A stretch of 64,000 nucleotides of DNA from a virus: positions 62,001 to 126,000 of the IMG/VR virus record IMGVR_UViG_3300023170_000007; one strand, given 5' to 3'. Shown here in pieces: positions 1 through 64,000 of the stretch. The position numbers and the translations under genes are program-made. The notes under the pieces were generated by a model. It saw only the letters and a program-made list of their open reading frames with translations, had not been told where the DNA came from and did no database searches. Position 1 is the stretch's first letter, and each line of letters begins with the position of its first letter.

Positions 1-2711
1 AGCTGGTAGTCACAACCGATTCTCACTACGCACGTCCAGAACACTGGCGAGAGCGTGAGCTCTATAAGAAGCTTGGGTGGCTTAACTATCGAGAGTTTGA
101 TCCCTCCAAGTTGCCGCAAGGTATTGAAGACTTGAAGTGTGAACTATATCCTAAGAACAACGAACAGGTTTGGGATACGTACCTTAAGACAACTGACGGT
201 ATGGATTTTTATGATGATGAGGTAGTGCACAACGCCATCACTCGCCCGTATGATCTTGTCCACAACGAAATCCAACAGATTACCCCTGATCGTTCGATGA
301 AGCTGCCCTCTTACGTCGTTCCTGAAGGTACTACTGACGATAAGGCTCTACTTGAAGCCTGTAAGAAGGGTTTGGTCGAGCGTGGTCTTGCGCACGATGA
401 AAAGTACATCAAGCGTCTCAAGTATGAGCTAAAGATCATCAAGGAAAAGAATTTTTCTCGATATTTCTTGACCATGGGCGCCATCATCGATATCGCTAAG
501 AAGGCGATGCTGGTCGGTCCAGGCCGCGGTTCTGCTGCCGGAAGTCTCGTGGCGTATGTTCTCCGTCTTACCGACGTTGATCCATTTGAGTATGATCTCA
601 TGTTTGAGAGGTTCCTCAACCCAAGCCGTGAAGGTGCACCAGATATTGATACTGATGTAGGTGACCGTGATCTTCTTATCAACATGATGAAAGAGGAGTG
701 GGGCGACGAAAACATCGTTCCAATCTCTAACTACAACACTTTTAAGCTTAAGTCTCTGGTCAAGGACATCTCTCGCTTTTACGGGATCCCGTTCGATGAA
801 GTCAACAAGGCTTTGGCTCCTGTAGAGGATGACGTGAAGCGTGCCGTGTTCAAGCCCGGCACTGATAAAAACTTGTTTGTCTTGCTTTATGAAGATGCGA
901 TTGCTCACTCGAAGACATTTCGCGACTTTATTGAGAAGTACCCTGAGGTTGCCGAGCCGATTCAGGTACTCTTTAAGCAGAACAAGGCACTTGGCCGCCA
1001 CGCCGGTGGATGTATTGTTTCGGAAAACATCGCTGAGCGTATGCCTCTGATTAAAGCCCGCGGCGAACTACAAACTCCGTGGGTTGAAGGTATGAACTAC
1101 AAGCATCTTGAAACCTTCGGCTGGATTAAGTTTGACCTTCTCGGTCTTGAAACACTACGTATTGTTCAGCGTACTATCGAGCTGATTCTTCAGCGCCGGG
1201 AGGGTATCGAGGATCCGACATTCTCGCAAGTCTATGAGTGGTTCAACAATAACATGGACCCCAAGGTTCTCGATATGGACGACCAGCATGTTTATAAGCA
1301 TGTCTACGAAGAAGGTCGCTTCCCAGGAGTCTTCCAGCTGGCTGGTCGAGGTGCTAGAAACCTCTTTATGAAAGCAAAGCCCAAGAGCATCATCGACATT
1401 GCTACTCTGACATCGATTTATCGCCCGGGCCCTCTCACTGCGAAAGTAGACAAACTGTATATCCAGGCAAAGAACAACCCTGATGATATTGACTACGGCC
1501 ATCCTCTTATCAAGGAAGTTCTTGAAGAGACATACGGTATGATTGTCTTCCAAGAGCAGATCATGAAGTTGTGTTCCGTGGTGGCTGGCTTCCCGGAGGA
1601 GGAAACGGACACAGTCCGCCGGAGCATTATGAAGCGTAAAGCTTCTGAAGCCGCTGAGTCCCTTGCTAAGGCTCGAGCGATTAAGGAACAGTTTGTTGCT
1701 GGTGCCGTCAAGAATGGTGTCGACGCACAGCTTGCCGATGATCTGTACGAAAAGATTCTCTACTTCTCAGGCTACGGTTTCAATAAGGCGCACGCTGTTT
1801 CGTACGCTATTGACTCGTACTACTGCGCTTGGCTTCTAACATACTTTGAGGAAGAGTGGCTTTGCGCTTATCTCGAGGCGATGTCTGGTAATGACAAGAA
1901 GCGTAGTAAGGCCTTTGGTGAGGTTAAGGCTCTCGGCTATCGAGTCGTTCCGCTTGATATCAATTATGCAACCAAGAAGTGGACTATCCTCGACGGTAAG
2001 AAGTTCATGCCTTCTTTCCTTTCTTGTAAGGGCGTCGGAGAATCTGCGATCGATGAGATTGTCGCTAATCGGCCGTACCAGAATATCGACGATCTGTTAT
2101 GGGACGAGGATGGTAAGTGGCGCCACTCTAAGTTCAACAAGCGGGCAATGGAAGCGTTAATTAATATTCGCGCATTCGAATCCATGGATCTTGTAGGCGA
2201 CGGTAAGACATTCGAGAGCTATAAGCACATGCATGAAGTCATTATAAACCGGAACACCGATATCAAGAAATGGACTAAGCGTGATCCAGAGCGAGGAAAG
2301 AGTAATTTCAAAGAGGCGCTATTGGATACTGAGGGAATCGGTAATTGGACCCGTCGTGAGATGGTCGAAAATAGCATGAAGCATTTCGGTTCATTTAACG
2401 CCTCCACACTCGTTAATGAGGAAATTCAGGCTCGGCTCTCTAAGAAGAATGTACGTTGTATCGATGACATCGACGAGCATGATGTATATTGGTTCTTGGT
2501 GACAGACGCTAAGCCGAAGCTTACTAAAAACAAGAAGCCATATCTTTTGGTGACGGCCACAGGACTAGACGGCAAAAATATCAGGATATTCTGCTGGGGC
2601 TGGGATGGTCAGACAGAGTTGCCCCTCTACAGCCTTTGTGTTGCAGAAGTTAAGAAAAATGATTTCGGATATCAAACTTCTATGAGTAAAGTCAAGCTTC
2701 TTCGTATATGA
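1..2711 (+). CDS. DNA polymerase III alpha subunit (C-family replicative polymerase), 5' end outside window
   Basis: The frame is open from nucleotide 3, so the gene begins upstream of the window. The first residues (TTDSHYARPEHW, nt 15-50) look like the end of a PHP domain. The polymerase core follows: GRGSAAGS, then the catalytic PDIDTD (nt 639-656) and KFDLLGL (nt 1128-1148), which carry the three metal-binding aspartates of DnaE enzymes. Fingers and helix-hairpin-helix segments come next, and the last ~80 residues resemble an OB fold. It should be the phage replicase. Most phages use family A or B polymerases, so a C-family enzyme is notable. A clamp-binding tail is not obvious. Confidence 0.95.
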   Translation, partial: LVVTTDSHYARPEHWRERELYKKLGWLNYREFDPSKLPQGIEDLKCELYPKNNEQVWDTYLKTTDGMDFYDDEVVHNAITRPYDLVHNEIQQITPDRSMKLPSYVVPEGTTDDKALLEACKKGLVERGLAHDEKYIKRLKYELKIIKEKNFSRYFLTMGAIIDIAKKAMLVGPGRGSAAGSLVAYVLRLTDVDPFEYDLMFERFLNPSREGAPDIDTDVGDRDLLINMMKEEWGDENIVPISNYNTFKLKSLVKDISRFYGIPFDEVNKALAPVEDDVKRAVFKPGTDKNLFVLLYEDAIAHSKTFRDFIEKYPEVAEPIQVLFKQNKALGRHAGGCIVSENIAERMPLIKARGELQTPWVEGMNYKHLETFGWIKFDLLGLETLRIVQRTIELILQRREGIEDPTFSQVYEWFNNNMDPKVLDMDDQHVYKHVYEEGRFPGVFQLAGRGARNLFMKAKPKSIIDIATLTSIYRPGPLTAKVDKLYIQAKNNPDDIDYGHPLIKEVLEETYGMIVFQEQIMKLCSVVAGFPEEETDTVRRSIMKRKASEAAESLAKARAIKEQFVAGAVKNGVDAQLADDLYEKILYFSGYGFNKAHAVSYAIDSYYCAWLLTYFEEEWLCAYLEAMSGNDKKRSKAFGEVKALGYRVVPLDINYATKKWTILDGKKFMPSFLSCKGVGESAIDEIVANRPYQNIDDLLWDEDGKWRHSKFNKRAMEALINIRAFESMDLVGDGKTFESYKHMHEVIINRNTDIKKWTKRDPERGKSNFKEALLDTEGIGNWTRREMVENSMKHFGSFNASTLVNEEIQARLSKKNVRCIDDIDEHDVYWFLVTDAKPKLTKNKKPYLLVTATGLDGKNIRIFCWGWDGQTELPLYSLCVAEVKKNDFGYQTSMSKVKLLRI

Positions 2712-2765
2712 TTAGCTTGGTACAAAAAGTCTACACTTAAATCTAACTGGAGTAAAATTAGTAAC

Positions 2766-3788
2766 ATGCACTTAGGCACTTATGAAGGTTTCACTGACTG
2801 TTATGTTGATATGATTTCAAAGGTCATGCGTGAACCGCAATACGAATCTGCACCTCGCGGCCAGAATATCAAAGAGATCCTCGGGGCTTCATTTACAATC
2901 AAGAACCCTCGTGACAGAATTCCTTACGTCGTAGGTCGTAAGTTTAGCATGAGTTACATGGTCGCTGAGCTGATATGGTATCTTGCGGGTGATAATAGTA
3001 CTGAGTGGATATCGAAGTATTCATCCTTCTGGAAAGATATTAGTGACGACGGTGTGACTGCAAATTCAGCGTATGGTGCCCGTCTCTTTAAGCCGCATGA
3101 CAAGATTGCGCAGGGCAGATATACTCAGCTCGATTACGTGATTGAAGAGCTTAAACGAGATCCTGATTCTCGGCGAGCTGTCATGCATCTAAGAGTTCCA
3201 GATGACTCTATTGATGCGAAGCTTGATGTACCTTGTACACTAGCTCTACAGTTTTTTATTAGAAACGGTGCTCTACACCAAGTTGCTAACATGAGAAGCT
3301 CGGACTTGATTTTTGGGATTGCTTACGATATTCCCGCATTCACAATGTTTCAAGAACTGATTGCAAATGAGCTTGGCGTTGATGTGGGTACGTACACTCA
3401 CACAAGCAACTCACTCCATATCTACGAACGTCATTTTGATATGGCTGAAGAGATTACTAGAACGGGCCTCGTTGATGAATCGCTGAATCTACAACAGGCA
3501 AATGGTCCTATGCCACCGCTGGTAGGTGATATCAAAGAAGTCCAAGAGAAGGTGGCTGAAGTCTACGAGTATGAATCCCAACTACAGCGTTGCGAGAATT
3601 TACAGGATGTAATAAACCTACATGATTTAAGCCAGTCTTTCTCTGATTCTATGTTCCGTGATTTTGCAACTATTCTTACGTCATCTCGTCTAAGAAAACT
3701 TGGTCATAAAGCGGATGCGCGAGCAATGTCCGCGCAGACGTCCTTTAGCGGATATTCTTTTAATGTCAGGAGTAACTCTAATGCATAA
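2766..3788 (+). CDS. Thymidylate-synthase-family enzyme, probably dCMP hydroxymethylase
   Basis: A 340-residue protein with the thymidylate synthase fold. Visible are catalytic Cys157 in DVPCT, the phosphate-binding Arg136-Arg137, Arg177-Ser178, Glu68, and the sugar-binding His218 and Tyr220. The Asn that reads the uracil ring in ThyA (Asn177 of E. coli, in PFN) is Asp188 here (AYD) at exactly the same offset as the catalytic Cys. In T4 gp42 the same Asn-to-Asp change marks dCMP specificity, so I read this as dCMP hydroxymethylase or a dCMP methylase. A C-terminal extension of ~100 residues is unassigned. It overlaps the next start by 8 bases. The GGAG box lies 13 bases from ATG, a little far. 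Confidence 0.8.
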   Translation: MHLGTYEGFTDCYVDMISKVMREPQYESAPRGQNIKEILGASFTIKNPRDRIPYVVGRKFSMSYMVAELIWYLAGDNSTEWISKYSSFWKDISDDGVTANSAYGARLFKPHDKIAQGRYTQLDYVIEELKRDPDSRRAVMHLRVPDDSIDAKLDVPCTLALQFFIRNGALHQVANMRSSDLIFGIAYDIPAFTMFQELIANELGVDVGTYTHTSNSLHIYERHFDMAEEITRTGLVDESLNLQQANGPMPPLVGDIKEVQEKVAEVYEYESQLQRCENLQDVINLHDLSQSFSDSMFRDFATILTSSRLRKLGHKADARAMSAQTSFSGYSFNVRSNSNA

Positions 3789-4926
3789 GAAATACGACTA
3801 CCTTATCGTAGGTGCTGGCCTTTTCGGTGCCACTTTCGCTCGGCAGCTGACTGATGCGGGATACACATGTCTAGTTGTTGATAGACGGAGCCACATCGGC
3901 GGGAATGTATACAGCGAAAAGAGAAACGGCATCGATGTTCACGTCTACGGTGCTCACATTTTCCACACTAATGATGACCGTATTTGGGACTATGTAAATC
4001 GATTTACAGAGTTTAACAATTACATTAACAAGCCTAAGGTTCGGTACGGTAACAACATCTATTCTTTCCCGATCAATTTGATGACTCTTCACCAGCTCTG
4101 GGGTGTTACGTCACCAGCAGAAGCAGAAGCAAAGCTAAAAGAGGTCAGGATTCCTTGTGAGAATCCCGACAATCTAGAAGATTGGATTCTATCACAGGTA
4201 GGCCCGGAGATCTATCAGACGTTCATTAGGGGGTACACGATGAAGCAGTGGCAGCGTGACCCAAGAGAGCTACCAGCCTCTATTATCAAGCGGCTACCGA
4301 TTCGAATGATTTTCGAAGAGAATTACTTTTTTGACAAGTACCAAGGTATTCCAGTAGGCGGGTATACGCAAATGGTCGCGAATATGTTAGAGGGTATTGA
4401 GGTCAGGACAGGGGTCGAGTATTTTACCGACCGGTCAGAGCTTGAGTCCTTGGCACACAACGTAGTATTTACCGGTAAGGTCGATGAATATTTCGATTAC
4501 TGTGAGGGTGAGCTAGAGTATCGAACCCTACGGTTCGAACATGAAGAGCTTGAGGGCGATTTTCAAGGTAACGCGGTTGTGAATTATACACATCCAGAAG
4601 TGCCCTTCACACGTATTCTAGAGCATAAGCATTTTCAGCCCCAGACGGCTTCGAAGATTGAGAACACAATCGTCACTCGAGAGTATTCTGCAGAGTATAA
4701 GCGAGGAAAGACACCGTACTATCCGATCAACGATGCGCGAAATACTGCTCTATACCAAAAGTATGCTGCCATGAAAGCTGCGACTCCTAACGTCATTTTT
4801 GGCGGGAGGTTATCTGAATACAAGTACTATGATATGCATCAGGTGATCGGTTCTGCTCTTGTTAAGGCAAGAAAAGAAATTGAAAAACGTAAGAGCAACG
4901 ACTACAATATAACAGTTGAATCATAA
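3781..4926 (+). CDS. glf: UDP-galactopyranose mutase
   Basis: A flavoenzyme interconverting the pyranose and furanose forms of UDP-galactose, or a related UDP-sugar. The N terminus has the FAD-binding VGAGLFGATFA motif, then RSHIGGN and YGAHIFHT, typical of Glf. The C-terminal half has the RTLRFEHE and YYPIND stretches. The 381 residues match the family size. I chose ATG 3781 because AGGAG lies 8 bases before it, although the frame stays open further upstream. It sits between the dCMP-hydroxymethylase-like gene and a glycosyltransferase, so the furanose sugar may be meant for DNA or a virion glycan. Confidence 0.93.
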   Translation: MHKKYDYLIVGAGLFGATFARQLTDAGYTCLVVDRRSHIGGNVYSEKRNGIDVHVYGAHIFHTNDDRIWDYVNRFTEFNNYINKPKVRYGNNIYSFPINLMTLHQLWGVTSPAEAEAKLKEVRIPCENPDNLEDWILSQVGPEIYQTFIRGYTMKQWQRDPRELPASIIKRLPIRMIFEENYFFDKYQGIPVGGYTQMVANMLEGIEVRTGVEYFTDRSELESLAHNVVFTGKVDEYFDYCEGELEYRTLRFEHEELEGDFQGNAVVNYTHPEVPFTRILEHKHFQPQTASKIENTIVTREYSAEYKRGKTPYYPINDARNTALYQKYAAMKAATPNVIFGGRLSEYKYYDMHQVIGSALVKARKEIEKRKSNDYNITVES

Positions 4927-4937
4927 GGAGATTTGTA

Positions 4938-5993
4938 ATGAGAGTACTTTATAGCTTTTGGGGCTTTATCACCCCGCTCGAAAAGAACACAGTTGTCAAC
5001 ACACCAGACGGTGAGCGAGGTAACAGGGTTGATTTTGTCAATGAACTAATGTCTCGAGGGCATACTCCAGTTCAGCTGCAGAAGATGCGCGATGAAGAGC
5101 AGTACCCAGGCGTTGAGTATGATGCAACTGGCTTCCCAGATGGTGACATTCTGTACGTTGAGTGGAGGTGGCCAACTTGGAAGAACAGCGGAGAAAACCC
5201 AGCTGAATCTGATTACAATCGACAATGCGAGGTTCTTGATTACTATCACGCTCAGGGTGTTCCGATTATTATTCACGACGGTGATTTGAAGATGACTCCT
5301 GAGGAAGAACTCCGATGGCCAAACGCTATTCTAGCAGATGCCTGTGTGTCACCGCAGCACCAGACCCGTAATCGTATCACAATTCCGTGGTGCAATTACC
5401 TTAAGCGGTATTTCGAGCCAGTTGAGTATTCGTACAACTACACATACGTTGGAAACAACTACGAGCGAGAGGATCCATTTGAGAAGTATTATGTACAGCC
5501 CTCTCAGCGGCTTCGCATGGCCGGCCTACAGACATCCATCTACGGTAACTGGCTTCAAAAGTCTCCAGAGCGAATTGATCCAGCTCTTTTGCTAGCCAAG
5601 ACGCCAAGCGTTGCTTTTGGGCCACGTCTTTCCTACAAGGATATTTTCGCAGTCTTAAACGAGTCGATTACTGTGACTCACATTACCAAGCCTGCTTACA
5701 CTCCTTATGGGAACATCACAGGTCGATTCTTCGAGGCAATCAAGAGTAACGTTCCAGCCTTGGTGCCGATTGAGTTTCAGCATGCTGTTCCAGTGGGCCT
5801 TAAGGATGAGTCCCTACTCGTAAGAAGCGCTGACGATGTTGTTGAGAAAGTAAAGTGGCTTTCTACATTAAATGCTTCCGAGAGAAAAGCTCTTGTTGAC
5901 GCTCAAGAAGAAGCATTACGAACCGTGATAAACCCTCATCCCGGATACCGAGTTGACCTTCTTGAAAGTGTTGCAGGAGATTTTATCCGATGA
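4938..5993 (+). CDS. Putative glycosyltransferase (GT-B-like)
   Basis: A 351-residue soluble protein. The N-terminal half looks like a Rossmann domain starting MRVLYSFWGF and including the VPIIIHDGDLKM strand. The C-terminal half has the layout of GT-B enzymes: a LAKTPSVAFGPRLSYKD region, then NITGRFFEAI and NVPALVPIEFQ, where GT-B proteins bind the nucleotide-sugar. No family can be named with certainty. AAGGAG precedes ATG. It follows glf and overlaps the kinase gene by 4 bases, so it probably uses the sugar made by glf and the epimerase. Confidence 0.65.
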   Translation: MRVLYSFWGFITPLEKNTVVNTPDGERGNRVDFVNELMSRGHTPVQLQKMRDEEQYPGVEYDATGFPDGDILYVEWRWPTWKNSGENPAESDYNRQCEVLDYYHAQGVPIIIHDGDLKMTPEEELRWPNAILADACVSPQHQTRNRITIPWCNYLKRYFEPVEYSYNYTYVGNNYEREDPFEKYYVQPSQRLRMAGLQTSIYGNWLQKSPERIDPALLLAKTPSVAFGPRLSYKDIFAVLNESITVTHITKPAYTPYGNITGRFFEAIKSNVPALVPIEFQHAVPVGLKDESLLVRSADDVVEKVKWLSTLNASERKALVDAQEEALRTVINPHPGYRVDLLESVAGDFIR

Positions 5994-6508
5994 AAGTAGC
6001 TTTTATTGGTCCTGACATGACTGGCAAGTCGAATATTGCTGAAGCGTTATCAGAGAGGTTGTCGATTCCAGTATTCAAGAACTCTGGAGAGTGGAAGACA
6101 CAGCTGGATAGCCCAAATTACTTCCTGAACTTGCTTCGTTACGGCGGTCCGTTTTTAATGGATTTTATGAAGCAGACCAACGTAAGCGTTATTCTGGACA
6201 GGTTCTACCCTTGTGAGCTAGTATACTCTCAAGCGTTCGATAGAGACACTGATCATCAAGCCATCGCGTGGATGGATGAGCAGTTTTCGAATGAAGGAGG
6301 AGTCTTTATTCTTTGCCTGAGAAAAGATTATTCTGGACTAGTCGATGATGTATTCCCAGAAGACCTCCCTGGGGAGAAACTAGAAGAGATTGGCTCTCTT
6401 TATAAGGATTTTGCGAAGTGGTCCCAATGTGAAGTGATGACTCTATACACTGATGATTGGGATATCAATAGACAGATTAAAGACATAACTGATTTTTTGG
6501 GAGTTTGA
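5990..6508 (+). CDS. Deoxynucleoside monophosphate kinase-like P-loop protein
   Basis: A 172-residue P-loop kinase. The Walker A loop is GPDMTGKS (residues 7-14), and a DRFYP motif near residue 70 matches the DR(Y/F) of thymidylate and deoxynucleoside kinases. A short lid-like region (RKDYSGL) follows. In T4 a dNMP kinase (gp1) phosphorylates hydroxymethyl-dCMP, and the place of this gene inside the hydroxymethylase/sugar cassette suggests the same role. Substrate is inference. Confidence 0.7.
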   Translation: MKVAFIGPDMTGKSNIAEALSERLSIPVFKNSGEWKTQLDSPNYFLNLLRYGGPFLMDFMKQTNVSVILDRFYPCELVYSQAFDRDTDHQAIAWMDEQFSNEGGVFILCLRKDYSGLVDDVFPEDLPGEKLEEIGSLYKDFAKWSQCEVMTLYTDDWDINRQIKDITDFLGV

Positions 6509-6509
6509 C

Positions 6510-7502
6510 ATGAGTTTGCGTAAAGCGTTAGTTACAGGGTGTTGTGGTTTTATTGGATCTCATCTTACTAGGATGTTAGTAGGACAAGGTTGGTACGTAG
6601 AGGGTGTTGATGATTTGTCGAACGGCGATCTTACATCTATCGATGACCTAAAATTCAGAGCAGTACATGATTCTTTGTTACCGTTCTATAATGCTGAACC
6701 CTCGGCTGGTAGTCTTCTTGTGATGACGTGCGATTTCGCTTCGCCAGCTGTCTTAGAGAGGGTTACAACTGGAAGTTATGATGTTATTTTCCATCTTGCT
6801 GCAAACCCCCGTGTTGAGTTCTCCGTACAAAATCCAGCTTTGACAACTAATGATAACGTTCAAAAGACTGTAGAGCTGATGTCAGCCGCAAGAAATAATA
6901 TCGATCGTTTTGTCTTCGCTGCTTCTTCTGCCGCATATGGAAACGGTGTAGAGTTGCCTACTACAGAACAAGAGCAGTGTAATCCCACTTCACCATATGG
7001 TCTACAGAAGCTTGTTGTAGAGCAATTCGGTAAGCTGTATAGTGAGTTATACGGCATGGATTTTGCCGCCTTGAGGTTCTTCAATGTGTACGGTCCAGGT
7101 CAGGACGGGACTAGCCCTTACTCAACAGCAATATCTGCTTGGTGCACACGCCTAAAGAAAGGTGAGCCTCTACGAAGTGATGGTGACGGCCAGCAGTCAA
7201 GAGATCTAGTCTATGTCGAAGATGTAGCTAGCGCTCTAACGCAGGTAGCGAATCATCCAGAGAGACTTGGGTTTGAGGTCTTTAATGTTGGGACCGGTAT
7301 TGCCTTGACGAACAAAGAAGTTCTAGATCATCTGACAAAGCTGTTTCCTGATGCTGAAGTAAATCATGCTCCTGAAAGACCTGGCGACGTTAAGCACACT
7401 CTAGCTGCCGCTGATCACATCAAGGAGAAAATTGGGTGGGAACCTAAGGTTGAATTTTGGGATGGTCTGACAGCCACACTAGAGTGGTGGAAGCTAGCAT
7501 GA
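6510..7502 (+). CDS. NAD-dependent sugar-nucleotide epimerase/dehydratase (extended SDR)
   Basis: A 330-residue extended short-chain dehydrogenase. It has the NAD loop TGCCGFIGSH (residues 9-18), the AANPRVEFS segment, Ser-Ser-Ala before the catalytic YGLQK (YxxxK) and the RFFNVYGPGQ motif of UDP-glucose 4-epimerases and related enzymes. It would supply an activated hexose or pentose to the neighbouring glycosyltransferase and mutase. The exact sugar cannot be read from sequence. Confidence 0.88.
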   Translation: MSLRKALVTGCCGFIGSHLTRMLVGQGWYVEGVDDLSNGDLTSIDDLKFRAVHDSLLPFYNAEPSAGSLLVMTCDFASPAVLERVTTGSYDVIFHLAANPRVEFSVQNPALTTNDNVQKTVELMSAARNNIDRFVFAASSAAYGNGVELPTTEQEQCNPTSPYGLQKLVVEQFGKLYSELYGMDFAALRFFNVYGPGQDGTSPYSTAISAWCTRLKKGEPLRSDGDGQQSRDLVYVEDVASALTQVANHPERLGFEVFNVGTGIALTNKEVLDHLTKLFPDAEVNHAPERPGDVKHTLAAADHIKEKIGWEPKVEFWDGLTATLEWWKLA

Positions 7503-7930
7503 ATCGCTCTGCCTGGCGTGGCAAGTCCTCGAAAATAAAGAAGCCATGGGGCTTCGAAATAAAGTGGACCGGCCTTTTTAATGGAAAAGAGATTCATATC
7601 TCTGATGGGAAAAGAACGAGTCTGAAGTTTAACTCTCACAAAAGCGAGATTCTTTACGTGTCAGTAGGAAGAGTTAGTATTGAATGTGCAGATGAGAATC
7701 ACTTTTTAGATCCCGTAGGATCCCCGTCAAGGCTCGTTGAATTAAAGGCTGGTGAATTCATTAATGTCCAAGCAGGCTGTCCTTATAGGGTGACAGCATT
7801 AATGAATAGCATAGTGTTTGAAATATCTGATAATACTTCAGATGTTGGAAGGATTATTCTAGAAGATGATTATGGGAGAGAAGTGGATCAAACTGGCATG
7901 TGGATATTTAATCCTCCAAAGTCAGAGTAA
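7499..7930 (+). CDS. Cupin-fold sugar-phosphate isomerase-like protein
   Basis: A 143-residue single-domain cupin. KPWGFEIKW near the N terminus resembles the start of the phosphomannose isomerase/GDP-mannose pyrophosphorylase cupin. The later HKSEILYVSVGRV and ELKAGEFINV fit the two cupin motifs, although the usual first-motif HxH is reduced to a lone His. Start ATG 7499 overlaps the epimerase stop (ATGA). Its place at the end of the sugar genes suggests a role in sugar-nucleotide supply. Confidence 0.6.
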   Translation: MNRSAWRGKSSKIKKPWGFEIKWTGLFNGKEIHISDGKRTSLKFNSHKSEILYVSVGRVSIECADENHFLDPVGSPSRLVELKAGEFINVQAGCPYRVTALMNSIVFEISDNTSDVGRIILEDDYGREVDQTGMWIFNPPKSE

Positions 7931-7953
7931 AAGTTAGTGAAGATGCCTATAAT
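7925..7953 (+). promoter_or_regulatory. Possible phage promoter (GAGTAA-N17-TATAAT)
   Basis: GAGTAA at 7925-7930 and TATAAT at 7948-7953 are 17 bases apart, a one-base variant of the GTGTAA-N17-TATAAT pattern seen elsewhere in the window. The start codon of the DHH gene is only 9 bases after the -10 box, so the transcript would be nearly leaderless. This weakens the call. Confidence 0.3.
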
Positions 7954-7962
7954 GGAGTATAC

Positions 7963-8841
7963 ATGAGCACACTAGATCCTAATTCAGTAAACGTAGTAAT
8001 CTATCACGCCGATTGTACCGATGGATTCGGCGCCGCCTACTCTGCATGGAAGTGCTTGGGCAATAGAGCAGAATACTACCCATGCAAGCACGGGACAGAG
8101 CCACCCAACGTGAAAGGAAAGAATGTTGTCATTCTTGACTTTTCATTTAACAATGAAACGACAAAGAAGATGATCGAAGAGTCTGCCGCACTCTTGATTA
8201 TCGACCACCACAAGTCTGCGATGGTTGAGCTTCATGACATTCCTAACACGCATTTCGATATGACAAAGTCAGGTGCGATGCTTTCATGGGAATTCTTTCA
8301 CCCTGGGAAAGAGCCACCGAAGTTTATCAAATACATCATGGATAGAGACTTGTGGACCTGGGAACTTGACTACTCAAAAGAGTTCTCTGCCGCGTTCGAT
8401 ATGGTTCCTTTTGAGTTCGAAGAATTTGAAAAGTTTGAAGATGATTCCGTCTTTGACGATGCAGTGAAGAGAGGCTCATACATTCTTGCTTATAGTAAGA
8501 CTGTTATAAAGAAAGTCTGCGAAAAAGCACAACAAAGAAAACTGGATGACAAAGATGTCTTAGTTGTCAATGCATCTCACTGGATGTCAGAGATTGGTGC
8601 TCGTCTAGCTCCTGATTGCGATTTTGCTTTAATCTGGTACTGGGATCACGAGGAGGGCCACACAAAGGTTAGTCTCCGTTCATTCCATGATACTGTTGAT
8701 GTAGCTGAGGTCGCAAAAAGGTTTGGCGGCGGCGGCCATAGAAAGGCTTCCGGGTTCCAGCTCCCAAAGGGATCCCACATAGAGGATATATTTGATAAAC
8801 CAAAAAAGACCTTGAGGTCCAGAAAGAAGCAGGAAGAGTAA
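7963..8841 (+). CDS. DHH-family phosphoesterase
   Basis: A 292-residue DHH/DHHA1 phosphoesterase. Metal-binding motifs are visible in order: HADCTDG (I), ILDFSF (II) and IIDHHKS (III, the DHH signature). The C-terminal DHHA1 domain carries the GGGGHRKASGF loop that binds the nucleic acid or nucleotide end. Family members degrade short oligonucleotides or pAp, or act as RecJ-like exonucleases; the small size favours the NrnA-like group. GGAG lies just upstream of ATG. Confidence 0.88.
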   Translation: MSTLDPNSVNVVIYHADCTDGFGAAYSAWKCLGNRAEYYPCKHGTEPPNVKGKNVVILDFSFNNETTKKMIEESAALLIIDHHKSAMVELHDIPNTHFDMTKSGAMLSWEFFHPGKEPPKFIKYIMDRDLWTWELDYSKEFSAAFDMVPFEFEEFEKFEDDSVFDDAVKRGSYILAYSKTVIKKVCEKAQQRKLDDKDVLVVNASHWMSEIGARLAPDCDFALIWYWDHEEGHTKVSLRSFHDTVDVAEVAKRFGGGGHRKASGFQLPKGSHIEDIFDKPKKTLRSRKKQEE

Positions 8842-8844
8842 TTG

Positions 8845-9399
8845 ATGAGTAAGGTTTATTCTACGATCTTAGCCGATCCACCCTGGATGCAACGTGGAGG
8901 TGGTAAATCAAAACGAGGTGCTGACAGGCACTACCCTTTGATGAAAGAGGCAGATATCAAGAAAGTCATGTCTGACATGCTGGATGGCAAAGTGGCCGAC
9001 AATGCTCACATGTATATGTGGGTCGCCAATAACCACCTTCCTGAAGCGCTGAGAATAATAGAGCATCTGGGTTTCAAATATATCACCAATCTTGTATGGG
9101 CTAAGACTCATTTCGGTTTAGGAAGGTACTTCCGCGGCCAGCATGAGCTGTGCATATTCGCTACTAAGGGCCGCGGCTTTTCTGCTAGGACACAAGCTAA
9201 TAACGTTCCCTCCCTTATTGGGGGTAAACTAGTTTCTCCTACCCGCCACAGTGCGAAGCCCGCCGAGATGTACGAATTGATAGAAGGTAGAAGTGAGGGC
9301 CCCTTTCTGGAGCTGTTTGCGAGGACGAGACGCCCCGGCTGGGATGCGTTGGGTAATGAAGTACCTGAGGAAAAAGATGCAAAGACCGAACTGGGATGA
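8845..9399 (+). CDS. MT-A70 family adenine methyltransferase
   Basis: A 184-residue methylase. The catalytic DPPW motif lies at residues 9-12 (ILADPPWMQRGG), followed by HMYMWVANNHLPEAL and NLVWAKTHFGLG, the normal MT-A70 order. It should make N6-methyladenine in DNA. I chose ATG 8845 over the adjacent TTG 8842. Together with the hydroxymethylase and glycosyltransferase it suggests that the phage genome is modified to resist restriction. Confidence 0.87.
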   Translation: MSKVYSTILADPPWMQRGGGKSKRGADRHYPLMKEADIKKVMSDMLDGKVADNAHMYMWVANNHLPEALRIIEHLGFKYITNLVWAKTHFGLGRYFRGQHELCIFATKGRGFSARTQANNVPSLIGGKLVSPTRHSAKPAEMYELIEGRSEGPFLELFARTRRPGWDALGNEVPEEKDAKTELG

Positions 9400-9796
9400 C
9401 ATATGGATGAAGTTTGCCTATTTGATTGCTGACCGGTCATATGACCCGCGTCACAAGGTGGGTTCTGTAGTTGTTACTGACTCAAACACACAAGTGCTAG
9501 CAATAGGCTACAATGGAAATTATTCAGGCGGTCCAAATGAAGTCGAGTCAAACACACCTGGCGAGTCTGGCATGATCCACGCGGAGATCAATGCAATGAT
9601 AAAGCTAGACTTCAATAATCCGAATAGAAAGATAATGTATTTGACGCTAAGTCCTTGTCGAGCCTGCGCGAAAGCTATTGTCAATGGTGGCATTTCTGAG
9701 GTGGTGTACAGCGAAGAATATCGCGATACTTCTGGCTTAGAACTACTAAGTCACGCAGGAGTCAAAGTCAGAAGGCACGATATTAAGCAACTCTAG
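9377..9796 (+). CDS. Deoxycytidylate deaminase
   Basis: A 139-residue zinc deaminase with the HAE proton-shuttle motif (IHAEINAM) and the SPCRAC zinc cysteines. RSYDPRHKVGSVVV and IGYNGNYSGG are typical of dCMP deaminases. It converts dCMP to dUMP for thymidylate synthesis. ATG 9377 is preferred because GAGG (9367-9370) is 6 bases upstream; it overlaps the end of the methylase gene in another frame. Confidence 0.9.
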   Translation: MQRPNWDDIWMKFAYLIADRSYDPRHKVGSVVVTDSNTQVLAIGYNGNYSGGPNEVESNTPGESGMIHAEINAMIKLDFNNPNRKIMYLTLSPCRACAKAIVNGGISEVVYSEEYRDTSGLELLSHAGVKVRRHDIKQL

Positions 9797-9850
9797 ATGA
9801 CTTTGTATATTTAATGATGTTACGTTTAGCTATGATGGAGATGTGATAGC

Positions 9851-11269
9851 ATGAAAAAGAATCTTACAGAGTCCCTTGCATACGAGTGCGTGCGATTAGT
9901 TTTTAAGTCTAGGTTAGAGGACTTGACTGAAGCTGCCCTCAACGAAGGGGTATCCGACGGCATTATGCTGTTGGAGAAGTTTGACGAAAACGACGCCGCC
10001 AATCTTGAAAAAAATGTGAAGGCGATAGCAGATATGATAGGTAGCCTCGAAAGCAAGCTTTCAAACGCTGGTGAGGGCTGGAAGCCTGTGGTCGACTCCC
10101 TAAAAAATCAAGTCAGCGGTTTGGATACGAAAGCTATTGCTCAACTTGCTATAAGCGGTGACACAAAGAAGCTAGCAAAAGCCTCCGCTGAATATACGAA
10201 GAAAGTCCAGACCATCGCGTCTGAGGTAGCAGCTATCCTTGACGCCACCGAGCAGATGAGAAAGAACCTCAAGAATTTTGAGGGTGATGTCGGCGATAAC
10301 AAGTCTGAAACGATCGCCTCTCTTTCTGACAAAGTAGAGAAGTTCCCCGATGTCAGCAAGCTTGAGAAGGGCATAGATTCTGTTTATAAGGTCCCTAAGT
10401 GGTTCCAGTCGGCATGGGCAGAGGGATCCAAGTCAGCTGAGAAAGAAACTAAGGGTGGGTTTTTTAAGAAAGCTATGTCCTTCATTGGAGGCCTCTTCAA
10501 AGGCGCCAAGACCGGTCGTGTTGTTGATGCCAAGGTTCTGGCGGACGCGATCAAAGCGACCCCCTATGAGGCTCTGATGGCTCTAGATCTTCAAGGAGAA
10601 GTTCAAGCACTAACAGGGGCTTCCCAGGGAACAGCGGGAGAAACTGCCGAATTGGCTTCCGCAGGAGTCGCTGCATCTGGCGATGGCGAAGGAGGCGAGT
10701 CATCTGGCGGCGCAGACGCGGAAGCAGTAGAGAAGGAGTTGGGAGCTCCTCCCGCTTCAGAAGAGGAGTCGGCAGAAGAGCAAGCCGCCGCCGAAGAGGA
10801 GCTAAAAGCAGCAGCTCAAGATGCAGCCAGCGAACCAGTGCCGCCAGCCGTTGCTGCCGCAAAGGCGTTAGACGACTGGCAGGCGGGTCTTTCAAAGTCT
10901 TCGCAGCAGGCTCTCGCTACAAAGGACCGCATTGGCTCACTGAAAACAGCTATTAATACATCTTTAGAAGGCGGAGCTGATGCGTTAGCAAAAGAAGTCC
11001 AGTCTGCAGTTGCCAGTTGGAGATCAGAACATGAAGAGACATTGATGAAATCTCGCCGATTTGCTAAGAAGAATTTTGATTCTCTCGAAAGTTTGATTCC
11101 GCAGTTAGTATCAATGATGTTAAAAAAGACTTCAGAATCTCAACTAAAGTTGACTAAAGGGATGGTCCACAAGACAGTCCACAATGCGCTTAGCCGAAAG
11201 TTTAATGCTTCCGGAACTCTACTTGAGTCTTCTAGATGGCAAAAGCTCGCCGGAATGGGGGAAAAGTAG
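9851..11269 (+). CDS. Large helical, acidic protein, probably virion or head component
   Basis: A 472-residue protein, mostly predicted helix and coiled coil. It contains a hydrophobic Gly/Phe patch (AMSFIGGLFKGAK, ~residues 208-220) and a long Ala/Glu/Gly-rich acidic linker (~residues 265-330). Its first 40 residues form an amphipathic helix with LTE and LNE tripeptides, like other proteins here that may carry a head-targeting leader. The C terminus ends LLESSRWQKLAGMGEK, a motif partly shared with the ParB-like protein at 14.3 kb. Function unknown. Confidence 0.7.
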   Translation: MKKNLTESLAYECVRLVFKSRLEDLTEAALNEGVSDGIMLLEKFDENDAANLEKNVKAIADMIGSLESKLSNAGEGWKPVVDSLKNQVSGLDTKAIAQLAISGDTKKLAKASAEYTKKVQTIASEVAAILDATEQMRKNLKNFEGDVGDNKSETIASLSDKVEKFPDVSKLEKGIDSVYKVPKWFQSAWAEGSKSAEKETKGGFFKKAMSFIGGLFKGAKTGRVVDAKVLADAIKATPYEALMALDLQGEVQALTGASQGTAGETAELASAGVAASGDGEGGESSGGADAEAVEKELGAPPASEEESAEEQAAAEEELKAAAQDAASEPVPPAVAAAKALDDWQAGLSKSSQQALATKDRIGSLKTAINTSLEGGADALAKEVQSAVASWRSEHEETLMKSRRFAKKNFDSLESLIPQLVSMMLKKTSESQLKLTKGMVHKTVHNALSRKFNASGTLLESSRWQKLAGMGEK

Positions 11270-11680
11270 ATGTCAGTTGATACGAAATTTCTTCTTGAAG
11301 CATTTCGATATGAGTATAATACTCGCTTAAATGAGATCATCGGTGAGGTTGACGCGTTTGATGAAGATGGAAACATGCTGTTATCACCTGACCTGAAGGT
11401 TCGCCACAAAGACTCGGGATTAGAATATACGATCGATAGAGTCGAGGGCGAGGAGGGTGATATCCAGATATTCTTAAGAGCTCCTGAAGAGCCACGCTTT
11501 GAGCCTCAACCAGAGGAAGCAGAGCTTTTAGGTGAACCAAGAATGGAAGACATTCTGGGAGAGCAAGACCCCGCTCCTGAGACAGTTTCACTTTTACAGG
11601 ATGAACCTGTTGATTCCCAAGAAGAGACAATTTTTGTGATCGATCAAGAAGAGTTCGAGAAAGACTACGAGGTAGACTGA
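11270..11680 (+). CDS. Small acidic protein, unknown
   Basis: A 136-residue acidic protein that starts directly after the previous stop. The first ~40 residues are helical (DTKFLLEAFRYEYNTRLNEI). A short beta-rich segment around LKVRHKDSGLEYTIDRV could be a small barrel, and the remainder is Glu/Pro-rich and probably disordered. It lies in a run of likely virion genes. No family recognised. Confidence 0.65.
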   Translation: MSVDTKFLLEAFRYEYNTRLNEIIGEVDAFDEDGNMLLSPDLKVRHKDSGLEYTIDRVEGEEGDIQIFLRAPEEPRFEPQPEEAELLGEPRMEDILGEQDPAPETVSLLQDEPVDSQEETIFVIDQEEFEKDYEVD

Positions 11681-11681
11681 G

Positions 11682-12395
11682 ATGCCAGCAATTACAGACA
11701 AAGAGATTTTGCAAGTTATTCAAGAGACGTTAGGAAAACCCAAGGTCTCGAAAAAAATTCTTAATGAAGCCTATGTGCTACAACCCAAGAAGTACGACAT
11801 TCAAACTGACGTTTTGAGTGAAAAATCTATTGCTGCCAATATCCAAGATTTCGAAGATACAGTAAAGATCGTGAACGAAGTGTCTGCAAAGCTTGATACT
11901 GTAGACAGAACAGACTTGAACGCCAAAGACAGCGGCTTTCGAGAACTAAAGGTCGCAGAAGCCTATAACTTAAATAACGCGTTTTTGACCTCATTACACT
12001 TTGATAACATAGCTGATCCAACCTCTAAAGTCTCTATGGATTCTTTGGCGTACATAAGACTCTCACGTGATTTTGGCAGTTTTGAAGACTGGCAAAAGGA
12101 TTTCATAGCATGCGCGTTATCTGCTAGGGATGGGTATGTTGTAACAGTGTATAATGGTTCTTTAAACAGATACATGAACATTATGATTGATGATTGTCAG
12201 GTTGGGATGATGGCAAACTGCTTTCCCGTGATCTGCCTGTCTGTTAGAGAAAGAAACTACTTTAGGGATTATCTAAATGATCGCCGTTCTTACGTCTTTG
12301 CTATGATGAAAGAACTTCGATGGTCATTGATCGAGAAAAGAATTAAAAGAGCCGACAAAGTGGCAAAACTTTTGTCAACACCATTAGGGGACTAG
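11682..12395 (+). CDS. Fe/Mn superoxide dismutase-fold protein with lost metal ligands
   Basis: A 237-residue protein that follows the SOD pattern: a helical hairpin with LQPKKYDIQTDVLS, a second helix ending LHFDNI (His106 matches one ligand helix), then FGSFEDW, a DGYVVTVYN strand, and a final helix with RRSYVFAMMKELRW. The first-helix His is Asn-like and the DxxxH ligand pair is replaced (CLSVRERNY), so catalysis looks impossible. It probably has a structural or binding role in the virion. The N-terminal 30 residues hold IQE and ILNE, possible prohead-protease sites. Confidence 0.6.
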   Translation: MPAITDKEILQVIQETLGKPKVSKKILNEAYVLQPKKYDIQTDVLSEKSIAANIQDFEDTVKIVNEVSAKLDTVDRTDLNAKDSGFRELKVAEAYNLNNAFLTSLHFDNIADPTSKVSMDSLAYIRLSRDFGSFEDWQKDFIACALSARDGYVVTVYNGSLNRYMNIMIDDCQVGMMANCFPVICLSVRERNYFRDYLNDRRSYVFAMMKELRWSLIEKRIKRADKVAKLLSTPLGD

Positions 12396-12397
12396 TC

Positions 12398-13024
12398 ATG
12401 AAAAGAAGCGACCTGAAAGAGTATTTCCGCCGTCAATATTCAATCCTCGTAGAGCAGGAAGAAGAAGAAGATCTGTTTGCTACGGACGATGAAGGTGATG
12501 AGGGCGGTGATGACGAAGCCGGTGATGAGGATACAGGTGGTGAAGGTGCCGGTGAAGAGGAAGCTGAAGCCGAAGCCGAAGAGGAAGAAGAAGTTGAAGT
12601 TGATGAAGAAGACAAGCAGAGATTTCAGCGCTCAATAGACGATCACCTCCAAGCTCTTTTAATAGACATTGAAGCAGACGCCATAAAGTCGGCTGCAGTA
12701 CAGGAAGAGAGCTACAGCCTGAAAAGATTATTTTTGTTTGAGTCTTCTGACGTTTCTTTAGACGTTGATAAGTTTGCTAGTGAGGTTGCTCGTCTCATCC
12801 TCAACTTCGATGCGTTTGTTGACGTTGAAGAGTTAATGTTAACTAAAGTCAGAAATTTTCTTCTTGACAAGCACGGACAAGAAGTGGCTGATGAAGTAGA
12901 GAATCTTTTATCTGGTCGTCACGACATTAGAAGAAAAGAAGACGTTCGTCATGATGAAGAAGAAGTTGACGAGCAAGTTCCTATTGCTGTTGGCGCAACT
13001 ACAGCGGCAGGAGGAGGCGCGTGA
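12398..13024 (+). CDS. Acidic scaffold-like protein
   Basis: A 208-residue, very acidic protein. The leader MKRSDLKEYFRRQYSILVEQ resembles the head-targeting helices of this genome and ends in LVE. It is followed by ~45 residues almost wholly Asp/Glu/Gly/Ala, a helical domain (~residues 70-165) and a C terminus VPIAVGATTAAGGGA. Acidic helical proteins with this layout often serve as internal scaffold or core proteins. Assignment is inference. Confidence 0.6.
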   Translation: MKRSDLKEYFRRQYSILVEQEEEEDLFATDDEGDEGGDDEAGDEDTGGEGAGEEEAEAEAEEEEEVEVDEEDKQRFQRSIDDHLQALLIDIEADAIKSAAVQEESYSLKRLFLFESSDVSLDVDKFASEVARLILNFDAFVDVEELMLTKVRNFLLDKHGQEVADEVENLLSGRHDIRRKEDVRHDEEEVDEQVPIAVGATTAAGGGA

Positions 13025-13299
13025 GCGATACTTTCGTTACAAGAAAGTCTGTGCACATCAACCTTATGAAAGAGACCCATGCGGAATTTAGGGTCTTGGC
13101 GTTTAGAAAGAAGCTGTCGATGCAAGCAATAGTTGAAGGGCTCGTTTCACAACTAGTTAACGGTCATCCAGCTTTGAATAAGATTGTAGATAATATAGCG
13201 GCCGCCAAGAAAGACGAAGATTTTCGAAAAGTTATTGGTACTGATGCCGAAAGTGTATATGATATTCTAGAGGGTCTTGATTCTCTTAAGGGTGATTGA
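13021..13299 (+). CDS. Ribbon-helix-helix-like small protein
   Basis: A 92-residue protein starting with GTG that overlaps the previous stop (GTGA). Residues ~8-45 (KSVHINLMKETHAEFRVLAF plus the following helix) match the strand-helix-helix pattern of Arc/CopG-type DNA-binding proteins. The C-terminal half is helical. It could be a small repressor, although its neighbours are virion-like. Confidence 0.55.
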   Translation: MSDTFVTRKSVHINLMKETHAEFRVLAFRKKLSMQAIVEGLVSQLVNGHPALNKIVDNIAAAKKDEDFRKVIGTDAESVYDILEGLDSLKGD

Positions 13300-13301
13300 T
13301 A

Positions 13302-13562
13302 ATGTTCGAGTTCTTGTTTGCAAGCAGCCGGATTAAGCGACTTGAAAGAAGACTTGATTACCTCGAAAAGCAGAATGAAGTGCTTACGATGGCTCTCAGG
13401 TCAATACAAGACAACCTAATATCAGCAGCAGCGAATAGTAAGTCTCTTGAGAGAGATGTTAGAGAGATTAGAGCGTTATTGAACGAGTTCGTTCGTCAAG
13501 CAGAAGAAGCTCACAATGCCTACCTACTAAGTACCCTACCAGATGATGGGTATGAACACTGA
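13302..13562 (+). CDS. Small coiled-coil protein
   Basis: An 86-residue protein that is almost entirely heptad coiled coil (KRLERRLDYLEKQNEVL and onward). ATG 13302 is chosen because AAGGGTGA precedes it; the frame also offers TTG 13296. No family recognised. It may be a small structural or adaptor protein. Confidence 0.6.
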   Translation: MFEFLFASSRIKRLERRLDYLEKQNEVLTMALRSIQDNLISAAANSKSLERDVREIRALLNEFVRQAEEAHNAYLLSTLPDDGYEH

Positions 13563-13583
13563 CGTCGGTGATATTTATCAAAT

Positions 13584-13600
13584 GTAACGCTGGAGGTTAC
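13584..13600 (+). promoter_or_regulatory. Hairpin enclosing the ribosome-binding site of the holin-like gene
   Basis: GTAAC (13584-13588) and GTTAC (13596-13600) can pair, with GCTGGAG in the loop. The Shine-Dalgarno GGAGG (13592-13596) would be partly hidden. This could delay translation of the membrane protein that starts at 13603, as is common for lysis genes. The stem is short. Confidence 0.3.
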
Positions 13601-13602
13601 CC

Positions 13603-13884
13603 ATGTCTGATCAAAGACTAGATGATGCCGTGGAGCATGTGGAAGAGATAGCTGATAGAGTTCAAGAGGCCGCCGAAAAGCTGGCTGGTAGCGATAAGTT
13701 AGGTGCGATCGATCAGATTGTGGGCAGAGTAATATCTAGAAAGTTCTTTGTTTTTTTAACGGCTACGGGCTTGTTAACTTGGTCAAATTTAGACAGCGAC
13801 ACGTGGGGTCTTATAGCCGTTATATATATCGGCGGACAGACAGTAATCGATGCAGCGGTTGCCTGGAAGCATGGGAATAGATAA
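13603..13884 (+). CDS. Small two-helix membrane protein, holin-like
   Basis: A 93-residue protein with a charged amphipathic N-terminal helix (~residues 1-45) and two membrane segments around FFVFLTATGLLTW and LIAVIYIGGQTVI, ending in a short basic tail (WKHGNR). Size and topology fit small holins. It is followed by another membrane-anchored coiled-coil protein, which supports a lysis module, but no endolysin is recognised nearby. Confidence 0.5.
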   Translation: MSDQRLDDAVEHVEEIADRVQEAAEKLAGSDKLGAIDQIVGRVISRKFFVFLTATGLLTWSNLDSDTWGLIAVIYIGGQTVIDAAVAWKHGNR

Positions 13885-13886
13885 CG

Positions 13887-14261
13887 ATGTTACCTCTTGT
13901 GATTTGGCAAAAAATAAAGAATTGGTGTAAAGAGCGGTGGGAGCTTATCGCTGGTTTTCTCGTTGGGATATTTACTCTGTTGTTATTTCTAAAGAGAGAC
14001 GACGCTAAAGACGTCCTTGACAAGAAAGATGATTTGCAACAAGACATATCAAATTCAGAAACTAAAGCACGTGAACAACTAGAAGAAGAGTGGAACTCTA
14101 ATATAGATGAATTTCTTACTAGAAACTCAAAGATCGAAGAAGAGCATAAGCAGAAACTCCGCGAAGTCGAAGATGACAAAAAAGACAGAGTTAAGGAACT
14201 TATGAGTTCTGATAAACCAGAACAAGAGATAGCTGAAGCGTTGGCGAAGCTTTTAAAATAA
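13887..14261 (+). CDS. Membrane-anchored coiled-coil protein, possible inner-membrane spanin
   Basis: A 124-residue protein with a cytoplasmic basic stretch, one membrane helix (LIAGFLVGIFTLLLFL, ~residues 20-35) and a long charged coiled coil to the end. This type II topology matches inner-membrane spanins, and the gene directly follows the holin-like gene. No lipoprotein partner is adjacent. Spanins have little sequence identity, so the call rests on topology. Confidence 0.45.
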   Translation: MLPLVIWQKIKNWCKERWELIAGFLVGIFTLLLFLKRDDAKDVLDKKDDLQQDISNSETKAREQLEEEWNSNIDEFLTRNSKIEEEHKQKLREVEDDKKDRVKELMSSDKPEQEIAEALAKLLK

Positions 14262-14277
14262 ACACAATGGAGAAAAA

Positions 14278-15390
14278 ATGAGTAAGTATTCACTTAAGAA
14301 AGCGTTATTAGGAGAAGCCACGCAGCCACGCAAACTATCAGCTCGTGAGCTTAGAAGTATGATTATGTCTGAATCTCGTCGAACTCTTAAAGAGCACACT
14401 ATACCTGATAAGAATGCGGATATCAATGATATGGATGCCGATGCTGTTTGGGACATCATGACAGGTGATAATGTTGAAGAAGCACAGGCTCTTCTTGACA
14501 GAATTGGTTCCGCCACTGGATGGGGCGGAGGTGCTCTAAGCAAGGCTGGTATTACTGGCGAAACTCTAAAAGACAAAGCAGAGGAGATCTTCAAGGATAA
14601 AGCGACTTTTGCTGGCCGGGTGAGTGGCATGGTCGCAAAGCTTGATGCTGCAGAAGGGTTCGCAAAACCAGAGATGCCTGCCCTGGAGGGTGGTGATGCC
14701 GCTGCTCTACAAGACGCTCTTGATGAGGAAGGCGAATTCAACGTCGATATCGGCTCTGACTTTGGCGGAGGTACGGCGGATTTCCAGGAATACGCCGCTG
14801 AAAAGCTTGAAGACGAGGTCACTTCTGGAGAAAAGAAAGAAGAAGGCGCTTGGAGAAAAGGTGATGTTCTACTTGAGCGCTGGACTCGTTTAGCGGGAAT
14901 TGTACATCCTCAACCGATCAATGAGATTGAGTCCGATAAGAGGTTTCCATTCCCAGGTGCTGGGAAGGTCATGCCTGGAGCCGCAAACATTGGTGACTCC
15001 GGATCAATTGATCTTAACGCCGCTGAGGGCGAGGCGAAAGCTTTCCTAACGAAGGGTAAAGACAACGCTGGCGACGATCTAAGTGTGACACAAAATCAGA
15101 GCATGAAGAATAGCAAGATGAAGCCGACCCAAACTAATGTCAAGGCTGCAAAATCGATGTTGTTCGCTCTCGCAAATATCGGTCAAGACATGGAGGGAGC
15201 CTTTGCCTCTTCTGAAGGCGAGATCATTGACGGTCACCACCGCTGGTCTGGTCAATGGCTAAGGTCTGGTGGAGATGCCGACATGACAGGCGTTCACGTC
15301 GTTGATAAGGGTGGCATGAGCACCCCTGAATTCCTGACAATGCTGACAGTCGTCGGTAATGCAATGGGACGACCAACTAAGCTAGCGTAA
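14278..15390 (+). CDS. ParB/sulfiredoxin-fold protein with head-type N-terminal region
   Basis: A 370-residue protein. The N-terminal ~45 residues hold two helices with LLGE and MIMSE (possible prohead-protease sites). The middle is acidic. VLLERWTRLAGI (~residues 197-208) closes that part, similar to the C terminus of the 9.85 kb protein. The last ~110 residues contain IIDGHHRWSG (Asp318-Trp323), the DGHHR signature of ParB/Srx nuclease-type domains. The domain may hydrolyse a nucleotide or cut DNA. I infer a virion-associated enzyme. Confidence 0.65.
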   Translation: MSKYSLKKALLGEATQPRKLSARELRSMIMSESRRTLKEHTIPDKNADINDMDADAVWDIMTGDNVEEAQALLDRIGSATGWGGGALSKAGITGETLKDKAEEIFKDKATFAGRVSGMVAKLDAAEGFAKPEMPALEGGDAAALQDALDEEGEFNVDIGSDFGGGTADFQEYAAEKLEDEVTSGEKKEEGAWRKGDVLLERWTRLAGIVHPQPINEIESDKRFPFPGAGKVMPGAANIGDSGSIDLNAAEGEAKAFLTKGKDNAGDDLSVTQNQSMKNSKMKPTQTNVKAAKSMLFALANIGQDMEGAFASSEGEIIDGHHRWSGQWLRSGGDADMTGVHVVDKGGMSTPEFLTMLTVVGNAMGRPTKLA

Positions 15391-15427
15391 GTGTTTACCC
15401 TGAAGAGTAAGCCAGTACAATATATCC

Positions 15428-15895
15428 ATGAAAGAATTGCTTAAAAACTTTATTTGTTCGTGGATTTGTTGCTGGCTTATTTTTTACCCAACCTTATCCT
15501 ACGCAGACGACAAGGTTGTGGTAGACGACCCAATACCGATAAATAAAGGTCAAGTTGCTCCCTTTTCCGGTGTTTTGTTTCCTACTCTTAAAGCAGCGCA
15601 GCTGACAGCCCAGCTAGAGTCCTTTGAAGCTTCATGCGCATTAAAGACAAAGAAAGAAGTTGATCTCGCTGTCAGTGTTGTTCAACTGAAGCTGGATAAT
15701 TGTTCGTCTTCTAGAGCTGTTCTAGAAGATATGTACAAAACGCAGATACAGTCACAGAGAGAGTACATAAATTTTCTAGAGAAAAAAGCTACTTCTCCGA
15801 AAATATCCAGAGAAGTTGTTTTTATTATTGGTATTGTAGCTGGGGTGGGAATTACAATAGGCGCTGGCTACGCCATGCGGCAAGCAGCTCAATAA
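15428..15895 (+). CDS. Secreted/membrane protein, possible spanin-like
   Basis: A 155-residue protein with an N-terminal signal segment (FICSWICCWLIFYPTLSYA, cut likely after ~residue 26), a short conserved-looking VAPFSGVLFPTLKAAQL stretch, a coiled coil (~residues 55-120) and a C-terminal membrane helix (VVFIIGIVAGVGITIGAGYA). Similar signal/coil/membrane proteins occur in phage lysis regions. A TACAAT box sits only 6 bases before the ATG, and no clear Shine-Dalgarno is visible. Confidence 0.5.
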   Translation: MKELLKNFICSWICCWLIFYPTLSYADDKVVVDDPIPINKGQVAPFSGVLFPTLKAAQLTAQLESFEASCALKTKKEVDLAVSVVQLKLDNCSSSRAVLEDMYKTQIQSQREYINFLEKKATSPKISREVVFIIGIVAGVGITIGAGYAMRQAAQ

Positions 15896-15946
15896 CCTAA
15901 GCAAACTAATTCCCCACCCCATATTTAGCATATGAGGTGTTTTGTT

Positions 15947-16936
15947 ATGTCAAGAAGATACGAAGCTTTTAGAAAGAAGATTGGGTCTTTATTATTCGAG
16001 GACTCTTACGTTACACACGGTACCATAGACAATATGCGTGCCGGTCATATCGACGACCAGCCTGACTCTGATCCGCTGTCAATTAACGATTTACCAGTAG
16101 ATCCAGCACCTCAAGCAGCAGTACAGCTCTCTCAGGATGTACCTCCGATAGATGATCCTGAATATACACCTGTTAATAAAGTCGAGCTAGCAGCAGCTTT
16201 GTCTGCGTTGGCTAAAGAATTACCGGATGAGAAGGAAATGATTGGAAATACATACGAGAAGTTTAGAAAGTTTGTAGACGATAACCAAGATGTTGGGATT
16301 AAAATTGTTGACAATGGCGGTTCTTTATCACCAGAAGAAGTTAATGAAGCAAGGGTCCTCATAAGAAACTATTTGCTTACAGAAGCTCTTAGTGATACAG
16401 ACCTTTACGGTAATAAATATGACGAAGATCCGTTGGGAGATCTGGACGGCCCGTCCGAAGAAGAGCTCAAGGCAATTGAGAATCCAGCGAAGGATCAAGA
16501 CACATTAGCGGATATTGCAAAAGAAATGGGCGTTAGTACTTCTGGAGTTAAGAGACTCGAGGCAGAAGCGATTAAGAAGATGAGACTGTTTGCCGTTCAT
16601 TTCCCGCAAGATGAGCAAGCAATAAAAGAAATGGCTATGGAATATTTCGCAAAAGGGCTACATGAGCTAGACTTGATTGATGCTGAAGATGCCGCCGACC
16701 TTATGACAAGTCCAGATGCTTTTCTTCTTCCATCCTTTAGGCAGTTCATGTGGGATTCATTTCTGAATAACGTCTATAAAAAAATGCTTAGAGATGCTGA
16801 AGCGCAGGGTATATCTGAAGATAACTTAAGTGACCTGCAGCCCGGGCTGCTAGACAGAGCCAGAGATTACTTCACAAGATTAGCAGATTCTAAAAAGATG
16901 AAGGTACTAGTATCTTCTTTGGCTGTCGCAGAGTAA
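15947..16936 (+). CDS. Protein with sigma-70 region 4-like helix-turn-helix
   Basis: A 329-residue protein. The leader (SRRYEAFRKKIGSLLFEDS) is an amphipathic helix ending LFE. A disordered acidic segment and a helical domain follow. Residues ~185-213, from TLADIAKEMGVS through EAEAIKKMR, closely follow sigma region 4.2, including the Glu-Ala-x-x-Lys-(L/M)-R end. The last ~110 residues are helical. It may bind RNA polymerase or DNA. ATG 15947 with GAGGTG upstream is chosen over ATG 15932. It lies among virion-type genes, so an injected transcription factor is possible. Confidence 0.6.
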   Translation: MSRRYEAFRKKIGSLLFEDSYVTHGTIDNMRAGHIDDQPDSDPLSINDLPVDPAPQAAVQLSQDVPPIDDPEYTPVNKVELAAALSALAKELPDEKEMIGNTYEKFRKFVDDNQDVGIKIVDNGGSLSPEEVNEARVLIRNYLLTEALSDTDLYGNKYDEDPLGDLDGPSEEELKAIENPAKDQDTLADIAKEMGVSTSGVKRLEAEAIKKMRLFAVHFPQDEQAIKEMAMEYFAKGLHELDLIDAEDAADLMTSPDAFLLPSFRQFMWDSFLNNVYKKMLRDAEAQGISEDNLSDLQPGLLDRARDYFTRLADSKKMKVLVSSLAVAE

Positions 16937-16938
16937 CG

Positions 16939-17328
16939 ATGAAAATTAGCATGCTGATGAAGGAGTATATGGAGGAAACTAGCAGACGCTCTACAGCGTA
17001 CAATAGAAGTTTGCTTCCTGAATCCTTTAGTACACTTCACACCATGCCTGTTGAGGTTGTGGAAAACCACTGGAAAGTTTTAGAGGCACCAGAACGCTTA
17101 GCAAGAAAATATGAATTTAATACGCAAGAGCAAAGAGCGTTGTTTCTAAATGAGCTTCTCCATGAAGAGTCAGCACATGGTCATTTTGCTAAAATAACAA
17201 TCGAAGGTCTTGAGTTGCTTGTCGAGGTTTGGACTCATGACCTAGAGCGTGTGACGGAACTGGACCAAGAATATGCAGAGGCTTGCGATTCTCTCTATAA
17301 CGATGTAATGCTAATGAGGAGATTCTGA
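16939..17328 (+). CDS. Pterin-4a-carbinolamine dehydratase-like fold
   Basis: A 129-residue protein. From ~residue 40 it follows the DCoH/PCD pattern: a Trp before RLARKYEFNTQEQRALFLNE, then HGHFAKITIEGLELLVEVWTH and TELDQEYAEACD. The active-site HHP-type histidines are altered (SAHGHF), so activity is uncertain. The first 16 residues (MLMKEYMEE) resemble the head-leader helices. It may be a structural use of the fold. Confidence 0.5.
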   Translation: MKISMLMKEYMEETSRRSTAYNRSLLPESFSTLHTMPVEVVENHWKVLEAPERLARKYEFNTQEQRALFLNELLHEESAHGHFAKITIEGLELLVEVWTHDLERVTELDQEYAEACDSLYNDVMLMRRF

Positions 17329-17798
17329 TGAGTGAGCATACCGGTAATCCAGAGATTCGCGTAATTAATGAAGAGTATGAGCGAGTCCTGTCAAATCCAG
17401 ACAATATTATCGTGTCAGAAGAGCTCCAGCAGCTCATAGATTTGCCGATGGAACCGTCTGAAGAAGTCTATCCTTATGATGAAGAAGCTCCCTTAGATAC
17501 AGCTGCAGTAACTATACTTAATTCTGAAGGTATGCCCATGTCAGTTCGTGGTGCATTGGCAGAGCTTAGTTACTCTGGAGAAGCATACACTATCACAATA
17601 CAGGCCGAAAAGGTCAGACAGGGCTTTCTAGAGGCTTTAGACACCAACGTTCGGAACTCACAAGACATCCAGCTAATTGTTGATGGCGTATACGAGTCTG
17701 ACATGACGGCTAGAATCTATAAGTGGGCTGTTAAATCAGTTGCACCACATGTACAAGAGTTTACATTACACTTTAGGAGCAAAGATGGCATCTTTTGA
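17328..17798 (+). CDS. Unknown protein
   Basis: A 156-residue acidic protein whose start overlaps the previous stop by one base. The N-terminal ~60 residues look disordered. The rest alternates strands and helices (AYTITIQAEKVRQGFLEAL; HVQEFTLHFRS). No family recognised. It belongs to the tightly packed virion-like block. Confidence 0.55.
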   Translation: MSEHTGNPEIRVINEEYERVLSNPDNIIVSEELQQLIDLPMEPSEEVYPYDEEAPLDTAAVTILNSEGMPMSVRGALAELSYSGEAYTITIQAEKVRQGFLEALDTNVRNSQDIQLIVDGVYESDMTARIYKWAVKSVAPHVQEFTLHFRSKDGIF

Positions 17799-17961
17799 TA
17801 AATTTATTGCTGACCTTGATCGACGTCAAGAGGAAAAGCGCAAGAGGTTAGAGCAGCTCCGTCAGGCGCAAGAAGAACTATCTGTAAGAGATAGAGTTAA
17901 GCTATACGCTGAGAAATGGCAGAATAGTATTAGATACTCTTCAAGCAAGGAGAGCAAGTAA
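17785..17961 (+). CDS. Small basic helical protein
   Basis: A 58-residue protein, charged and helical (DRRQEEKRKRLEQLRQAQEE). AGGAGC precedes ATG 17785. It overlaps the previous gene by 14 bases and its stop overlaps the next ATG (TAATG). No family recognised. Confidence 0.6.
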   Translation: MASFDKFIADLDRRQEEKRKRLEQLRQAQEELSVRDRVKLYAEKWQNSIRYSSSKESK

Positions 17962-18824
17962 TGGACATCAACTTGTTATCAGAAAAGATAGCTGCCCTCC
18001 TTTTAGAGGAAGAGTTTTCTGACGAAAGAGCGAAGCAGGATGATATTACTTCTGCAATCAAGGCCCACAATTTAGAGGCGCCGACTAAGAAGGACGATGA
18101 GAAAGCCCAAACCATAACAGACGAAGCTGAAGAAGACAAAGACTCTGAAGATGAGCAAGACGAAGAAGAGATCGATCCAAAGCCGACCCCAGAACCTGAA
18201 GAGGATGACGAGAATGAGTCGTTCGAAGCCGAAGTTAAGGCACCCCCTAAAGATCCTACGGTAGATGACATAGCTGATCAGATCAACAATCTCCGCGCCG
18301 GCAAAAGCTTAAAAGATGAAGGTGTGCTGAGTCAATTAAACGATTATTTCGAGAAGCTTGGACAAGCAGAAGAGAGGTCACTTTATGTATTCCTCAGCTC
18401 TCTGGCTGCGATCCTCACCGGGGGTGCGACTGGCGAAGAAGCACCGCGTCCTGAGACGATGGGTGTCAACATTGACATGAAGCCGAAGAAGGTAAAACAA
18501 CCAACTGCTTCTGCGGTTCCCCAAGTCGACATGACTGGAGCTCAAGCTCCGATAACGGTCGGCGAAGTTTCTGACACAACTGCTTATAAACTCATGGTTC
18601 TTGAGGGCCACGGTCCAGGTGATCGCCATAGATGTGTAGATGGCAGACTTGTCAAATTTGGTAGCAGAGACTGCATCAGGGATGTAAAGAAGAGGATAAA
18701 TGATACCATGTCTTTACGAGATGGGTGTGGCACTGGCACCGCCGACAGAGCTAGCTTAAATGGCGTTCTGAAATTTTTAAGACAGAAGCTTCGTGCTGCC
18801 AACAAAATCTATGCAGACAGATAG
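17961..18824 (+). CDS. Acidic virion-type protein with head-leader-like N terminus
   Basis: A 287-residue protein. The first ~20 residues (LLSEKIAALLLEEE) form an amphipathic helix with several (L/I)xE sites. An acidic disordered region (~residues 30-95), a small helical domain (~100-160) and a C-terminal domain with paired cysteines (HRCVDG, RDCIRDV, GCGTG) follow. Probably packaged in or assembled with the head. Function unknown. Confidence 0.6.
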   Translation: MDINLLSEKIAALLLEEEFSDERAKQDDITSAIKAHNLEAPTKKDDEKAQTITDEAEEDKDSEDEQDEEEIDPKPTPEPEEDDENESFEAEVKAPPKDPTVDDIADQINNLRAGKSLKDEGVLSQLNDYFEKLGQAEERSLYVFLSSLAAILTGGATGEEAPRPETMGVNIDMKPKKVKQPTASAVPQVDMTGAQAPITVGEVSDTTAYKLMVLEGHGPGDRHRCVDGRLVKFGSRDCIRDVKKRINDTMSLRDGCGTGTADRASLNGVLKFLRQKLRAANKIYADR

Positions 18825-18836
18825 TAGGAGCGCTTT

Positions 18837-19628
18837 GTGCTTAGAGAAGCCAGGACCAGACTACATACATTATCTTACACTGAATTTGAGCGTGTCGCCA
18901 CTGAGCTTTGCTGTTCTTCTTTAGAGGTTTTCCCGATATTCGAATGTGTCAAAGTATTTGCTCGCTTGAATAGCGTCGGTGATGTAACGTATGCTAGACA
19001 CCCTGAAGACGTAAATAGAGATGACATATCTTTATTTGAAGTGTCATCCAGGATAAAAGACTCTGCTCGAGCGGCAGCTGTAGAGCTGGCACTAACAGAG
19101 CTCGAGAGTGCCTTAAAACTAGAGTGGCCCTTCTCGGCTGGTTCTTCGACGTGGTTACAACTAGAAATACTGCACCCATCGATACAATCTCGTGCCGTCC
19201 AAAATAGTCCATCCATCGTGATCAGGAAAGCATGCCGACTTCGCACACGAGGAGGAAGGGTTATTTGCGAATCTTCTCCTGTCGTAGAGAGAATATTTGA
19301 AAGATTCAAGCCTCAGTGTCCACAATCACTCTCTACATTTAGCTTATTATGTGCACCAAGTATAACTTTGAAGAATATCGCGGGTCATGGAGTTCTATCA
19401 GAAAGTGTAAAGTTGGCGTCTGAAGGTCTTTTAATGGAAGCGAGTTCGTATCTTACCAAAGCTTTGATTTACGAAAATAAAATGACAGAGTCTACACCCG
19501 GTTTCTTTTTCGAGTTCGGTGGAGAGCAAATCAGGGTAGTCAGCGATAAATACTTCAACAAGGAAGTAGGAAACTCTAGTAAGATGAACAGTACACTTCC
19601 AATACCGATAGCCGGGTGGGTAAAATGA
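18837..19628 (+). CDS. Unknown protein
   Basis: A 263-residue protein starting with GTG after TAGGAG. TWLQLEILHPSIQ near the middle faintly resembles phage RNA-ligase-type nucleotidyltransferases, but no KxDG motif is present. The C-terminal PGFFFEFGGEQIRVVSDKYFN is beta-rich. I do not assign a function. Confidence 0.55.
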   Translation: MLREARTRLHTLSYTEFERVATELCCSSLEVFPIFECVKVFARLNSVGDVTYARHPEDVNRDDISLFEVSSRIKDSARAAAVELALTELESALKLEWPFSAGSSTWLQLEILHPSIQSRAVQNSPSIVIRKACRLRTRGGRVICESSPVVERIFERFKPQCPQSLSTFSLLCAPSITLKNIAGHGVLSESVKLASEGLLMEASSYLTKALIYENKMTESTPGFFFEFGGEQIRVVSDKYFNKEVGNSSKMNSTLPIPIAGWVK

Positions 19629-19855
19629 AAAACTGGGAAATCATAGAAGAAGCTATTGAGCTTGGGTCCCGATGTGAAGTCGAGACTTGGCTCGAATTAA
19701 AAAAGATGTTGCTGCTCACTCTGCCGGCTATGGAGAGAACAAAATTTTCCACTAGAGACCCGGACACTAAAATGCAATCCTTAAACCAGCTAGAAAAAGA
19801 AATAATTGATAATTATAGAAGGAAGACAGGCATCGACTTGGAGGTACCCAGGTGA
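19625..19855 (+). CDS. Small helical protein, unknown
   Basis: A 76-residue protein, helical and charged. ATG 19625 overlaps the upstream stop (ATGA), and its own stop overlaps the next GTG. No family recognised. Confidence 0.6.
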   Translation: MKNWEIIEEAIELGSRCEVETWLELKKMLLLTLPAMERTKFSTRDPDTKMQSLNQLEKEIIDNYRRKTGIDLEVPR

Positions 19856-21060
19856 GTAATCAAAATGAGACATTTATAAGGGAGCAAGTTCGTAAGATTC
19901 TCCTGGAGTTTGACGGTGATGCGGCTTGGGCCGTCGACAGATTCGGCGCAGGCCCTCGGTTGAATGTGATGAAGGCGTTGATTATGCCCTTTGTCGACGT
20001 TTTCAAGGTCGCATTTGTAGCAGCAAAAGACATCACATCAGCCGCCCTTGACATCACTCACTATGCGCTAACGTTTGATGGCGAAAAGCAGAAAAACATC
20101 AAGGAACGCTTTCGACAGAGAAGAGAAAAATACAAGGGTCAAATGAAGAACGCCATGAAGAACACAGATGCAGCCCTAAACAGCCCTGATGCTAAGATGT
20201 TTACGTTCTTAGCAGCACCACAGCTTGTTCTTGCAAAAGCCGCCGGCGGCCTTGCGTGGAGTGCTTCAGAGCCAGTTAGAGACAAGGTCGAAGATTTCTT
20301 TGGTGGTTCTTTAGGTATAGGCGACCGCGCGATATCTGCGTCGACTGATGCTGATAAATCACCCGGCTTAATGGCAGACCTTAAGAGAGCGTTCTTTGGA
20401 GAGGGACTTGACGAGATTGATGAGATAGAGCTGATCTTGATAGAGCAGGAAAAGCAGAAAGACTTTAAGCCACCGACAGAAGATGAGTTAGCAGAAATGG
20501 CTGCTGAATATATCAAGGAGTCCGGGTTCGATAAACAGATAGATGAGGCGTGGGACTCTATCATAGAAGATAAGCAGAAAGAGATTGACGAAGTCTTAGA
20601 GTCTCAACGTGCAAAAATAGAAGGCTTAACAGCTTTATCAATGGCCGAAACCCTAGAAGAAGCAGAAACAGCCGTAGGAAATTTAAAATCTCTAGACATA
20701 GATTTGTCAGAGCCCTTCACAAAAGTTAAAGAAGCGCTAAAGCAAGAAGCTGAAAAACTCAAGGCAGGGGGTCCAGAAACTGAAAAAATCATTGCCGCTC
20801 TACGAAAGTCACCCGAGGGTAAGGGGCTTGCCAAAGATGCTCCGCCCGAAGAGTTCCTTCCGATAATTGAAGCTAGTCTACTGGGCAGCACATTCAGCTC
20901 AGTGGTCGAGGATGCCAAGAACGAAGGTGCTGGTGAACTACTAGGCTTCGTCGCGGAAATGTCACCAGACGATCTAAAAAAGTTATCCTCTATGAGCCCT
21001 CGTGGAAAAGAGTACGCCGATATGATTTTCAAGTTTAGAGATGATCTCTTAAGCGTCTGA
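19852..21060 (+). CDS. Helical virion-type protein with head-leader-like N terminus
   Basis: A 402-residue protein starting GTG. The leader NETFIREQVRKILLEFDGD ends in LLE, the prohead-protease pattern. The remainder is helical, with hydrophobic stretches ~residues 40-70 (MPFVDVFKVAFVAAKDI) and ~115-140 that could contact membrane or pack internally, then an acidic helical C-terminal half. Likely an internal head or core protein. No homologue named. Confidence 0.6.
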   Translation: MSNQNETFIREQVRKILLEFDGDAAWAVDRFGAGPRLNVMKALIMPFVDVFKVAFVAAKDITSAALDITHYALTFDGEKQKNIKERFRQRREKYKGQMKNAMKNTDAALNSPDAKMFTFLAAPQLVLAKAAGGLAWSASEPVRDKVEDFFGGSLGIGDRAISASTDADKSPGLMADLKRAFFGEGLDEIDEIELILIEQEKQKDFKPPTEDELAEMAAEYIKESGFDKQIDEAWDSIIEDKQKEIDEVLESQRAKIEGLTALSMAETLEEAETAVGNLKSLDIDLSEPFTKVKEALKQEAEKLKAGGPETEKIIAALRKSPEGKGLAKDAPPEEFLPIIEASLLGSTFSSVVEDAKNEGAGELLGFVAEMSPDDLKKLSSMSPRGKEYADMIFKFRDDLLSV

Positions 21061-21116
21061 TTTCTTTTATATCTGCAAGTTAGTCGATATAATGTCTTCA
21101 ATCACGGGAGCTAACT

Positions 21117-21473
21117 ATGCAAAACAATAATCAAAGAAACTGGATACCTGAAATCTATTATGAAGAGACAGATGAGGGTATCACATCTCATATTCCTTTT
21201 ATATCAGTGCCAGCTAATGAGCAAATGCCGAATGTTCTATTCATGTTTGAGTCTAGGGAGACTGGGGAAGAAGAAGTGGGTCCTGATGGCGAACCAATGC
21301 CGATTGTAGATCTAGACCTTCACCAGTATGCAAATATGAATATTTTACGTGATAATTTGCCAGCAAGTGTTTATGATACTGTAAGGCAAGCTCTTGGCCT
21401 TGAGCCTCTCGCGGAGGCCACAGAGAAAGGAAAAAAGATAACAGAGAGTGTGAGAGATAAGCTCTCTACCTAA
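21117..21473 (+). CDS. Unknown acidic protein
   Basis: A 118-residue protein with a GGGAG site before ATG. The middle carries GEEEVGPDGEPMPIVD, an acidic loop, and the end is helical. No family recognised. A TATAAT box lies 24 bases upstream without a matching -35. Confidence 0.55.
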   Translation: MQNNNQRNWIPEIYYEETDEGITSHIPFISVPANEQMPNVLFMFESRETGEEEVGPDGEPMPIVDLDLHQYANMNILRDNLPASVYDTVRQALGLEPLAEATEKGKKITESVRDKLST

Positions 21474-21483
21474 TCTGACATTC

Positions 21484-21512
21484 GTGTAAATTGCTGTTAA
21501 CTAGTGTATAAT
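21484..21512 (+). promoter_or_regulatory. Phage promoter GTGTAA-N17-TATAAT
   Basis: GTGTAA (21484-21489) and TATAAT (21507-21512) are 17 bases apart. The same pair recurs upstream of the tRNA cluster and other units. It would drive the nuclease gene at 21548, whose AGGAGG lies between. Confidence 0.6.
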
Positions 21513-21547
21513 AATCCTGTAAGTCATTCAACAGGAGGTGCTAGTTT

Positions 21548-22213
21548 ATGCGACAATACTTGAACCGCGAGAGATCGGTAGAAGCTATAAAAAATATCAA
21601 ATCTCTTTTCTCAGATCTTGACGGCGTGTACAGCAAGTATGGAATCGATATCAGTCGAGATGTTGGTCGAAAGAATATTTTGATTTCCGCCGCTCAGGAA
21701 CACTTCTTTGCGCAAGCCATCGCGAGCCTTGTTGGTGAGTGCTCAAATGACGGCCGCACTGGAATGGCTGATATTGTTATCGACAGTTTAGACGACAGAG
21801 AAGTTGAGTGTAAGGTCGTATGTCAAGGAAAGAAGGGATCTTGGTCTCTTCAAGCCGACAAAGCCTCTCTGGAAAGAAAGGGAAGCTGCGATTTTTTATA
21901 TCTTCTTTTTGACAGAGATCACGAAAACGTAGCAGTGTTTTTATTCTCTGATCTTGTAGCAGATGATTTTTACGATCCAGCACCAGGATCGAGGGGCAAA
22001 GCTCGACTTAAGAAATCCTCAGCGTTTAAGAAATGCTTGCCTATCGTAGGTGACTTCCAGAATCTCCGTGAAGAGTACGTAAGAAAGTATACCGCTAGCG
22101 TCTCCGCCGCCGAAACACCGGCTCAAAAAACTAAAGCTGAACAAAAGCTGGAAATGTGGTACAATAAAGAAGATTCATATCGTATCAAACTGGAGAGTGT
22201 CAATGAGTTATAA
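21548..22213 (+). CDS. PD-(D/E)xK-type endonuclease-like protein
   Basis: A 221-residue protein with MADIVIDSLDDREVECKVV, which fits the D...ExK catalytic core of restriction-like nucleases (Asp, then Glu and Lys in VECK). An upstream helix (AAQEHFFAQAIASLVGE) fits the first core helix. The GKKGSWSLQADKASLERKG stretch could contact DNA. It sits next to a 5'-3' exonuclease. Role in recombination, host DNA breakdown or restriction is open. Confidence 0.6.
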   Translation: MRQYLNRERSVEAIKNIKSLFSDLDGVYSKYGIDISRDVGRKNILISAAQEHFFAQAIASLVGECSNDGRTGMADIVIDSLDDREVECKVVCQGKKGSWSLQADKASLERKGSCDFLYLLFDRDHENVAVFLFSDLVADDFYDPAPGSRGKARLKKSSAFKKCLPIVGDFQNLREEYVRKYTASVSAAETPAQKTKAEQKLEMWYNKEDSYRIKLESVNEL

Positions 22214-22700
22214 AGACTTTCCTGTAGGGAGCGTTGTCTATTTTCTACACAAAGAAAGAGTTGTACCCGCACAGGTTTACGAAAAGATAGTCAGAACATC
22301 GATGGACGGATCAAAATCTACGTATCTTGTGAAGGTTAGGTCGAAGTCTAAGGCCCCAGCTCAAGATGGGTTTACTGTATTTGAACTTGATCCATCGAAC
22401 ATATCTGTGTTTCAAACCCCAGACGAGATCAAGCAGTTTATGGTCGAAAGAGCGACCGAAGCAGTTTCTAGTTTAGTGGATCTTGCTGTACAGGCATCCT
22501 CAATCTTTGAAAATGTTGTTTCACCTGCCACTGCTGATGCGAGCTTACCTACCGAGCCTGACTCCGTTAAAGAAGACCACGAATCCTGGCACGTTCCCGC
22601 CGCCGAGCGACCCCTAAAGGGTGCTTCTTCAAAGCCCAATGCCAACGAATACGCAGAAGTAGACTTAGGAAACGGGCAAAAAGCAAGAATTAAAATGTGA
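22203..22700 (+). CDS. Unknown protein with C-terminal WHxPAAxRPL motif
   Basis: A 165-residue protein. The first ~65 residues form a small beta barrel (FPVGSVVYFLHKERVVPAQV). A helix follows, then a disordered tail carrying ESWHVPAAERPLKG, almost the same as ESWHTPAALRPLRK in the protein at 27.0 kb. Start ATG 22203 follows GGAGAG. The shared tail motif may bind a common partner. Confidence 0.6.
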   Translation: MSYKDFPVGSVVYFLHKERVVPAQVYEKIVRTSMDGSKSTYLVKVRSKSKAPAQDGFTVFELDPSNISVFQTPDEIKQFMVERATEAVSSLVDLAVQASSIFENVVSPATADASLPTEPDSVKEDHESWHVPAAERPLKGASSKPNANEYAEVDLGNGQKARIKM

Positions 22701-22706
22701 GGAAAT

Positions 22707-23546
22707 ATGAGACATCTAATTCTAGATGCTAACAACTTGCTGTTTCGCGCGCGCCATGCGTGCTATCAGCGAAATTATGACCACGTGATTATTCACACAT
22801 TCTTTCGGAGCATCAAGCCGATCGTAGAAAGGTTTGATCCAGACTGTGTGTATTTTGTTCTCGATGGTTATCCGAAGAAGAGAATGGAGCTAGCATCTGA
22901 CTACAAGGGAACTAGAGAGTATCACGATAAAGACAACTTTCGTGTCCAGCGCAAGAAGTCTGTCGCAATGATTAAAGAAAGTGTCCCCTTTCTTGTCATG
23001 CGTCATCCAGAGATGGAGGCAGATGATGTTATCGCTGATCTAGTTTTAAGAAAGCTGCCTGCTCAGGATGAGAAGATTATTTGCTCCAGTGATACTGACT
23101 TTATCCAGCTTTGTCAAGTCCAGGGCAATGAGGTTAAGCTTTACAATCCTGTAAAGAAAGATTTCCGCGAACCACCTGAGTACCCCTACGCTGAATGGAA
23201 GGCTCTACGGGGTGACGCCGCAGATAACATTCCTGGTCTTCGTGGAATCGGCAACAAAAGGGCGACCACTCTTCTTACTGAGGCAGATGCGCTCGCAGAT
23301 TTCTTTGAGAAGAAGCCTGATATGAAGCCACAGTATCTTCATAATCTAGAAATGATTGAGCTAAGAGCGATGTCTGAAAAAGAGTTCGATGAGGTAGACA
23401 TGTGGTTTGCGTCTGATTCACTTCAAACGCTCAGGGAAACCTTTACGTCAATGAACTTGAAAAGTATGATTACAGACAAAGCTTGGAACAATTACACAAA
23501 GCCATTTGGAGGTCTGAAAGATGGACGAGAATGTTTTATCAAATGA
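22707..23546 (+). CDS. FEN/PIN-type 5'-3' exonuclease (T4 RNase H-like)
   Basis: A 279-residue flap nuclease. Metal-binding motifs in order: LILDANNLLFRA (N-terminal Asp), YKGTRE, MEADDVIADL, SSDTDF, then GDAADNIPGLRGIG, the helix-hairpin-helix that binds duplex DNA. Members remove RNA primers and flaps during replication. Size and motif order match T4 RNase H and the polymerase I 5' nuclease domain. Confidence 0.92.
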   Translation: MRHLILDANNLLFRARHACYQRNYDHVIIHTFFRSIKPIVERFDPDCVYFVLDGYPKKRMELASDYKGTREYHDKDNFRVQRKKSVAMIKESVPFLVMRHPEMEADDVIADLVLRKLPAQDEKIICSSDTDFIQLCQVQGNEVKLYNPVKKDFREPPEYPYAEWKALRGDAADNIPGLRGIGNKRATTLLTEADALADFFEKKPDMKPQYLHNLEMIELRAMSEKEFDEVDMWFASDSLQTLRETFTSMNLKSMITDKAWNNYTKPFGGLKDGRECFIK

Positions 23547-23712
23547 AGAAATCCAGCGATTAAGAAGCCTGGGCGTCTTGACAGAGACTGAGATCGCGAT
23601 GAGGCAAGGAGATCTTCTTGTTGCTGTTGACGTAGTTTCTAACACCCGCCGCGTCGTTGATTCTTCTAACGTTACAGAGAGTGTGTCTTCTAAAAGGTTA
23701 CTAAAGGGATGA
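23521..23712 (+). CDS. Small protein, unknown
   Basis: A 63-residue protein overlapping the exonuclease end by 26 bases. The first half is helical with a short helix-turn-helix look (SNEEIQRLRSLGVLTETEI). Its stop overlaps the chaperonin start (ATGA). Translation coupling with the chaperonin is likely. No family recognised. Confidence 0.5.
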   Translation: MDENVLSNEEIQRLRSLGVLTETEIAMRQGDLLVAVDVVSNTRRVVDSSNVTESVSSKRLLKG

Positions 23713-25286
23713 TAGAACAAACATACAAGGTCGTCAGCTTCGGAGACGATGCCCGTGAACGAGTCCGTGTTGGTGTAGAGACATTAACGGATGCTGTAAA
23801 AGTTACGATGGGACCCAGCGGACACAACGTCTTGATTGAGCAGCCTTCTGCTCCCCCTATATTGACAAAGGACGGTGTCACAGTCGCTAGAGCAGTGAAC
23901 TTGCGAGATAAATTTGCGAATCTCGGCGTACAATTAGTTCGTGAAGCAGCACAAAGAACAGCTGAAGAAGCTGGTGATGGAACAACAACTGCGACTGTTT
24001 TGGCTAATGCTCTGTATAGAGAAGGACTGACCGCTCTTGATAATGGGACAGGTCTACGAGAGCTTCGAGAAGGAATGCAGACTGCAACAACTGAGCTGTG
24101 CCAGAGAGTACAAGATGCTGCCACACCGATAACGTCGGATGACGAGCTTCTTAAAGTCGCAAACATATCTGTTAATCATGAGACAGAGCTAGCTCGTTTG
24201 ATTGTGGAAGCGATAAAAGCAGTGGGAGACCACGGCACAGTGACAGTTGACGAAGCAAAGGGGTTTGCGAGCTCTCTAGAGGTTGTGGAAGGATGCGAGC
24301 TCGATAGAGGATATACTTCGCCTTATTTTGTGAACAAGCCGGCTCGCATGGCTTGTGAGCTCCAGAATCCAGCTATTTTGGTAACAGACCAGAAGATATC
24401 CGCTGTTAGTCATATTATGCATTTTATGGAGGAGTCGCATAGGGAGAACCGTCCTTTCGTGATAATTTCTCCTGAAGTTGCTGGTGATGCAATGCAGGCG
24501 CTAATTGCGAATACGACAAAGAACATTCTTAAGTCATGTGTTCTCGCAGCACCAGAATTTGGAAATGCACGTCTAGAATCTCTAAGAGACCTTTGCGTGT
24601 TATTGGGGTGCGAGCTCCTGACCGGTGATCCTTCAGGCTGGAGAGAAAAGAAGCTGTCCGACTTAGGCAGCTGTAAGAAACTATCGGCGTTTCGGTTTAG
24701 AACGATATTCGTTGGCGCCCGAGGTTCTAAAGAAGAGTGTGAGAACAGGTCTATGGAGATAAAAGATGCAATGGGGACGTCAGACGATGATCTAAGACAA
24801 GTTCTTTCTCGAAGGCTCCGGCGTCTTAATAGCGGAATCGGGATTCTACGAGTTGGCGGTTCAACGGAAGCGGAAATTGGAGAGAGAAAAGATCGTGTTG
24901 AAGACGCTCTATACGCCACAAAAGCTGCGATGCAAGAAGGTATTGTGGCAGGGGGTGGTTCTCTTCTAGCAAAACTAGCGAAGCAAAGACTAGACAGTAG
25001 CGAGAAAATCAGCGCCGGTGAGAAAGTTGTATACACCGCCGCGTGTGAACCGTTACTCCAGATTGCTTTAAACTGTGGATCGTCTCCTGACGAAATATTA
25101 GATGAGGTTGGTGAAAAACCCGCTGGGTACGGATATAATGGTATCAGTGGCGAGGTTTGTGATTTGCTTGATGCGGGTGTTATTGATCCTGTTAGGGTTA
25201 CGAGACTAGCACTTCAAAATGCTTCAAGCGTTTCTATAAACCTACTCTCAATTGGCTGTACAATGGTAGAAGATCAGTTAGACTAA
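23709..25286 (+). CDS. GroEL-like group I chaperonin
   Basis: A 525-residue chaperonin, near full GroEL length. The ATP-binding KVTMGPSGHNVLI, KDGVTVARAV and GDGTTTATVLA motifs are intact. The apical domain (DRGYTSPYFVN onward) and the second equatorial part with EGIVAGGG and the catalytic-type Asp region follow. The Gly-Gly-Met tail of GroEL is missing. No groES-like gene is adjacent, so it may use the host co-chaperonin or work alone like the EL-phage chaperonin. It probably folds phage proteins. Confidence 0.92.
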   Translation: MIEQTYKVVSFGDDARERVRVGVETLTDAVKVTMGPSGHNVLIEQPSAPPILTKDGVTVARAVNLRDKFANLGVQLVREAAQRTAEEAGDGTTTATVLANALYREGLTALDNGTGLRELREGMQTATTELCQRVQDAATPITSDDELLKVANISVNHETELARLIVEAIKAVGDHGTVTVDEAKGFASSLEVVEGCELDRGYTSPYFVNKPARMACELQNPAILVTDQKISAVSHIMHFMEESHRENRPFVIISPEVAGDAMQALIANTTKNILKSCVLAAPEFGNARLESLRDLCVLLGCELLTGDPSGWREKKLSDLGSCKKLSAFRFRTIFVGARGSKEECENRSMEIKDAMGTSDDDLRQVLSRRLRRLNSGIGILRVGGSTEAEIGERKDRVEDALYATKAAMQEGIVAGGGSLLAKLAKQRLDSSEKISAGEKVVYTAACEPLLQIALNCGSSPDEILDEVGEKPAGYGYNGISGEVCDLLDAGVIDPVRVTRLALQNASSVSINLLSIGCTMVEDQLD

Positions 25287-25305
25287 AACAGGAGTGAGAA
25301 ATCAT

Positions 25306-25602
25306 ATGTCTAAACCGCAACCAACCTTTAATTTTGACGACTTGGGTCTCTTTAGGGAAGATAAGATTCGAAGAGAAGTTTTTTCCCTTGAAAATAAAAG
25401 AGGTGCTCTTATTCGTTCAGCTCGCGAAAAGTCAGATAAGACAGAGTTAGAACGAATTAATGCGCAGATTTTGCTAGTTGAGAACGATATTTGTTATCTG
25501 CAAAGAGAGCTAGACGTTAGGGAAAAAAGAAAGAAAGCTCACGAAAAATTCCTACAAAAAAATAAGAATAATCGTGCAAGAGGCGGCAGAACTGTTGTAT
25601 AA
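25306..25602 (+). CDS. Small basic coiled-coil protein
   Basis: A 98-residue protein. An N-terminal FNFDDLGLF precedes a charged coiled coil and a basic Asn/Lys/Arg tail. AGGAG precedes the ATG at 25306. Its stop lies within the promoter for the sigma gene. No family recognised. Confidence 0.55.
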   Translation: MSKPQPTFNFDDLGLFREDKIRREVFSLENKRGALIRSAREKSDKTELERINAQILLVENDICYLQRELDVREKRKKAHEKFLQKNKNNRARGGRTVV

Positions 25603-25603
25603 T
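25574..25603 (+). promoter_or_regulatory. Phage promoter GTGCAA-N18-TATAAT
   Basis: GTGCAA (25574-25579) and TATAAT (25598-25603) are 18 bases apart. The -35 matches the one at 63579 and is one base from GTGTAA. It would drive the sigma-factor operon that starts at 25658. Confidence 0.5.
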
Positions 25604-25657
25604 GTTTATGTTGGTTGGAATGGTTCTAGCTAACTGGTAACAAACAATGGAGGCCAA

Positions 25658-26416
25658 ATGATCTTAGATTCATATTTTGAAAAAGTAGGGAACCACTCTC
25701 TTCTCAGCAGAGAAGAAGAGGTCGAGCTAGCGAAAGCTATCGAGAATGGCGACGCTCGAGCCCGTAACAAGATGATTGAGTCAAATCTTCGTCTTGCTAT
25801 TTCTATTGCGAAGAATTTTCGTGATAAGGGCTGTTCTTTTGAGGACCTGATTCAAGAATCTAACCTTGGACTTATTCGCGCTGTCGATAGGTTCGACTGG
25901 CGTAAAGGCTTTAAGTTCAGTACCTACGCTGTGTGGTGGATTCGTCAAGCGGTCCAAGCTCATGTTGCAGGTCAGTCCGGTGCGATTAAGATGCCAACAT
26001 CTGCTCGAGCCATCATGTATAAGGCGCAGAAGTTTCGAGAAGAGTACGCTGAGGAGTTCGGATGTGATCCATCGCCTGATGAAGTTGCAACCGCTGTAGG
26101 TATTCCAACTGAGACTCTTAGGGCGATCTACAAATCTGGATCAAATGCTGTCTCTCTGGATCGTCCACTTGCAAGTGATGATTCTGGTGGTCGTACCTTC
26201 GCAGAGGTTGTTGGTGGCGTCGATGATAGCGATCCTGGAGAAGAGCTAGATAAGGTAGCTGTCAGGAAGATTCTGACTCAAGCGCTTAGAAAGCTGACAC
26301 CCCGTGAGGAAAATATTATCCGTCTCCGGTTCGGCCTAAGTGAAGAACCTTCGAATCACCAAGAGTTTCCAGTAACCGAACAAATGAAAGAAGAGATGAA
26401 AAGGAGAGTTAAGTAA
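25658..26416 (+). CDS. Sigma-70 family factor lacking region 4.2
   Basis: A 252-residue sigma factor. Region 1.2 (LSREEEVELAKAIENG), region 2 with the -10 reading helix (DLIQESNLGLIRAVDRFD, KFSTYAVWWIRQAV), region 3 (FGCDPSPDEVATAVGIP) and region 4.1 (LRKLTPREENIIRLRFGL) are all present. The protein then ends after a short charged tail, with no region 4.2 helix-turn-helix. That element seems to be in the next gene, which overlaps its stop. It should direct host RNA polymerase to phage promoters. Confidence 0.9.
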   Translation: MILDSYFEKVGNHSLLSREEEVELAKAIENGDARARNKMIESNLRLAISIAKNFRDKGCSFEDLIQESNLGLIRAVDRFDWRKGFKFSTYAVWWIRQAVQAHVAGQSGAIKMPTSARAIMYKAQKFREEYAEEFGCDPSPDEVATAVGIPTETLRAIYKSGSNAVSLDRPLASDDSGGRTFAEVVGGVDDSDPGEELDKVAVRKILTQALRKLTPREENIIRLRFGLSEEPSNHQEFPVTEQMKEEMKRRVK

Positions 26417-26694
26417 TGAGTATGCCAAAAGGATTCAAAGCACAGAATGGATATGCAACAGTCGGAGACCGCGGGGGTCTCGGGTATCGAGAGATTGCTG
26501 AGGTTATGACGAACAACGGCGATTCGATGAAGCATTCAGCAGCGCGTAATTATTTTCTGCAGGGTATGCGAAAGCTAGCCGCACCTCTCGCAGAAATGTA
26601 CGGTATGTCTGCCGATGAGATTGATCGTATTGCTTTGGACCCACGCTTTCAAGAGAGTGTAGCTGATCTCATCGAAGAGGGAATCACGCTATGA
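26416..26694 (+). CDS. Small helix-turn-helix protein, probable detached sigma region 4.2
   Basis: A 92-residue protein whose ATG overlaps the sigma stop (TAATG). LGYREIAEVMTNN, then SAARNYFLQGMRKLA, follows the order of sigma region 4.2 with a longer turn. The neighbour ends just where this element is expected. I infer that the two chains act as a bipartite sigma factor. Alternative: an unrelated small DNA-binding regulator. Confidence 0.6.
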   Translation: MSMPKGFKAQNGYATVGDRGGLGYREIAEVMTNNGDSMKHSAARNYFLQGMRKLAAPLAEMYGMSADEIDRIALDPRFQESVADLIEEGITL

Positions 26695-27008
26695 TGACAG
26701 AGCTCTTCAAGAGACTTCAGTCTATTCATATGCGAACCGCGATCTTAGAAGTTCTAGAGTGGGATGATACTGCTCTAGAACGATTTATGGACGAATTAGA
26801 GTTAATGTTGATAGCTGCTCCTCCCAACGTGGAGAAGGCTCTTTTCTGGATTAGGGAAACTCCGTGGGATGCTTTTAATGGCACGAAAATGCCACACGAG
26901 ATTTACGGCATTCTTGATCGGGAGATTAGAAATCAACAGAAGGTCTTTACACAGATGACTGAACTCTCTAGAATGACTAGACTACCTCCAGACGAAGAGT
27001 GGAATTGA
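26691..27008 (+). CDS. Unknown helical protein
   Basis: A 105-residue helical acidic protein starting with tandem ATGs that overlap the previous stop. No motif recognised. It is cotranscribed with the sigma pair and could be a regulator of it, but nothing in the sequence shows this. Confidence 0.55.
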   Translation: MMTELFKRLQSIHMRTAILEVLEWDDTALERFMDELELMLIAAPPNVEKALFWIRETPWDAFNGTKMPHEIYGILDREIRNQQKVFTQMTELSRMTRLPPDEEWN

Positions 27009-27009
27009 T

Positions 27010-27381
27010 ATGAGAAATCTCAAGGCGTATCTAAACCGCCGCCGCATAAAAGACTTAAAGAGTTGGGCTTTACAAAACAACATATTCAATGAAGAAGATC
27101 TAAACAGCTTCTGTGCAAGTAAAGAGTTGATGGTTGGAAATGCTATCTCTGAGTTCACGTTCTTTAAAGAGTTGTCTAAAGAAGAGAAGCCCAGCAAAGT
27201 TAGTCCAACAAACGAAACCACAGAGAACGCTTCTGATGCTAAGAGAACGTCGGAAAGCTGGCATACCCCTGCCGCTCTTCGTCCTTTAAGAAAAGCAACT
27301 CCTGAAGTTACTTCTAGCTCTGCTAGAAAGAAGACAAGAAAGCCGAGATCACGTAAGGGAACTGTTAAGGCAGAAGAATGA
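27010..27381 (+). CDS. Small protein with C-terminal WHxPAAxRPL motif and basic tail
   Basis: A 123-residue protein. The N-terminal ~60 residues are helical. A disordered part carries SESWHTPAALRPLRK (~residues 81-95), the near twin of a motif in the 22.2 kb protein, followed by a Lys/Arg-rich tail. The tail could bind nucleic acid. Its stop overlaps the next ATG. Confidence 0.6.
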   Translation: MRNLKAYLNRRRIKDLKSWALQNNIFNEEDLNSFCASKELMVGNAISEFTFFKELSKEEKPSKVSPTNETTENASDAKRTSESWHTPAALRPLRKATPEVTSSSARKKTRKPRSRKGTVKAEE

Positions 27382-27551
27382 TACCAAAGTCAGCAAAAGG
27401 GTGGTTGTTCCTAGCATTGACTTTTGTGAATGCAACTTTAACGACACATTTTTTGCTAGAGTCTTTGGTGACTCAATCTGTCATCAGCGCGATATCGTGC
27501 TTTTTATGCGCGATTGTTTGGTCGACTGAAACAGAAACAAAGAAGGGATAA
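27378..27551 (+). CDS. Small two-helix membrane protein
   Basis: A 57-residue protein in an open frame from ATG 27378, overlapping the previous stop (ATGA). It has two hydrophobic segments (WLFLALTFVNATL and SVISAISCFLCAIVW). AAGGCAGAAG precedes the start. No family recognised; it fills the gap before the deformylase. Confidence 0.5.
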   Translation: MIPKSAKGWLFLALTFVNATLTTHFLLESLVTQSVISAISCFLCAIVWSTETETKKG

Positions 27552-27553
27552 AA

Positions 27554-28219
27554 GTGTACAGAAAGCCTTTAACGGTGTTGGAGAATAGACTGACACTAAA
27601 AAAGAAGTCGCTACCGTTTCCTCCAACCTCAGAGATGGGTGACCAAGACTGGGCCGAGATCCAAGATCTGCAAGATACCTTCAACGTCCTAGAAGGGTAT
27701 GGTCTTGCACTACCACAATTGGGTATTTTAAAGCGCGCCGTTATCGTAAATTTTAACGCATTGGGTTTATCTGATATGCCTGCTGCAGAGGTGATGGTGA
27801 ATCCTGAGATAGAAGCGTGGGGTGAAGACCAGCGCAACGAGGAAGCATGCTTCTCGGTACCCCATATCTCTGCTTTTGTTCGCCGACCCATTTCTTGTCG
27901 TGTCAAGTATACCAACTTACAGGGAGAGCTTAAAACGATAGAACTAGAGGGTTTTCCCGCTGCTTGTTTACAGCATGAGATCGACCACCTTGATGGTACA
28001 CTATATATCGATAAGTCGGGCCGAGTATACGCTGGGATGTTGTTAAAGAAGTGTCTGAAAGCAGAAAAGAAGCTCCAGAAAGAAAAAGAAGCTGCGCGTC
28101 TGGAGTTCGAGAATGAACATAGGGAGCTTATGGGCTTTACGAAGACTAAAACGACTAGTACTCGAAAGCGCGCCTCAAAGAAGAGAAAAAAACGTCCAAA
28201 CCGCTCCAAGAAGAAGTGA
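27554..28219 (+). CDS. def: Peptide deformylase
   Basis: A 221-residue enzyme that removes N-terminal formyl groups. The three PDF motifs are visible: GYGLALPQLG (GxGLAxPQ), EEACFS (usually EGCLS; Gly is Ala here) and QHEIDHLDG (HExxH). The first ~145 residues are the catalytic domain. The C terminus is a long Lys/Arg-rich tail that may bind the ribosome. GTG start after AAGGGA. Phage deformylases are known in marine phages. Confidence 0.92.
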   Translation: MYRKPLTVLENRLTLKKKSLPFPPTSEMGDQDWAEIQDLQDTFNVLEGYGLALPQLGILKRAVIVNFNALGLSDMPAAEVMVNPEIEAWGEDQRNEEACFSVPHISAFVRRPISCRVKYTNLQGELKTIELEGFPAACLQHEIDHLDGTLYIDKSGRVYAGMLLKKCLKAEKKLQKEKEAARLEFENEHRELMGFTKTKTTSTRKRASKKRKKRPNRSKKK

Positions 28220-28274
28220 GTTCTTTCTGTATAATCTTTACTCGCTCTCTACTATTACTAGACTGGAGCTACAA

Positions 28275-28514
28275 ATGATTAATCGAATTAAGCTAGAGGA
28301 AGGATATATCGTAAGAGTGTCAGAGTTGGGTGAGAGAGGCTTCTTTTATCCTTCCTCTCGCAAGATTAGGATAACTTCACGCTGCGTCGGTAACCCGGTC
28401 CCGGGCTGGCTCACTCAAGAAGACCTGATACCCATCTCAATACCTTCAAGCTGCGTAGAAGATGACAACAGGTATGATGAGAAGCCTTACATGGTCGTGT
28501 GGTGCTCTAAATAA
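28275..28514 (+). CDS. Unknown small protein
   Basis: A 79-residue, probably beta-rich protein (EEGYIVRVSELGERGFFYP). ATG 28275 follows GGAG. A TATAAT box at 28230 lacks a clear -35. No family recognised. Confidence 0.55.
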   Translation: MINRIKLEEGYIVRVSELGERGFFYPSSRKIRITSRCVGNPVPGWLTQEDLIPISIPSSCVEDDNRYDEKPYMVVWCSK

Positions 28515-28528
28515 GAAAGGATGTAGAT

Positions 28529-28858
28529 TTGGCAAAGCGAAAAAACGTAAGAGTCAGAAAAGTAAACACAACTAACTGGGGTCAGCGTGGTGTCTCGATA
28601 CCTCTAGCAGCGACGATACTAGTTCCATCAGGTCAATGTCCTTTTGTGATAGATGAATACTCAAGAGAAAATGTGATCGATTGGATTATTGACCTGACTG
28701 AAGAGAAGCATGAAGTAATCACGTACGATAGGAATGTGTACACTTATTGGTTGCGACATTCATTTAGCCCTTTTTCACAAGACTATAACGACGCTAAAGA
28801 GATTGTGGAAGAGATTGTGCCAGACAGAGTTAAGGGAGTAAAAGACTTAATGCTATGA
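28529..28858 (+). CDS. Unknown protein
   Basis: A 109-residue protein with probable TTG start after AAGGATG. It begins with a basic stretch (AKRKNVRVRKVN) followed by mixed alpha/beta sequence. Its stop overlaps the next ATG. No family recognised. Confidence 0.5.
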   Translation: MAKRKNVRVRKVNTTNWGQRGVSIPLAATILVPSGQCPFVIDEYSRENVIDWIIDLTEEKHEVITYDRNVYTYWLRHSFSPFSQDYNDAKEIVEEIVPDRVKGVKDLML

Positions 28859-29067
28859 TTGGGCACTTGTTCAGATATAGGCCAAACCAGCAATTAGATC
28901 TTTTTCAACACCTCTCTTTACCAGAGCCCTTGCTAGACGAATCAGTTTTGTTTGTTAGTATGCTAGGGCAACATACTTGTCTGGTACTTGCTGCTTGCGG
29001 TACTTGCGTAGTTCCCGCGGCATACTTAGAGACATGGCAGGTAACCACAAAAAAGGAGATGTTGTAA
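28855..29067 (+). CDS. Small hydrophobic protein, uncertain
   Basis: A 70-residue frame whose ATG overlaps the preceding stop (ATGA), which supports translation. It holds one hydrophobic Cys-containing stretch (TCLVLAACGTCVVPAAY). The 3' end overlaps the next gene by 34 bases. No family recognised. Confidence 0.4.
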   Translation: MIGHLFRYRPNQQLDLFQHLSLPEPLLDESVLFVSMLGQHTCLVLAACGTCVVPAAYLETWQVTTKKEML

Positions 29068-29201
29068 GACTCAGAACGGGTGAGAGTTGTCTCATTACTG
29101 AAATCCTCATTCTAAAGGGAATCGGTACTTTTTACGAAGTGTTATTACCAGATGGAGATCAACTTCTTATCGATGAGTCTGATATTGTTGTGAAATTATG
29201 A
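29034..29201 (+). CDS. Small beta-barrel-like protein
   Basis: A 55-residue protein. HKKGDVVRLRTGESCLITEI looks like a small SH3/KOW-like barrel of the kind seen in short phage proteins. The start is uncertain; ATG 29034 is the internal Met nearest the folded part. Its stop overlaps the next ATG. Confidence 0.45.
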   Translation: MAGNHKKGDVVRLRTGESCLITEILILKGIGTFYEVLLPDGDQLLIDESDIVVKL

Positions 29202-29545
29202 GTATTAACGCGAATCTTTTTTATTGTTTTATCTGTTTTGTATTACTACAGGTTGGAGCGTGGTTTAGCACGAACTTGCAACTTGCGGGACACTCTCAAG
29301 TAAAGACTTTGACACTGGCAGTATTATTATCGATACCAACTACTTTGCTGGCTTATTTCGGGACCAAATTTGGATACCAATCTCTTGGAGCCGCGTGGAG
29401 CGTCCGGTTTTTCGTTTTTGCAGTGTCTTACCTTGTTTTTCCAGCATTAACTTGGTGGTTCCTTGGAGAGTCAATGTTCACCGTTAAAACGATGTCGTGT
29501 ATTGTTTTATCGATTATCATCATGCTAATTCAAATATATTTGTAA
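29198..29545 (+). CDS. Four-helix membrane protein (DMT-transporter-like)
   Basis: A 115-residue protein with four hydrophobic helices and few charges. The last helices around VFPALTWWFLGE and VLSIIIMLIQIYL resemble half of an EamA/SMR-type transporter. Short DMT-like proteins occur in other phages; the substrate is unknown. Confidence 0.5.
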   Translation: MSINANLFYCFICFVLLQVGAWFSTNLQLAGHSQVKTLTLAVLLSIPTTLLAYFGTKFGYQSLGAAWSVRFFVFAVSYLVFPALTWWFLGESMFTVKTMSCIVLSIIIMLIQIYL

Positions 29546-29558
29546 TAAAGGAGGCAAT

Positions 29559-30242
29559 ATGCGCTTTAGAAGAAGTAACAGGCTAAAATCTTTACCTTTG
29601 AAGAGGTACGGGTTGAATGAGCAAGAAGCCGTCGAGCTCGAACAACAGGAGCTATCAGAACAGCAGGCACTTGCTCTTCTTATGAGCGAAGAAAAGTCTC
29701 CAACTACGGGAGTCGATGCAGATGAGAATCATGTATATTTTTACTCTCCCGTGACAGAAAAGTCTTCTCTGGAGCTGATTAGATTGATTAGACGGCTAGA
29801 TATAGAGATGAGTTATCTCGCATCCCGGATCGGCTTACCAAAAAACCCGCCGATACACTTATATATTCAAAGTCCTGGAGGCGACGTCTTTTCCGGTCTT
29901 AACATATGCGATGCGATCGATAGATGCAAGACCGATGTATACACCTACATAGAGGGATCTGCCGCCTCAGCGGCCACTCTAATTTCCTCTATGGGCAAAA
30001 AGAGATTCATGGCCAAGAGGTCATTTATGCTTGTACATCAACCACAGATCTTGTGGCATGGCAAGCATGATGAGTTTATAGACGAAATTGAGAACCAGAA
30101 GCACATCTTTCGAGCAGTCAAAGACATATATCTACAAAAGTGCACTATAGACGAAGAAGAGCTCGAAGAGTTATTGAAGCATGAACTTTGGCTGCCTGCC
30201 GAGAAGTGCTTAGAGCTTGGTTTGGTGGACAAAATCATTTAG
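29559..30242 (+). CDS. ClpP-like serine protease
   Basis: A 227-residue protein. After a ~65-residue charged extension it has the ClpP fold: IHLYIQSPGGDVFSG, then the nucleophile in EGSAASAATL (Ser137) and the His in MLVHQP (His160). A C-terminal WLPAEKCLELGLVD matches the usual ClpP end. It may be a virion-maturation protease or a host-type Clp partner; no Clp ATPase is in the window. Strong AAGGAGG site. Confidence 0.88.
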   Translation: MRFRRSNRLKSLPLKRYGLNEQEAVELEQQELSEQQALALLMSEEKSPTTGVDADENHVYFYSPVTEKSSLELIRLIRRLDIEMSYLASRIGLPKNPPIHLYIQSPGGDVFSGLNICDAIDRCKTDVYTYIEGSAASAATLISSMGKKRFMAKRSFMLVHQPQILWHGKHDEFIDEIENQKHIFRAVKDIYLQKCTIDEEELEELLKHELWLPAEKCLELGLVDKII

Positions 30243-30260
30243 AATATTCTGCGGTGAGTC

Positions 30261-30815
30261 TTGAATTTATTCGTATTAGACACTGATCCTGATGTAGCAG
30301 CTTCGTACCATTGTGATAAACACGTGCTAAAGATGATCATCGAAACTGGTCAACTTTTGTGCACTGCTCATTGGGTTCTTTGGCTTAAGCATCTTGGGAA
30401 AAATCGAGATGACTTTCGTCTTTTGCGCGATGTGAATGATTTCCTACTACAGAGTATACCAGTTGACGAACAGCCACCCTGGAAAATGACACATGTTAAT
30501 CACCCTTGTGCGATATGGGTTAGGGAAACTGTGTCGAACTATAGTTGGGCCCTTCGACTAATGAAGGCGCTTCTTTTACAATACAAAATTCGTTATAAGA
30601 AAGCTCATAAATCTCAAGCTGTCTATAGGTGGCTACATCAAAACATTCCACCCGGCATAAAAGACGAGTCTCTTACGGACTTCCCGATATGCATGCCTGA
30701 AGACTGCAAAGTAAATGAAGATCCAGTTTTGTCATATCAAAAATACTACTTGGAAAAAAAGTCATACATGGCGAAGTGGAAGACCGGTAAAGTTCCCCCA
30801 TGGTGGCGGGATTAG
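30261..30815 (+). CDS. Phage protein resembling pyrimidine-dimer DNA glycosylase (endoV-like) family
   Basis: A 184-residue protein with probable TTG start. MNLFVLDTDPDVAASYHCDKHVLKMIIETGQLL, described by its DP, DKHV and KMI elements, and the later HVNHPCAIWVRE are hallmarks of a common phage family often labelled pyrimidine-dimer glycosylase. The His in DKHV fits the endoV helix. I see no proof of DNA-repair activity. Confidence 0.55.
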   Translation: MNLFVLDTDPDVAASYHCDKHVLKMIIETGQLLCTAHWVLWLKHLGKNRDDFRLLRDVNDFLLQSIPVDEQPPWKMTHVNHPCAIWVRETVSNYSWALRLMKALLLQYKIRYKKAHKSQAVYRWLHQNIPPGIKDESLTDFPICMPEDCKVNEDPVLSYQKYYLEKKSYMAKWKTGKVPPWWRD

Positions 30816-30957
30816 GAATATTTCTGTGCTATTCCATATTTAATAGGGGAAAAGGTTTAATAATTTGGCTTCTACTATACTAAGATCTTATCATGGTTTA
30901 TACGACACAAGAAGCCCAAAAGAGAACAGCTTACAAAACTTAAGTGAGGAAGAACAT

Positions 30958-32040
30958 ATGTCAAGTAACAACAAAGATGATCAATACATTAACACACCTC
31001 AGGCGGATGACGATTTTGATTTCGTCATGGCATACGATGATGATCCTGCGGAGGGAGATGAAAGGCTCTTGCCTGAAAACTCTGCACGTTCCGCTATAAG
31101 CTGTGGTTTCATCGGAGTCGGGGGCGGAGGTGGAAAGCTTGCTAGCGCCTTTCTTGATGTAGGATTCAATAAGACTCTACTAGTTAATACAACAGAGAAA
31201 GACCAGCCTGGCGGACTTGATGCAAACCACTTCCTATTAGTACCAGGCGCTGATGGTGTAGGTAAAGATGTCGAGTTGGGTAAGCAGGTTCTCGGTGAGA
31301 ATTCAGCCATGGTTGAAGACGCTGTACGAACGCGTATTGGTCAGGTGGATTGGCTTTTCGTACTCGCTGGCGGCGGCGGAGGTACGGGTTCAGCTTGTCA
31401 CGAGCTTCATTCTTCTCTATCACGTTATCTCGGGTCGGTAGAAGCTTCTGGCAATGTCGTCTATATAATTTCAAAGCCGACAGCTCAAGAGCTACTAAAT
31501 CCAGCTATTAAGAAGAATTACTCTACCCTCATGTCGGATGTTGCCGATCACCCGCATATTGTGATCGACAATGAAAAACAGCTCCAGCTTCTGCGAGGCA
31601 AAGTTGGTATGCTTAATATGTTCCCTGCTGCTAATAAGAACTTTGCTAAGCTCTTTAGTCAAGTTCTCAAGCTTGCTGACGAGCACACCGAGATCCAGAC
31701 TTTCGATAGTAAAGACCTAGAGCGTTGTCTAAAAGCTCCTGGTCGAATTGTTATTGGCTCTACGATCATCAAGGATGTTAATAGAAATGACCTTGGGTCA
31801 CTCGTCTATCAAGGATGCTTGCGTTCATCACCTTGCCCGACACCATCTGGTACTGCTACAACGGGTACACTACTTTTGATCGTCGACGGAAACATGGCTG
31901 CAGATCCTGATGTTAGTAGACGACTCGAATCAGCGTTCTCATATGTCGGTGGTAGAGCGGACGTCTTATTCTCGGGAGTTTATATGAAGGAAGGAATCCC
32001 TGGTTTAATTGGTCTAACGATGTTAGGTGGTTTGAAGTAA
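30958..32040 (+). CDS. Tubulin/FtsZ-like GTPase
   Basis: A 360-residue protein. After an acidic ~45-residue head it has the nucleotide loop GFIGVGGGGGK (~residues 50-60) and the tubulin signature LAGGGGGTGSA (~residues 137-147). A C-terminal domain follows. Start ATG 30958 is chosen for GAGGA 7 bases upstream. Phage tubulins (PhuZ, TubZ) form filaments that centre the phage nucleus or move DNA. Its stop overlaps the convergent HD gene by 18 bases. Confidence 0.82.
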   Translation: MSSNNKDDQYINTPQADDDFDFVMAYDDDPAEGDERLLPENSARSAISCGFIGVGGGGGKLASAFLDVGFNKTLLVNTTEKDQPGGLDANHFLLVPGADGVGKDVELGKQVLGENSAMVEDAVRTRIGQVDWLFVLAGGGGGTGSACHELHSSLSRYLGSVEASGNVVYIISKPTAQELLNPAIKKNYSTLMSDVADHPHIVIDNEKQLQLLRGKVGMLNMFPAANKNFAKLFSQVLKLADEHTEIQTFDSKDLERCLKAPGRIVIGSTIIKDVNRNDLGSLVYQGCLRSSPCPTPSGTATTGTLLLIVDGNMAADPDVSRRLESAFSYVGGRADVLFSGVYMKEGIPGLIGLTMLGGLK

Positions 32041-32613
32041 TAGAACTTCTCTAACAAGCTTTCGAAGCCCTGATATTTCTTTACTTTCTGTAAGAGATGT
32101 CAGGGCTTCCCAATGTTTGGGGCTTATACCCTTCGGTATTCCACCGGCCACGTCCGATATTTGGTCTATCGCATTTGCGTATTTCTGCTTCTGGCGAGGT
32201 GTGGGAGTAGAGCTTAGATTGTGTACCATGTCAGCAAGCTTTACTCTTAGAGCAAGCTGGTTGTTCAATAGCCCAACCACATACTCGCTGTAAGGCGCGC
32301 CCTTCTCGTGCGTTAACGCTTTCACTGCGTCTATCACAACCTGACCAGCTTGTGGGTCTCGGATCGAACCTCTTATAAATTGTTCCATCTCTTCGACACT
32401 ATCAACAGTCAACCCTGGTGCGTCTTCGATACTATCATGCAAGAGTGCGACCATCTGTGCAGCGTGATCTCTAGGGTAGAATTTTCTTATTATGTTACGA
32501 ACTTCTGACGGGTGAGTGAAATAATCTTCGCCTGACCTACGTTTTTGTCCTGTATGTGCCATTCGTGCAGTCGCATATACATCTCTGAAGTCATCTCTAG
32601 TAAATTGCATCAA
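32023..32613 (-). CDS. HD-domain hydrolase of RelA/SpoT (MESH1-like) type
   Basis: A 196-residue protein. ARMAHTGQKRRSGEDYFTHP, LLHDSIEDAPG (the HD pair) and VKLADMVHNL match the ppGpp hydrolase domain of SpoT; no synthetase domain is present. It could lower host alarmone levels. The last ~17 residues (SGLRKLVREVLLLQTT) resemble the head-leader helices of this phage but at the C terminus. Its 3' end overlaps the tubulin gene. Confidence 0.82.
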   Translation of the reverse strand: MMQFTRDDFRDVYATARMAHTGQKRRSGEDYFTHPSEVRNIIRKFYPRDHAAQMVALLHDSIEDAPGLTVDSVEEMEQFIRGSIRDPQAGQVVIDAVKALTHEKGAPYSEYVVGLLNNQLALRVKLADMVHNLSSTPTPRQKQKYANAIDQISDVAGGIPKGISPKHWEALTSLTESKEISGLRKLVREVLLLQTT

Positions 32614-33200
32614 GTTGTCCCTTCGTAGTACCCTTGTACTTGAAACAACTGCTTCTTTATGAAGAGAGCTCCACCGCTATTACCACTGAAGTCATCGTTC
32701 AGCACTATCTCAAGACGTTCGTTATTCGCACCAACAAGTCGTAGTGGGTACCCAGAACGAGAGAACGTCCACCTAACCCTAAGGTAGCTATCAACGTTAC
32801 CATTGCTTGACGGATAAACTTCTGCATCGAAGCACAAGCCGCCCCAGTCTGCATTAGTTTTAATTGGTATACCGTCGGTGAGTTCTAAGAGCGTTCCAGA
32901 ATCGTTTTGTATTCTGACTGTTATACCGTTAGTCAGACCGCCGGCGATCCCACCATAAGAGTCTGTATAGAATTCGTTCTTCCTACCACCTACGAGAACT
33001 AACATACGTTCTAGTCTAATAATCTCGCTGGGGCCTGGTTGTATATAGAAGATTTCTGGAGTTACAGAGTAATTGCCGTTCGCGTTTGATGTCCCTGTAC
33101 CATCGCCGTCCGTATCTAAATAGCGATATAAGGCAGTTGGGACAGGCCCATACCCGCCTGAGCTCGGTCCGCCACCACCGTTAAGATCTGTAAATCCCAT
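32610..33200 (-). CDS. Probable virion structural (fibre or decoration) protein
   Basis: A 196-residue Gly-rich, beta-rich protein without cysteine-based sites apart from one. It opens with a GGGGPSSGGYG linker and continues with strands (EIIRLERMLVLVGG, DSYLRVRWTFSRSG). Composition is typical of phage fibres or decoration proteins. It overlaps the HD gene start by 4 bases. Confidence 0.6.
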   Translation of the reverse strand: MGFTDLNGGGGPSSGGYGPVPTALYRYLDTDGDGTGTSNANGNYSVTPEIFYIQPGPSEIIRLERMLVLVGGRKNEFYTDSYGGIAGGLTNGITVRIQNDSGTLLELTDGIPIKTNADWGGLCFDAEVYPSSNGNVDSYLRVRWTFSRSGYPLRLVGANNERLEIVLNDDFSGNSGGALFIKKQLFQVQGYYEGTT

Positions 33201-33201
33201 C

Positions 33202-33612
33202 TTAGCCGACTCCTGCTGATCCTGAGTAGTTATTTATTAGCATATTCGATTCGATTCCAGTAAGTCCGGCCACAACTGAAGCAGTAACTCCAGTCGTCGA
33301 ATCGCTGAGCAAGAAAACACTGGAGACCCTAAGTTCTCCCTCAAAGCTTTCTTGATTATTCAAGATGAAGTAGTTGTTGTTCACGACACCTTTGACACCG
33401 TTAGCGGAGAACCCTACTCTTAGCGGTACATTTCCGCTCGAGCCGGCGAGGTTATTCGTTACCATTATGAATCTTGTGATGTTCGGGAATTCTACTTCTA
33501 TAGGTTCTTCGCTAGAGGCAGGCACGGCCAGAGATGAAGTAACATACGGCACCGCACTAATGGCGTACGAAGACACATCACCAAGTCCTCTTTTCGGCCA
33601 CGAACTGCTCAA
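33202..33612 (-). CDS. Probable virion structural protein
   Basis: A 136-residue Ser/Val/Asn-rich beta protein (NITRFIMVTNNLAGSSGNV), one base upstream of the previous gene on the minus strand. It looks like a partner fibre or decoration protein. No enzyme motif is present. On the minus strand GAGGAGGTACC precedes the start. Confidence 0.6.
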   Translation of the reverse strand: MSSSWPKRGLGDVSSYAISAVPYVTSSLAVPASSEEPIEVEFPNITRFIMVTNNLAGSSGNVPLRVGFSANGVKGVVNNNYFILNNQESFEGELRVSSVFLLSDSTTGVTASVVAGLTGIESNMLINNYSGSAGVG

Positions 33613-33653
33613 CAGGTACCTCCTCTTACAACACTTTTATTAAATATTCTTTG

Positions 33654-33911
33654 CTACCCATTAATAACAATCAATTTTGAGCATTTTGCTGGACCGAAAT
33701 GACAGCACAAGCCACAAGAGACACAGTACTCACTAATCTCTTCCTCTGTGTTCAAGACTAGTTGCTCTTCCATAGTACGTAACTTCTTGTTCTCCACATC
33801 GATAAAGATACATTTTTCGAAGTGAGAATTAGCGAAGTTCCAAGGGTATTCTATACACGAGATAGGTCTATCTTTATAGACGCTACAAACATATTTCAAT
33901 TTCTTTTCCAT
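33654..33911 (-). CDS. Cysteine-cluster protein (YkgJ-like), start uncertain
   Basis: The protein has VCSVYKDRPISCIEYP and CVSCGLCCHFGPAKC, two groups resembling the CxxCxxCC metal clusters of YkgJ proteins but in reversed order. The frame is open to an ATG at 34004, which would make 116 residues but would run across the 3' end of the tmRNA. I place the start at ATG 33911 (85 residues). The upstream start cannot be excluded. Confidence 0.55.
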   Translation of the reverse strand: MEKKLKYVCSVYKDRPISCIEYPWNFANSHFEKCIFIDVENKKLRTMEEQLVLNTEEEISEYCVSCGLCCHFGPAKCSKLIVING

Positions 33912-33944
33912 ACTGCATTCTATATACAGCGGAAAGAAGATAAA

Positions 33945-34284
33945 TGGTGGACCCGTCCGGTACTGCCCCGGAGTCCAAAACAACATTAGATTAAAGTCAT
34001 TCACAAGCTTGTCTGGTCATTTCTCCGGCCAGAAGGATATTCACCATAGCTTTTCGCCTCCGTTGTGAAGTGGGAGGACTGGCGGCTTTTTATTTCTTGG
34101 CAGAACCACCTGCTAAAGTCTAAATTGGATAGATGGTTTTAGACAACCACCCGACTAAGCTGCTAGAGCAACGTTGTCGTAGTGATAATTGTTATTGGCA
34201 ATTATAATTGTTGAACTTTTAAGGATGTATCTTTCCTGCTTGCACTCAAACCCTCCGTCGCCCTGTCGAAACTAGTTCGGGCCC
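33945..34284 (-). ncRNA. ssrA: Transfer-messenger RNA (tmRNA)
   Basis: On the minus strand the RNA runs from 34284 to 33945 (340 nt). The 5' end GGGCCCG pairs fully with 3' CGGGTCC, followed by encoded ACCA. AGTTTCGACAGGG after the acceptor stem is the classic tmRNA 5' signature, and TTTTGGAC precedes a perfect five-pair T stem. An open tag frame, GCC to TAG (34189-34145), encodes ANNNYHYDNVALAA, ending in the expected ALAA. Odd point: the T loop reads GGCAGTA rather than TTCRANT. It rescues stalled ribosomes and tags products for proteolysis. Confidence 0.9.
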
Positions 34285-34369
34285 ATGTTCATTTTAAGTA
34301 TATTATGTAGAATAAAGTCGTAATACATGAGATATTTAAGATAGCGTGGTATAACAATAGGAGCCGCTT

Positions 34370-35245
34370 TTGAAGAATTTGCAAGACAAGCTTTTTGAAG
34401 CAGTACTTAAACGTCTGGTGTCTTCTCGTCTTGAAGAGTGTATCATCGTCGCCGGCGAGACGCAGGGTAAAAATATCTTAGCTAAGTCTCGAGACAGAAA
34501 CTATCATGCGCGTGTCGAGATAATCAGAGACCTATTAGATGACGGGACAGAAGTCGTTTACTTTGAGGATCTTGATACTGGGTACGCTGAAGGTATGAAC
34601 TCCCACGGCTTGGGAGTGGTGAATGCTGCCCTATCCATCAGCGATGACGAGAATGCAGTGAAAGGTAAAGTGAGATCAGACGATGGTCCCAGAATGATTC
34701 AAGCCTTAAAGCATTCCAGCATAGACGATGCTGTCAAGTCTCTTGTCGGTTATAAGGGCGGCATTAAAGGTCATACTTTCGTAGGGACTCCAGACGCAGT
34801 TTACAGTATAGAAATGTCATCCGAACACACGCCTGTCATTAATAAGCTTGACCCAACAACAGGTTTCGACGTTCGAACCAACCACGGTAAAGATCACCAT
34901 GGTGCTGGGTACACTCCTGACAGACGCCCAAAAGATTACATGTCTTCTAAGATTAGAAAGGCTCAAGCAGAAGTGGAGCTAGCTGGAGTCAATGATTTTG
35001 ATGAAGTCGCTCCTGCTTTAGCGAAGCAACACTTTGATCACGACTCAAATGATAACATGCTTCGTAGAGTACCAGACAAAGCCGGGATGGTAACGACGAG
35101 TCAAGTGGCGATGCATCTTCCAAAAAGAGAGTTCGTATTCTACTACTTCCCAAACGAATGCGATTTTGAGGGCATCGTCGATAAAACACCTGATGATTAT
35201 GAACCCAAGATCAACGTTCGTGTCGTTCGCCGCGACGAGAAGTAG
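34370..35245 (+). CDS. Ntn-hydrolase-like enzyme with predicted cleavable head leader
   Basis: A 291-residue protein with TTG start after AGGAG. Residues 1-23 form an amphipathic helix ending Arg-Leu-Glu-Glu, directly followed by Cys24. The sequence from Cys24 (CIIVAGETQGKNILAKSRDR) resembles the N terminus of mature C45/choloylglycine-type Ntn hydrolases, where the first residue is the nucleophile. GMNSHGLGVVNAAL and VRTNHG also fit. L-E-E is a valid T4-type prohead-protease site, so head maturation could create the active enzyme. Substrate unknown. Confidence 0.7.
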   Translation: MKNLQDKLFEAVLKRLVSSRLEECIIVAGETQGKNILAKSRDRNYHARVEIIRDLLDDGTEVVYFEDLDTGYAEGMNSHGLGVVNAALSISDDENAVKGKVRSDDGPRMIQALKHSSIDDAVKSLVGYKGGIKGHTFVGTPDAVYSIEMSSEHTPVINKLDPTTGFDVRTNHGKDHHGAGYTPDRRPKDYMSSKIRKAQAEVELAGVNDFDEVAPALAKQHFDHDSNDNMLRRVPDKAGMVTTSQVAMHLPKREFVFYYFPNECDFEGIVDKTPDDYEPKINVRVVRRDEK

Positions 35246-35289
35246 AAGCGTAAAGTACATCTGGATGATTCTTCTTATAATACTAAAGG

Positions 35290-36033
35290 ATGGAAAAGAA
35301 GATTAAGAAAGTGGTGGCGTTTGATTTTGACGACACCTTGGCCGTTACGAACTCACACGTAGGGATAAGGTCTAATTTACTCGAGAATGCTTTCACCATT
35401 GCATCTCGTCTCGGATTAGATATCGCCTCCCGAGACGAAGACTGGATCTGGGTTAACTCGACCAACTACGAGACTTTTCTGTCTTTTTCTAGTGTGTCGA
35501 TATCTGATTTTGAATATGATTATTCAGAAACAATGGCAGTAGATTTAGATTCAGTGTCCCCAATCCCTTCAATGATTATACAGTTGAAGGAATATCTCGC
35601 AGATCCCGATTGTTTGGTAATAATCTTGACGGCAAGGGCAGGCTACACTGACGTCTGGAGTCCTGTGAATAAGTGTGTAATTCCCTCCACAAACAGAGAG
35701 GGTATCGCTTCGTTCCTTAATTCACAAGGAATTATCATTCCTGATCACCACATCCATACCGTAGGTGATGTAGCTGCTGAAGGTGGTCTTACATCAGTGG
35801 CTAAGGCGAATGTTTTATCTCATTATGCGATCGCCTACCAACCTGAGGAAATCATATTTTATGATGACAGCGAGAGAAATATCGCTCGCGCGTCCAAGAT
35901 ACACTTGAGAGAAGGTGTAAATTCCAGGATCACGCTAAACTACGTAAAAGACGGTCATGTCGCACGTTCCGTCCAGAGCAATAAAGGGTTAAAACAGTGG
36001 TTGTACCGCATATTTAAGACTATGCTGGAGTAA
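35290..36033 (+). CDS. HAD-superfamily phosphatase
   Basis: A 247-residue HAD enzyme: VAFDFDDTLA (motif I nucleophile), IILTARAG (motif II) and IFYDDSERN (motif IV acids). A paralogue with the same motifs lies at 41.3 kb behind a head leader, but this copy has none. A TATAAT at 35276-35281 ends only 8 bases before ATG and the AAAGG touches the start codon, so translation initiation looks unusual. Confidence 0.8.
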   Translation: MEKKIKKVVAFDFDDTLAVTNSHVGIRSNLLENAFTIASRLGLDIASRDEDWIWVNSTNYETFLSFSSVSISDFEYDYSETMAVDLDSVSPIPSMIIQLKEYLADPDCLVIILTARAGYTDVWSPVNKCVIPSTNREGIASFLNSQGIIIPDHHIHTVGDVAAEGGLTSVAKANVLSHYAIAYQPEEIIFYDDSERNIARASKIHLREGVNSRITLNYVKDGHVARSVQSNKGLKQWLYRIFKTMLE

Positions 36034-36842
36034 TGCCTGTGAAAGACCTGAGAAAACTAGTTTCCCTGCTTTTAGAAGAAGGGTACCAAAGCCATACTTT
36101 CGAGCCCGTAGTTGGTGATATTGTTGCCAATGATAACCCAAACTGTAAGCATCGAGGATCGATTGGCAGAGTCCTAACCATCCAAGCTCTGGATAATGAC
36201 CAGGGAAAGACGGCGTCTTACGAATGCTTAAACTCTGGAGATGAGTGGGAAGAAGGTGATGTTTTAACAAAGACGCTCGATCAGTTGGTACCTGCTGTCT
36301 CAAAAGACTTCGCGTATCATATGACGAATGGTCTAGGCATGACTGAATCGATATATCGCCCCGGTTCCAGAGCTTTTTTTGACCTCGTAAGAGAGTTTCG
36401 AGTTTTGTCTCACAGAGGAGCCTACTCACCCTCCTACTTCGAGTCGTACTATCTTTTTGAGACTGACTTGGGCGAATATGGTATGTATGATGGTCACCCG
36501 GTACCGCTTGACTGGCCAATGCCAGATGAAGACCTTTTCGAAGCAGAATATAAGGGCCGGGATGTCGACCTGAATTCTCCTATGAGATCTTCTGGGCCTA
36601 AGAAGTACAAGGTCTACACCAAGAATGATAAGGGTAACGTTATCCAAGTTAACTTTGGAGACGCCAAGGGTGGGTTATCAGCAAAGATGGACGATGATGA
36701 TGCCCGAGCGAACTTTGCTTCTCGGCACAATTGTGATAGTAAAGCAAAGGAAGATAAGACCAAGCCAGGCTACTGGTCCTGTCGGCTGCCCAGGTACTGG
36801 AAAGAGCTTGGGTTTAAGAAGAATAGTTATAGATTTTGGTAG
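36033..36842 (+). CDS. Two-domain protein with head-leader-like N terminus
   Basis: A 269-residue protein starting one base inside the previous stop. The leader PVKDLRKLVSLLLEEG fits the amphipathic helix plus LLE pattern. The centre (~residues 20-160) is unassigned. The C terminus (KYKVYTKNDKGNVIQVNFGD, then RHNCD and YWSCRLPRYW) matches a domain widespread in marine phage proteins (DUF5872-type in my memory). Function unknown. Confidence 0.6.
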   Translation: MPVKDLRKLVSLLLEEGYQSHTFEPVVGDIVANDNPNCKHRGSIGRVLTIQALDNDQGKTASYECLNSGDEWEEGDVLTKTLDQLVPAVSKDFAYHMTNGLGMTESIYRPGSRAFFDLVREFRVLSHRGAYSPSYFESYYLFETDLGEYGMYDGHPVPLDWPMPDEDLFEAEYKGRDVDLNSPMRSSGPKKYKVYTKNDKGNVIQVNFGDAKGGLSAKMDDDDARANFASRHNCDSKAKEDKTKPGYWSCRLPRYWKELGFKKNSYRFW

Positions 36843-36848
36843 GGGATT

Positions 36849-37631
36849 ATGAGACCATTTAAACAAGTCACGATATCAGAGGGCGTTTTTGTTAGGGAGT
36901 TTTCTGGCGATGTAGACTCAGAAGAGCTCGTCTGGCACCGTGATCAAGAAGACAGACTTATTACGGTGACCGAGTCTGCTGGCTGGAAGATTCAGCGTGA
37001 TAATGAGATGCCCGTGGAGATGAAGTCTGGAGATCAATTCTTTATTCCTGCCCTCGAGTGGCACAGGGTCATCAAGGGCACCGGAAGTTTGTTGATTGAA
37101 GTCGACACCAAGGCCGCGCATCCAAGACAGTACGGGGCATCTCAGGGCTCGAAGCGTGATAAACAGCTTGACCAGACCAAGAAGGATCTAGAGAAAGCAA
37201 AGCAACTTCGTAAGGACGGAAAATCAAAGCAAGCTGATGAGCTTGAGAAAAGAGCATATGCCCGCCGGGACCGCATGGAAAAGCAACAAAGAGAAAAGAA
37301 AGGGTTCGAAAACACTCCTCGTTCCGATACCAAGAAAGAGTCAATCGATAACGACGATGCAGTTTTAAGAGCTTTTGTGGAAGAGCTTCTTCTTTCTGAG
37401 AAGAAGACGAAAATGTCTAAGAAGACAGAAAAGGCTTTGGAGAAAAAAGCGAAAGAAAAGGGATACACTCTTGGATCTGTCAAACAGGAATACAGGAAGG
37501 GTCTCGGCGCTTATTATAGCAGCGGGTCTCGAAAAGGAATGACTGCACATCAGTGGGCCATGGCAAGAGTCAATTCAGCGACTCCCTCTAAGTCTTGGGC
37601 TGTTGTTAAGAAATCGAAGGCAAAGAAATGA
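36849..37631 (+). CDS. Cupin-like protein joined to a basic domain by an internal leader motif
   Basis: A 260-residue protein. Residues ~1-85 look like a cupin (QDRLITVTESAGWKIQRD, GDQFFIPALEWHRVIKG). A charged linker follows. DDAVLRAFVEELLLSE (~residues 174-189) copies the head-leader pattern internally. The last ~70 residues contain GLGAYYSSGSRKGMTAHQWAMARVNS, a motif common in phage proteins (DUF5824-type in my memory). Cleavage at the internal LSE would release the basic domain. Confidence 0.6.
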   Translation: MRPFKQVTISEGVFVREFSGDVDSEELVWHRDQEDRLITVTESAGWKIQRDNEMPVEMKSGDQFFIPALEWHRVIKGTGSLLIEVDTKAAHPRQYGASQGSKRDKQLDQTKKDLEKAKQLRKDGKSKQADELEKRAYARRDRMEKQQREKKGFENTPRSDTKKESIDNDDAVLRAFVEELLLSEKKTKMSKKTEKALEKKAKEKGYTLGSVKQEYRKGLGAYYSSGSRKGMTAHQWAMARVNSATPSKSWAVVKKSKAKK

Positions 37632-37996
37632 AAGTTACAAAAACACATTTGAAGCAGCTGATTGAAACAGCGGTTTTAAAGGAACAAGTTAGGGGATTGC
37701 TCATAGAGCGGATGTCTGTGGCAACAGTTAGTGACATCACAAGATTTAGACCATCGATAGAAGAGTGGGCTGAAGTTCTTGTGGATGAACTACAGAAAAA
37801 AGCTGAGAGGATGAAGGGGCTTGATGATAAAAGGCGGAATAGCATTATTACTATGCTGGTTGATGCAGTCGCCAAGTCTTTGATCAGCTCGACAGGTTCG
37901 ATGACGGTCTCTAGTCTTGAGCGACAGAAAAAAGACAAAGAAGAAGAACAATACAAAAAGATGAGAGACTCAAGGCGTTACGGATATAGCGGATAA
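37628..37996 (+). CDS. Small helical protein with head-leader-like N terminus
   Basis: A 122-residue helical protein. The first ~25 residues (KVTKTHLKQLIETAVLKEQ) fit the leader pattern with LIE and LKE sites. ATG overlaps the previous stop. The C terminus is charged and Tyr/Arg-rich. Function unknown. Confidence 0.55.
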   Translation: MKVTKTHLKQLIETAVLKEQVRGLLIERMSVATVSDITRFRPSIEEWAEVLVDELQKKAERMKGLDDKRRNSIITMLVDAVAKSLISSTGSMTVSSLERQKKDKEEEQYKKMRDSRRYGYSG

Positions 37997-38002
37997 AAGA
38001 CA

Positions 38003-38272
38003 ATGAGAATCACAAGACGACAACTTAGAGACATTATCCGTGAAGCTCTCGAGCTTGATGAAGACGTCCGCAAGCGCGGAGACGAGTGGTGTGCTTATGT
38101 CGATGACAAGCTGACCAAGGCAGAGAAAGAAAACAACCCCAAGAAATATAAGGGTAAGAAGGTCGGAAGTGTCCAGCGAACCAAGTCAGGCAAAATCAGG
38201 ATGAAGGCTCGTGCTTGCTACAAATCAAAGAAAAAGGCCAACAATGCAATGGCCGCAGCAATGATGGGATAA
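38003..38272 (+). CDS. Small basic protein with head-leader-like N terminus
   Basis: An 89-residue protein. The leader RITRRQLRDIIREALELDE has an IRE site and resembles leaders I recall from marine phage proteins. The rest (EWCAYVDDKLTKAE, KARACYKSKKKANNAM) is basic and could bind DNA inside the head. Function unknown. Confidence 0.55.
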   Translation: MRITRRQLRDIIREALELDEDVRKRGDEWCAYVDDKLTKAEKENNPKKYKGKKVGSVQRTKSGKIRMKARACYKSKKKANNAMAAAMMG

Positions 38273-38275
38273 CAA

Positions 38276-38620
38276 ATGTCTACTAGCCCGGAGCTTTACA
38301 CATATCGAGCGTTCGTTAGGAAAGTGTACGATGGGGATACGGTCACAGTTGACGTCGATCTCGGGTGGTCAGTTGTGCTCAAAGCTCAAAAGATCCGCCT
38401 CGTCCGCATTAATGCTCCAGAAGTTCGTGGAGAACAGCGCACGGAAGGTCTAAAATCTAGAGACGCTTTACGAGACAAAATCGGAAACAAGTGGGTAAAG
38501 ATCAAAACTGAAAAGGATAAGAAGGGTAAATTCGGCCGATGGCTCGGAGAGATCTGGCTTGAAGACGAGTGCGTCAATGATTGGCTTCTCAAGGAAGGTC
38601 ATGCTGAGGAGTATAAATGA
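38276..38620 (+). CDS. Thermonuclease (staphylococcal nuclease-like)
   Basis: A 114-residue SNase-fold nuclease. VYDGDTVTVD carries the calcium-binding Asp, RLVRINAPEVRG the catalytic Arg, and KFGRWLGEI the second Arg region. No signal peptide or head leader is seen, so it probably acts in the cytoplasm or is packaged by other means. Its stop overlaps the next ATG. Confidence 0.85.
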   Translation: MSTSPELYTYRAFVRKVYDGDTVTVDVDLGWSVVLKAQKIRLVRINAPEVRGEQRTEGLKSRDALRDKIGNKWVKIKTEKDKKGKFGRWLGEIWLEDECVNDWLLKEGHAEEYK

Positions 38621-39912
38621 GTCTACTGCTAGAATACAGTAAGTACAATCCTGTGATAAGGGATAGAAGCTATATCACTGAAGTTTTAGGGATTAAAGTC
38701 CCTCTGTACGAGTCGTATGAGTACTATACTCCAGAGCTACAGTCAAGGATTATTCGAGAGCACTTGCTTCTTGAGGGCTTCTTTGACGGTTTAAAGAGAC
38801 TGAAGGATGACGCTCTATTATTCGGTAAATCTCTTAAGCAGATAATCACTAAACCTGACCTCATTGGATCGTTTGTGGCGGCCCTCAATAAGATGGTACT
38901 TAACAAGATGATTAGACCGATAGGGTCTTTTCTTAAGATGGTCAAGGAGAAGCTTACTGAGTTGGGGGCGGACAAGTTTCCGACGTTCATAAAGTTTGCA
39001 GACGGCTTGCTTACAAGCCTCAATAAGATCTTAGAAAAAGTGAATGGTCTAGATGGGTGGAAGAAAGCTGTGGGAGCGATGAGCTTAGCATTATCCATGA
39101 AATACATCTGGAACGAGATCGGTGAGCTGATCGAAGAAGGTCAAAAGAAGATTGGAGAAGTGGTACCAGCTTTTGACATAATCAAAGCAGCAGCGGAAGG
39201 AGCTGCTGAGGCCGCAGGCGATAAACTGGAGAAAGCCAAGGAGGCTGTAAAGGGTCTTTTGAGCTGGCTGAAAGAGCAGATAGTAGAGAAAGCCGGTGAA
39301 TTTATAAAAGAGAAGCTTAAGGGTCTAGCTACGTCTGTTTTAGGGTCTGCGATATCAGGTGGTGTTAAAAAAGTCTGGGACACCCTTACAGCTCTTTACG
39401 GAGGAGCGAAATTTGTTATGGATACGTTAAATCCAGCGTTCAAGCGTTTTACACACAAAGTGACTGCCGAAAGTACACTTCGTGAATACGTAAGAGAGCT
39501 TTTATCTGAGCAAGCCAGTTACGGGTCAGCAGACGGCCAGTCTCGGATTGTCAAAGTCAATAACATGAAGATTCGTATAGACTTAGAAGATCTAGACTAC
39601 AGAGCCACTCAGCACTCTAGAGAGCGTCAGCACCGACATAAGGATTCTTCCGGCCGCGGATTCAAGATATCGGGTGATTCCATCCAGAGAGCTATTGACG
39701 CTGCAATTGGTAACATCATAAACGACTATGCCAATGGCGAACTCAGGAACAACGAGCGGTTCTTGATCGCCGCGAAAACAGGGAAAGGTGACCCGCTGAA
39801 TATTGTTGGCGCTCTGAATATGCAGAAGGGTCCTGACGATTTTGCAGTTATTACAGTAATGAGAAAGCAGAATTTTATGTCTGATCTGCCGACGTACGAG
39901 GTGAGTCTATGA
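38617..39912 (+). CDS. Helical protein with internal leader motif and C-terminal domain
   Basis: A 431-residue protein. The N-terminal ~270 residues are long amphipathic helices with hydrophobic patches, possibly membrane- or DNA-interacting. Near residue 285 is STLREYVRELLSEQ, almost the same as the leaders of the following genes but internal. The remaining ~130 residues form a separate domain (QSRIVKVNNMKIRIDLEDL, TQHSRERQHRHKD, PDDFAVITVM). Processing at LSE would give two products. Confidence 0.6.
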   Translation: MSLLLEYSKYNPVIRDRSYITEVLGIKVPLYESYEYYTPELQSRIIREHLLLEGFFDGLKRLKDDALLFGKSLKQIITKPDLIGSFVAALNKMVLNKMIRPIGSFLKMVKEKLTELGADKFPTFIKFADGLLTSLNKILEKVNGLDGWKKAVGAMSLALSMKYIWNEIGELIEEGQKKIGEVVPAFDIIKAAAEGAAEAAGDKLEKAKEAVKGLLSWLKEQIVEKAGEFIKEKLKGLATSVLGSAISGGVKKVWDTLTALYGGAKFVMDTLNPAFKRFTHKVTAESTLREYVRELLSEQASYGSADGQSRIVKVNNMKIRIDLEDLDYRATQHSRERQHRHKDSSGRGFKISGDSIQRAIDAAIGNIINDYANGELRNNERFLIAAKTGKGDPLNIVGALNMQKGPDDFAVITVMRKQNFMSDLPTYEVSL

Positions 39913-40217
39913 AGCTGTTATCATGGCTCAAACATCGATTAAGCCACAAACTAGAACATTTCTCCCTAGAAAATCTTAAACGTTTCCTGAAAGAAAACGG
40001 TCTCGCGTTTGTTGTTATATTTCTAGCGTGGGAGATTATCGAGGATGTACTTTTCCCGATCCTCTTTACCGTTTTAGGAACATACGTCCACCCTGTGTTT
40101 TACGCAGGTGTTCCAGCAGCTTGGCTCCTTTGTTTACACTGGCTAGCAGTACCACTGATGTGGGGTGCATGGGTAAAGATTAGAGGAAAAAGGAAAGACA
40201 ATGAGCCTTCTTCGTGA
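39909..40217 (+). CDS. Small membrane protein
   Basis: A 102-residue protein with an amphipathic basic N terminus (SWLKHRLSHKLEHF) and hydrophobic helices around AFVVIFLAWEIIEDVLFPILF and AAWLLCLHWLAVPLMWGA. ATG overlaps the previous stop region; its 3' end overlaps the next gene by 17 bases. No family recognised. Confidence 0.55.
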   Translation: MKLLSWLKHRLSHKLEHFSLENLKRFLKENGLAFVVIFLAWEIIEDVLFPILFTVLGTYVHPVFYAGVPAAWLLCLHWLAVPLMWGAWVKIRGKRKDNEPSS

Positions 40218-40725
40218 ATACATCAAAGAGATCCTAAATGAGGGTGTTGAGTTCCATGAGCTTGATTCGCCCTTAACCTATAATAGATCACGTAACGTGA
40301 AGCGCTTGGCATATTGTGATACATCAGTCACCGAACCGCCAGAAGGTCATGACACATATTTCACGGAATATCAGAGGATGGAAAGATATGGAAAAACCGG
40401 CCGGCGTCTGAAGAAGCCACGAAAAGGTGAGCTAATCCCAGGAGTTTCGAATGTTTGTGTTATCGGCTTTCTTGACTATCACCACTACGGTAAAACTGCA
40501 GAAGGAAAGGACATGTGGTACATTGACTACATGAAGACCCGGGGTGATTCAACAGGTCAAGGCGTTGCCAGTAAACTCATAGATGAATTCTTTGAGAGGT
40601 ACGTCGATCCAGACGGTGGGTACGTTCACTTCGGCAAGATGATGAGAAAAGAGATCGGGCATCTTAAAGACAAGATGGCCGAGAAGTACCCTAATGCAGA
40701 AGTAATCGGGGCTGTGAATTATTGA
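40201..40725 (+). CDS. GNAT-like acetyltransferase with head leader
   Basis: A 174-residue protein. The leader SLLREYIKEILNE ends in the cleavage pattern LNE. The mature part has VCVIGFLDYHHYG, then TGQGVASKLIDEFFE, which fits the acetyl-CoA loop (RxxGxG/A) and following helix of GNAT enzymes. Substrate unknown. If packaged, it could modify host proteins at the start of infection. Confidence 0.6.
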   Translation: MSLLREYIKEILNEGVEFHELDSPLTYNRSRNVKRLAYCDTSVTEPPEGHDTYFTEYQRMERYGKTGRRLKKPRKGELIPGVSNVCVIGFLDYHHYGKTAEGKDMWYIDYMKTRGDSTGQGVASKLIDEFFERYVDPDGGYVHFGKMMRKEIGHLKDKMAEKYPNAEVIGAVNY

Positions 40726-40797
40726 TGAGACTACTTCGCGAATACATAAGAGAGCTGCTGAAAGAATCTGTTGATCCCAAGATCATGTCAATGATCG
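40725..40797 (+). repeat. Leader-encoding direct repeat, copy 1 of 3
   Basis: The ~73 bases coding for the leader plus SVDPKIMSM recur almost unchanged at 41845-41917 and 44283-44355. Shorter versions, limited to the leader, open the other genes of the cassette. Such repeats would let homologous recombination swap cargo domains behind a constant leader. Confidence 0.75.
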
Positions 40798-41303
40798 ATC
40801 GTGCAGAAAAGGCTGGCTTCAAGGTCGTTGTTAGGAGTGGTTATACGGCTGTGTACGACCCTAATATCGATGTTTCAGACTGGTATGAGGGCTATATTGG
40901 TCCAGCAAACAGGGTAGCAGGTATATCTTGGAACCCAAGTCCGGGAGCACATGGGCAACCTTGTTCTGGCGCCAAGGAAGTATCAGTTTCCGGCGCCAAA
41001 GAATTCGGGATGGGTCCATTAGCTTATGACGTTGCGATCGAAGCTTCGGGTGGTCTAATGTCTGACAGGCTGGAGGTTTCGAAAGACGCAAGAAATGTGT
41101 GGAAACATTACATGAAGAAGCGACCTGACGTGATAATCCAACAACTTGACAACCTGAAAAACGAGCTCACCCCAGAAAGAGAAGACAACTGTGATCATCC
41201 AGATGGATTTTCGGTTAGCTCACCACTTACAAAAATGTACTCTAAGATTGGAACGCCAGTCATGGATGAGCTGCGACGACGAGGGATGTTGGAAGAACAA
41301 TGA
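40725..41303 (+). CDS. Paralogue family member A with head leader
   Basis: A 192-residue protein beginning RLLREYIRELLKESVDPK. It shares leader, SVDPKIMSMIDRAE, GPLAYDVAIEASGGLM, SKDARNVWKHYMKKRPDV and GTPVMDELRRRGML blocks with the proteins at 41.8 and 44.3 kb. The central region between residues ~30 and 75 differs strongly between copies. No known family. Start ATG 40725 overlaps the upstream TGA. Confidence 0.65.
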   Translation: MRLLREYIRELLKESVDPKIMSMIDRAEKAGFKVVVRSGYTAVYDPNIDVSDWYEGYIGPANRVAGISWNPSPGAHGQPCSGAKEVSVSGAKEFGMGPLAYDVAIEASGGLMSDRLEVSKDARNVWKHYMKKRPDVIIQQLDNLKNELTPEREDNCDHPDGFSVSSPLTKMYSKIGTPVMDELRRRGMLEEQ

Positions 41304-41848
41304 GACTACTTCGTGAGTATATAAGGGAAATCTTGAGTGAGAACAAGCTGCGTGTCTTCGATTTTGATGACACACTTGCTGTCACTGATTCCATGATTAT
41401 ACTTACTAAAGCGACGGGTGAGCAGATAAAGCAGACTCCTGGAGAGTGGGCCATATACATACCTGAACCCGGCGATGAGTTCGATTACAGCGAGTTCGGC
41501 GGCGAGTTAATGAACCCTCGAGAAATCAAAGACTACATGAATATCCTCCGCCGCGTTTTGGGAGCAGGTACAGACGGTCGCAAAGCTGTGATCTTAACTG
41601 CTCGTGCTGAAGTTGCTCGACAGGGCATCATTAACTTTTTACAAGACATTGGTCTCAACGTAAACGACATTGAGATTGTAACGCTTGGTGAATCCGACCC
41701 ACAATTTAAGGCGCGATGGATTGAAGACAAGATAAATAGCGGTTATGACGATGTGTATTTTGTCGATGACTCTGATAAAAATATAGCGGCTGTGCAAGCG
41801 CTAGCTGTGAAATATCCCAATATAAAGTTGAGGACACAACTGGTATGA
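41300..41848 (+). CDS. HAD-superfamily phosphatase with head leader
   Basis: A 182-residue protein. The leader RLLREYIREILSE is followed at once by NKLRVFDFDDTLAVTDS, the HAD motif I. VILTARAEVA is motif II and VYFVDDSDKN motif IV. This is a leader-bearing relative of the 35.3 kb HAD protein. Possible targets are phosphorylated nucleic acid ends or nucleotides. Confidence 0.8.
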   Translation: MRLLREYIREILSENKLRVFDFDDTLAVTDSMIILTKATGEQIKQTPGEWAIYIPEPGDEFDYSEFGGELMNPREIKDYMNILRRVLGAGTDGRKAVILTARAEVARQGIINFLQDIGLNVNDIEIVTLGESDPQFKARWIEDKINSGYDDVYFVDDSDKNIAAVQALAVKYPNIKLRTQLV

Positions 41849-42462
41849 AACTATTGCGCGAATACATAAGAGAGCTACTGAAAGAATCTGTTGACCCCAA
41901 GATCATGTCAATGATTGACAGAGCTGAAGCTGCAGGTTACAAAGTCAGACTGTTTGTGGTCCCAAAGCAGGGAGGATCTGTCAGGTTGGTTGAACCCGGT
42001 GACAAACCTCTACGACTGGACGGCAAAAACGCAATAGGTTCGGTTGAATGGAGAAAACCAAAGTTCAGCGATCATGGCAATTGCTCAGGCGGACAAAGCG
42101 TAGGTTGGTCTGAAGCTGATGGTGGATTCGGGCCGCTGTTATATGATGTTGCGATCGAAGCATCAGGCGGTTTAATGCCCGATAGATTCGAAGTATCCGG
42201 TGAGGCAGAGGCAGTGTGGGATAGATACATGAACTCTCGTTCTGATGTTATTGTTCGCCAGCTGGATATCTTACCTGACTACGAAGAACCACAGATCACC
42301 CCCGACAATCCCAACGATGATTGCAGCCAAGTTCCAGCGCACGACATGCTGAAGGACAAGTGGCATACATCTTCCCTCAGCAAGATATACAGCAAGTCAG
42401 GTACTCCCGTTATTGATGAACTGATCAAGCGCGGCATGTTGATAGATAATAGGACAGTGTGA
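41845..42462 (+). CDS. Paralogue family member B with head leader
   Basis: A 205-residue relative of the 40.7 and 44.3 kb proteins: leader KLLREYIRELLKE, SVDPKIMSMIDRAEAAG, GPLLYDVAIEASGGLM, and GTPVIDELIKRGML. The middle is Gly/Pro-rich and the Cys-containing loops (HGNCSGGQ, DDCSQ) match those of copy A. Unknown function. Confidence 0.65.
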   Translation: MKLLREYIRELLKESVDPKIMSMIDRAEAAGYKVRLFVVPKQGGSVRLVEPGDKPLRLDGKNAIGSVEWRKPKFSDHGNCSGGQSVGWSEADGGFGPLLYDVAIEASGGLMPDRFEVSGEAEAVWDRYMNSRSDVIVRQLDILPDYEEPQITPDNPNDDCSQVPAHDMLKDKWHTSSLSKIYSKSGTPVIDELIKRGMLIDNRTV

Positions 42463-42824
42463 TGAATCTACTGCGCGAGTACGTAAGGGCTTTGCTTACT
42501 GAAAAGACTATCGCCATTGGCCAATGTTATCCCCATGCGATCAAGATGGCTCAACAGTCATCTGATGAAGAGTGGGATGATCTAGACAAGTTCAAGGTGG
42601 TCCACGGAAAAGTGACGAACAAATGGAATGATGAGTCATATGAGCATGCTTGGGTTGAAAAGGGTGACATGATATTCGACTGGCAAACACACGTAACAAA
42701 GCCAGAAGGGATTCCAAAAGCTGTGTACTACGATAACTTCCAACCTGAAGCTTATGAAGAATACACTGCTGAAGAAGCTATAATCAATTGTACTAAGTCA
42801 GGGCAAGCGGGGCCTTGGAGATGA
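42462..42824 (+). CDS. Papain-like/transglutaminase-like protein with head leader
   Basis: A 120-residue protein. After the leader NLLREYVRALLTE it has IGQCYPHAIKMAQ, VVHGKVTN, YEHAWVEKGD and IFDWQT. Cys, His and Asp in this order fit a papain/transglutaminase-type triad. Hydrolase or amidase activity is inference. ATG 42462 overlaps the upstream TGA. Confidence 0.5.
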   Translation: MNLLREYVRALLTEKTIAIGQCYPHAIKMAQQSSDEEWDDLDKFKVVHGKVTNKWNDESYEHAWVEKGDMIFDWQTHVTKPEGIPKAVYYDNFQPEAYEEYTAEEAIINCTKSGQAGPWR

Positions 42825-43327
42825 ACCTGCTTCGCGAATACATAAGAGAGTTACTGACCGAGGAATCTACTACTGTTTCTCTACACAGAGGGTCAACTGA
42901 AGATTACTTCAGAGTGAATTTCAGCGTGGACGGTAGAATGGTTGGTTATGCAGAGGTCAACTCAACTCGTAGGTACTCGAACTGCCAAGAAAATGTTATG
43001 GAACTTGAACAATCTCCAGAGTACATTGAAGCCAAAGAACGGCACGAGGCGACAAGCAAGTGGAGCTGGTCACCAAAGATGTACGTTACGAATAACGTCT
43101 GGATCCCCAACGAAGCTGACAGAGGGAAAGGTTACGGTAAGTTGATATATCAGGCAGCCATTGACCAGGCAATTCAATACGCAAGGTCTAGCGGTGGTGT
43201 GTTTATCGGTTCGGACGCATGCGATTCTGCCGGTTCCACCTCAGCTGATGCGGGCCGTGTATGGAGTTCACTGGGACAACAGTTCGGTGCTAGCTCAGGC
43301 CAACTGATATTCGTGAGGACAAACTAA
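42821..43327 (+). CDS. GNAT acetyltransferase with head leader
   Basis: A 168-residue protein. The leader NLLREYIRELLTEE is followed by a GNAT domain: strands, then VWIPNEADRGKGYGKLIYQA, where RGKGYG is the acetyl-CoA loop, and the YARSSGGVFIGSDACDSAG region. Different from the other acetyltransferase in the cassette. Target unknown. The leader may be cut after LTE. Confidence 0.7.
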   Translation: MNLLREYIRELLTEESTTVSLHRGSTEDYFRVNFSVDGRMVGYAEVNSTRRYSNCQENVMELEQSPEYIEAKERHEATSKWSWSPKMYVTNNVWIPNEADRGKGYGKLIYQAAIDQAIQYARSSGGVFIGSDACDSAGSTSADAGRVWSSLGQQFGASSGQLIFVRTN

Positions 43328-44286
43328 TGAACCTACTCCGCGAGTACATAAGAGAGCTGCTGTTAAAAGAAGTCAAGTCCTCTGAACTTCCATGGGCAGA
43401 ACTGTCTGATATTTTACGTAAAAAATTTCCTGGGTTTGGCGAAGAAGTAGAGATGCCGGCAGGAGGGAAACGTAAGCCTTTCGAGATAGAGCAGAGGACG
43501 GTGGCAGATAGGGGTCCCCAGAGATTGGCTAGCTTTACCATCGGATATGGTGACTTCTCCTACGATAAGCCTGCCACTAAATTCTCTGACGCTGATTTAG
43601 ACGCTGTCGTTGATGAGATCGATAAGTGGGCTGCTAATTTTGGATTACATGTGGCAAGAGACCAACTCGCCATGAATAGCAATATCGCAATGCTCAAAGT
43701 CGGGCTGATGGATCTGGAGACAGACGAAGTCGAGAAACCAGCGAAACTATATCATGTAACAGATCCTGTGACAGCTGAGACGATTCTCTCGCAAGGTTTA
43801 GAACCTCAGTCAGCTAGACGGCGAGGCAAGGCTGGAAAAGCAGGTGATATGATGGGTGCAGCAGGGAGAAGTTACCCTGGCAGAATATTCATGTTCACAG
43901 ATGCACAGACTGCCCTCGCTAGAGCTTCGAAGACTGCAAAGATTATGCATAGGCTTTCCTTTGTTAGGGATGTCTTAGAAGACGAAGCAGAGTACGAGAA
44001 GGGCGCCTCTCAAACAATCGGTAAGTCAGAAACCCCAGTTGTTTTAGAGATTGACGGATCTGCTGTCGGTAAAGTAATGGCAGATCCAGATTTTGAGATG
44101 GGTAAGGGTGCCGTATTCTCAACAGATGCAGTTCCACCATCTGCGATATCGAAGTATAAAGATGTAGACAGGGGCAGCTTCGAATACGATTGGCGAGATA
44201 ACTATAAAGTAAGAGAGATGCTCAGAAGTGATTATGGCGGCACAATGTCAAAAATCAAAGCATGGGAGCAGAGCCAAGGATTATGA
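43327..44286 (+). CDS. ADP-ribosyltransferase-like protein with head leader
   Basis: A 319-residue protein. Leader NLLREYIRELLLKE. An N-terminal domain of ~120 residues is unassigned. From ~residue 137 it reads AKLYHVTDPVTAETILSQGL, RIFMFTDAQTAL, PVVLEIDG and VFSTDAVPPSAI, the order seen in ART/KptA-fold proteins (HxT, then a Phe/Tyr strand, then Glu). T4 packages the ADP-ribosyltransferase Alt in its head, so this could be a functional counterpart. Confidence 0.55.
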   Translation: MNLLREYIRELLLKEVKSSELPWAELSDILRKKFPGFGEEVEMPAGGKRKPFEIEQRTVADRGPQRLASFTIGYGDFSYDKPATKFSDADLDAVVDEIDKWAANFGLHVARDQLAMNSNIAMLKVGLMDLETDEVEKPAKLYHVTDPVTAETILSQGLEPQSARRRGKAGKAGDMMGAAGRSYPGRIFMFTDAQTALARASKTAKIMHRLSFVRDVLEDEAEYEKGASQTIGKSETPVVLEIDGSAVGKVMADPDFEMGKGAVFSTDAVPPSAISKYKDVDRGSFEYDWRDNYKVREMLRSDYGGTMSKIKAWEQSQGL

Positions 44287-44834
44287 AACTACTACGCGAA
44301 TACATAAGAGAGCTACTGAAAGAATCTGTTGATCCCAAGATCATGTCAATGGTTGATAGACTCGAAGCGGACGGGGGATATGTTAGAATTAGCAAGAACG
44401 CTGCAAGAGTTATTATTGATGGACACAATGTCGCGTTTGTCCAATTCGAAACACCGGGAGTTTGGTCCAAAGGTGAGTGTTCGGGCGCGAAAATAGTATC
44501 TTACTCTGAAGCGGAAAGAAGTTACGGTCCTTTAGCATATGATATCGCCATTGAAGCAACAGGCGGACTTGCACCAGATCGCGAAGAAGTTTCAGGAGAT
44601 GCAAAAAACGTTTGGTCTTACTACGAAAAGAATAGACCTGATGTAACAATCGCCCAGCTAGATGATGAAAACAATATGTTGACCCCTGACGGTGGAGACA
44701 ATTGCAATCAGAAGTCTGCCATGCTGGATGCAGAAAGTTACCACTTTGATAGATCACCGCTCAGTAAGGTATACAGGAAGTCAGGTACGCCCGTTATAGA
44801 TGAGTTGCGGAAACGAGGGATGTTGAAGGAATGA
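44283..44834 (+). CDS. Paralogue family member C with head leader
   Basis: A 183-residue third member of the family seen at 40.7 and 41.8 kb. It shares leader KLLREYIRELLKE, SVDPKIMSMVDRLE, GPLAYDIAIEATGGLA, SGDAKNVWSYYEKNRPDV and GTPVIDELRKRGML. The start is ATG 44283 after AAGGA, overlapping the upstream TGA. Function unknown. Confidence 0.65.
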   Translation: MKLLREYIRELLKESVDPKIMSMVDRLEADGGYVRISKNAARVIIDGHNVAFVQFETPGVWSKGECSGAKIVSYSEAERSYGPLAYDIAIEATGGLAPDREEVSGDAKNVWSYYEKNRPDVTIAQLDDENNMLTPDGGDNCNQKSAMLDAESYHFDRSPLSKVYRKSGTPVIDELRKRGMLKE

Positions 44835-45679
44835 ATCTACTTCGTGAATACATAAAAGAGGTATTAAGCGAGGTAACAGCTCTTCCTCAGGAATACTTCA
44901 CTGCAATCGATGCCGCTGTGTCTTCTTCAAATTTTTGGGAAGAGCCGAATTCTCAAGATGATATAGACTACTATGAGTCTAAGGCAGGAGGGGTCATGGC
45001 TACTCCTGCCGCAGAGGCTCTTTCTGAGGCTCTAGAAGGGGCTATGGAAGAGGTTGGTCTAGACATGGACATATTGGTTAGGTCACACGATACAGATGAT
45101 CTGATGGGAATGTCTCTACATCCCGAGCATCCTGCTTGGCCTAATAGATGGCTCATCGACGCGAAGTGGTACGTCTCAAAAGAACGCCCGGGAAGAAGCA
45201 CTATTGACATAGAGATGATGACATCAGAGGATGAAGACAACATTTCTCAAGCTCTGAACACCAGTGAGCTAGTCCGTCATATTACAGCAACAGTGAGACA
45301 CGAGCTAGTACATTATCGACAGATGAAAAAACAGGCTGCCCATAAGGGGCTGGATGACACCGCCGCTTTTGAGGAAATGCTGAAAGATCCCCGCCAGATT
45401 CCGCCGGGCTCCGCGGATGATCCGGAGTGGCAGAAGAAGTACTTGAGTTCTCATATAGAGATCGATGCTCACGCTCACGATGCCGCCGAAGACTTGATCG
45501 CTGTATACTCCGCTAAAGAGATTGACGCAATACTCAGTAAAAAGGTTGATCTGTCTGATGATAGACTGCCCAACGCTGTTAAGCACTATATCGAGGTTCT
45601 TGGGCCCGACGATAAATCAACTCGTAAGTTCATGAGTAAGCTTTATACACAAGTCGAAAAGATGAAAAGTAGAAGATAA
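44831..45679 (+). CDS. HExxH metalloprotease-like protein with head leader
   Basis: A 282-residue protein. Leader NLLREYIKEVLSE. Near residue 157 it has TVRHELVHYRQ, a zinc-peptidase HExxH motif, with an acidic SHIEIDAHAHD region ~50 residues later that could supply the third ligand. The first ~150 residues include a strand-rich part typical of these phage metalloproteases. A packaged peptidase could act on cell wall or host proteins. Confidence 0.65.
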   Translation: MNLLREYIKEVLSEVTALPQEYFTAIDAAVSSSNFWEEPNSQDDIDYYESKAGGVMATPAAEALSEALEGAMEEVGLDMDILVRSHDTDDLMGMSLHPEHPAWPNRWLIDAKWYVSKERPGRSTIDIEMMTSEDEDNISQALNTSELVRHITATVRHELVHYRQMKKQAAHKGLDDTAAFEEMLKDPRQIPPGSADDPEWQKKYLSSHIEIDAHAHDAAEDLIAVYSAKEIDAILSKKVDLSDDRLPNAVKHYIEVLGPDDKSTRKFMSKLYTQVEKMKSRR

Positions 45680-45708
45680 CAGGAATACTTAACACTAAAG
45701 GTAGTACA

Positions 45709-46347
45709 ATGGACGTTCTAAGACAGTTTATAAGACAAATAATTCTTGAGCAAATAGAGCAACCCGCTCCTGAAGCCTCTTTACCAAAGGGTGAATGGGT
45801 TTCTGTTGAGGCAGGAGACCCTATGAGATCTGTTATCGTTGACGACCTTTATGATATGCTGCAGTCGACATACGCTCCAATTGGTGGTCACTTTAAAGTC
45901 AAGAAGCCGTCCGACCTTGAAAGGTACAGGTTCTGGGTAGTTGCAGACATCGACGAAGATCCTGAACCTGACGTCGCTTTATTTGCGAAGCCTGATATCG
46001 GTGGTACGAAGATGGGCGCCGCCGCGAATGATGGTACAGCTGCAGCAGCTAACGCTTACAAAGACAAATCTTCTGAGTTGAGAGCTGGCGGCTCTATTGG
46101 CTCTGGCTCGAACTGGTGGGGTGAAGTTAGCGGCAAGCCCGCTTATGCGATGCTTAAGCGTGGTGCGCCAGCAGTCGAGGATGAAGCTGTAGTAATGCAG
46201 TTACTTGCTGGGGATGATATTATCTTTCACGGAGCTCATCCTGACCCGAATGCTCCAGCCCTTTTTAAGAGCGTGAACGGGTGGTATACCAAGAAGTTCG
46301 GAGCAAAGTCATCTACCAAGATTATTCTTGGGTCTCCGAGTTTGTAG
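45709..46347 (+). CDS. Unknown protein with head-leader-like N terminus
   Basis: A 212-residue protein. The leader DVLRQFIRQIILEQ is a divergent form ending ILE. The rest holds SNWWGEVSGKPAYAMLKRG and FKSVNGWYTKKFG, a pattern I have the impression is common in marine phages, but I cannot name it. It ends the leader-bearing run. Confidence 0.6.
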   Translation: MDVLRQFIRQIILEQIEQPAPEASLPKGEWVSVEAGDPMRSVIVDDLYDMLQSTYAPIGGHFKVKKPSDLERYRFWVVADIDEDPEPDVALFAKPDIGGTKMGAAANDGTAAAANAYKDKSSELRAGGSIGSGSNWWGEVSGKPAYAMLKRGAPAVEDEAVVMQLLAGDDIIFHGAHPDPNAPALFKSVNGWYTKKFGAKSSTKIILGSPSL

Positions 46348-46459
46348 AAACGCGTTCCAGGTGACTAAAAATTAAATTTTAGATTGTAACCGAAAACCAG
46401 TACTATTTCATGATCTAATTTACGGTTCTCCCTACTATATGTTTGTAAGGAGGTTAAGC

Positions 46460-46855
46460 ATGAAAAAAGCAGTTGTAACTATAGTCTGTGGGTTGCTCTT
46501 AGGCGGGTGTGAATTCGGAGCAGCTCCCGTTGTATACTACCCGGCTCATCATCACGAGCCCCCTGTTGTTGTGGTAGAAGAATCGACCGACGTACCACAG
46601 GTAATTGAAGAGCAAGTTACCGTAGTAGAGACGTATACATACACGAGCTGTGATCCGTATTTTGAAACCCTAGAGGCACCTTTCTATCATCAGCCTGTTA
46701 CATGTACTGACTATGGGTACGAAGTTGGCTATTGTTGCACTTGGGAATACCTCAATGGTGACTATGCTGGATGCTCTCATGAATCTTGCTTTTGGGAAGA
46801 TATTTGCGAATGGGAGTTCGTAATTGAAGAATGTGTTTATGACGATTACTACTAG
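46460..46855 (+). CDS. Predicted lipoprotein, Cys- and acid-rich
   Basis: A 131-residue protein with signal KKAVVTIVCGLLLGGC, where LGGC is the lipobox (Cys17). The mature part is rich in Glu, Tyr and Cys (CCTWEYLNGDYAGC, ESCFWEDICEW). AAGGAGG lies 6 bases before ATG. A lipoprotein made by a phage is often a superinfection-exclusion factor or an outer-membrane spanin; neither is shown. Confidence 0.65.
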   Translation: MKKAVVTIVCGLLLGGCEFGAAPVVYYPAHHHEPPVVVVEESTDVPQVIEEQVTVVETYTYTSCDPYFETLEAPFYHQPVTCTDYGYEVGYCCTWEYLNGDYAGCSHESCFWEDICEWEFVIEECVYDDYY

Positions 46856-46875
46856 AGAAAGGAGGTAAGTAAAGT

Positions 46876-47187
46876 ATGAAATACATCGCGTTTTTGTCTG
46901 TTTTATTTTTTTCGACTGTAGGCTGCGCCGCCACGTTTCACTCACCATACTATGTTTATGATGACTGTGAGTACGAGTACGTGTATGTGCCCGCAAAAAA
47001 GATTGTGACTGTGTACGGTCCTGGCTATCACCATGGTTACAGTCACCACCACAAAAGCAGCTATAGAGTTGTGAAACATGGACCTTCCTATCACAAGCAT
47101 AAGAAGCACAAGGGTTACAAGAAATATAAGACCCATCCACACAAAAAAGTATACAAGAAGAAAGTATACAGTCACAAGCATCACTGA
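46876..47187 (+). CDS. Predicted lipoprotein, His/Lys/Tyr-rich
   Basis: A 103-residue protein. Signal KYIAFLSVLFFSTVGCAA with lipobox TVGC (Cys17). The mature C-terminal half is almost only His, Lys, Tyr and Gly (KHKKHKGYKKYK), strongly basic and potentially metal-binding. AGGAGG precedes ATG. It forms a pair with the acidic lipoprotein just upstream, so the two may bind each other. Confidence 0.65.
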   Translation: MKYIAFLSVLFFSTVGCAATFHSPYYVYDDCEYEYVYVPAKKIVTVYGPGYHHGYSHHHKSSYRVVKHGPSYHKHKKHKGYKKYKTHPHKKVYKKKVYSHKHH

Positions 47188-47258
47188 TACAGTTTAACCT
47201 GTAATCCTCCACCTGGTCCGCATATTTATTATTGTTGTTTGATCTTAAGGATTGTCTT

Positions 47259-48080
47259 GTGAACGAATCTACAATAAGAACCTACGTACGTGAGTGTCTT
47301 CTAGAGTCCAAAGAGAAAGTACGCGGTTATGTGAAACCAGACTCTAGTTTCTTTACTCTTGACGAGTGGCAGCTGGCTGTTGAGATGCTCCTAGAACTCC
47401 AGAAAGAAGGTGTCGATACCAGAGGTGGACAGTATACAGACCCAAGACTCATAGCGATCGTAGAGAGATATTTCGGATACCAACTAAACGATGAGGTCGA
47501 GAGATGGGACCTTCTAACAAAGAAGAACGTCCTTGATTTTGTGGAGGACTTTGTCAATCACCGCTTTTGGGGGTTGAGGAAAGAGTTTGGTCACTACTTT
47601 AAGGACATAAATCGCTTGCGATTTGCGTATTTCTACTCTCGAGGAGATCTAGAGCCATATGTCCTGATGGATGATGAGTTCACTACTCAATTGTACGGTT
47701 CCACCAACAACCCAAAAGAACTTCTCCACTACACAACAATCAGAGGTGTTGAGAGGATTCAAAAAGCCATTGATTCTGGTTCTGCGTTTGATATATCAAC
47801 GTTTACAGTCGCAGAGAGACCGTTTTTTCGTCCCGATTCGAATATCATCATAAAGCTTTTGGGAAATGTTCGGGCTGGCTTCAGAAGCGACATAAAATCT
47901 ATGGCTGTTGATACCGGCCGCCGTGCTTGTAATCTTTATCGTCTAGAGTACCCTGGCGAAGACTTCAATAACATCTGTTACGAGTTAGAAACCTGTGACG
48001 GTGAGCTAAGGACGTCTTTGTGGAATGAATATATTGCTACTCCAATCGAGATATTGGAAGTTTTGAAGGTGAAAGTATGA
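47259..48080 (+). CDS. Unknown protein with head-leader-like N terminus
   Basis: A 273-residue protein with GTG start 7 bases after AAGGA. NESTIRTYVRECLLESKEK fits the leader pattern with LLE. From ~residue 150 it has ELLHYTTIRGVERIQKAI, then FDISTF and TSLWNEYIATPIEIL, which could be a divergent ART-like fold (His, then Glu late), but this is weak. It overlaps the cysteine synthase start by 4 bases. Confidence 0.55.
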   Translation: MNESTIRTYVRECLLESKEKVRGYVKPDSSFFTLDEWQLAVEMLLELQKEGVDTRGGQYTDPRLIAIVERYFGYQLNDEVERWDLLTKKNVLDFVEDFVNHRFWGLRKEFGHYFKDINRLRFAYFYSRGDLEPYVLMDDEFTTQLYGSTNNPKELLHYTTIRGVERIQKAIDSGSAFDISTFTVAERPFFRPDSNIIIKLLGNVRAGFRSDIKSMAVDTGRRACNLYRLEYPGEDFNNICYELETCDGELRTSLWNEYIATPIEILEVLKVKV

Positions 48081-48943
48081 ACGAATGTATGGTGCTATGC
48101 GGAAACACGCCCTTGGTTAAAATAGCTGATCATTTGTACGCAAAGCTAGAGACATACAACCCTTCTGGATCTGTCAAGGACAGGATGATAACCTACGTTG
48201 TGGGTTCTGCCTTGAAAAGAGGCGAGATTAATGACAAGACTGTGCTTTGCGATGCGACTAGTGGAAACACAGGCATAGCTTTAAGCATGGTAGCTGCTTC
48301 TTTAGGCCTCCGCTGCGTGATATTTATGCCTCGTAACATGTCTGAAGAAAGAAAGCAGATGATGCGTGTTTACGGAGCTGAAATAATTGACGCTCCAGAT
48401 GATGACTTCACTGGAGCGATAGAGATGCGCGATGAGTTTATAGCTCGTAATGATAATGTGTGGTCGCCGAAGCAATTTAGTAATAAAGAGAACGTTCAAT
48501 GTCATTTTACTACAACAGGACCAGAGATCTACAACGACGTATCATCTCGGGGCCTAAAGCTATCCGCCTTCATCCACGGTTCAGGTACAGGCGGTACTAT
48601 AGAGGGTGTCCGTAGGTTTCTAAAGGACTCCTCTGTAGATGCCAAGGTAATCATGGTCCAGCCTGAAGAGTCGCCTCATGGGATTCAAGGGATTGCTGAT
48701 GGGAAAGAATTTCTAGCATTAGACAATGATATGGACGAGATCATAAAGGTTCGTACTGCTGATGCAATAGAGAGAGCGGAAAGATTAGCGAAAGAATCAG
48801 GACTTTTGGTCGGTATCAGTGCTGGTGCTAATATTGTTGCTAGCGAAGCCTGGATAGAAAAAAACAACCCAGAAGGTGTTGTTGTTACTATGCTCTGTGA
48901 CCGAGGCGAACGCTATATGTCGATTTATGGAGAGCACGAGTGA
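48077..48943 (+). CDS. Cysteine synthase (O-acetylserine sulfhydrylase, PLP enzyme)
   Basis: A 288-residue PLP enzyme of the CysK/CysM family. NPSGSVKDR holds the PLP lysine (Lys34), TSGNTG binds the substrate carboxylate, and GSGTGGT binds the PLP phosphate. LLVGISAGAN and the final Cys-Asp region complete the fold. The length is slightly below the bacterial norm (~300-315). It would make cysteine from O-acetylserine and sulfide, unusual for a phage. Confidence 0.92.
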   Translation: MNECMVLCGNTPLVKIADHLYAKLETYNPSGSVKDRMITYVVGSALKRGEINDKTVLCDATSGNTGIALSMVAASLGLRCVIFMPRNMSEERKQMMRVYGAEIIDAPDDDFTGAIEMRDEFIARNDNVWSPKQFSNKENVQCHFTTTGPEIYNDVSSRGLKLSAFIHGSGTGGTIEGVRRFLKDSSVDAKVIMVQPEESPHGIQGIADGKEFLALDNDMDEIIKVRTADAIERAERLAKESGLLVGISAGANIVASEAWIEKNNPEGVVVTMLCDRGERYMSIYGEHE

Positions 48944-50010
48944 ACGTTTCGATAAAAGGCGTCCCGCTTGTAGTCCATGCAGCGGATGATGACGCTTCTA
49001 GAGCAAAAGGCCTTATGTACGCCGCAGATCTAGAAGAAAATTCTGGAATGCTGTTCAGGTGGCCCACATCTGAGCCTCGATCATTCTGGATGAAAGATAC
49101 AGGGATCCCGCTTGATATTGCATTCATATCTGACACCGGCGAAATTATGAGCATACAAGAAATGGAACCCTTTAGTTTAAAGTCTGTCGTTTCGCCAGGT
49201 CCTGCTTCCTGTGCTCTAGAAGTTAACCGAGGATGGTTCAAAAAAAATGGGCTTCAAGCCGGCGATTTTGTAAATGGAGTATTCAACGACATGCCTAAGC
49301 TTAGTGAAGCAGTTGACTTACAAGAGCAGTCAGAATATAGACTTTCAGACGCCGACTTCTATTATAACGATGTCATAGATGATGTGATTAACGATGTCAT
49401 GAGCCTCTTACCTGATGAAATGGGTGACGAGGAGATTGAAGTAGATGAAGTCTTCGACTATAGTTGGCCGTACCCTATAGATTCTGATGCATGGGCTGAG
49501 AATTACGATGATGATTCTACACCTTTTTTCGAAGTAAACGTAGAGATCGTGCCAGTAGACTTTGAAGAGTCGCATCCGGGTTGGAACGTCGACGCTCATG
49601 CTGGCTGGGGTGGGGAAAGTGGTAGTGTGGAGATTACGATCAGTTTAAGACCCGGGTTCCAGGTTACAACTAAAGAGATAATGACCCTTGAGCGTGAGCT
49701 AGCCAATGTTGTCGCACATGAGGTACACCACCTGACCCAAGAAGGCGGCCCCTTTGAGAGACCGAGTTGTGCTAGGCTCCCGCCAGCCGAAGGCGATTCT
49801 TACTACGATTATTTCACTAGCGCTTGCGAGGTACCAGCGTTCCTAATCGGTTTCCGAGCTGAGGCTTCCAGAACTGGTCGCAGCGTTGATGATTTAATCA
49901 GAGGTTATTTAGAAAATCAAGTTGGCGCGAAGCTTATTGATTTATCACAAGCGGATGATATAGCCAGCAGGTGGCTAAGTCACAGTAAGTGGAATAGAGA
50001 GGAAGAGTAA
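48940..50010 (+). CDS. DUF192 domain fused to an HExxH metalloprotease-like domain
   Basis: A 356-residue protein starting GTG (overlap of 4). The N-terminal ~110 residues are a DUF192 domain (ASRAKGLMYAADL, MLFRWPTSEPRSFWMKDTGI, ALEVNRGWFKKNGLQAGD). The C-terminal part has NVVAHEVHHLTQEGG, a zinc HExxH helix, followed by YYDYFTSACEVPAF with an acidic residue for the third ligand. No signal peptide. The combination is new to me. Confidence 0.65.
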   Translation: MNVSIKGVPLVVHAADDDASRAKGLMYAADLEENSGMLFRWPTSEPRSFWMKDTGIPLDIAFISDTGEIMSIQEMEPFSLKSVVSPGPASCALEVNRGWFKKNGLQAGDFVNGVFNDMPKLSEAVDLQEQSEYRLSDADFYYNDVIDDVINDVMSLLPDEMGDEEIEVDEVFDYSWPYPIDSDAWAENYDDDSTPFFEVNVEIVPVDFEESHPGWNVDAHAGWGGESGSVEITISLRPGFQVTTKEIMTLERELANVVAHEVHHLTQEGGPFERPSCARLPPAEGDSYYDYFTSACEVPAFLIGFRAEASRTGRSVDDLIRGYLENQVGAKLIDLSQADDIASRWLSHSKWNREEE

Positions 50011-50012
50011 GT

Positions 50013-50378
50013 ATGTTTCCAATTTTTATAGAGAATTCCAGACTCCCAGTGTGGTTGTCCAAGATCGCACCCATCGATGTCTATGCATTTTCTTTTGCAT
50101 TCCTTGTTGTCTGTCGTGGTGTGATGAGCGAGAAGACAAAGAATCATGAGACGATACATTACCGCCAACAGCTAGAGATGCTTTTTGTGTTTCAATGGCT
50201 GATGTACGGGCTGTTTCATATCATAGGGTTGTTTAGATACAGGGACGGTAAGACCGCGTATTACGAGAACCCGTTTGAACGTGAAGCATATGACAATGAT
50301 CAAAATCTCGATTACCTAAAGACGCGTAAACACTACGCCTGGGTGCCTTATATTTGGAAAAGAGCCGAACAGGAGTAG
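50013..50378 (+). CDS. Small membrane-associated HExxH protein
   Basis: A 121-residue protein. SKTAPIDVYAFSFAFLVVCRG-like N-terminal hydrophobic part (positions 50064-50123), then KNHETIHYRQQLEML with the HExxH motif, and a second hydrophobic helix (FVFQWLMYGLFHIIGLF). The tail is Glu/Lys/Tyr-rich. Similar short HETIH proteins are known from phages; activity unproven. Confidence 0.55.
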   Translation: MFPIFIENSRLPVWLSKIAPIDVYAFSFAFLVVCRGVMSEKTKNHETIHYRQQLEMLFVFQWLMYGLFHIIGLFRYRDGKTAYYENPFEREAYDNDQNLDYLKTRKHYAWVPYIWKRAEQE

Positions 50379-50380
50379 AT

Positions 50381-50593
50381 ATGAACAAGTTTAGAGTTGG
50401 GATGCCAGTGTACCACTTTATGCAGATGAATAGAGTAGGGACGATCGTTGCTATTGAAGATGTGCCGCTTCAACACATGCACTATTCGACAGAGGGTACA
50501 CCTTCCGTAGCTCGAAAAGCCAGAGTCAGATACCCTGACGGCACAGAAGTGCTTCATAGTTTTTCTGACTTGATGAGAGCAGACCTAGATTAA
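50381..50593 (+). CDS. Small beta-rich protein, unknown
   Basis: A 70-residue protein with AGGAG before ATG 50381. FRVGMPVYHFMQMNRVGTIV looks like a small KOW/SH3 barrel. No family recognised. Confidence 0.55.
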   Translation: MNKFRVGMPVYHFMQMNRVGTIVAIEDVPLQHMHYSTEGTPSVARKARVRYPDGTEVLHSFSDLMRADLD

Positions 50594-50629
50594 ATTTGTA
50601 AACTGATATCCCCAAACATAAAATAGCAT

Positions 50630-50752
50630 ATGAGCATTAGACAAGCAGCTTACCGCAAGATGTCTAAAGTAGCCATTAAGCTGCTGGTTTTATATTGCGG
50701 TGTCTGTGTTGTCATAGGTGACGCTTTATCAAGGGAGTCAGATGCTAATTAA
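50630..50752 (+). CDS. Possible small single-pass membrane protein
   Basis: A 40-residue frame with one hydrophobic helix (VAIKLLVLYCGVCVVIGDA). Its end overlaps the next start by 11 bases. No Shine-Dalgarno is visible before the ATG, so it may not be translated. Confidence 0.35.
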   Translation: MSIRQAAYRKMSKVAIKLLVLYCGVCVVIGDALSRESDAN

Positions 50753-51032
50753 AGAGTGTCAGCCCGGAGACTTTGTTGAAGCTCTTGGGTGGGATGTTGC
50801 AGTCAGTCGTAAGACAAAATCAGATATCCCTGTAGGCTGGCTGATTCCCCATGAGATGAATCACAAGAAAGCTCGAGAGCGTGGGTTCAAATCTACGTTG
50901 TTTTATGTCGGTCCAGTTTCGATCCACATTGACGACGTCAAGAGAAAGATGCATCACTTCTTAACATCGGATGGAGAGTCTGTTTGTTTAGAGGGTAATG
51001 AATTTAGACTACTTTCTCTCTGTACAAATTAG
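50742..51032 (+). CDS. Unknown protein
   Basis: A 96-residue protein with AAGGGAG before ATG 50742. KECQPGDFVEALGWDVAVS and LIPHEMNHKKARERG are its most distinctive parts; the latter has a HEMNH (HExxH) sequence but in a short protein without an obvious third ligand. Directly upstream of tRNA-CAU. Confidence 0.5.
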   Translation: MLIKECQPGDFVEALGWDVAVSRKTKSDIPVGWLIPHEMNHKKARERGFKSTLFYVGPVSIHIDDVKRKMHHFLTSDGESVCLEGNEFRLLSLCTN

Positions 51033-51058
51033 CTCGCTTTTATACTATATCATCATGA

Positions 51059-51136
51059 GGGGCTATAGCTCAATCAGGTCAGAGCAACCGGCTCATAACC
51101 GGCAGGTTGTAGGTTCAAATCCTACTAGCCCTACCA
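51059..51136 (+). tRNA. tRNA with CAU anticodon (Met or Ile2), copy 1
   Basis: 78 nt cloverleaf: acceptor GGGGCTA/TAGCCCT (G1-U), D stem GCTC/GAGC, anticodon loop CTCATAA, T arm GTAGG-TTCAAAT-CCTAC, encoded ACCA. The 27:43 pair is A-C. It ends 25 bases before the tilS start, which favours tRNA-Ile2 whose C34 becomes lysidine. Elongator Met cannot be excluded. Confidence 0.9.
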
Positions 51137-51161
51137 AATGTTTAATCGGAGAAATGAATCA

Positions 51162-51815
51162 ATGATCCGACTTTCTTTTAAGCTTCCTTCTGAGATTGCA
51201 GTTGCCGTTTCTGGAGGGGCTGATTCTATGGCAGCCCTTGACTTTTTGCGACAGAATAGAAGGGTCAAGGTCCTCCACTTTAATCACGGCACCCACGGCG
51301 CCTCCGCCGCCGAGAGGGTAGTAACGAAGTATTGTGATCTACACAATCTAGAATTGGTGGTAGGCCATCTTGATGAATCCCCTGATTCGGGACAGTCACT
51401 TGAAGATTTCTGGCGTCAAGCTCGTTATTCTTTTTTTAGTGACAGTTGCGGTGGTCTTCCTGTAGTCACATGTCATCACCTTGACGATGTGGCTGAGACA
51501 TGGCTGTTCACCTCTTTGAATGGAAACCCTAAGCTTATTCCTTCTAAGAGAGACAATTACTTGAGACCCTTTCTGCAAACCCGGAAAGCCGTCTTTGAAG
51601 ATTGGTGTGACAGGAAAGACGTGGTGTATCACTACGATGAGAGTAACAACGACACGAGGTTTAATAGAAACTTCATCCGACATGAGATCATGCCTCGCGC
51701 GCTAAGGGTGAATCCGGGACTACATAAAGTTCTCCGTAAGAAGATCCAGCAAGATGTTGACGCTCATAGTTCTATCCACCAAGAAATGCGGATGATGTGG
51801 GCAAGCCTCACATAG
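51162..51815 (+). CDS. tilS: tRNA(Ile)-lysidine synthase, catalytic domain only
   Basis: A 217-residue PP-loop ATPase. AVSGGADSM (residues 15-23) is the SGGxDS loop, and HFNHGTHG, CHHLDDVAETWL, and NNDTRFNRNFIRHEIMP follow the TilS order. E. coli TilS has 432 residues; only the N-terminal catalytic domain is present. It converts C34 of tRNA-Ile2(CAU) to lysidine, so it decodes AUA. ATG 51162 follows GGAGA. The CAU tRNA gene is directly upstream. Confidence 0.88.
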   Translation: MIRLSFKLPSEIAVAVSGGADSMAALDFLRQNRRVKVLHFNHGTHGASAAERVVTKYCDLHNLELVVGHLDESPDSGQSLEDFWRQARYSFFSDSCGGLPVVTCHHLDDVAETWLFTSLNGNPKLIPSKRDNYLRPFLQTRKAVFEDWCDRKDVVYHYDESNNDTRFNRNFIRHEIMPRALRVNPGLHKVLRKKIQQDVDAHSSIHQEMRMMWASLT

Positions 51816-51830
51816 TAACAGAGTTTAAGA

Positions 51831-52091
51831 ATGCTTAGTATTAAGACGGGTGATATTGTCAAGTTTAAACCAAAGTACTATGGCCCTAACCAACCTGACC
51901 AGTGGGTAGGTGTCACAGGTATAGTACTTGAGGTGATTGATGCCGACGGCTCGAACACTGGATTAGAAGTGCTAGTTCAGCATCCTGATGAGCCAGCACC
52001 GATACCTGTTTTTGCTTTTGTTTCTGACGTAGAAAAGGTCAACTGTGAAGTCTGTGATTGTTATCCTTGTGATTGCCACCCTTGGGACTAA
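51831..52091 (+). CDS. Small beta-barrel protein with Cys-rich tail
   Basis: An 86-residue protein. KTGDIVKFKPKYYG and WVGVTGIVLEVI form a small barrel. The last ~15 residues (NCEVCDCYPCDCHPWD) hold five cysteines in CxxCxCxxCxC spacing, possibly a metal site. No family recognised. Confidence 0.5.
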   Translation: MLSIKTGDIVKFKPKYYGPNQPDQWVGVTGIVLEVIDADGSNTGLEVLVQHPDEPAPIPVFAFVSDVEKVNCEVCDCYPCDCHPWD

Positions 52092-52093
52092 AG

Positions 52094-52642
52094 ATGATTA
52101 CGTATGATTTCCCTCCTTCTACTCGTTCAATGACACGTAGAGAGAGGTATGCTGAAAAGCAGAAGACAGCAGAGTATCTACCAGTCATTATCGGCTGTGT
52201 TAATTTCGAGCATGATGGAAACCTTGCTTTCGTGATGCGTGCCGCTGCATGTTTTGGCGTGAAAGAGGTCCATGTTGTCGGATCTGTGCCCCACCGCGCA
52301 GAGCTAAAGAAGCTTTCTGGATCAATGTGCGATCTCGTAGAGATTGTTCAGCATAAGAGTCCTCGTTCATTTATCGAGTGGTGTACAGATAACCACGTGA
52401 AGATCGTAGCTGCTGAGCTTTGCGAAAAGTCTGAAAAGCTTCGTGATTATAATTTCATGTTTGAGGGTCTTACATGCATCTTTACCGGACATGAAACATC
52501 TGGAGTCCCTGGAGAGATTATTCATGTTGCCGACTGCGTAGAGATCGATATGAGAGGCCCAGGCTTTTGCTTGAACACCGCTCAGACGGCGAATATCATG
52601 TTGTATGAAGCATCAAAGCAGTACATCGGAGGTGCAGCTTGA
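52094..52642 (+). CDS. SpoU/TrmH-family 2'-O-ribose methyltransferase
   Basis: A 182-residue SPOUT methylase. Motif 1 is FEHDGNLAFVMRAAACFG, motif 2 CIFTGHETSGVPGEII and motif 3 CLNTAQTANIMLYEA, all in place for the knotted SAM site. Targets of the family are ribose 2'-hydroxyls in tRNA or rRNA. It lies near tilS and the tRNA cluster, so phage tRNA is a likely target. ATG 52094 is the first Met next to the conserved part. Confidence 0.88.
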   Translation: MITYDFPPSTRSMTRRERYAEKQKTAEYLPVIIGCVNFEHDGNLAFVMRAAACFGVKEVHVVGSVPHRAELKKLSGSMCDLVEIVQHKSPRSFIEWCTDNHVKIVAAELCEKSEKLRDYNFMFEGLTCIFTGHETSGVPGEIIHVADCVEIDMRGPGFCLNTAQTANIMLYEASKQYIGGAA

Positions 52643-52812
52643 AAGTAAAAGATCTTATCAAAATGTTAGAGCTCCAAGACCCTGAAGAGCGAGTCGTGAT
52701 GAAGAACCTGCAGGCAGACCCTCGTGAGCGACCTCATGTATATGAACAGTTCAGAGTATATGAGCGTGACGGAGACGTCGTGGTCGACGCTTACAGGAAG
52801 GTCTATAAGTGA
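52639..52812 (+). CDS. Small charged protein
   Basis: A 57-residue protein with TTG start after GGAGG (52628-52632), overlapping the SpoU stop and the next GTG. VKDLIKMLELQDPEERVVMK begins with a short helix and continues with beta strands (YEQFRVYERDGDVVVDAY). Small proteins of this kind are common in phages; function unknown. Confidence 0.55.
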   Translation: MKVKDLIKMLELQDPEERVVMKNLQADPRERPHVYEQFRVYERDGDVVVDAYRKVYK

Positions 52813-53060
52813 TTCGTAGCTGCGAATTCATAGAAGCGCACAATGTCGATGCGCTCGGAAATAAGATCAAGTCAATATGGGTCCCTCGCCCGACAAGCTG
52901 GCTGGGAGGCTGGGCTCGACATCAGTGGCTTAAGAAACACTTCGGTCAAGAGTGCTCGATTGCGAGCCCTGAGTGGTGGAAAGTTTTGACAGACCGACAC
53001 GGTCCACCAAAGGTACTTATCGAAGAAGACGGAGTTTACAGAGTGGAGAGCAAAGAATGA
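52809..53060 (+). CDS. Unknown protein
   Basis: An 83-residue protein starting GTG and overlapping the previous stop (GTGA). It contains VPRPTSWLGGWARHQWLKKHFG. No family recognised. It overlaps the next gene by 4 bases. Confidence 0.5.
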   Translation: MIRSCEFIEAHNVDALGNKIKSIWVPRPTSWLGGWARHQWLKKHFGQECSIASPEWWKVLTDRHGPPKVLIEEDGVYRVESKE

Positions 53061-53206
53061 AGTGGGAAGTTAGACCCCTCGAGCCCGACGGCTGGGGAAT
53101 TTTTTTGATGCAGAAATTTTGCAAGACCGATGAACCTGTCTGTTATGCGAGGTCAGCCTCGAAAGAAGCAGCCGAGCGTATGGTCAAGCGGATGAACGAA
53201 GGATGA
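53057..53206 (+). CDS. Small protein, unknown
   Basis: A 49-residue protein (MKWEVRPLEPDGWGIFLMQK) with GGAGAG upstream of ATG 53057. The last residues (SKEAAERMVKRMNEG) form a helix. Short overlaps with both neighbours support translation. Confidence 0.5.
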   Translation: MKWEVRPLEPDGWGIFLMQKFCKTDEPVCYARSASKEAAERMVKRMNEG

Positions 53207-53502
53207 GGTGCCACAAGTGTGACGAGGGTGTCCTGCAGATAACAGCACTAACCCCGCCAGACGAAGGGTGGGCTATTGGCTGTAATCGGTGTGATTATTC
53301 CAGTTGGATCCCAACAGCAGACCAAATGGTAACAGCACAGCCTATGATTGCGCCAACAAAGATCAAGTGGAAAATCAAATGGATTCCTCAAAGGGAAAGC
53401 TCTTATCAAGGGCTATCTGAGCATCCACTAGATTGCCCTTGGCATAAAGATTGGCACGCTTGTAATTGTGGTTTATATAATACAAAGGAAGACGAAGAAT
53501 GA
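53203..53502 (+). CDS. Small zinc-ribbon-like protein
   Basis: A 99-residue protein with paired cysteines MRCHKCDEG and GCNRCDYSSW (zinc ribbon spacing) and a second Cys/His group near the end (CPWHKDWHACNCG). It may bind nucleic acid or a protein partner. Last gene before the tRNA cluster. Confidence 0.55.
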   Translation: MRCHKCDEGVLQITALTPPDEGWAIGCNRCDYSSWIPTADQMVTAQPMIAPTKIKWKIKWIPQRESSYQGLSEHPLDCPWHKDWHACNCGLYNTKEDEE

Positions 53503-53551
53503 AAGTCGTCACCTAAGTCTAAACAAGAAGTCATAAATAATCTTCTAAAGC

Positions 53552-53580
53552 GTGTAAACGAACGGCCACTGTGATATAAT
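53552..53580 (+). promoter_or_regulatory. Phage promoter GTGTAA-N17-TATAAT for the tRNA cluster
   Basis: GTGTAA (53552-53557) and TATAAT (53575-53580), spacer 17. The transcript would begin near 53587 with a TTGGTGG leader able to form a hairpin with CCACC (53610-53614), and continue into the introned tRNA-Arg gene. Confidence 0.65.
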
Positions 53581-53659
53581 CTAAATGTTGGTGGGGATGG
53601 AAACTAACCACCGCGACCTTTGAAAACTTAATAGCGAAAAGCATTTAGTTATTGTGAAT

Positions 53660-53941
53660 GCGCTCATAGCTCAGCTGGATAGAGCAACGGCCTTTAAGCA
53701 ATAGGAGCCTCATATTGGAAACAGTATGTTGCGTACACTCTCAAATTCGGGGAAACCTTTAAAATGGCAATCCCGAGCCAAGCCTCGAAAGAGGAAGGTG
53801 TAGAGACTAAACGGGAGTGGCCTAAGTCCCAATGGGATATGGTTGAGAGATAGTCCAGACCACAAACACTTCGGTGGTAGCGAAAGCTATAGTGGTAAGC
53901 TAAGCCGTGGGTCCCAGGTTCGAGTCCTGGTGAGCGCGCCA
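53660..53941 (+). tRNA. tRNA-Arg (UCU), interrupted by a group I intron
   Basis: Exons 53660-53694 and 53900-53941 join to a 77 nt tRNA. The acceptor GCGCTCA/TGAGCGC, D arm AGCTCAGCTGGATAGAGC, anticodon stem ACGGC/GCCGT, T arm CCAGG-TTCGAGT-CCTGG and GCCA all fit. The spliced loop is CTTCTAA, anticodon UCU. The intron sits after U34. D-loop A20 and discriminator G73 agree with Arg. Confidence 0.9.
53695..53899 (+). other. Group I intron in tRNA-Arg (205 nt)
   Basis: The core CAAATTCGGGGAAACC, AATCCCGAGCCAAGC, GAAGGTGTAGAGACT and ACGGG elements match the group IC3 introns of cyanobacterial tRNA-Leu(UAA). The 5' exon ends in U and the intron ends in G (53899). It holds no open reading frame, so no homing endonuclease. 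Its last ~45 bases are nearly the same as those of the tRNA-Lys intron. Confidence 0.88.
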
Positions 53942-54091
53942 TTTATGTGGGGGACACAGACCAGAGAGAAACAGGTGATGCTGGCTCGTGGTTGCGTAAG
54001 CGTGGTCGAAGTACTGACCTTACAGGCTGTGTCTAGATGAGGAAGCTGGGAACCTCATCACTTTTTCTTCAAAAAATATATCGCTGAAGTC

Positions 54092-54120
54092 TTGTAAACA
54101 CAGGTCCTTGGAGATATAAT
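54092..54120 (+). promoter_or_regulatory. Promoter TTGTAA-N17-TATAAT
   Basis: TTGTAA (54092-54097) and TATAAT (54115-54120), spacer 17, placed 45 bases before the second CAU tRNA. The following TTGGTGGAAATACCACACAA forms a hairpin and shares TATAATCTAAA and TTGGTGG with the promoter at 53552. Confidence 0.65.
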
Positions 54121-54164
54121 CTAAAAGTAAAAGTTGGTGGAAATACCACACAACTTCAAAATAC

Positions 54165-54242
54165 GGGGCTATAGCTCAATCAGGTCAGAGCGTCCGGCTC
54201 ATAACCGGCAGGTTGTAGGTTCAAATCCTACTAGCCCTACCA
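54165..54242 (+). tRNA. tRNA with CAU anticodon (Met or Ile2), copy 2
   Basis: 78 nt, the same as the 51059 copy except two bases next to the anticodon stem (GT instead of AA), so pair 27:43 is U-C here. All other arms are identical, with encoded CCA. One of the copies may serve as Ile2 for TilS, or both may. Confidence 0.9.
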
Positions 54243-54247
54243 ATTTT

Positions 54248-54571
54248 GGCTGAATGGTGGAATCGGTATACACAGGAGACTTCGCGGGATCAAGGTAAAA
54301 ACTTGATCAAATATTGAGCACCTTGGGAGAAATCCCATGAGTGAATCTGGTCAAATTCGGGGAAACCTTAACAGATAAAGCTGATGGCAATCCCGAGCCA
54401 AGCCCGAAAGGGAAGGTGTAGAGACTTGACGGCCAGCCCTTAACAGGTAATGCTGAAGGTGAAGAGAAAGTCCAGACCACAAACAACTTCGGTTGGCAGT
54501 GAAAACTGTAGAGGGTAAGAAAATCTCCCGGTCACATGACCTTGCGGGTTCGAGTCCCGCTTCAGCTACCA
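54248..54571 (+). tRNA. tRNA-Leu (UAA), interrupted by a group I intron
   Basis: Exons 54248-54282 and 54520-54571 give an 87 nt class II tRNA. Acceptor GGCTGAA/TTCAGCT, anticodon stem GGAGA/TCTCC, spliced loop CTTAAAA (anticodon UAA), long variable arm (CGGTCACATGACCTTG), T arm GCGGG/CCCGC, ACCA. The intron lies between U34 and A35, the same place as in cyanobacterial and plastid tRNA-Leu. Confidence 0.92.
54283..54519 (+). other. Group I intron in tRNA-Leu (237 nt)
   Basis: Same IC3-like core as the other two: CAAATTCGGGGAAACC, AATCCCGAGCCAAGC, GGTGTAGAGACT. A P2-type hairpin GATCAAG/CTTGATC follows the 5' splice site. The intron ends in G (54519). No reading frame inside. It is the longest and most different of the three. 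Confidence 0.88.
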
Positions 54572-54607
54572 ATCATCGATATATTTATCAACAACAAAAT
54601 CGTCATT

Positions 54608-54692
54608 GGGTGTTTCGGTGACGTTGCAACGCCGCTGGCGCCATAGTACATTATACCTAGTACATGTGAACCCAGGAGAAACACCCTCCTGG
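54608..54692 (+). ncRNA. Candidate pseudoknotted small RNA
   Basis: Between tRNA-Leu and tRNA-Asn, CCAGGAG (54672-54678) pairs with CTCCTGG (54686-54692). The seven-base loop AAACACC is complementary to GGTGTTT at 54609-54615, which makes a compact pseudoknot. The same upstream segment could instead form a nine-pair helix that excludes the hairpin. No reading frame. Similar stable RNAs of unknown role lie in the T4 tRNA cluster. Confidence 0.4.
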
Positions 54693-54727
54693 TAGTAACA
54701 TCATTCCGACATATTCATAACACATAT

Positions 54728-54802
54728 TGGGGAGTAACTCAGTGGTAGAGTGCGCGGCTGTTAACCGCTCGGTCGTGGGTTCGAATCCCACCTTCCCAGC
54801 CA
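54728..54802 (+). tRNA. tRNA-Asn (GUU)
   Basis: 75 nt: acceptor TGGGGAG/CTTCCCA, loop CTGTTAA (anticodon GUU), T arm GTGGG-TTCGAAT-CCCAC, GCCA. Pair 27:43 is C-U. No intron. Confidence 0.93.
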
Positions 54803-54808
54803 TCTTTC

Positions 54809-54883
54809 GCTCCCATAGTTTAACGGTAAGAATTCGGCGTTTTCACCGCTGCGGTAGGGGTTCGATTCCCCTTGGGAGTACCA
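54809..54883 (+). tRNA. tRNA-Glu (UUC)
   Basis: 75 nt: acceptor GCTCCCA/TGGGAGT (G1-U), anticodon stem CGGCG/CGCTG with loop TTTTCAC (anticodon UUC), T arm AGGGG-TTCGATT-CCCCT, ACCA. Six bases after tRNA-Asn, so likely one transcript. Confidence 0.92.
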
Positions 54884-54918
54884 AAACTTTTCGCTATTTC
54901 AAATATTGATATAATTTA

Positions 54919-55192
54919 GGGCCTATAGCTCAACAGGTAGAGCATCGGACTTTCAATGGGAGCTTCATCAGGTAACTGATGTCGAATAACTGCTCAAATT
55001 CGGGGAACTCTTAACAGGTAATGCTGATGACAATCCCGAGCCAAGCTTCGAAAGAAGAAGGTGTAGAGACTAGACGGGCAGCACCCCACGTGGGTGAAGG
55101 GATAGTCCAGACCACAAACACTTCGGTGGTAGCGAAAGCTATAGTGGTACGTAATCCGCAGGTTCAGGGTTCGAGTCCCTGTGGGCCCACCA
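54919..55192 (+). tRNA. tRNA-Lys (UUU), interrupted by a group I intron
   Basis: Exons 54919-54953 and 55152-55192 join to a 76 nt tRNA. Acceptor GGGCCTA/TGGGCCC, spliced loop CTTTTAA (anticodon UUU), T arm CAGGG-TTCGAGT-CCCTG, ACCA. The intron must end with G (55151), which puts the insertion between U35 and U36, one base later than in the Arg and Leu genes. A TATAAT lies just upstream. Confidence 0.88.
54954..55151 (+). other. Group I intron in tRNA-Lys (198 nt)
   Basis: IC3-like core shared with the other two introns. From the AGTCCAGACC element to the 3' end it is nearly the same as the tRNA-Arg intron, which shows recent common origin although the tRNA and the insertion position differ. 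The 5' side pairs CTTT of the exon with GGAG of the intron guide. No reading frame inside. Confidence 0.88.
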
Positions 55193-55214
55193 TTCTTCTT
55201 CAAGGAACACCACT

Positions 55215-55406
55215 ATGTTAGTTACAAGACTGTCAGCGCCTTCGCCGGGTATGCCAGATTACTTTGAACTGTACTCTAAGTGGTGGGCTGTAGCTGTTCG
55301 CACTGGAGAAAATCATGCGCTACAGGAAGCTCATCGCTTTGCGAGACTAGCTGAAGAGTTCGGTCAAGCGATTATTCATGATGACGAAACACAAGAAGAT
55401 TTTTAG
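55215..55406 (+). CDS. Small helical protein inside the tRNA cluster
   Basis: A 63-residue protein. YFELYSKWWAVAVRTGENH and the following helix suggest a compact helical fold. AAGGA lies upstream of ATG. Its stop codon overlaps the first base of the next tRNA. No family recognised. Confidence 0.5.
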   Translation: MLVTRLSAPSPGMPDYFELYSKWWAVAVRTGENHALQEAHRFARLAEEFGQAIIHDDETQEDF

Positions 55407-55491
55407 CCTGAGTGATGGAATGGTAGACATGAAGCACTCAAAATGCTTTGCTCTTAAGAGCGTGTGAGTTCGAATCTCACCTCAGGCACCA
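55406..55491 (+). tRNA. tRNA-Leu (CAA)
   Basis: 86 nt class II tRNA: acceptor GCCTGAG/CTCAGGC, anticodon stem AAGCA/TGCTT with loop CTCAAAA (CAA), variable arm TGCTCTTAAGAGCG, T arm GTGAG-TTCGAAT-CTCAC, ACCA. It has no intron, unlike the UAA isoacceptor. Confidence 0.93.
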
Positions 55492-55509
55492 GTTTATTTT
55501 TTATTTTGT

Positions 55510-55585
55510 TGGGGTATGGCGCAATAGGTAGCGCAGCGGCCTTTGACTCCGCAGGTTCTAGGTTCGAGTCCTAGTGCCCCAGCCA
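55510..55585 (+). tRNA. tRNA-Gln (UUG)
   Basis: 76 nt: acceptor TGGGGTA/TGCCCCA, loop CTTTGAC (anticodon UUG), T arm CTAGG-TTCGAGT-CCTAG, GCCA. The closing pair 31:39 of the anticodon stem is C-U. Confidence 0.9.
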
Positions 55586-55606
55586 GTTTCTATAAGAGAG
55601 TGTGAT

Positions 55607-55741
55607 ATGGATACAGCAACTTTCATTCTAGGTCTTGGTGTAATTATTATAGGAGTTTTGTCCCTGATCGTGGTCAAGCTGCCTAAGTTCCCAGGACCGC
55701 CCACCGACGTAGAAGATGAAGATCCAGGACGTGAAGTATGA
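55607..55741 (+). CDS. Small single-pass membrane protein
   Basis: A 44-residue protein, one hydrophobic helix (FILGLGVIIIGVLSLIVV) followed by a Pro-rich acidic tail. Its stop overlaps the next ATG (ATGA). GAGAGTG precedes the start. No family recognised. Confidence 0.5.
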   Translation: MDTATFILGLGVIIIGVLSLIVVKLPKFPGPPTDVEDEDPGREV

Positions 55742-55827
55742 AGTTTCGACCTGAACTTCCTGACGTTTTTGGCTTTTTTGTTATCATTCTTTACGCTGTT
55801 TTTATTGTGAAGCTTTTTTGTGGTTAG
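55738..55827 (+). CDS. Very small membrane peptide
   Basis: A 29-residue peptide, mostly one hydrophobic helix (VFGFFVIILYAVFIVKLF). Coupled to the preceding membrane protein by ATGA. Coding status is plausible but unproven. Confidence 0.4.
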   Translation: MKFRPELPDVFGFFVIILYAVFIVKLFCG

Positions 55828-55831
55828 CGCG

Positions 55832-55860
55832 GTGTAAATGATCTTGGGGTTTCCTATAAT
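55832..55860 (+). promoter_or_regulatory. Phage promoter GTGTAA-N17-TATAAT
   Basis: GTGTAA (55832-55837) and TATAAT (55855-55860), spacer 17. No gene follows for 235 bases; instead a segment with long complementary arms is found, so the promoter probably drives a small RNA and the tRNA-Thr. Confidence 0.65.
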
Positions 55861-55866
55861 CCTATA

Positions 55867-56095
55867 GATAGATTAAAGGATAGAAAAAACTGATGAACAA
55901 AAGTGTTTAATACCTTCTTATCGGGGGTAGGCTTCAGAAGCTTAGGGTCCTGCGGTTTCTGGTGACATTCGGGAAGCTTTTTGCTGTGTATGTGAAACAT
56001 GTCAAGGCCCCTTGGCATGAAGTAACTTTGGAAAAGTTGTTCTTTTGCGTTTAAATGAAGAAGGTTATGCCTTCCCGATTCTACCCCCACTTTTT
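55867..56095 (+). ncRNA. Candidate structured small RNA
   Basis: The segment has no reading frame with a ribosome site on the plus strand. GGGGGTAG (55923-55930) pairs with CTACCCCC (56081-56088), and CGGGAAG (55970-55976) with CTTCCCG (56071-56077), nested inside. CCTTCTT (55913-55919) is complementary to AAGAAGG (56058-56064), which would cross these helices as a pseudoknot. Small hairpins such as ATGT-GAA-ACAT lie within. TTTTT follows the outer helix, so it can end the transcript. No family recognised. Confidence 0.55.
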
Positions 56096-56171
56096 GCCGC
56101 CGTAGCTCAGTTGGTAGAGCCATCGATTTGTAATCGATCTGTCGGAGGTTCGAGTCCTCTCGGCGGCTCCA
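56096..56171 (+). tRNA. tRNA-Thr (UGU)
   Basis: 76 nt: acceptor GCCGCCG/CGGCGGC, anticodon stem ATCGA/TCGAT with loop TTTGTAA (UGU), T arm GGAGG-TTCGAGT-CCTCT, TCCA. Starts directly after the T run of the candidate RNA. Confidence 0.92.
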
Positions 56172-56206
56172 TTTTGTTAGCAAGAGCAGGAGCTATATAA
56201 GAATTG

Positions 56207-56872
56207 ATGCCCGAAGTACTAGATCAAGCGATATACCTTTTAGCAGCCGCCTCTCTCGGTTCTATGATCGGACTAGAGAGAGAAGTGCATGGCCAACCTG
56301 CTGGTCTTAGGACACACATGATCCTCTCCACTGGGGCTGCGCTAGCTGCAATACTATCCATATCATATTCTCAATTTCTGTCAAATCCAGACTTGCCGTC
56401 TGACCCTGGTCGCATTGTAGCTCAAGTAGTCAGCGGAGTGGGTTTTCTCGGCGCCGGCGCGATTATGAAGATGGGCGTTACTGTTAAGGGGCTAACAACG
56501 GCTAGCTCACTTTGGACGACTGCTATCGTAGGTATTGCGTGCGGTAGCGGCTATTTAGAGCTTGGGGCTATAACGACGGTCCTCGTGTTTGTGATCTTGA
56601 CAATTATTAATAAGGTTGAGAAAGCCTTGTTGACGACGTACAAAACTCACACTCTTAAAATTACTCTAGATGATAGACCTGGGATCGTGAAAGACGTCAA
56701 GACTTGCCTCGAGGAAAATAACGTCAAGCTTGTGTCTTTAAGCGCTGGTATGCCTGATAGAGAGAGTCTAAATCTTTCCATGGTGATCAGGAAACCTGAA
56801 GATCTTGGCATGGACAGTCTAATAAATACTTTGAACGGGTTCGCCGAGACTCGGTCGATGGATTTAAAATGA
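56207..56872 (+). CDS. MgtC/SapB family membrane protein
   Basis: A 221-residue protein. Four hydrophobic helices fill residues ~1-140. SMIGLEREVHGQPAGLRTHM is the MgtC signature, followed by GVGFLGAGAIMKMG and GLTTASSLWTTAIVG. The C-terminal ~75 residues form an ACT-like soluble domain (RPGIVKDVKTCLEENNV). MgtC in bacteria affects magnesium adaptation and F-ATPase activity. Its presence in a phage is unusual. A TTG three bases upstream is closer to the AGGAG. Confidence 0.88.
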   Translation: MPEVLDQAIYLLAAASLGSMIGLEREVHGQPAGLRTHMILSTGAALAAILSISYSQFLSNPDLPSDPGRIVAQVVSGVGFLGAGAIMKMGVTVKGLTTASSLWTTAIVGIACGSGYLELGAITTVLVFVILTIINKVEKALLTTYKTHTLKITLDDRPGIVKDVKTCLEENNVKLVSLSAGMPDRESLNLSMVIRKPEDLGMDSLINTLNGFAETRSMDLK

Positions 56873-56935
56873 ACCATGTAAATCTTCACCGACATTTCTA
56901 TTATCTAATATAAAACCAGGAGGTAACTGTGCCAA

Positions 56936-57301
56936 GTGTACTATCAAGCTAAGCAGCTAGCAATGAACAATGGTCGTCCTTACCATCTAGCAGCTATTCT
57001 GAGAAGGAATGGTCGAGTCGTTAAGGTCGGCGAAAATACTAATAAGACACACCCACGGTTCAAGCGCCAATATAAAGACGGTACGTGGGGATCCCATATG
57101 CATGCTGAAATGAACGTTCTACGTTTCGCTCAGCCTGGCGATGAGATTGAGGTGATGCGCTTTACCAAGTGTAGTGATCATCCGACGATGGCAAAGCCTT
57201 GTTCCATTTGTGAGTCAGAGATTCGTAAGTCTGGAATCAAGCGTGTCAAGTACACAAACTGGGATGGTGACTGGGAAGTGCTTGAAGTATCGAATACTTA
57301 A
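56936..57301 (+). CDS. Cytidine/deoxycytidylate deaminase-like protein
   Basis: A 121-residue zinc deaminase: HMHAEMNVL (HAE) and KPCSICESEI (PCxxC). The SDHPTMAK insertion before the cysteines is uncommon. Probable GTG start 12 bases after AGGAGG. It differs from the dCMP deaminase at 9.4 kb and may act on another base or nucleoside. Confidence 0.72.
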   Translation: MYYQAKQLAMNNGRPYHLAAILRRNGRVVKVGENTNKTHPRFKRQYKDGTWGSHMHAEMNVLRFAQPGDEIEVMRFTKCSDHPTMAKPCSICESEIRKSGIKRVKYTNWDGDWEVLEVSNT

Positions 57302-57325
57302 TCTCGAAAAAGAGGTAACATCTTA

Positions 57326-58798
57326 ATGATGCATTATAACACAGACTCAAAAATTCTCGCTGAGATATCAGTGAATAAGGGGGAGAGCGTAAAGCTAAAG
57401 ACAGGTGCTATCTGTACTGAGACTGGCACCTACAAGGGTCGAGCTCCTTCTGCTAAATCTTACGCTATAGATGAGATTACGAGGGACAAAATTGACTGGT
57501 CTGCCAATAGAGGGATATCAGAAGATGAATTCGCGGAAGAGCTTTCTGCGTTCCAAGATTATAAGGGTACAATAGTTCCCTTATTTTGTCAAGAGCTGCA
57601 AGCGGTTAGAGATACAGGTCATAGAACTGACATTGTCGTTTTTACGGAAATGGCTCACCACGCATTGTTCGCCAGGAACATGTTCATTACGGATGTCGTG
57701 GGATTCGGGAAAACACAGCAGCCATGGCGGATTTATCACTTCCCAAAAAAAGAGGAAGAAGCTAAAGTACTAATATCTTTCAAGAAGAAAGCGATTCTGA
57801 TCACTGGGACATTTTATTCGGGAGAGATCAAGAAGAGTATTTTTTCGGTACTAAATTTCGAGTTTCCTCAATCTGGCCACTTGCCGATGCATTGCTCAGT
57901 GAATGTAGACAAAGAGCGAAGGAACCCTGCTGTTTTCTTCGGTCTGTCAGGAACAGGAAAGACAACTCTTTCTTCTGACGAAAATCGCATTTTGATCGGT
58001 GACGACGAGCATGGGTGGACCGATAGCGGCTTGACTAATTTCGAAGGCGGTTGCTATGCGAAGACGATTCGACTATCTAAAGAAGCTGAACCCCAGATCT
58101 GGGATGCGTGCAATAAGCCTGGAACAATATTGGAGAATGTTGCCTTTAATGAAGACCTGATGCCGGATTTTGATGACGGCACTCTTACCGAGAACAGCAG
58201 AGCTTCATACGCATGTTCTAGTGTTCCCGGCGCTGATCATAAAGGGTATGTCAATGAACACCCTGAGAACGTTATCATGCTTACCTGTGACGCATTTGGT
58301 GTGCTACCTCCAGTGATGAAACTGTCACCTGACGAGGCTGTTACACAATTTTTGCTTGGTTATACCGCGAAAGTAGCCGGTACTGAAGCTGGTGTCGTAG
58401 AACCGCAAGCAACATTCTCTGCATGCTTTGGCGCTCCCTTCATGCCTCTGCACCCTCGAGAGTATGCTGCTATCTTAAGGGAAAAGTTGGTAAAACACGA
58501 CACCTCGTGTTGGCTGGTGAATACTGGCTGGACAGGAGGCTCTTACGGAGTGGGAAGAAGAATGCCGATATCTACTACGAGAGAGATTATCCAGAAGATT
58601 CATACCGGTGAGTTACGAGACTGCGCTACATTCGTTCATGAACCAACAGGCTTTACAGTACCGGACTGCGATAGTATTGAAGAAACAATTCTTTACCCAG
58701 AAAAGGGCTGGAGCTCTAGAGAAGATTATGATTCCAAGTCTGCTGAGCTAATGTCTTTGTTCCGGGAACAGATGAAAAACATTGGGATCTCTAGTTAA
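57326..58798 (+). CDS. pckA: ATP-dependent phosphoenolpyruvate carboxykinase
   Basis: A 490-residue PckA (540 in E. coli). Visible are GTYKGRAP (oxaloacetate Arg), YSGEIKKS (catalytic lysines), MHCSVNV (metal His), GLSGTGKTT (P-loop, ~206-214), IGDDEHGW (kinase-2 metal site, ~224-231), TENSRASY (Arg) and VNTGWTGG. All key residues are kept, so it should be active. It interconverts oxaloacetate + ATP and PEP + CO2 + ADP. I know of no common phage example. Confidence 0.94.
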   Translation: MMHYNTDSKILAEISVNKGESVKLKTGAICTETGTYKGRAPSAKSYAIDEITRDKIDWSANRGISEDEFAEELSAFQDYKGTIVPLFCQELQAVRDTGHRTDIVVFTEMAHHALFARNMFITDVVGFGKTQQPWRIYHFPKKEEEAKVLISFKKKAILITGTFYSGEIKKSIFSVLNFEFPQSGHLPMHCSVNVDKERRNPAVFFGLSGTGKTTLSSDENRILIGDDEHGWTDSGLTNFEGGCYAKTIRLSKEAEPQIWDACNKPGTILENVAFNEDLMPDFDDGTLTENSRASYACSSVPGADHKGYVNEHPENVIMLTCDAFGVLPPVMKLSPDEAVTQFLLGYTAKVAGTEAGVVEPQATFSACFGAPFMPLHPREYAAILREKLVKHDTSCWLVNTGWTGGSYGVGRRMPISTTREIIQKIHTGELRDCATFVHEPTGFTVPDCDSIEETILYPEKGWSSREDYDSKSAELMSLFREQMKNIGISS

Positions 58799-58896
58799 CT
58801 GGCTGTTTTTCACTATTATATTTTCACATAATGAGACAAGTTCAGAGGTGAAAAGAGTTCGCTTCTAGTAACCGTTAATTAGTCTGAAAAGACATG

Positions 58897-58918
58897 AGAG
58901 GGAACCACGGTTCCCTCT
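58897..58918 (+). terminator. Hairpin after pckA, possible terminator
   Basis: AGAGGGAACC (58897-58906) and GGTTCCCTCT (58909-58918) form a strong stem. No long T run follows (TTACC), so it may terminate weakly or shield an mRNA end. It separates pckA from the zorB-like gene. Confidence 0.4.
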
Positions 58919-58943
58919 TACCATCTACAAAAAGGGTCTAGAC

Positions 58944-59648
58944 TTGAGTAACAGAAATTTGCAAATTCCTTGGGCAAATATCTCTGATATGATGTCTGCC
59001 TTGATGATGGTGTTTTTGCTGATCAGCGTTACATACAGCTCTCAAGTGAAAAACAAGTCTGAGCAGCTAGAAGAGAAAAATAAGAAGATCCACAAGATTA
59101 CGGCGGATTTCTCAGACAGCAGGTATGAGATATACGCTAGTTTGAATGAAGCTTTTTCTCATAAGTTTGAAGAGTGGCACGCTACGCTAGACAGAGAAAC
59201 TCTGACTTTACGCTTTAACAATCCTGCTATCTTATTCGAGCCGGGTAGCGACAGGTTGACGCCAGCTTTTGAAAAGATACTTGCTGACTTGTGGACAAAT
59301 TACATAGAAGTGCTTCGTAGATACCCAGAAGATGTGGCTGAGGTCAAAATACAAGGTCATACTTCTTCTGAATGGTCTGATTCCACCATCGAAGAGTCTT
59401 ATTTCAACAACATGAAACTGTCTCAAGAAAGGACTCGCTCTACGCTTATCTTCTGCTATAACTTGACCCCTATGGACAAAAGGGATTGGGTGATAGAGAA
59501 TGTTACTGCTAACGGTATGTCTTTTGCTAGAACAATTAAGGCACCTGACGGCTCTGAAGACGTGGTGAGGTCAAGAAGAGTAGAGTTTACAGTCGTTGTC
59601 AATTCACATATCGCTCTAGAAAAGATAGGAGAAGCTTTAGATGATTGA
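58944..59648 (+). CDS. ZorB/MotB-like membrane protein with OmpA-type domain
   Basis: A 234-residue protein with TTG start. N-terminal membrane helix NISDMMSALMMVFLLISV contains Asp15, placed like the proton-carrying Asp of MotB and ZorB. A coiled coil follows and then an OmpA-like peptidoglycan-binding domain (ILFEPGSDRLTP, VKIQGHTSSEW, RSRRVEFTV). It overlaps the motA-like gene by 8 bases. In Zorya defence ZorA and ZorB form an ion-driven motor. Confidence 0.78.
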   Translation: MSNRNLQIPWANISDMMSALMMVFLLISVTYSSQVKNKSEQLEEKNKKIHKITADFSDSRYEIYASLNEAFSHKFEEWHATLDRETLTLRFNNPAILFEPGSDRLTPAFEKILADLWTNYIEVLRRYPEDVAEVKIQGHTSSEWSDSTIEESYFNNMKLSQERTRSTLIFCYNLTPMDKRDWVIENVTANGMSFARTIKAPDGSEDVVRSRRVEFTVVVNSHIALEKIGEALDD

Positions 59649-60372
59649 GCACATCACATGGACCACTTTTCTTCCATTGATATTCTTGGTTCCGCTCATA
59701 CCACCCTTAAATCGCGTATTTTCTTTCATTGACCCCTCGAAGATGTCATATGGAGCCGCGACTTCTGGGGTTCTTCTGACTTTTTTTGGCGTTTGGCAGG
59801 GTCTAATAGGCTTTGACATTACTAACACTTCTGAGAGTCTTCCTTTTTTGATCGAGGGCTTGAAGATTGCGTTTGGTTCGTCGGTGGTTGGCCTCGGCAC
59901 GAGCATGGTCATTAATCTCATTTTCGTTACTAATGATTTATCTGAGGCTGACAGCACCGCTAAAATTGTGGAGCATCTGGAAGAGGTAAGGGTGAGCTTA
60001 GAGAAGTTCTCTGAAACTTCCACACAGTTGCAGACCACAGCGCTTGTATCTGCTATCGAAACTCTTATAACAGATCTAGAGATGGGAATTAATACGGAGA
60101 CAAGGGAAGTGATGTCACGTTTTCGAACATCTGTTGAGTTTTTGAGAGAATGGCAAGAAAAATACGTCGATGAAATCAAAAATGTTACTGAAGCTATGGA
60201 TAAAAACGCGATTGTTACGCAGGCGACATCAGCACAGCTAGATAGGACTAATGAAGTGCTAGCAGAGCTAGCGCCCGTTACAGAAACCATAGCGGATAGC
60301 ATTGGTTGGGTCCGGACAGCGCTTCCAGCGATGAGAAAGAGAAACAACACTGGAGATAAAAGTGAAGAATGA
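59641..60372 (+). CDS. ZorA/MotA/ExbB-like membrane protein
   Basis: A 243-residue protein. Membrane helices lie at ~residues 5-20, 38-55 (GVLLTFFGVWQGL) and 70-92 (GLKIAFGSSVVGLGTSMVINLIF), the pattern of MotA/TolQ/ExbB and ZorA. A cytoplasmic coiled-coil tail of ~140 residues follows, shorter than in ZorA. With the ZorB-like neighbour it should form a stator-type complex. No ZorC/D/E is adjacent. Confidence 0.7.
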   Translation: MIEHITWTTFLPLIFLVPLIPPLNRVFSFIDPSKMSYGAATSGVLLTFFGVWQGLIGFDITNTSESLPFLIEGLKIAFGSSVVGLGTSMVINLIFVTNDLSEADSTAKIVEHLEEVRVSLEKFSETSTQLQTTALVSAIETLITDLEMGINTETREVMSRFRTSVEFLREWQEKYVDEIKNVTEAMDKNAIVTQATSAQLDRTNEVLAELAPVTETIADSIGWVRTALPAMRKRNNTGDKSEE

Positions 60373-60922
60373 GTTCGTGATTTTTGTTGGTCCGATGTTC
60401 GGTGGCAAAACAACAAAGCTGTTAAGCGCGATTGACCGATACAAATACCAGGGCAGAGATATCCATGTCTTTAAGCCTATTGTTGACGAAAGATATTCTG
60501 CTTCTGAAGTGGTTACCCATTGGGGTGCAAAAATACCTGCGACCCGGATTAACTCCGAGTCGATGTACGATACATTACAACCCTTTTTCTATCAGGCGTC
60601 TGACAAAGACAGGGCTGTTATCGCTGTTGATGAAGCTTTTATGATAGGTGGCATCGGTGATGCTTTGGTTCAGCTATTTAAGAATGGTCACACAATATTG
60701 GCGTCGTCTTTACAGCTGTCCTCTGACTTCACACCATATAAGGAGCTTGCAGCCATGCTGCCTTACGCCACGAAGGTAGAAGTCTGTCCAGCTGTCTGTT
60801 CTATATGCGGGGCGGATGCATACTACACGGAAAAGATCGGAGGCAGATCTGACCACGGTATCGAGGTCGGCGGTGCAGATATGTATCAGCCGAGATGTTT
60901 TAATCATTTTTTGAAGGAGTAA
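60362..60922 (+). CDS. tdk: Thymidine kinase
   Basis: A 186-residue type II thymidine kinase. GPMFGGKTTKL is the P-loop, VIAVDEAFMI the Asp-Glu motif, and four cysteines (CPAVCSICG, RCF) form the zinc site. It salvages thymidine for phage DNA synthesis. GTG start after GGAGA; overlaps the previous gene by 11 bases. Confidence 0.93.
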   Translation: MKNEFVIFVGPMFGGKTTKLLSAIDRYKYQGRDIHVFKPIVDERYSASEVVTHWGAKIPATRINSESMYDTLQPFFYQASDKDRAVIAVDEAFMIGGIGDALVQLFKNGHTILASSLQLSSDFTPYKELAAMLPYATKVEVCPAVCSICGADAYYTEKIGGRSDHGIEVGGADMYQPRCFNHFLKE

Positions 60923-60926
60923 ATAC

Positions 60927-61352
60927 ATGAGGAAAGGGATAATTGCCGGTAATTTTGACGTGATCCATCCGGGGTACGTTCGCTTTTTCAAAGATGCGAA
61001 AGAGAACGCATGCGATTGGCTCATAGTCGCTCTTCACGTTGATCCGACAATCGAACGTCCACTTAAGGCAAAGCCGATACTTTCGGCGGATGAGCGAACA
61101 GAGATCTTACTTTCCCTAAAGTACGTAGATGAAGTCTTATATTACAACACTGAGAAAGAGCTTACACAGGTCTTGTCGAGCGTACCAGACCATGTAAGAG
61201 TGATAGGATCAGATTACCTCGGGAAAGAATTCACTGGTAAGTCTCTCGCAGGTGATATTTATTACCATAAGCGCGACCACAATTGGTCAACCACGAGGTT
61301 CAAGACTGAAATAGCACAGCAATGTATGAGACAGGGTTACATAGACAGATAG
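60927..61352 (+). CDS. Cytidylyltransferase-like nucleotidyltransferase
   Basis: A 141-residue Rossmann protein. GNFDVIHPGYVRFFKDAK matches the TagD/RfaE-type motif, although the HxGH signature reads HPGY. HNWSTTRFK fits the C-terminal (I)STTxh motif. Substrate may be glycerol-phosphate, ethanolamine-phosphate or a heptose-phosphate; the altered His could change activity. Confidence 0.75.
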   Translation: MRKGIIAGNFDVIHPGYVRFFKDAKENACDWLIVALHVDPTIERPLKAKPILSADERTEILLSLKYVDEVLYYNTEKELTQVLSSVPDHVRVIGSDYLGKEFTGKSLAGDIYYHKRDHNWSTTRFKTEIAQQCMRQGYIDR

Positions 61353-61639
61353 GCCACCAAGTCTTTTTTGTTATTTTAAATCTTCTCGATTATCTAACAA
61401 CTCATACCTTGATCTCGACTGACGGGCAAGAGTTGATGCCTGTCGGTAACGCTGTTATAGAAAATTATGGTCTTATCGGGCTCTTGGTATTTAAGCTGTC
61501 ATTGACATTTTTAGTCATTCTACTGGGTAAGGTATTCAGGTTCAAAGATTCACTGTGGGAACTATTGAACGGCTTCCTGACAGCGGTCGTTGTTTGGAAC
61601 AGCACAGGGATATTTCTGTCAATGTTCTTCCCCGTCTAG
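61322..61639 (+). CDS. Small membrane protein, three helices
   Basis: A 105-residue protein with hydrophobic segments near FFVILNLLDYLTTHT, IGLLVFKLSLTFLVILLG and FLTAVVVWNSTGIFLSMFF. LNLLDYLTT resembles a family of small phage and bacterial membrane proteins. It overlaps the previous gene by 31 bases and the convergent fibre gene by 4. Confidence 0.55.
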   Translation: MYETGLHRQIGHQVFFVILNLLDYLTTHTLISTDGQELMPVGNAVIENYGLIGLLVFKLSLTFLVILLGKVFRFKDSLWELLNGFLTAVVVWNSTGIFLSMFFPV

Positions 61640-63534
61640 GCGGTGGGATCTTCGTACCATTCTTCCATGAATGATTCACCGGTGATTTCTTCTAGTCTTC
61701 TGATCATTTTTTCCATATTGATTTTTACAACTTTACCAGTTTTGACATTTCTAGAAAAATACTGCCACTCACCTTCTTCGTTGTGAGGGGATATTTGCGT
61801 AACATTGCCTGCTTCGTCTCTTACAAAAACTTCAGCAGAAGAAGCAACGTCTTTGGAGTAAATGTGAGCGTAATTGGTTACAGTGCTAGGATCACTTGTT
61901 GCTTGCATCGCAATTCTGCCATCAATCTCTAAATCTCCTAAAAACCTAGAATTACCTTTTACATCTAGTTCAGCACTTGGGTTGCTAGTTCCAATTCCCA
62001 CACTTCCGGAAGTGTTAAAATGAATAGTACTCGACACATCACTTCCTAGTGTTGCTTCAGACACAATCGATGCATCACCACCTAAAGTGCCATGATATCC
62101 TCCGACATAATCTTTTATTCCATCTTGACCTGTGGTGTCAATGTGGTCTCCCATTTTCCACCAGTGGACTAAATCACTGTATGCAGAGTACTCTTCCATG
62201 TTCTTTACATTTCCGTCGTTGTAAAGTTCTTGAACTTCTGTGGGAGTAAGTACGCGATTAAACCTACACACATCTGCTAATTTACCAGCGAGCGCATTAC
62301 TTGTTGAGTCGTTAACATCGATGCCGCCTAAAGTTGTTGGTATTGAGGTTTGAGGCATCCCGGAATAGTTCGTTGAGGTTTGTGTTGTGAAATATATTAG
62401 GTTGGGTACGTTCAAATCATTATTGATTGATGATCCACCGCCTCCCTCATAAATACTTCCATTCCCAACTGGATGTGAGTTCTTATAAACTCTTATTCCG
62501 GACGTCGCTTTGCTTCCATCGTAAGTAACACAAAGATGAAACCAAGTATTTTCTGCGTGGAAAAATTTACTATTTGCAGAGGTTTGGGCTACCGCTATCC
62601 TGTTTGATGTACTAAAGGTTCCAACACCGTTTTGATCTGGGTCTGCATATAAAATAATTTGTAGCAGACCGCTTCCAACCCCAATATAAATTTCGCCATC
62701 ATTAGGTGAAGTAGACCTTTTTGTATATAACCCACCTGCATGCTTCCCGTTTGTTCCATCGTAGTCTATCTCTTCTAGATTGACCCACATAGAAATAGTG
62801 AATGCTTTGTCAGTGCCCTGGCCAGAACTAAATGAAGTGTCTGTTGTAGCATCAGAAATAGTTACTTCATCAAACGGAGAGAGTCCGTCGAGCTGAATTG
62901 CCTTCTGGTTTACTAATGAGTCTGATTTTATTTGCACAGACCCAGTGACGCTAAAACTTCCTGTCACAAATGTATTACCTTGAAGTTTTGAAGTACCTTC
63001 TACATGAAGCACGTCAGTTGGCGTTGACGTTCCAATTCCGACTTTATCGTTCGCACCATCAACATAAAGCATATGTGTGTTGTTGTCTGACTCAACTCGA
63101 AAGTTAACTAGCGAGTCTGATGTTTGGTTAACGACAACCTCTGGAACAGCACCATCCAATCGCAATCCTTCACGGGAAGTTCCTGCGTCACTTGCTTTAA
63201 AAACGATATGTTTGTTTGAGTATAGGTTTTCAATTAGGATATTATTTGATGAATTGATCCCAATCAGAGCTCGATCACTATCATCTTCGGTAAATCTAAT
63301 GAACGTTTCGTCACTCTGTCCTTCAACTCCGTTTATAGTGAGTTTCTCTGACGGAGTCTCGGTACCGATGCCTACATTCCCATGATCGTCGATGATAGCT
63401 CTTTCCGAACCGTTCGTTGAGAATCTAATTTTATTTTCATTAGGGTTCTGTTCAACTTCTACCTTCGTGTCTCCATCTTTATCTTCTAGGGTGTCCTCAG
63501 TGATGGCACCGGCTCTAATTTTGGTAATTGGCAT
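61636..63534 (-). CDS. Fibre-like virion protein with LamG domain
   Basis: A 632-residue protein on the minus strand with AGGAGGATTTTAAG before ATG. It starts PITKIRAGAITEDTL. Three repeats of the form VGIGT-x-x-P-x-x-x-L appear at ~residues 53, 165 and 516, typical of trimeric fibre stalks. A LamG/concanavalin-like domain fills ~residues 220-440 (ISMWVNLEE, WFHLCVTYDG, LADVCRFNRVLTPTEV). The C-terminal ~70 residues may be a trimerisation or chaperone region. Probably binds host surface glycan. Confidence 0.85.
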   Translation of the reverse strand: MPITKIRAGAITEDTLEDKDGDTKVEVEQNPNENKIRFSTNGSERAIIDDHGNVGIGTETPSEKLTINGVEGQSDETFIRFTEDDSDRALIGINSSNNILIENLYSNKHIVFKASDAGTSREGLRLDGAVPEVVVNQTSDSLVNFRVESDNNTHMLYVDGANDKVGIGTSTPTDVLHVEGTSKLQGNTFVTGSFSVTGSVQIKSDSLVNQKAIQLDGLSPFDEVTISDATTDTSFSSGQGTDKAFTISMWVNLEEIDYDGTNGKHAGGLYTKRSTSPNDGEIYIGVGSGLLQIILYADPDQNGVGTFSTSNRIAVAQTSANSKFFHAENTWFHLCVTYDGSKATSGIRVYKNSHPVGNGSIYEGGGGSSINNDLNVPNLIYFTTQTSTNYSGMPQTSIPTTLGGIDVNDSTSNALAGKLADVCRFNRVLTPTEVQELYNDGNVKNMEEYSAYSDLVHWWKMGDHIDTTGQDGIKDYVGGYHGTLGGDASIVSEATLGSDVSSTIHFNTSGSVGIGTSNPSAELDVKGNSRFLGDLEIDGRIAMQATSDPSTVTNYAHIYSKDVASSAEVFVRDEAGNVTQISPHNEEGEWQYFSRNVKTGKVVKINMEKMIRRLEEITGESFMEEWYEDPTA

Positions 63535-63578
63535 CTTAAAATCCTCCTGGCTTTAGTGTTTAAATATCTTCAACAATC

Positions 63579-63607
63579 GTGCAAAACTAAACCACGCTTG
63601 ATATAAT
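63579..63607 (+). promoter_or_regulatory. Phage promoter GTGCAA-N17-TATAAT
   Basis: GTGCAA (63579-63584) and TATAAT (63602-63607), spacer 17, placed 33 bases before the last gene. Same -35 as the promoter at 25574. Confidence 0.55.
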
Positions 63608-63640
63608 ACTTACATCATAGGATTAGAAACAGGAGAAAAA

Positions 63641-64000
63641 ATGGGAGCACTTGGCGGCCACATGGCTCATCTTCATGAGTCATTAGAACTTACGTTTGAT
63701 GAACTTTCGACTATTCTTGATAGTGTAGCAAACGCTGACATATCGGCGACTGAAAAGGTTGATGGTCAAAACCTGTTTTTGACAGTGAAGAGTGACGGGT
63801 CTATCAACACTGCCCGTAATGGCGGGGACCTAAAGAAGGGTGGAATGACTCCTAATGAGTTTGCTGCTAAGTGGAAGGGTCACCCCGCGGAGAGCGCTTT
63901 CACTAAGGGGTTCGAGGCAATCTCTCAAGCTATTAAATCCCTTGACCAGTCGACTTTAAATGACTTGTTTGCCAATGGGACGAGATACGTTAATATGGAA
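63641..64000 (+). CDS. RNA-ligase-type nucleotidyltransferase-like protein, 3' end outside window
   Basis: Open from ATG 63641 (AGGAGA upstream) to the window end, 120 residues seen. GALGGHMAHLHESLELTF at the N terminus and ATEKVDGQNLFLTV (KxDG-x-N, the nucleotidyl-lysine motif of RNA/DNA ligases) fit a phage protein family that I recall from marine myoviruses. The rest of the motifs would lie beyond the window. Confidence 0.6.
   Translation, partial: MGALGGHMAHLHESLELTFDELSTILDSVANADISATEKVDGQNLFLTVKSDGSINTARNGGDLKKGGMTPNEFAAKWKGHPAESAFTKGFEAISQAIKSLDQSTLNDLFANGTRYVNME

Follow-up and report, generated by a model that had tools for sequence, protein, structure and literature searches.

A leader common to nine adjacent genes

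We analysed a 64,000-nt window (positions 62,001-126,000) of the IMG/VR record IMGVR_UViG_3300023170_000007, from an uncultured virus; the window falls within a 180-kb T4-like phage record, whose record coordinates carry the prefix G000. Nine adjacent plus-strand ORFs at 40201-45679 have differing bodies and the common start M-x-LLREYI(R/K)ELL-x-E, termed here the T1 leader. Leader-proximal ATGs at 40725, 42462, 42821 and 44283 replace upstream TTG, GTG, TTG and ATG codons, respectively, and the leader-proximal ATG as start puts the leader at the N-terminus of all nine ORFs, which confirms the common leader proposed in a first-pass annotation. Measured from this ATG, the ORFs span 120-319 aa and carry at most one Pfam region each. 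A 12-residue PSSM of the T1 leader, trained on the nine cassette leaders and a few further leader copies, gave 32.0-36.5 bits for all nine, while the best score in reversed six-frame translations of the record was 13.7.

The proteins behind the leader, called cargos below, include one HAD-like protein, encoded by gene 3 (41300..41848, +; leader MRLLREYIREILSE). This earlier assignment is borne out by phrog_415 (polynucleotide kinase, E 8.9e-10) and, over the cut-off, by Pfam DUF2608 (E 1.6e-6), and the cargo has leaderless homologs in five other genomes. Gene 1 (40201..40725, +; leader MSLLREYIKEILNE; 174 aa) and gene 6 (42821..43327, +; leader MNLLREYIRELLTE; homologs in L009 and L013) were previously called GNAT; both match Pfam Acetyltransf_1 only below the cut-off (E 0.0061 and 0.0051), and their cargos are GNAT-like. 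Genes 2 (40725..41303, +), 4 (41845..42462, +) and 8 (44283..44834, +) carry copies 1, 2 and 3 of one cargo family, U, behind T1 leaders. The AF2 model of copy 3 (pLDDT 80), from which the fold of copy 1 is taken, gave a best Foldseek E of 0.012 and a best VIA Z of 6.7 to GCN5, where a Z under 8 is not decisive; among the VIA matches listed, most chains are acyltransferases by title. On this modest fold match the triplicated family, called unknown earlier, looks GNAT-like, and five of the nine cassette cargos look GNAT-like overall.

The remaining three cargos are harder to place. Gene 7 (43327..44286, +; leader MNLLREYIRELLLKE, with the predicted cut site moved by one) has an ART/KptA-like cargo with weak matches to PTS_2-RNA (E 0.25) and phrog_5470 (E 0.12), both on one region, and gene 9 (44831..45679, +; leader MNLLREYIKEVLSE) has an HExxH (HELVH) metallopeptidase-like cargo that matches Tox-MPTase3 at E 0.038, below the cut-off. 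With Pfam matches under the threshold, the earlier ART and HExxH calls stay weak. Gene 5 (42462..42824, +; leader MNLLREYVRALLTE) encodes a small cargo, and an alignment of nine sequences shows Cys, His and Asp to be invariant. Its proposed papain-like nature was not confirmed: Pfam and PHROGs gave nothing usable, and the fold search reached a best Foldseek E of 0.66 from an AF2 model of pLDDT 64. Profiles of the U and gene 5 families found no match in the PDB up to E 1.

Nine is the right count for the cassette but too low for its surroundings, as two further genes beside it start with diverged copies and a third ORF has a copy inside. A tenth gene (45709..46347, +) starts with the diverged T1 leader MDVLRQFIRQIILE, and in L011 a related cargo follows the canonical T1 leader. 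The gene at 47259..48080 (+) has the diverged T1 leader MNESTIRTYVRECLLE; a similar cargo start, compared by eye only (KVRGYVKP / RVRGYIKP), stands behind canonical T1 in L012. The internal copy, TLREYVRELLSE, occupies residues 287-298 (bases 39475-39510) of a 431-aa ORF at 38617..39912 (+). Across nine internal sites beyond residue 100 with a score of at least 16, xxE(S/N/D) lies directly upstream in six, and four have an in-frame Met at the leader; fused genes or internal starts may be an alternative origin of such copies. A few relatives join several cargos in one ORF.

A second leader, T2, reads MKITKRQLRRII(K/R)E, and a strict motif counts six T2-headed genes in the record. Members of the T2 family start genes at 37628 and 38003, and several more fall between G000 141850 and 150539. 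The gene at 37628..37996 (+) bears the T2-type leader MKVTKTHLKQLIE...LLIE, and that at 38003..38272 (+) bears MRITRRQLRDIIREALELDE before a cargo starting DVRKRG. Another leader, MPVKDLRKLVSLLLEE, heads the gene at 36033..36842 (+), whose cargo is T1-led in G007 and L017.

Conservation at Glu14 and exchange of cargos

Both leaders finish in (I/L)-x-E at residue 14. The first-pass annotation had placed such an end at about this residue, which agrees with the cassette leaders, with a shift in gene 7, where residue 14 is Lys and LxE is kept one residue later (LLLKE). The T1 leader is a near repeat, LLRE-YIRE-LLxE, and (L/I)xE therefore also occurs at E6 and often at E10. For a wider view, 148 T1 proteins were reduced to 89 that are unique over the first 45 residues and then to 80 with cargos under 80% identity; GTG-start and internal leaders were left out of these 80, and three of the 80 are ORFs or fragments no longer than 25 aa. 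The pattern used for scanning stopped at residue 12, short of residue 14. Glu14 is kept in 73/80 proteins, and conservation falls from 3.28 bits at residue 14 to 0.65 at residue 15. Six of the seven proteins lacking E14 have (L/I)xE displaced by one residue, versus 1/73 of the others (p=1.6e-7), so that the motif ends at residues 13-15 in 79 of the 80; G012_238470 has no (L/I)xE nearby. T2 leaders have (L/I)xE ending at residue 14 in 47 of 52. The AF2 model of U-family copy 3 shows the leader as a helix of low confidence, and two segments fall below pLDDT 50, one of them residues 14-17.

By itself LxE is not diagnostic: 181/1528 other proteins have [LIVM][LI]xE at residues 8-28, versus 126/1528 at residues 29-49. 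A plain helix pattern could also favour E14 on its own; the one-residue shifts and the weaker E10, kept in 49/80 proteins, argue against this as the cause. The same evidence bears on one possible alternative, that the leader is never cut and serves as a docking or assembly helix in a different phage complex (host RNA polymerase, membrane or replication compartment), with Glu14 on the third turn of an amphipathic helix. Such a helix fits the four-residue near repeat, and many cargos could act in the cytoplasm. However, the one-residue shifts keep (L/I)xE yet break the four-residue phase, and conservation ends abruptly at residue 14. We consider a docking helix quite unlikely.

The exchange of cargo domains behind a constant leader, claimed earlier from the cassette, is seen directly in the sequences. 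The T2-led cargo at 38003 is 90% identical over 58 residues (E 9e-27) to a T1-led protein of L023, and a second T2/T1 pair shares 39% identity over 88 cargo residues (E 1e-17); T2 thus appears interchangeable with T1. One P-loop cargo stands behind three leaders in three genomes, with homology beginning right after LxE; in all, two cargo families with different leaders have homology that begins directly after LxE. One cargo swap, G016_266163 (FIREVM before QSHT), has no LxE at the join. Single linkage sorted the 89 unique T1 proteins into 35 cargo groups, three of which consist of ORFs or fragments no longer than 25 aa. Cargos differ widely from phage to phage, and some match enzymes: HAD, RNase T, PS decarboxylase, ART-PolyVal and GNAT (Pfam scan of 77/80 T1 proteins, those of 60 aa or more).

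The leader might instead be a remnant of recombination or duplication, a DNA cassette of start region and first codons copied before many genes with no protein function. The adjacency of all nine genes and the three U-family copies in one cassette would suit such copying. However, leader codons compared between cassette genes give pS 0.72 and pN 0.14 (33 pairs, those within the triplicated family excluded), so the peptide was held while its DNA drifted, and recent DNA duplication was rejected as the source of the shared leader. The recurrence of one peptide before many cargo groups across 25 records and a conservation boundary exactly at Glu14 also speak against a remnant, which we regard as extremely improbable.

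The head operon and the distribution of the leader

The gp21-like protease that the first-pass annotation suggested looking for elsewhere in the genome is present, so that the lack of one, listed there as a refutation, does not arise: a Peptidase_S77 gene at G000 9565-9993 (PF03420 E 8.5e-27; phrog_207 E 8.7e-49), whose product aligns to T4 gp21 5JBL at E 4.3e-14. The record has a T4-type head operon (portal gp20, scaffold, MCP gp23; phrog_213, phrog_138), and the order protease, small genes, scaffold, MCP recurs in six genomes, with the scaffold assigned from place and composition rather than a database match. LxE is kept in the MCP in 6/6 genomes, in the scaffold in 5/5 (G016, with a truncated scaffold call, left out) and in a small head-operon gene in 6/6. 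In the MCP, the motif immediately precedes the part that aligns to mature T4 gp23, where the N-terminal alignment is weak.

The small head-operon protein, encoded beside the protease, has a T2-like N-terminus in 6/6 genomes. Among 1566 non-T2 proteins it takes ranks 15, 22, 28, 31, 32 and 34 for T2-likeness, and nearly all proteins ranked above or between these are T2 variants; a second small core gene is less T2-like, with ranks of 25 to 91. This resemblance, and the LxE of MCP and scaffold, count against the docking helix. Computation establishes the leader, its cut-site-like conservation, the exchange of leaders and cargos, and the protease and head operon in one record. Some 85 kb separate the cassette from the head operon. 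The whole record has two sites with the T4 late-promoter string TATAAATA, neither of them close to the cassette or the head genes. One of these sites adjoins a T2 gene (150150), on the opposite strand.

The leader search across other genomes, also suggested in the first-pass annotation, found the T1 peptide on many cargo groups in the 25 records. By strict motifs, the record studied here has 11 T1 and 6 T2 genes, and five others have between 4 and 24 leader genes each; the T1 count for the present record is one too low since a heuristic ORF caller missed cassette gene 6 through a wrong start. S77 is present in 10/25 T1 records, namely all ten of 119 kb or more, and the 15 without it are all about 101 kb or smaller. 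Among the matches listed, 11/11 further T2 records of 102 kb or more have S77; one additional T2 record of 101 kb, also T1, lacks it. S77 was found in 0/12 control records, chosen for length among the matches listed (six are 100 kb or more), and the search that supplied them had no match in its own controls either. The co-occurrence of S77 with the leader may reflect T4-like ancestry alone.

In 257 Gb of cell genomes, the T1 pattern occurs in 8 stretches on 6 contigs; by eye, five of the six carry leader cassettes like viral contigs and one looks like chance. Contigs with leader cassettes belong to MAGs named Halobacteriovorax and Methylococcaceae, a weak lead to possible hosts. A bacterial origin of the leader was rejected from these matches, and by computation the leader is near-confined to phage-like DNA. 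Among cultured phages, leader-only tblastn gave no match for T1 or T2, and tblastn with the whole proteins of U, gene 1 and gene 9 gave none at E 0.01, so no published virion proteome is usable. Literature searches of open-licence PMC papers gave no title or opening of an abstract on this leader family.

A proposed model of capsid targeting

We then propose that the leader is a removable capsid-targeting sequence, and that enzymes are loaded into the head, cut and delivered with the DNA, to which we give a probability of about 0.78. During prohead assembly, the amphipathic N-terminal helix would bind the scaffold or core and pull the cargo inside. Cleavage by the S77 prohead protease would follow the Glu of (I/L)-x-E, as a rule at residue 14, leaving a trimmed enzyme in the head with the DNA. 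Once infection starts, the enzymes probably travel into the host alongside the DNA and immediately target its proteins, RNA or signals, in the manner of T4 Alt and IPI. Across a clade of large phages, the leaders have had their cargos exchanged. The packing, trimming and delivery with exchanged cargos first suggested find support in part. Several independent tests on the sequences favour a removable leader that targets the head, and the exchange is plain from the sequences themselves; packaging and cutting are well supported by sequence, if unproven, and we infer them together with core binding, delivery and what the enzymes do.

The proteins might also enter the prohead and be trimmed, yet serve only head assembly or DNA condensation, being not delivered or inactive in the host. 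T4 core proteins set a precedent, as they are described as packaged and cut but mostly leaving the head (PMC9026906). Enzyme matches of some cargos, and a variation between phages that is wide, unlike that of assembly factors, make such a restricted role unlikely.

Delivery by a capsid-targeting leader would resemble the T4 CTS system, in which IPI, IPII, IPIII and Alt, with gp21, are reported to combine a short N-terminal propeptide ending in (L/I)xE, a constant leader and highly variable bodies (PMC9026906, PMC3012670); a T4-type head operon with S77 protease is likewise common to both. T4 has three IPs and Alt, whereas the record here has, by strict motifs, 11 T1 and 6 T2 genes, with enzymes among the cargos and some cargos joined in one ORF. 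The likeness of the leader letters to the T4 CTS is at most an analogy. Phage P1 DarB carries an N-terminal signal that sends it into the head (PMC9024508); DarB is one large protein, whereas a 14-residue exchangeable leader is common to many genes here. In the phiKZ/SPN3US giant phages, the prohead protease is reported to cut after Glu in a short motif and many head proteins are ejected into the host, with identical N-terminal 15 residues on two paralogs (PMC5694885). The SPN3US case involves three propeptides of 124-127 residues with an AxE motif, and the proteins with a common N-terminus are paralogs rather than unrelated folds. Phages and conjugative elements also have polyvalent proteins, described as DNA-delivered effectors with ART and GNAT domains (PMC7824862, PMC5512222); one leader cargo matches Pfam ART-PolyVal, but polyvalent proteins have 2 to 15 domains per polypeptide, unlike the mostly single body and short leader here.

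Together, the best reading is that the leaders are capsid-targeting sequences which can be removed and exchanged, comparable to those of T4 internal proteins, but with a larger, largely enzymatic cargo set. More tentatively, it is possible to imagine a general protein-loading system, in which prohead core proteins would have been the source of, or the model for, two interchangeable and disposable tags that load up to two dozen proteins per phage, and some ORFs would be true polyproteins whose internal tags are cut by the prohead protease, freeing several effectors in the capsid before delivery. If the capsid-targeting reading is true, an additional short-tag packaging system would stand besides those of T4 and P1, and the virion-delivered proteins of this clade would be readable from genome sequence alone. 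The 'hypothetical' genes of large uncultured phages would then become an effector list, with the leader as a search key for new anti-defence and takeover enzymes.

A shared leader and its predicted cut site

The first-pass annotation had described nine ORFs with a common N-terminal leader (window 40201-45679, plus strand), and this cassette is real and beyond chance: scored by a PSSM built from the leaders, the nine reach 32.0-36.5 bits, against 13.7 at most in reversed frames. The codons of this leader, T1 (M-x-LLREYI(R/K)ELL-x-E), differ mainly silently (pS 0.72, pN 0.14; 33 pairs), and hence selection acts on the peptide. Further members adjoin the nine, N-terminally at 45709 and 47259 and internally (residues 287-298) at 38617. 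A staphylococcal-nuclease homologue (38276-38620; Pfam E 4.8e-9) lies amid the leader genes yet lacks the leader. The window also encodes a Cpn60/TCP-1-type chaperonin (23709-25286; Pfam E 1.6e-56) and seven tRNA genes at 51059-56171 (two Met-CAT, Asn, Glu, Leu, Gln, Thr), near which antisense ORFs are probably spurious.

Leader ORFs were pooled from pattern loci and from six viral records read wholly or nearly so: the present one (G000), G004, G007, G012, G016 and G018. Glu occupies residue 14 in 73 of 80 non-redundant T1 proteins, all 73 with Leu or Ile at residue 12, and information content across the 80 drops from 3.28 bits at residue 14 to 0.65 at residue 15. In six of the seven proteins without E14 the (L/I)xE is displaced by one residue, a shifted pattern present in 1/73 of the others (Fisher p = 1.6e-7). 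The leader is a near repeat, LLRE-YIRE-LLxE, with (L/I)xE also at E6 and often at E10, and sequence alone is therefore no proof of which site is cut. Because conservation ends at residue 14 and the shifts are of one residue, we favour E14 as the predicted cut position. An LxE close to the N-terminus is by itself not rare: among other proteins of the six genomes, [LIVM][LI]xE occurs at residues 8-28 in 181/1528, at 29-49 in 126/1528 and at 50-70 in 92/1353.

A second leader family, T2 (MKITKRQLRRII(K/R)E), heads six genes in this record by the strict motif, 18 in G018 and 13 in G016; a loose motif gives nine genes here plus core1, a small gene of the head operon. The 52 unique T2 copies from six genomes carry E14 in 50 cases and (L/I)xE ending at residue 14 in 47, and ten have an additional site ending at residue 22. 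A second cluster of small genes in this record (positions 141850-150539; L006/L007) is headed by MKITKxQLRRIIKEE, a leader frequent in viral contigs, G018 and G016.

Cargos and leader exchange

Single linkage divides 89 unique T1 proteins into 35 groups, some merged by joined domains and three consisting of ORFs or fragments no longer than 25 aa. Pfam (E ≤ 0.01) recognizes 12 families among 77 T1 proteins, with one to three members per family and most members unmatched; named cargos include GNAT, RNase T, phosphatidylserine decarboxylase (9.6e-17), DUF2608/HAD, ART-PolyVal, DUF3990 and 2'-5' RNA ligase. The predicted model of the U family (cassette genes 2, 4 and 8) is good (pLDDT 80), and its body resembles GNAT enzymes at a level below that safe for fold identity (best VIA Z 6.7, rmsd 3.4 over 109 residues; Foldseek E 0.012). 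In this model the leader helix (residues 4-13) is predicted with low confidence, and one of the two segments with pLDDT <50 is residues 14-17, which fits a removable tail. For cassette gene 5, modelling and fold search yielded no assignment. A 19-residue ORF, nearly the leader alone (MNESMLREYVRTLLIEQSG), occurs at L019 9463, L026 4267, L042 1419 and L043 3854, perhaps the remnant of a decayed gene, or a tag on its own.

The cargo of the T2-led protein at window 38003 is 90% identical over 58 residues to that of a T1-led protein in contig L023 (E 9e-27), and the homology begins directly behind an LxE in both. A cargo with a P-loop (Zeta_toxin match at E 0.00099, below the cut-off) starts with GVYDPG or GIYDPG directly behind LLAE, LVLE or LLSE, under three leaders in three genomes. 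In two cargo families the join is thus placed exactly at LxE. In another T2/T1 pair (G018_226571 and L014_2402) the cargos are 39% identical over 88 residues (E 1e-17), the likeness beginning further in. The window 36033 cargo is T1-led in G007 and L017, and no LxE is present at the join of its counterpart in a fourth relative, G016_266163. Leaderless HAD homologs of gene 3 occur in five other genomes. As these and the leader swaps show, leader and cargo form separable modules.

Beyond residue 100, nine T1-like sites scoring at least 16 were found in eight ORFs of six genomes, compared with one in reversed proteins with all positions counted. Judged by eye, (L/I)xE is in the usual place in five, one residue later in two and further on in two, and six of the nine have a Glu two residues upstream. 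These ORFs are possible polyproteins with excised linkers, but four of the nine sites carry an in-frame Met just there, and the ORFs may instead be gene fusions or contain internal starts.

The head operon and the spread of the leaders

A T4-type head operon lies outside the window, at positions 5069-15881 of the 180,375-bp record (window, bases 62001-126000), with TerL, portal, one unknown gene and an S77 protease, followed by several small genes, an acidic protein resembling a scaffold, and the major capsid protein (MCP). The gp21-like protease that the first-pass annotation had proposed to look for is thus present, aligning to T4 gp21 (5JBL) with E 4.3e-14. The MCP aligns to T4 gp23 (E 2.8e-29), and its closest counterparts among cultured phages are remote (e.g. 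Microcystis phage Mel-JY01, 36%). L-(R/K)-E closes the MCP pro-region in 6/6 genomes, near the gp23 cut place in a weak N-terminal alignment (13.6 bits), and (L/I)L-x-E occurs in the scaffold in 5/5, the sixth genome's scaffold gene call being incomplete. G016 has two neighbouring major-capsid-like genes (176269-180150; L098) with identical first 75 residues. By eye, a minus-strand ORF start at window 33202-33612 (MSSSWPKRGLG) resembles that of head-operon gene 10095 (MSSSWPKPGLN).

Two places behind the protease, core1 starts MAK(I/V/M)(T/S)(K/R)xxLK(S/G/T)(L/I)VKECL(F/V)EIL(L/S/A)E in 6/6 genomes. When 1566 non-T2 proteins are scored with the T2 profile, the core1 copies take ranks 15, 22, 28, 31, 32 and 34, and almost everything placed higher or among them is itself a T2 variant. 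For core2, the small gene that follows, the ranks are 25, 27, 42, 53, 64 and 91. With core1 T2-like in all six genomes, the T2 leader is linked to head-operon proteins.

The DNA pattern used to search for T1 encoded M-x-L-L-R-E-Y-(I/V)-x-E-x-L, ending at residue 12, and matched 36 stretches in 25 of 2.9 million viral contigs; the T2 pattern matched >120 stretches in viral contigs. All ten T1 records of at least 119 kb encode S77, which makes 10/25 overall, the 15 without it all being about 101 kb or less. Among the matches listed, S77 is encoded in 11/11 further T2 records of at least 102 kb and in 0/12 of a small control set (six of at least 100 kb). Shared T4-like ancestry alone could explain this co-occurrence.

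Bacterial and archaeal genomes (257 Gb) gave eight T1 stretches in six contigs. Five of these contigs have N-terminal leaders before cargos resembling, by eye, those of viral contigs, and have the appearance of phage DNA within MAGs; of the five corresponding genomes, three encode S77. In the sixth (L109) no leader ORF was seen, and its match looks like chance. The MAGs with T1 cassettes named Halobacteriovorax and Methylococcaceae (PBIO01000025/16, L104, L106 and L107; NHDW01000006, L110) are possible host leads, subject to wrong binning.

Comparison with T4 internal proteins

A literature search of open-licence PMC papers listed none whose title or opening of the abstract deals with this leader. 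In the parts of the sources consulted, T4 internal proteins have a short removable capsid-targeting leader and variable bodies (PMC3012670, PMC9026906), and T-even internal proteins are highly diverse, the capsid targeting sequence alone being conserved (PMC3012670). By analogy, the leader system here would work like that sequence. In contrast to the T4 internal proteins, it is larger in scale, with 17 genes in this record and 4 to 24 in five relatives by strict motifs (the G004 count taking in core1 itself); it has two leader classes, its cargos include enzymes, and leaders and cargos are exchanged among the large uncultured phages of a clade.
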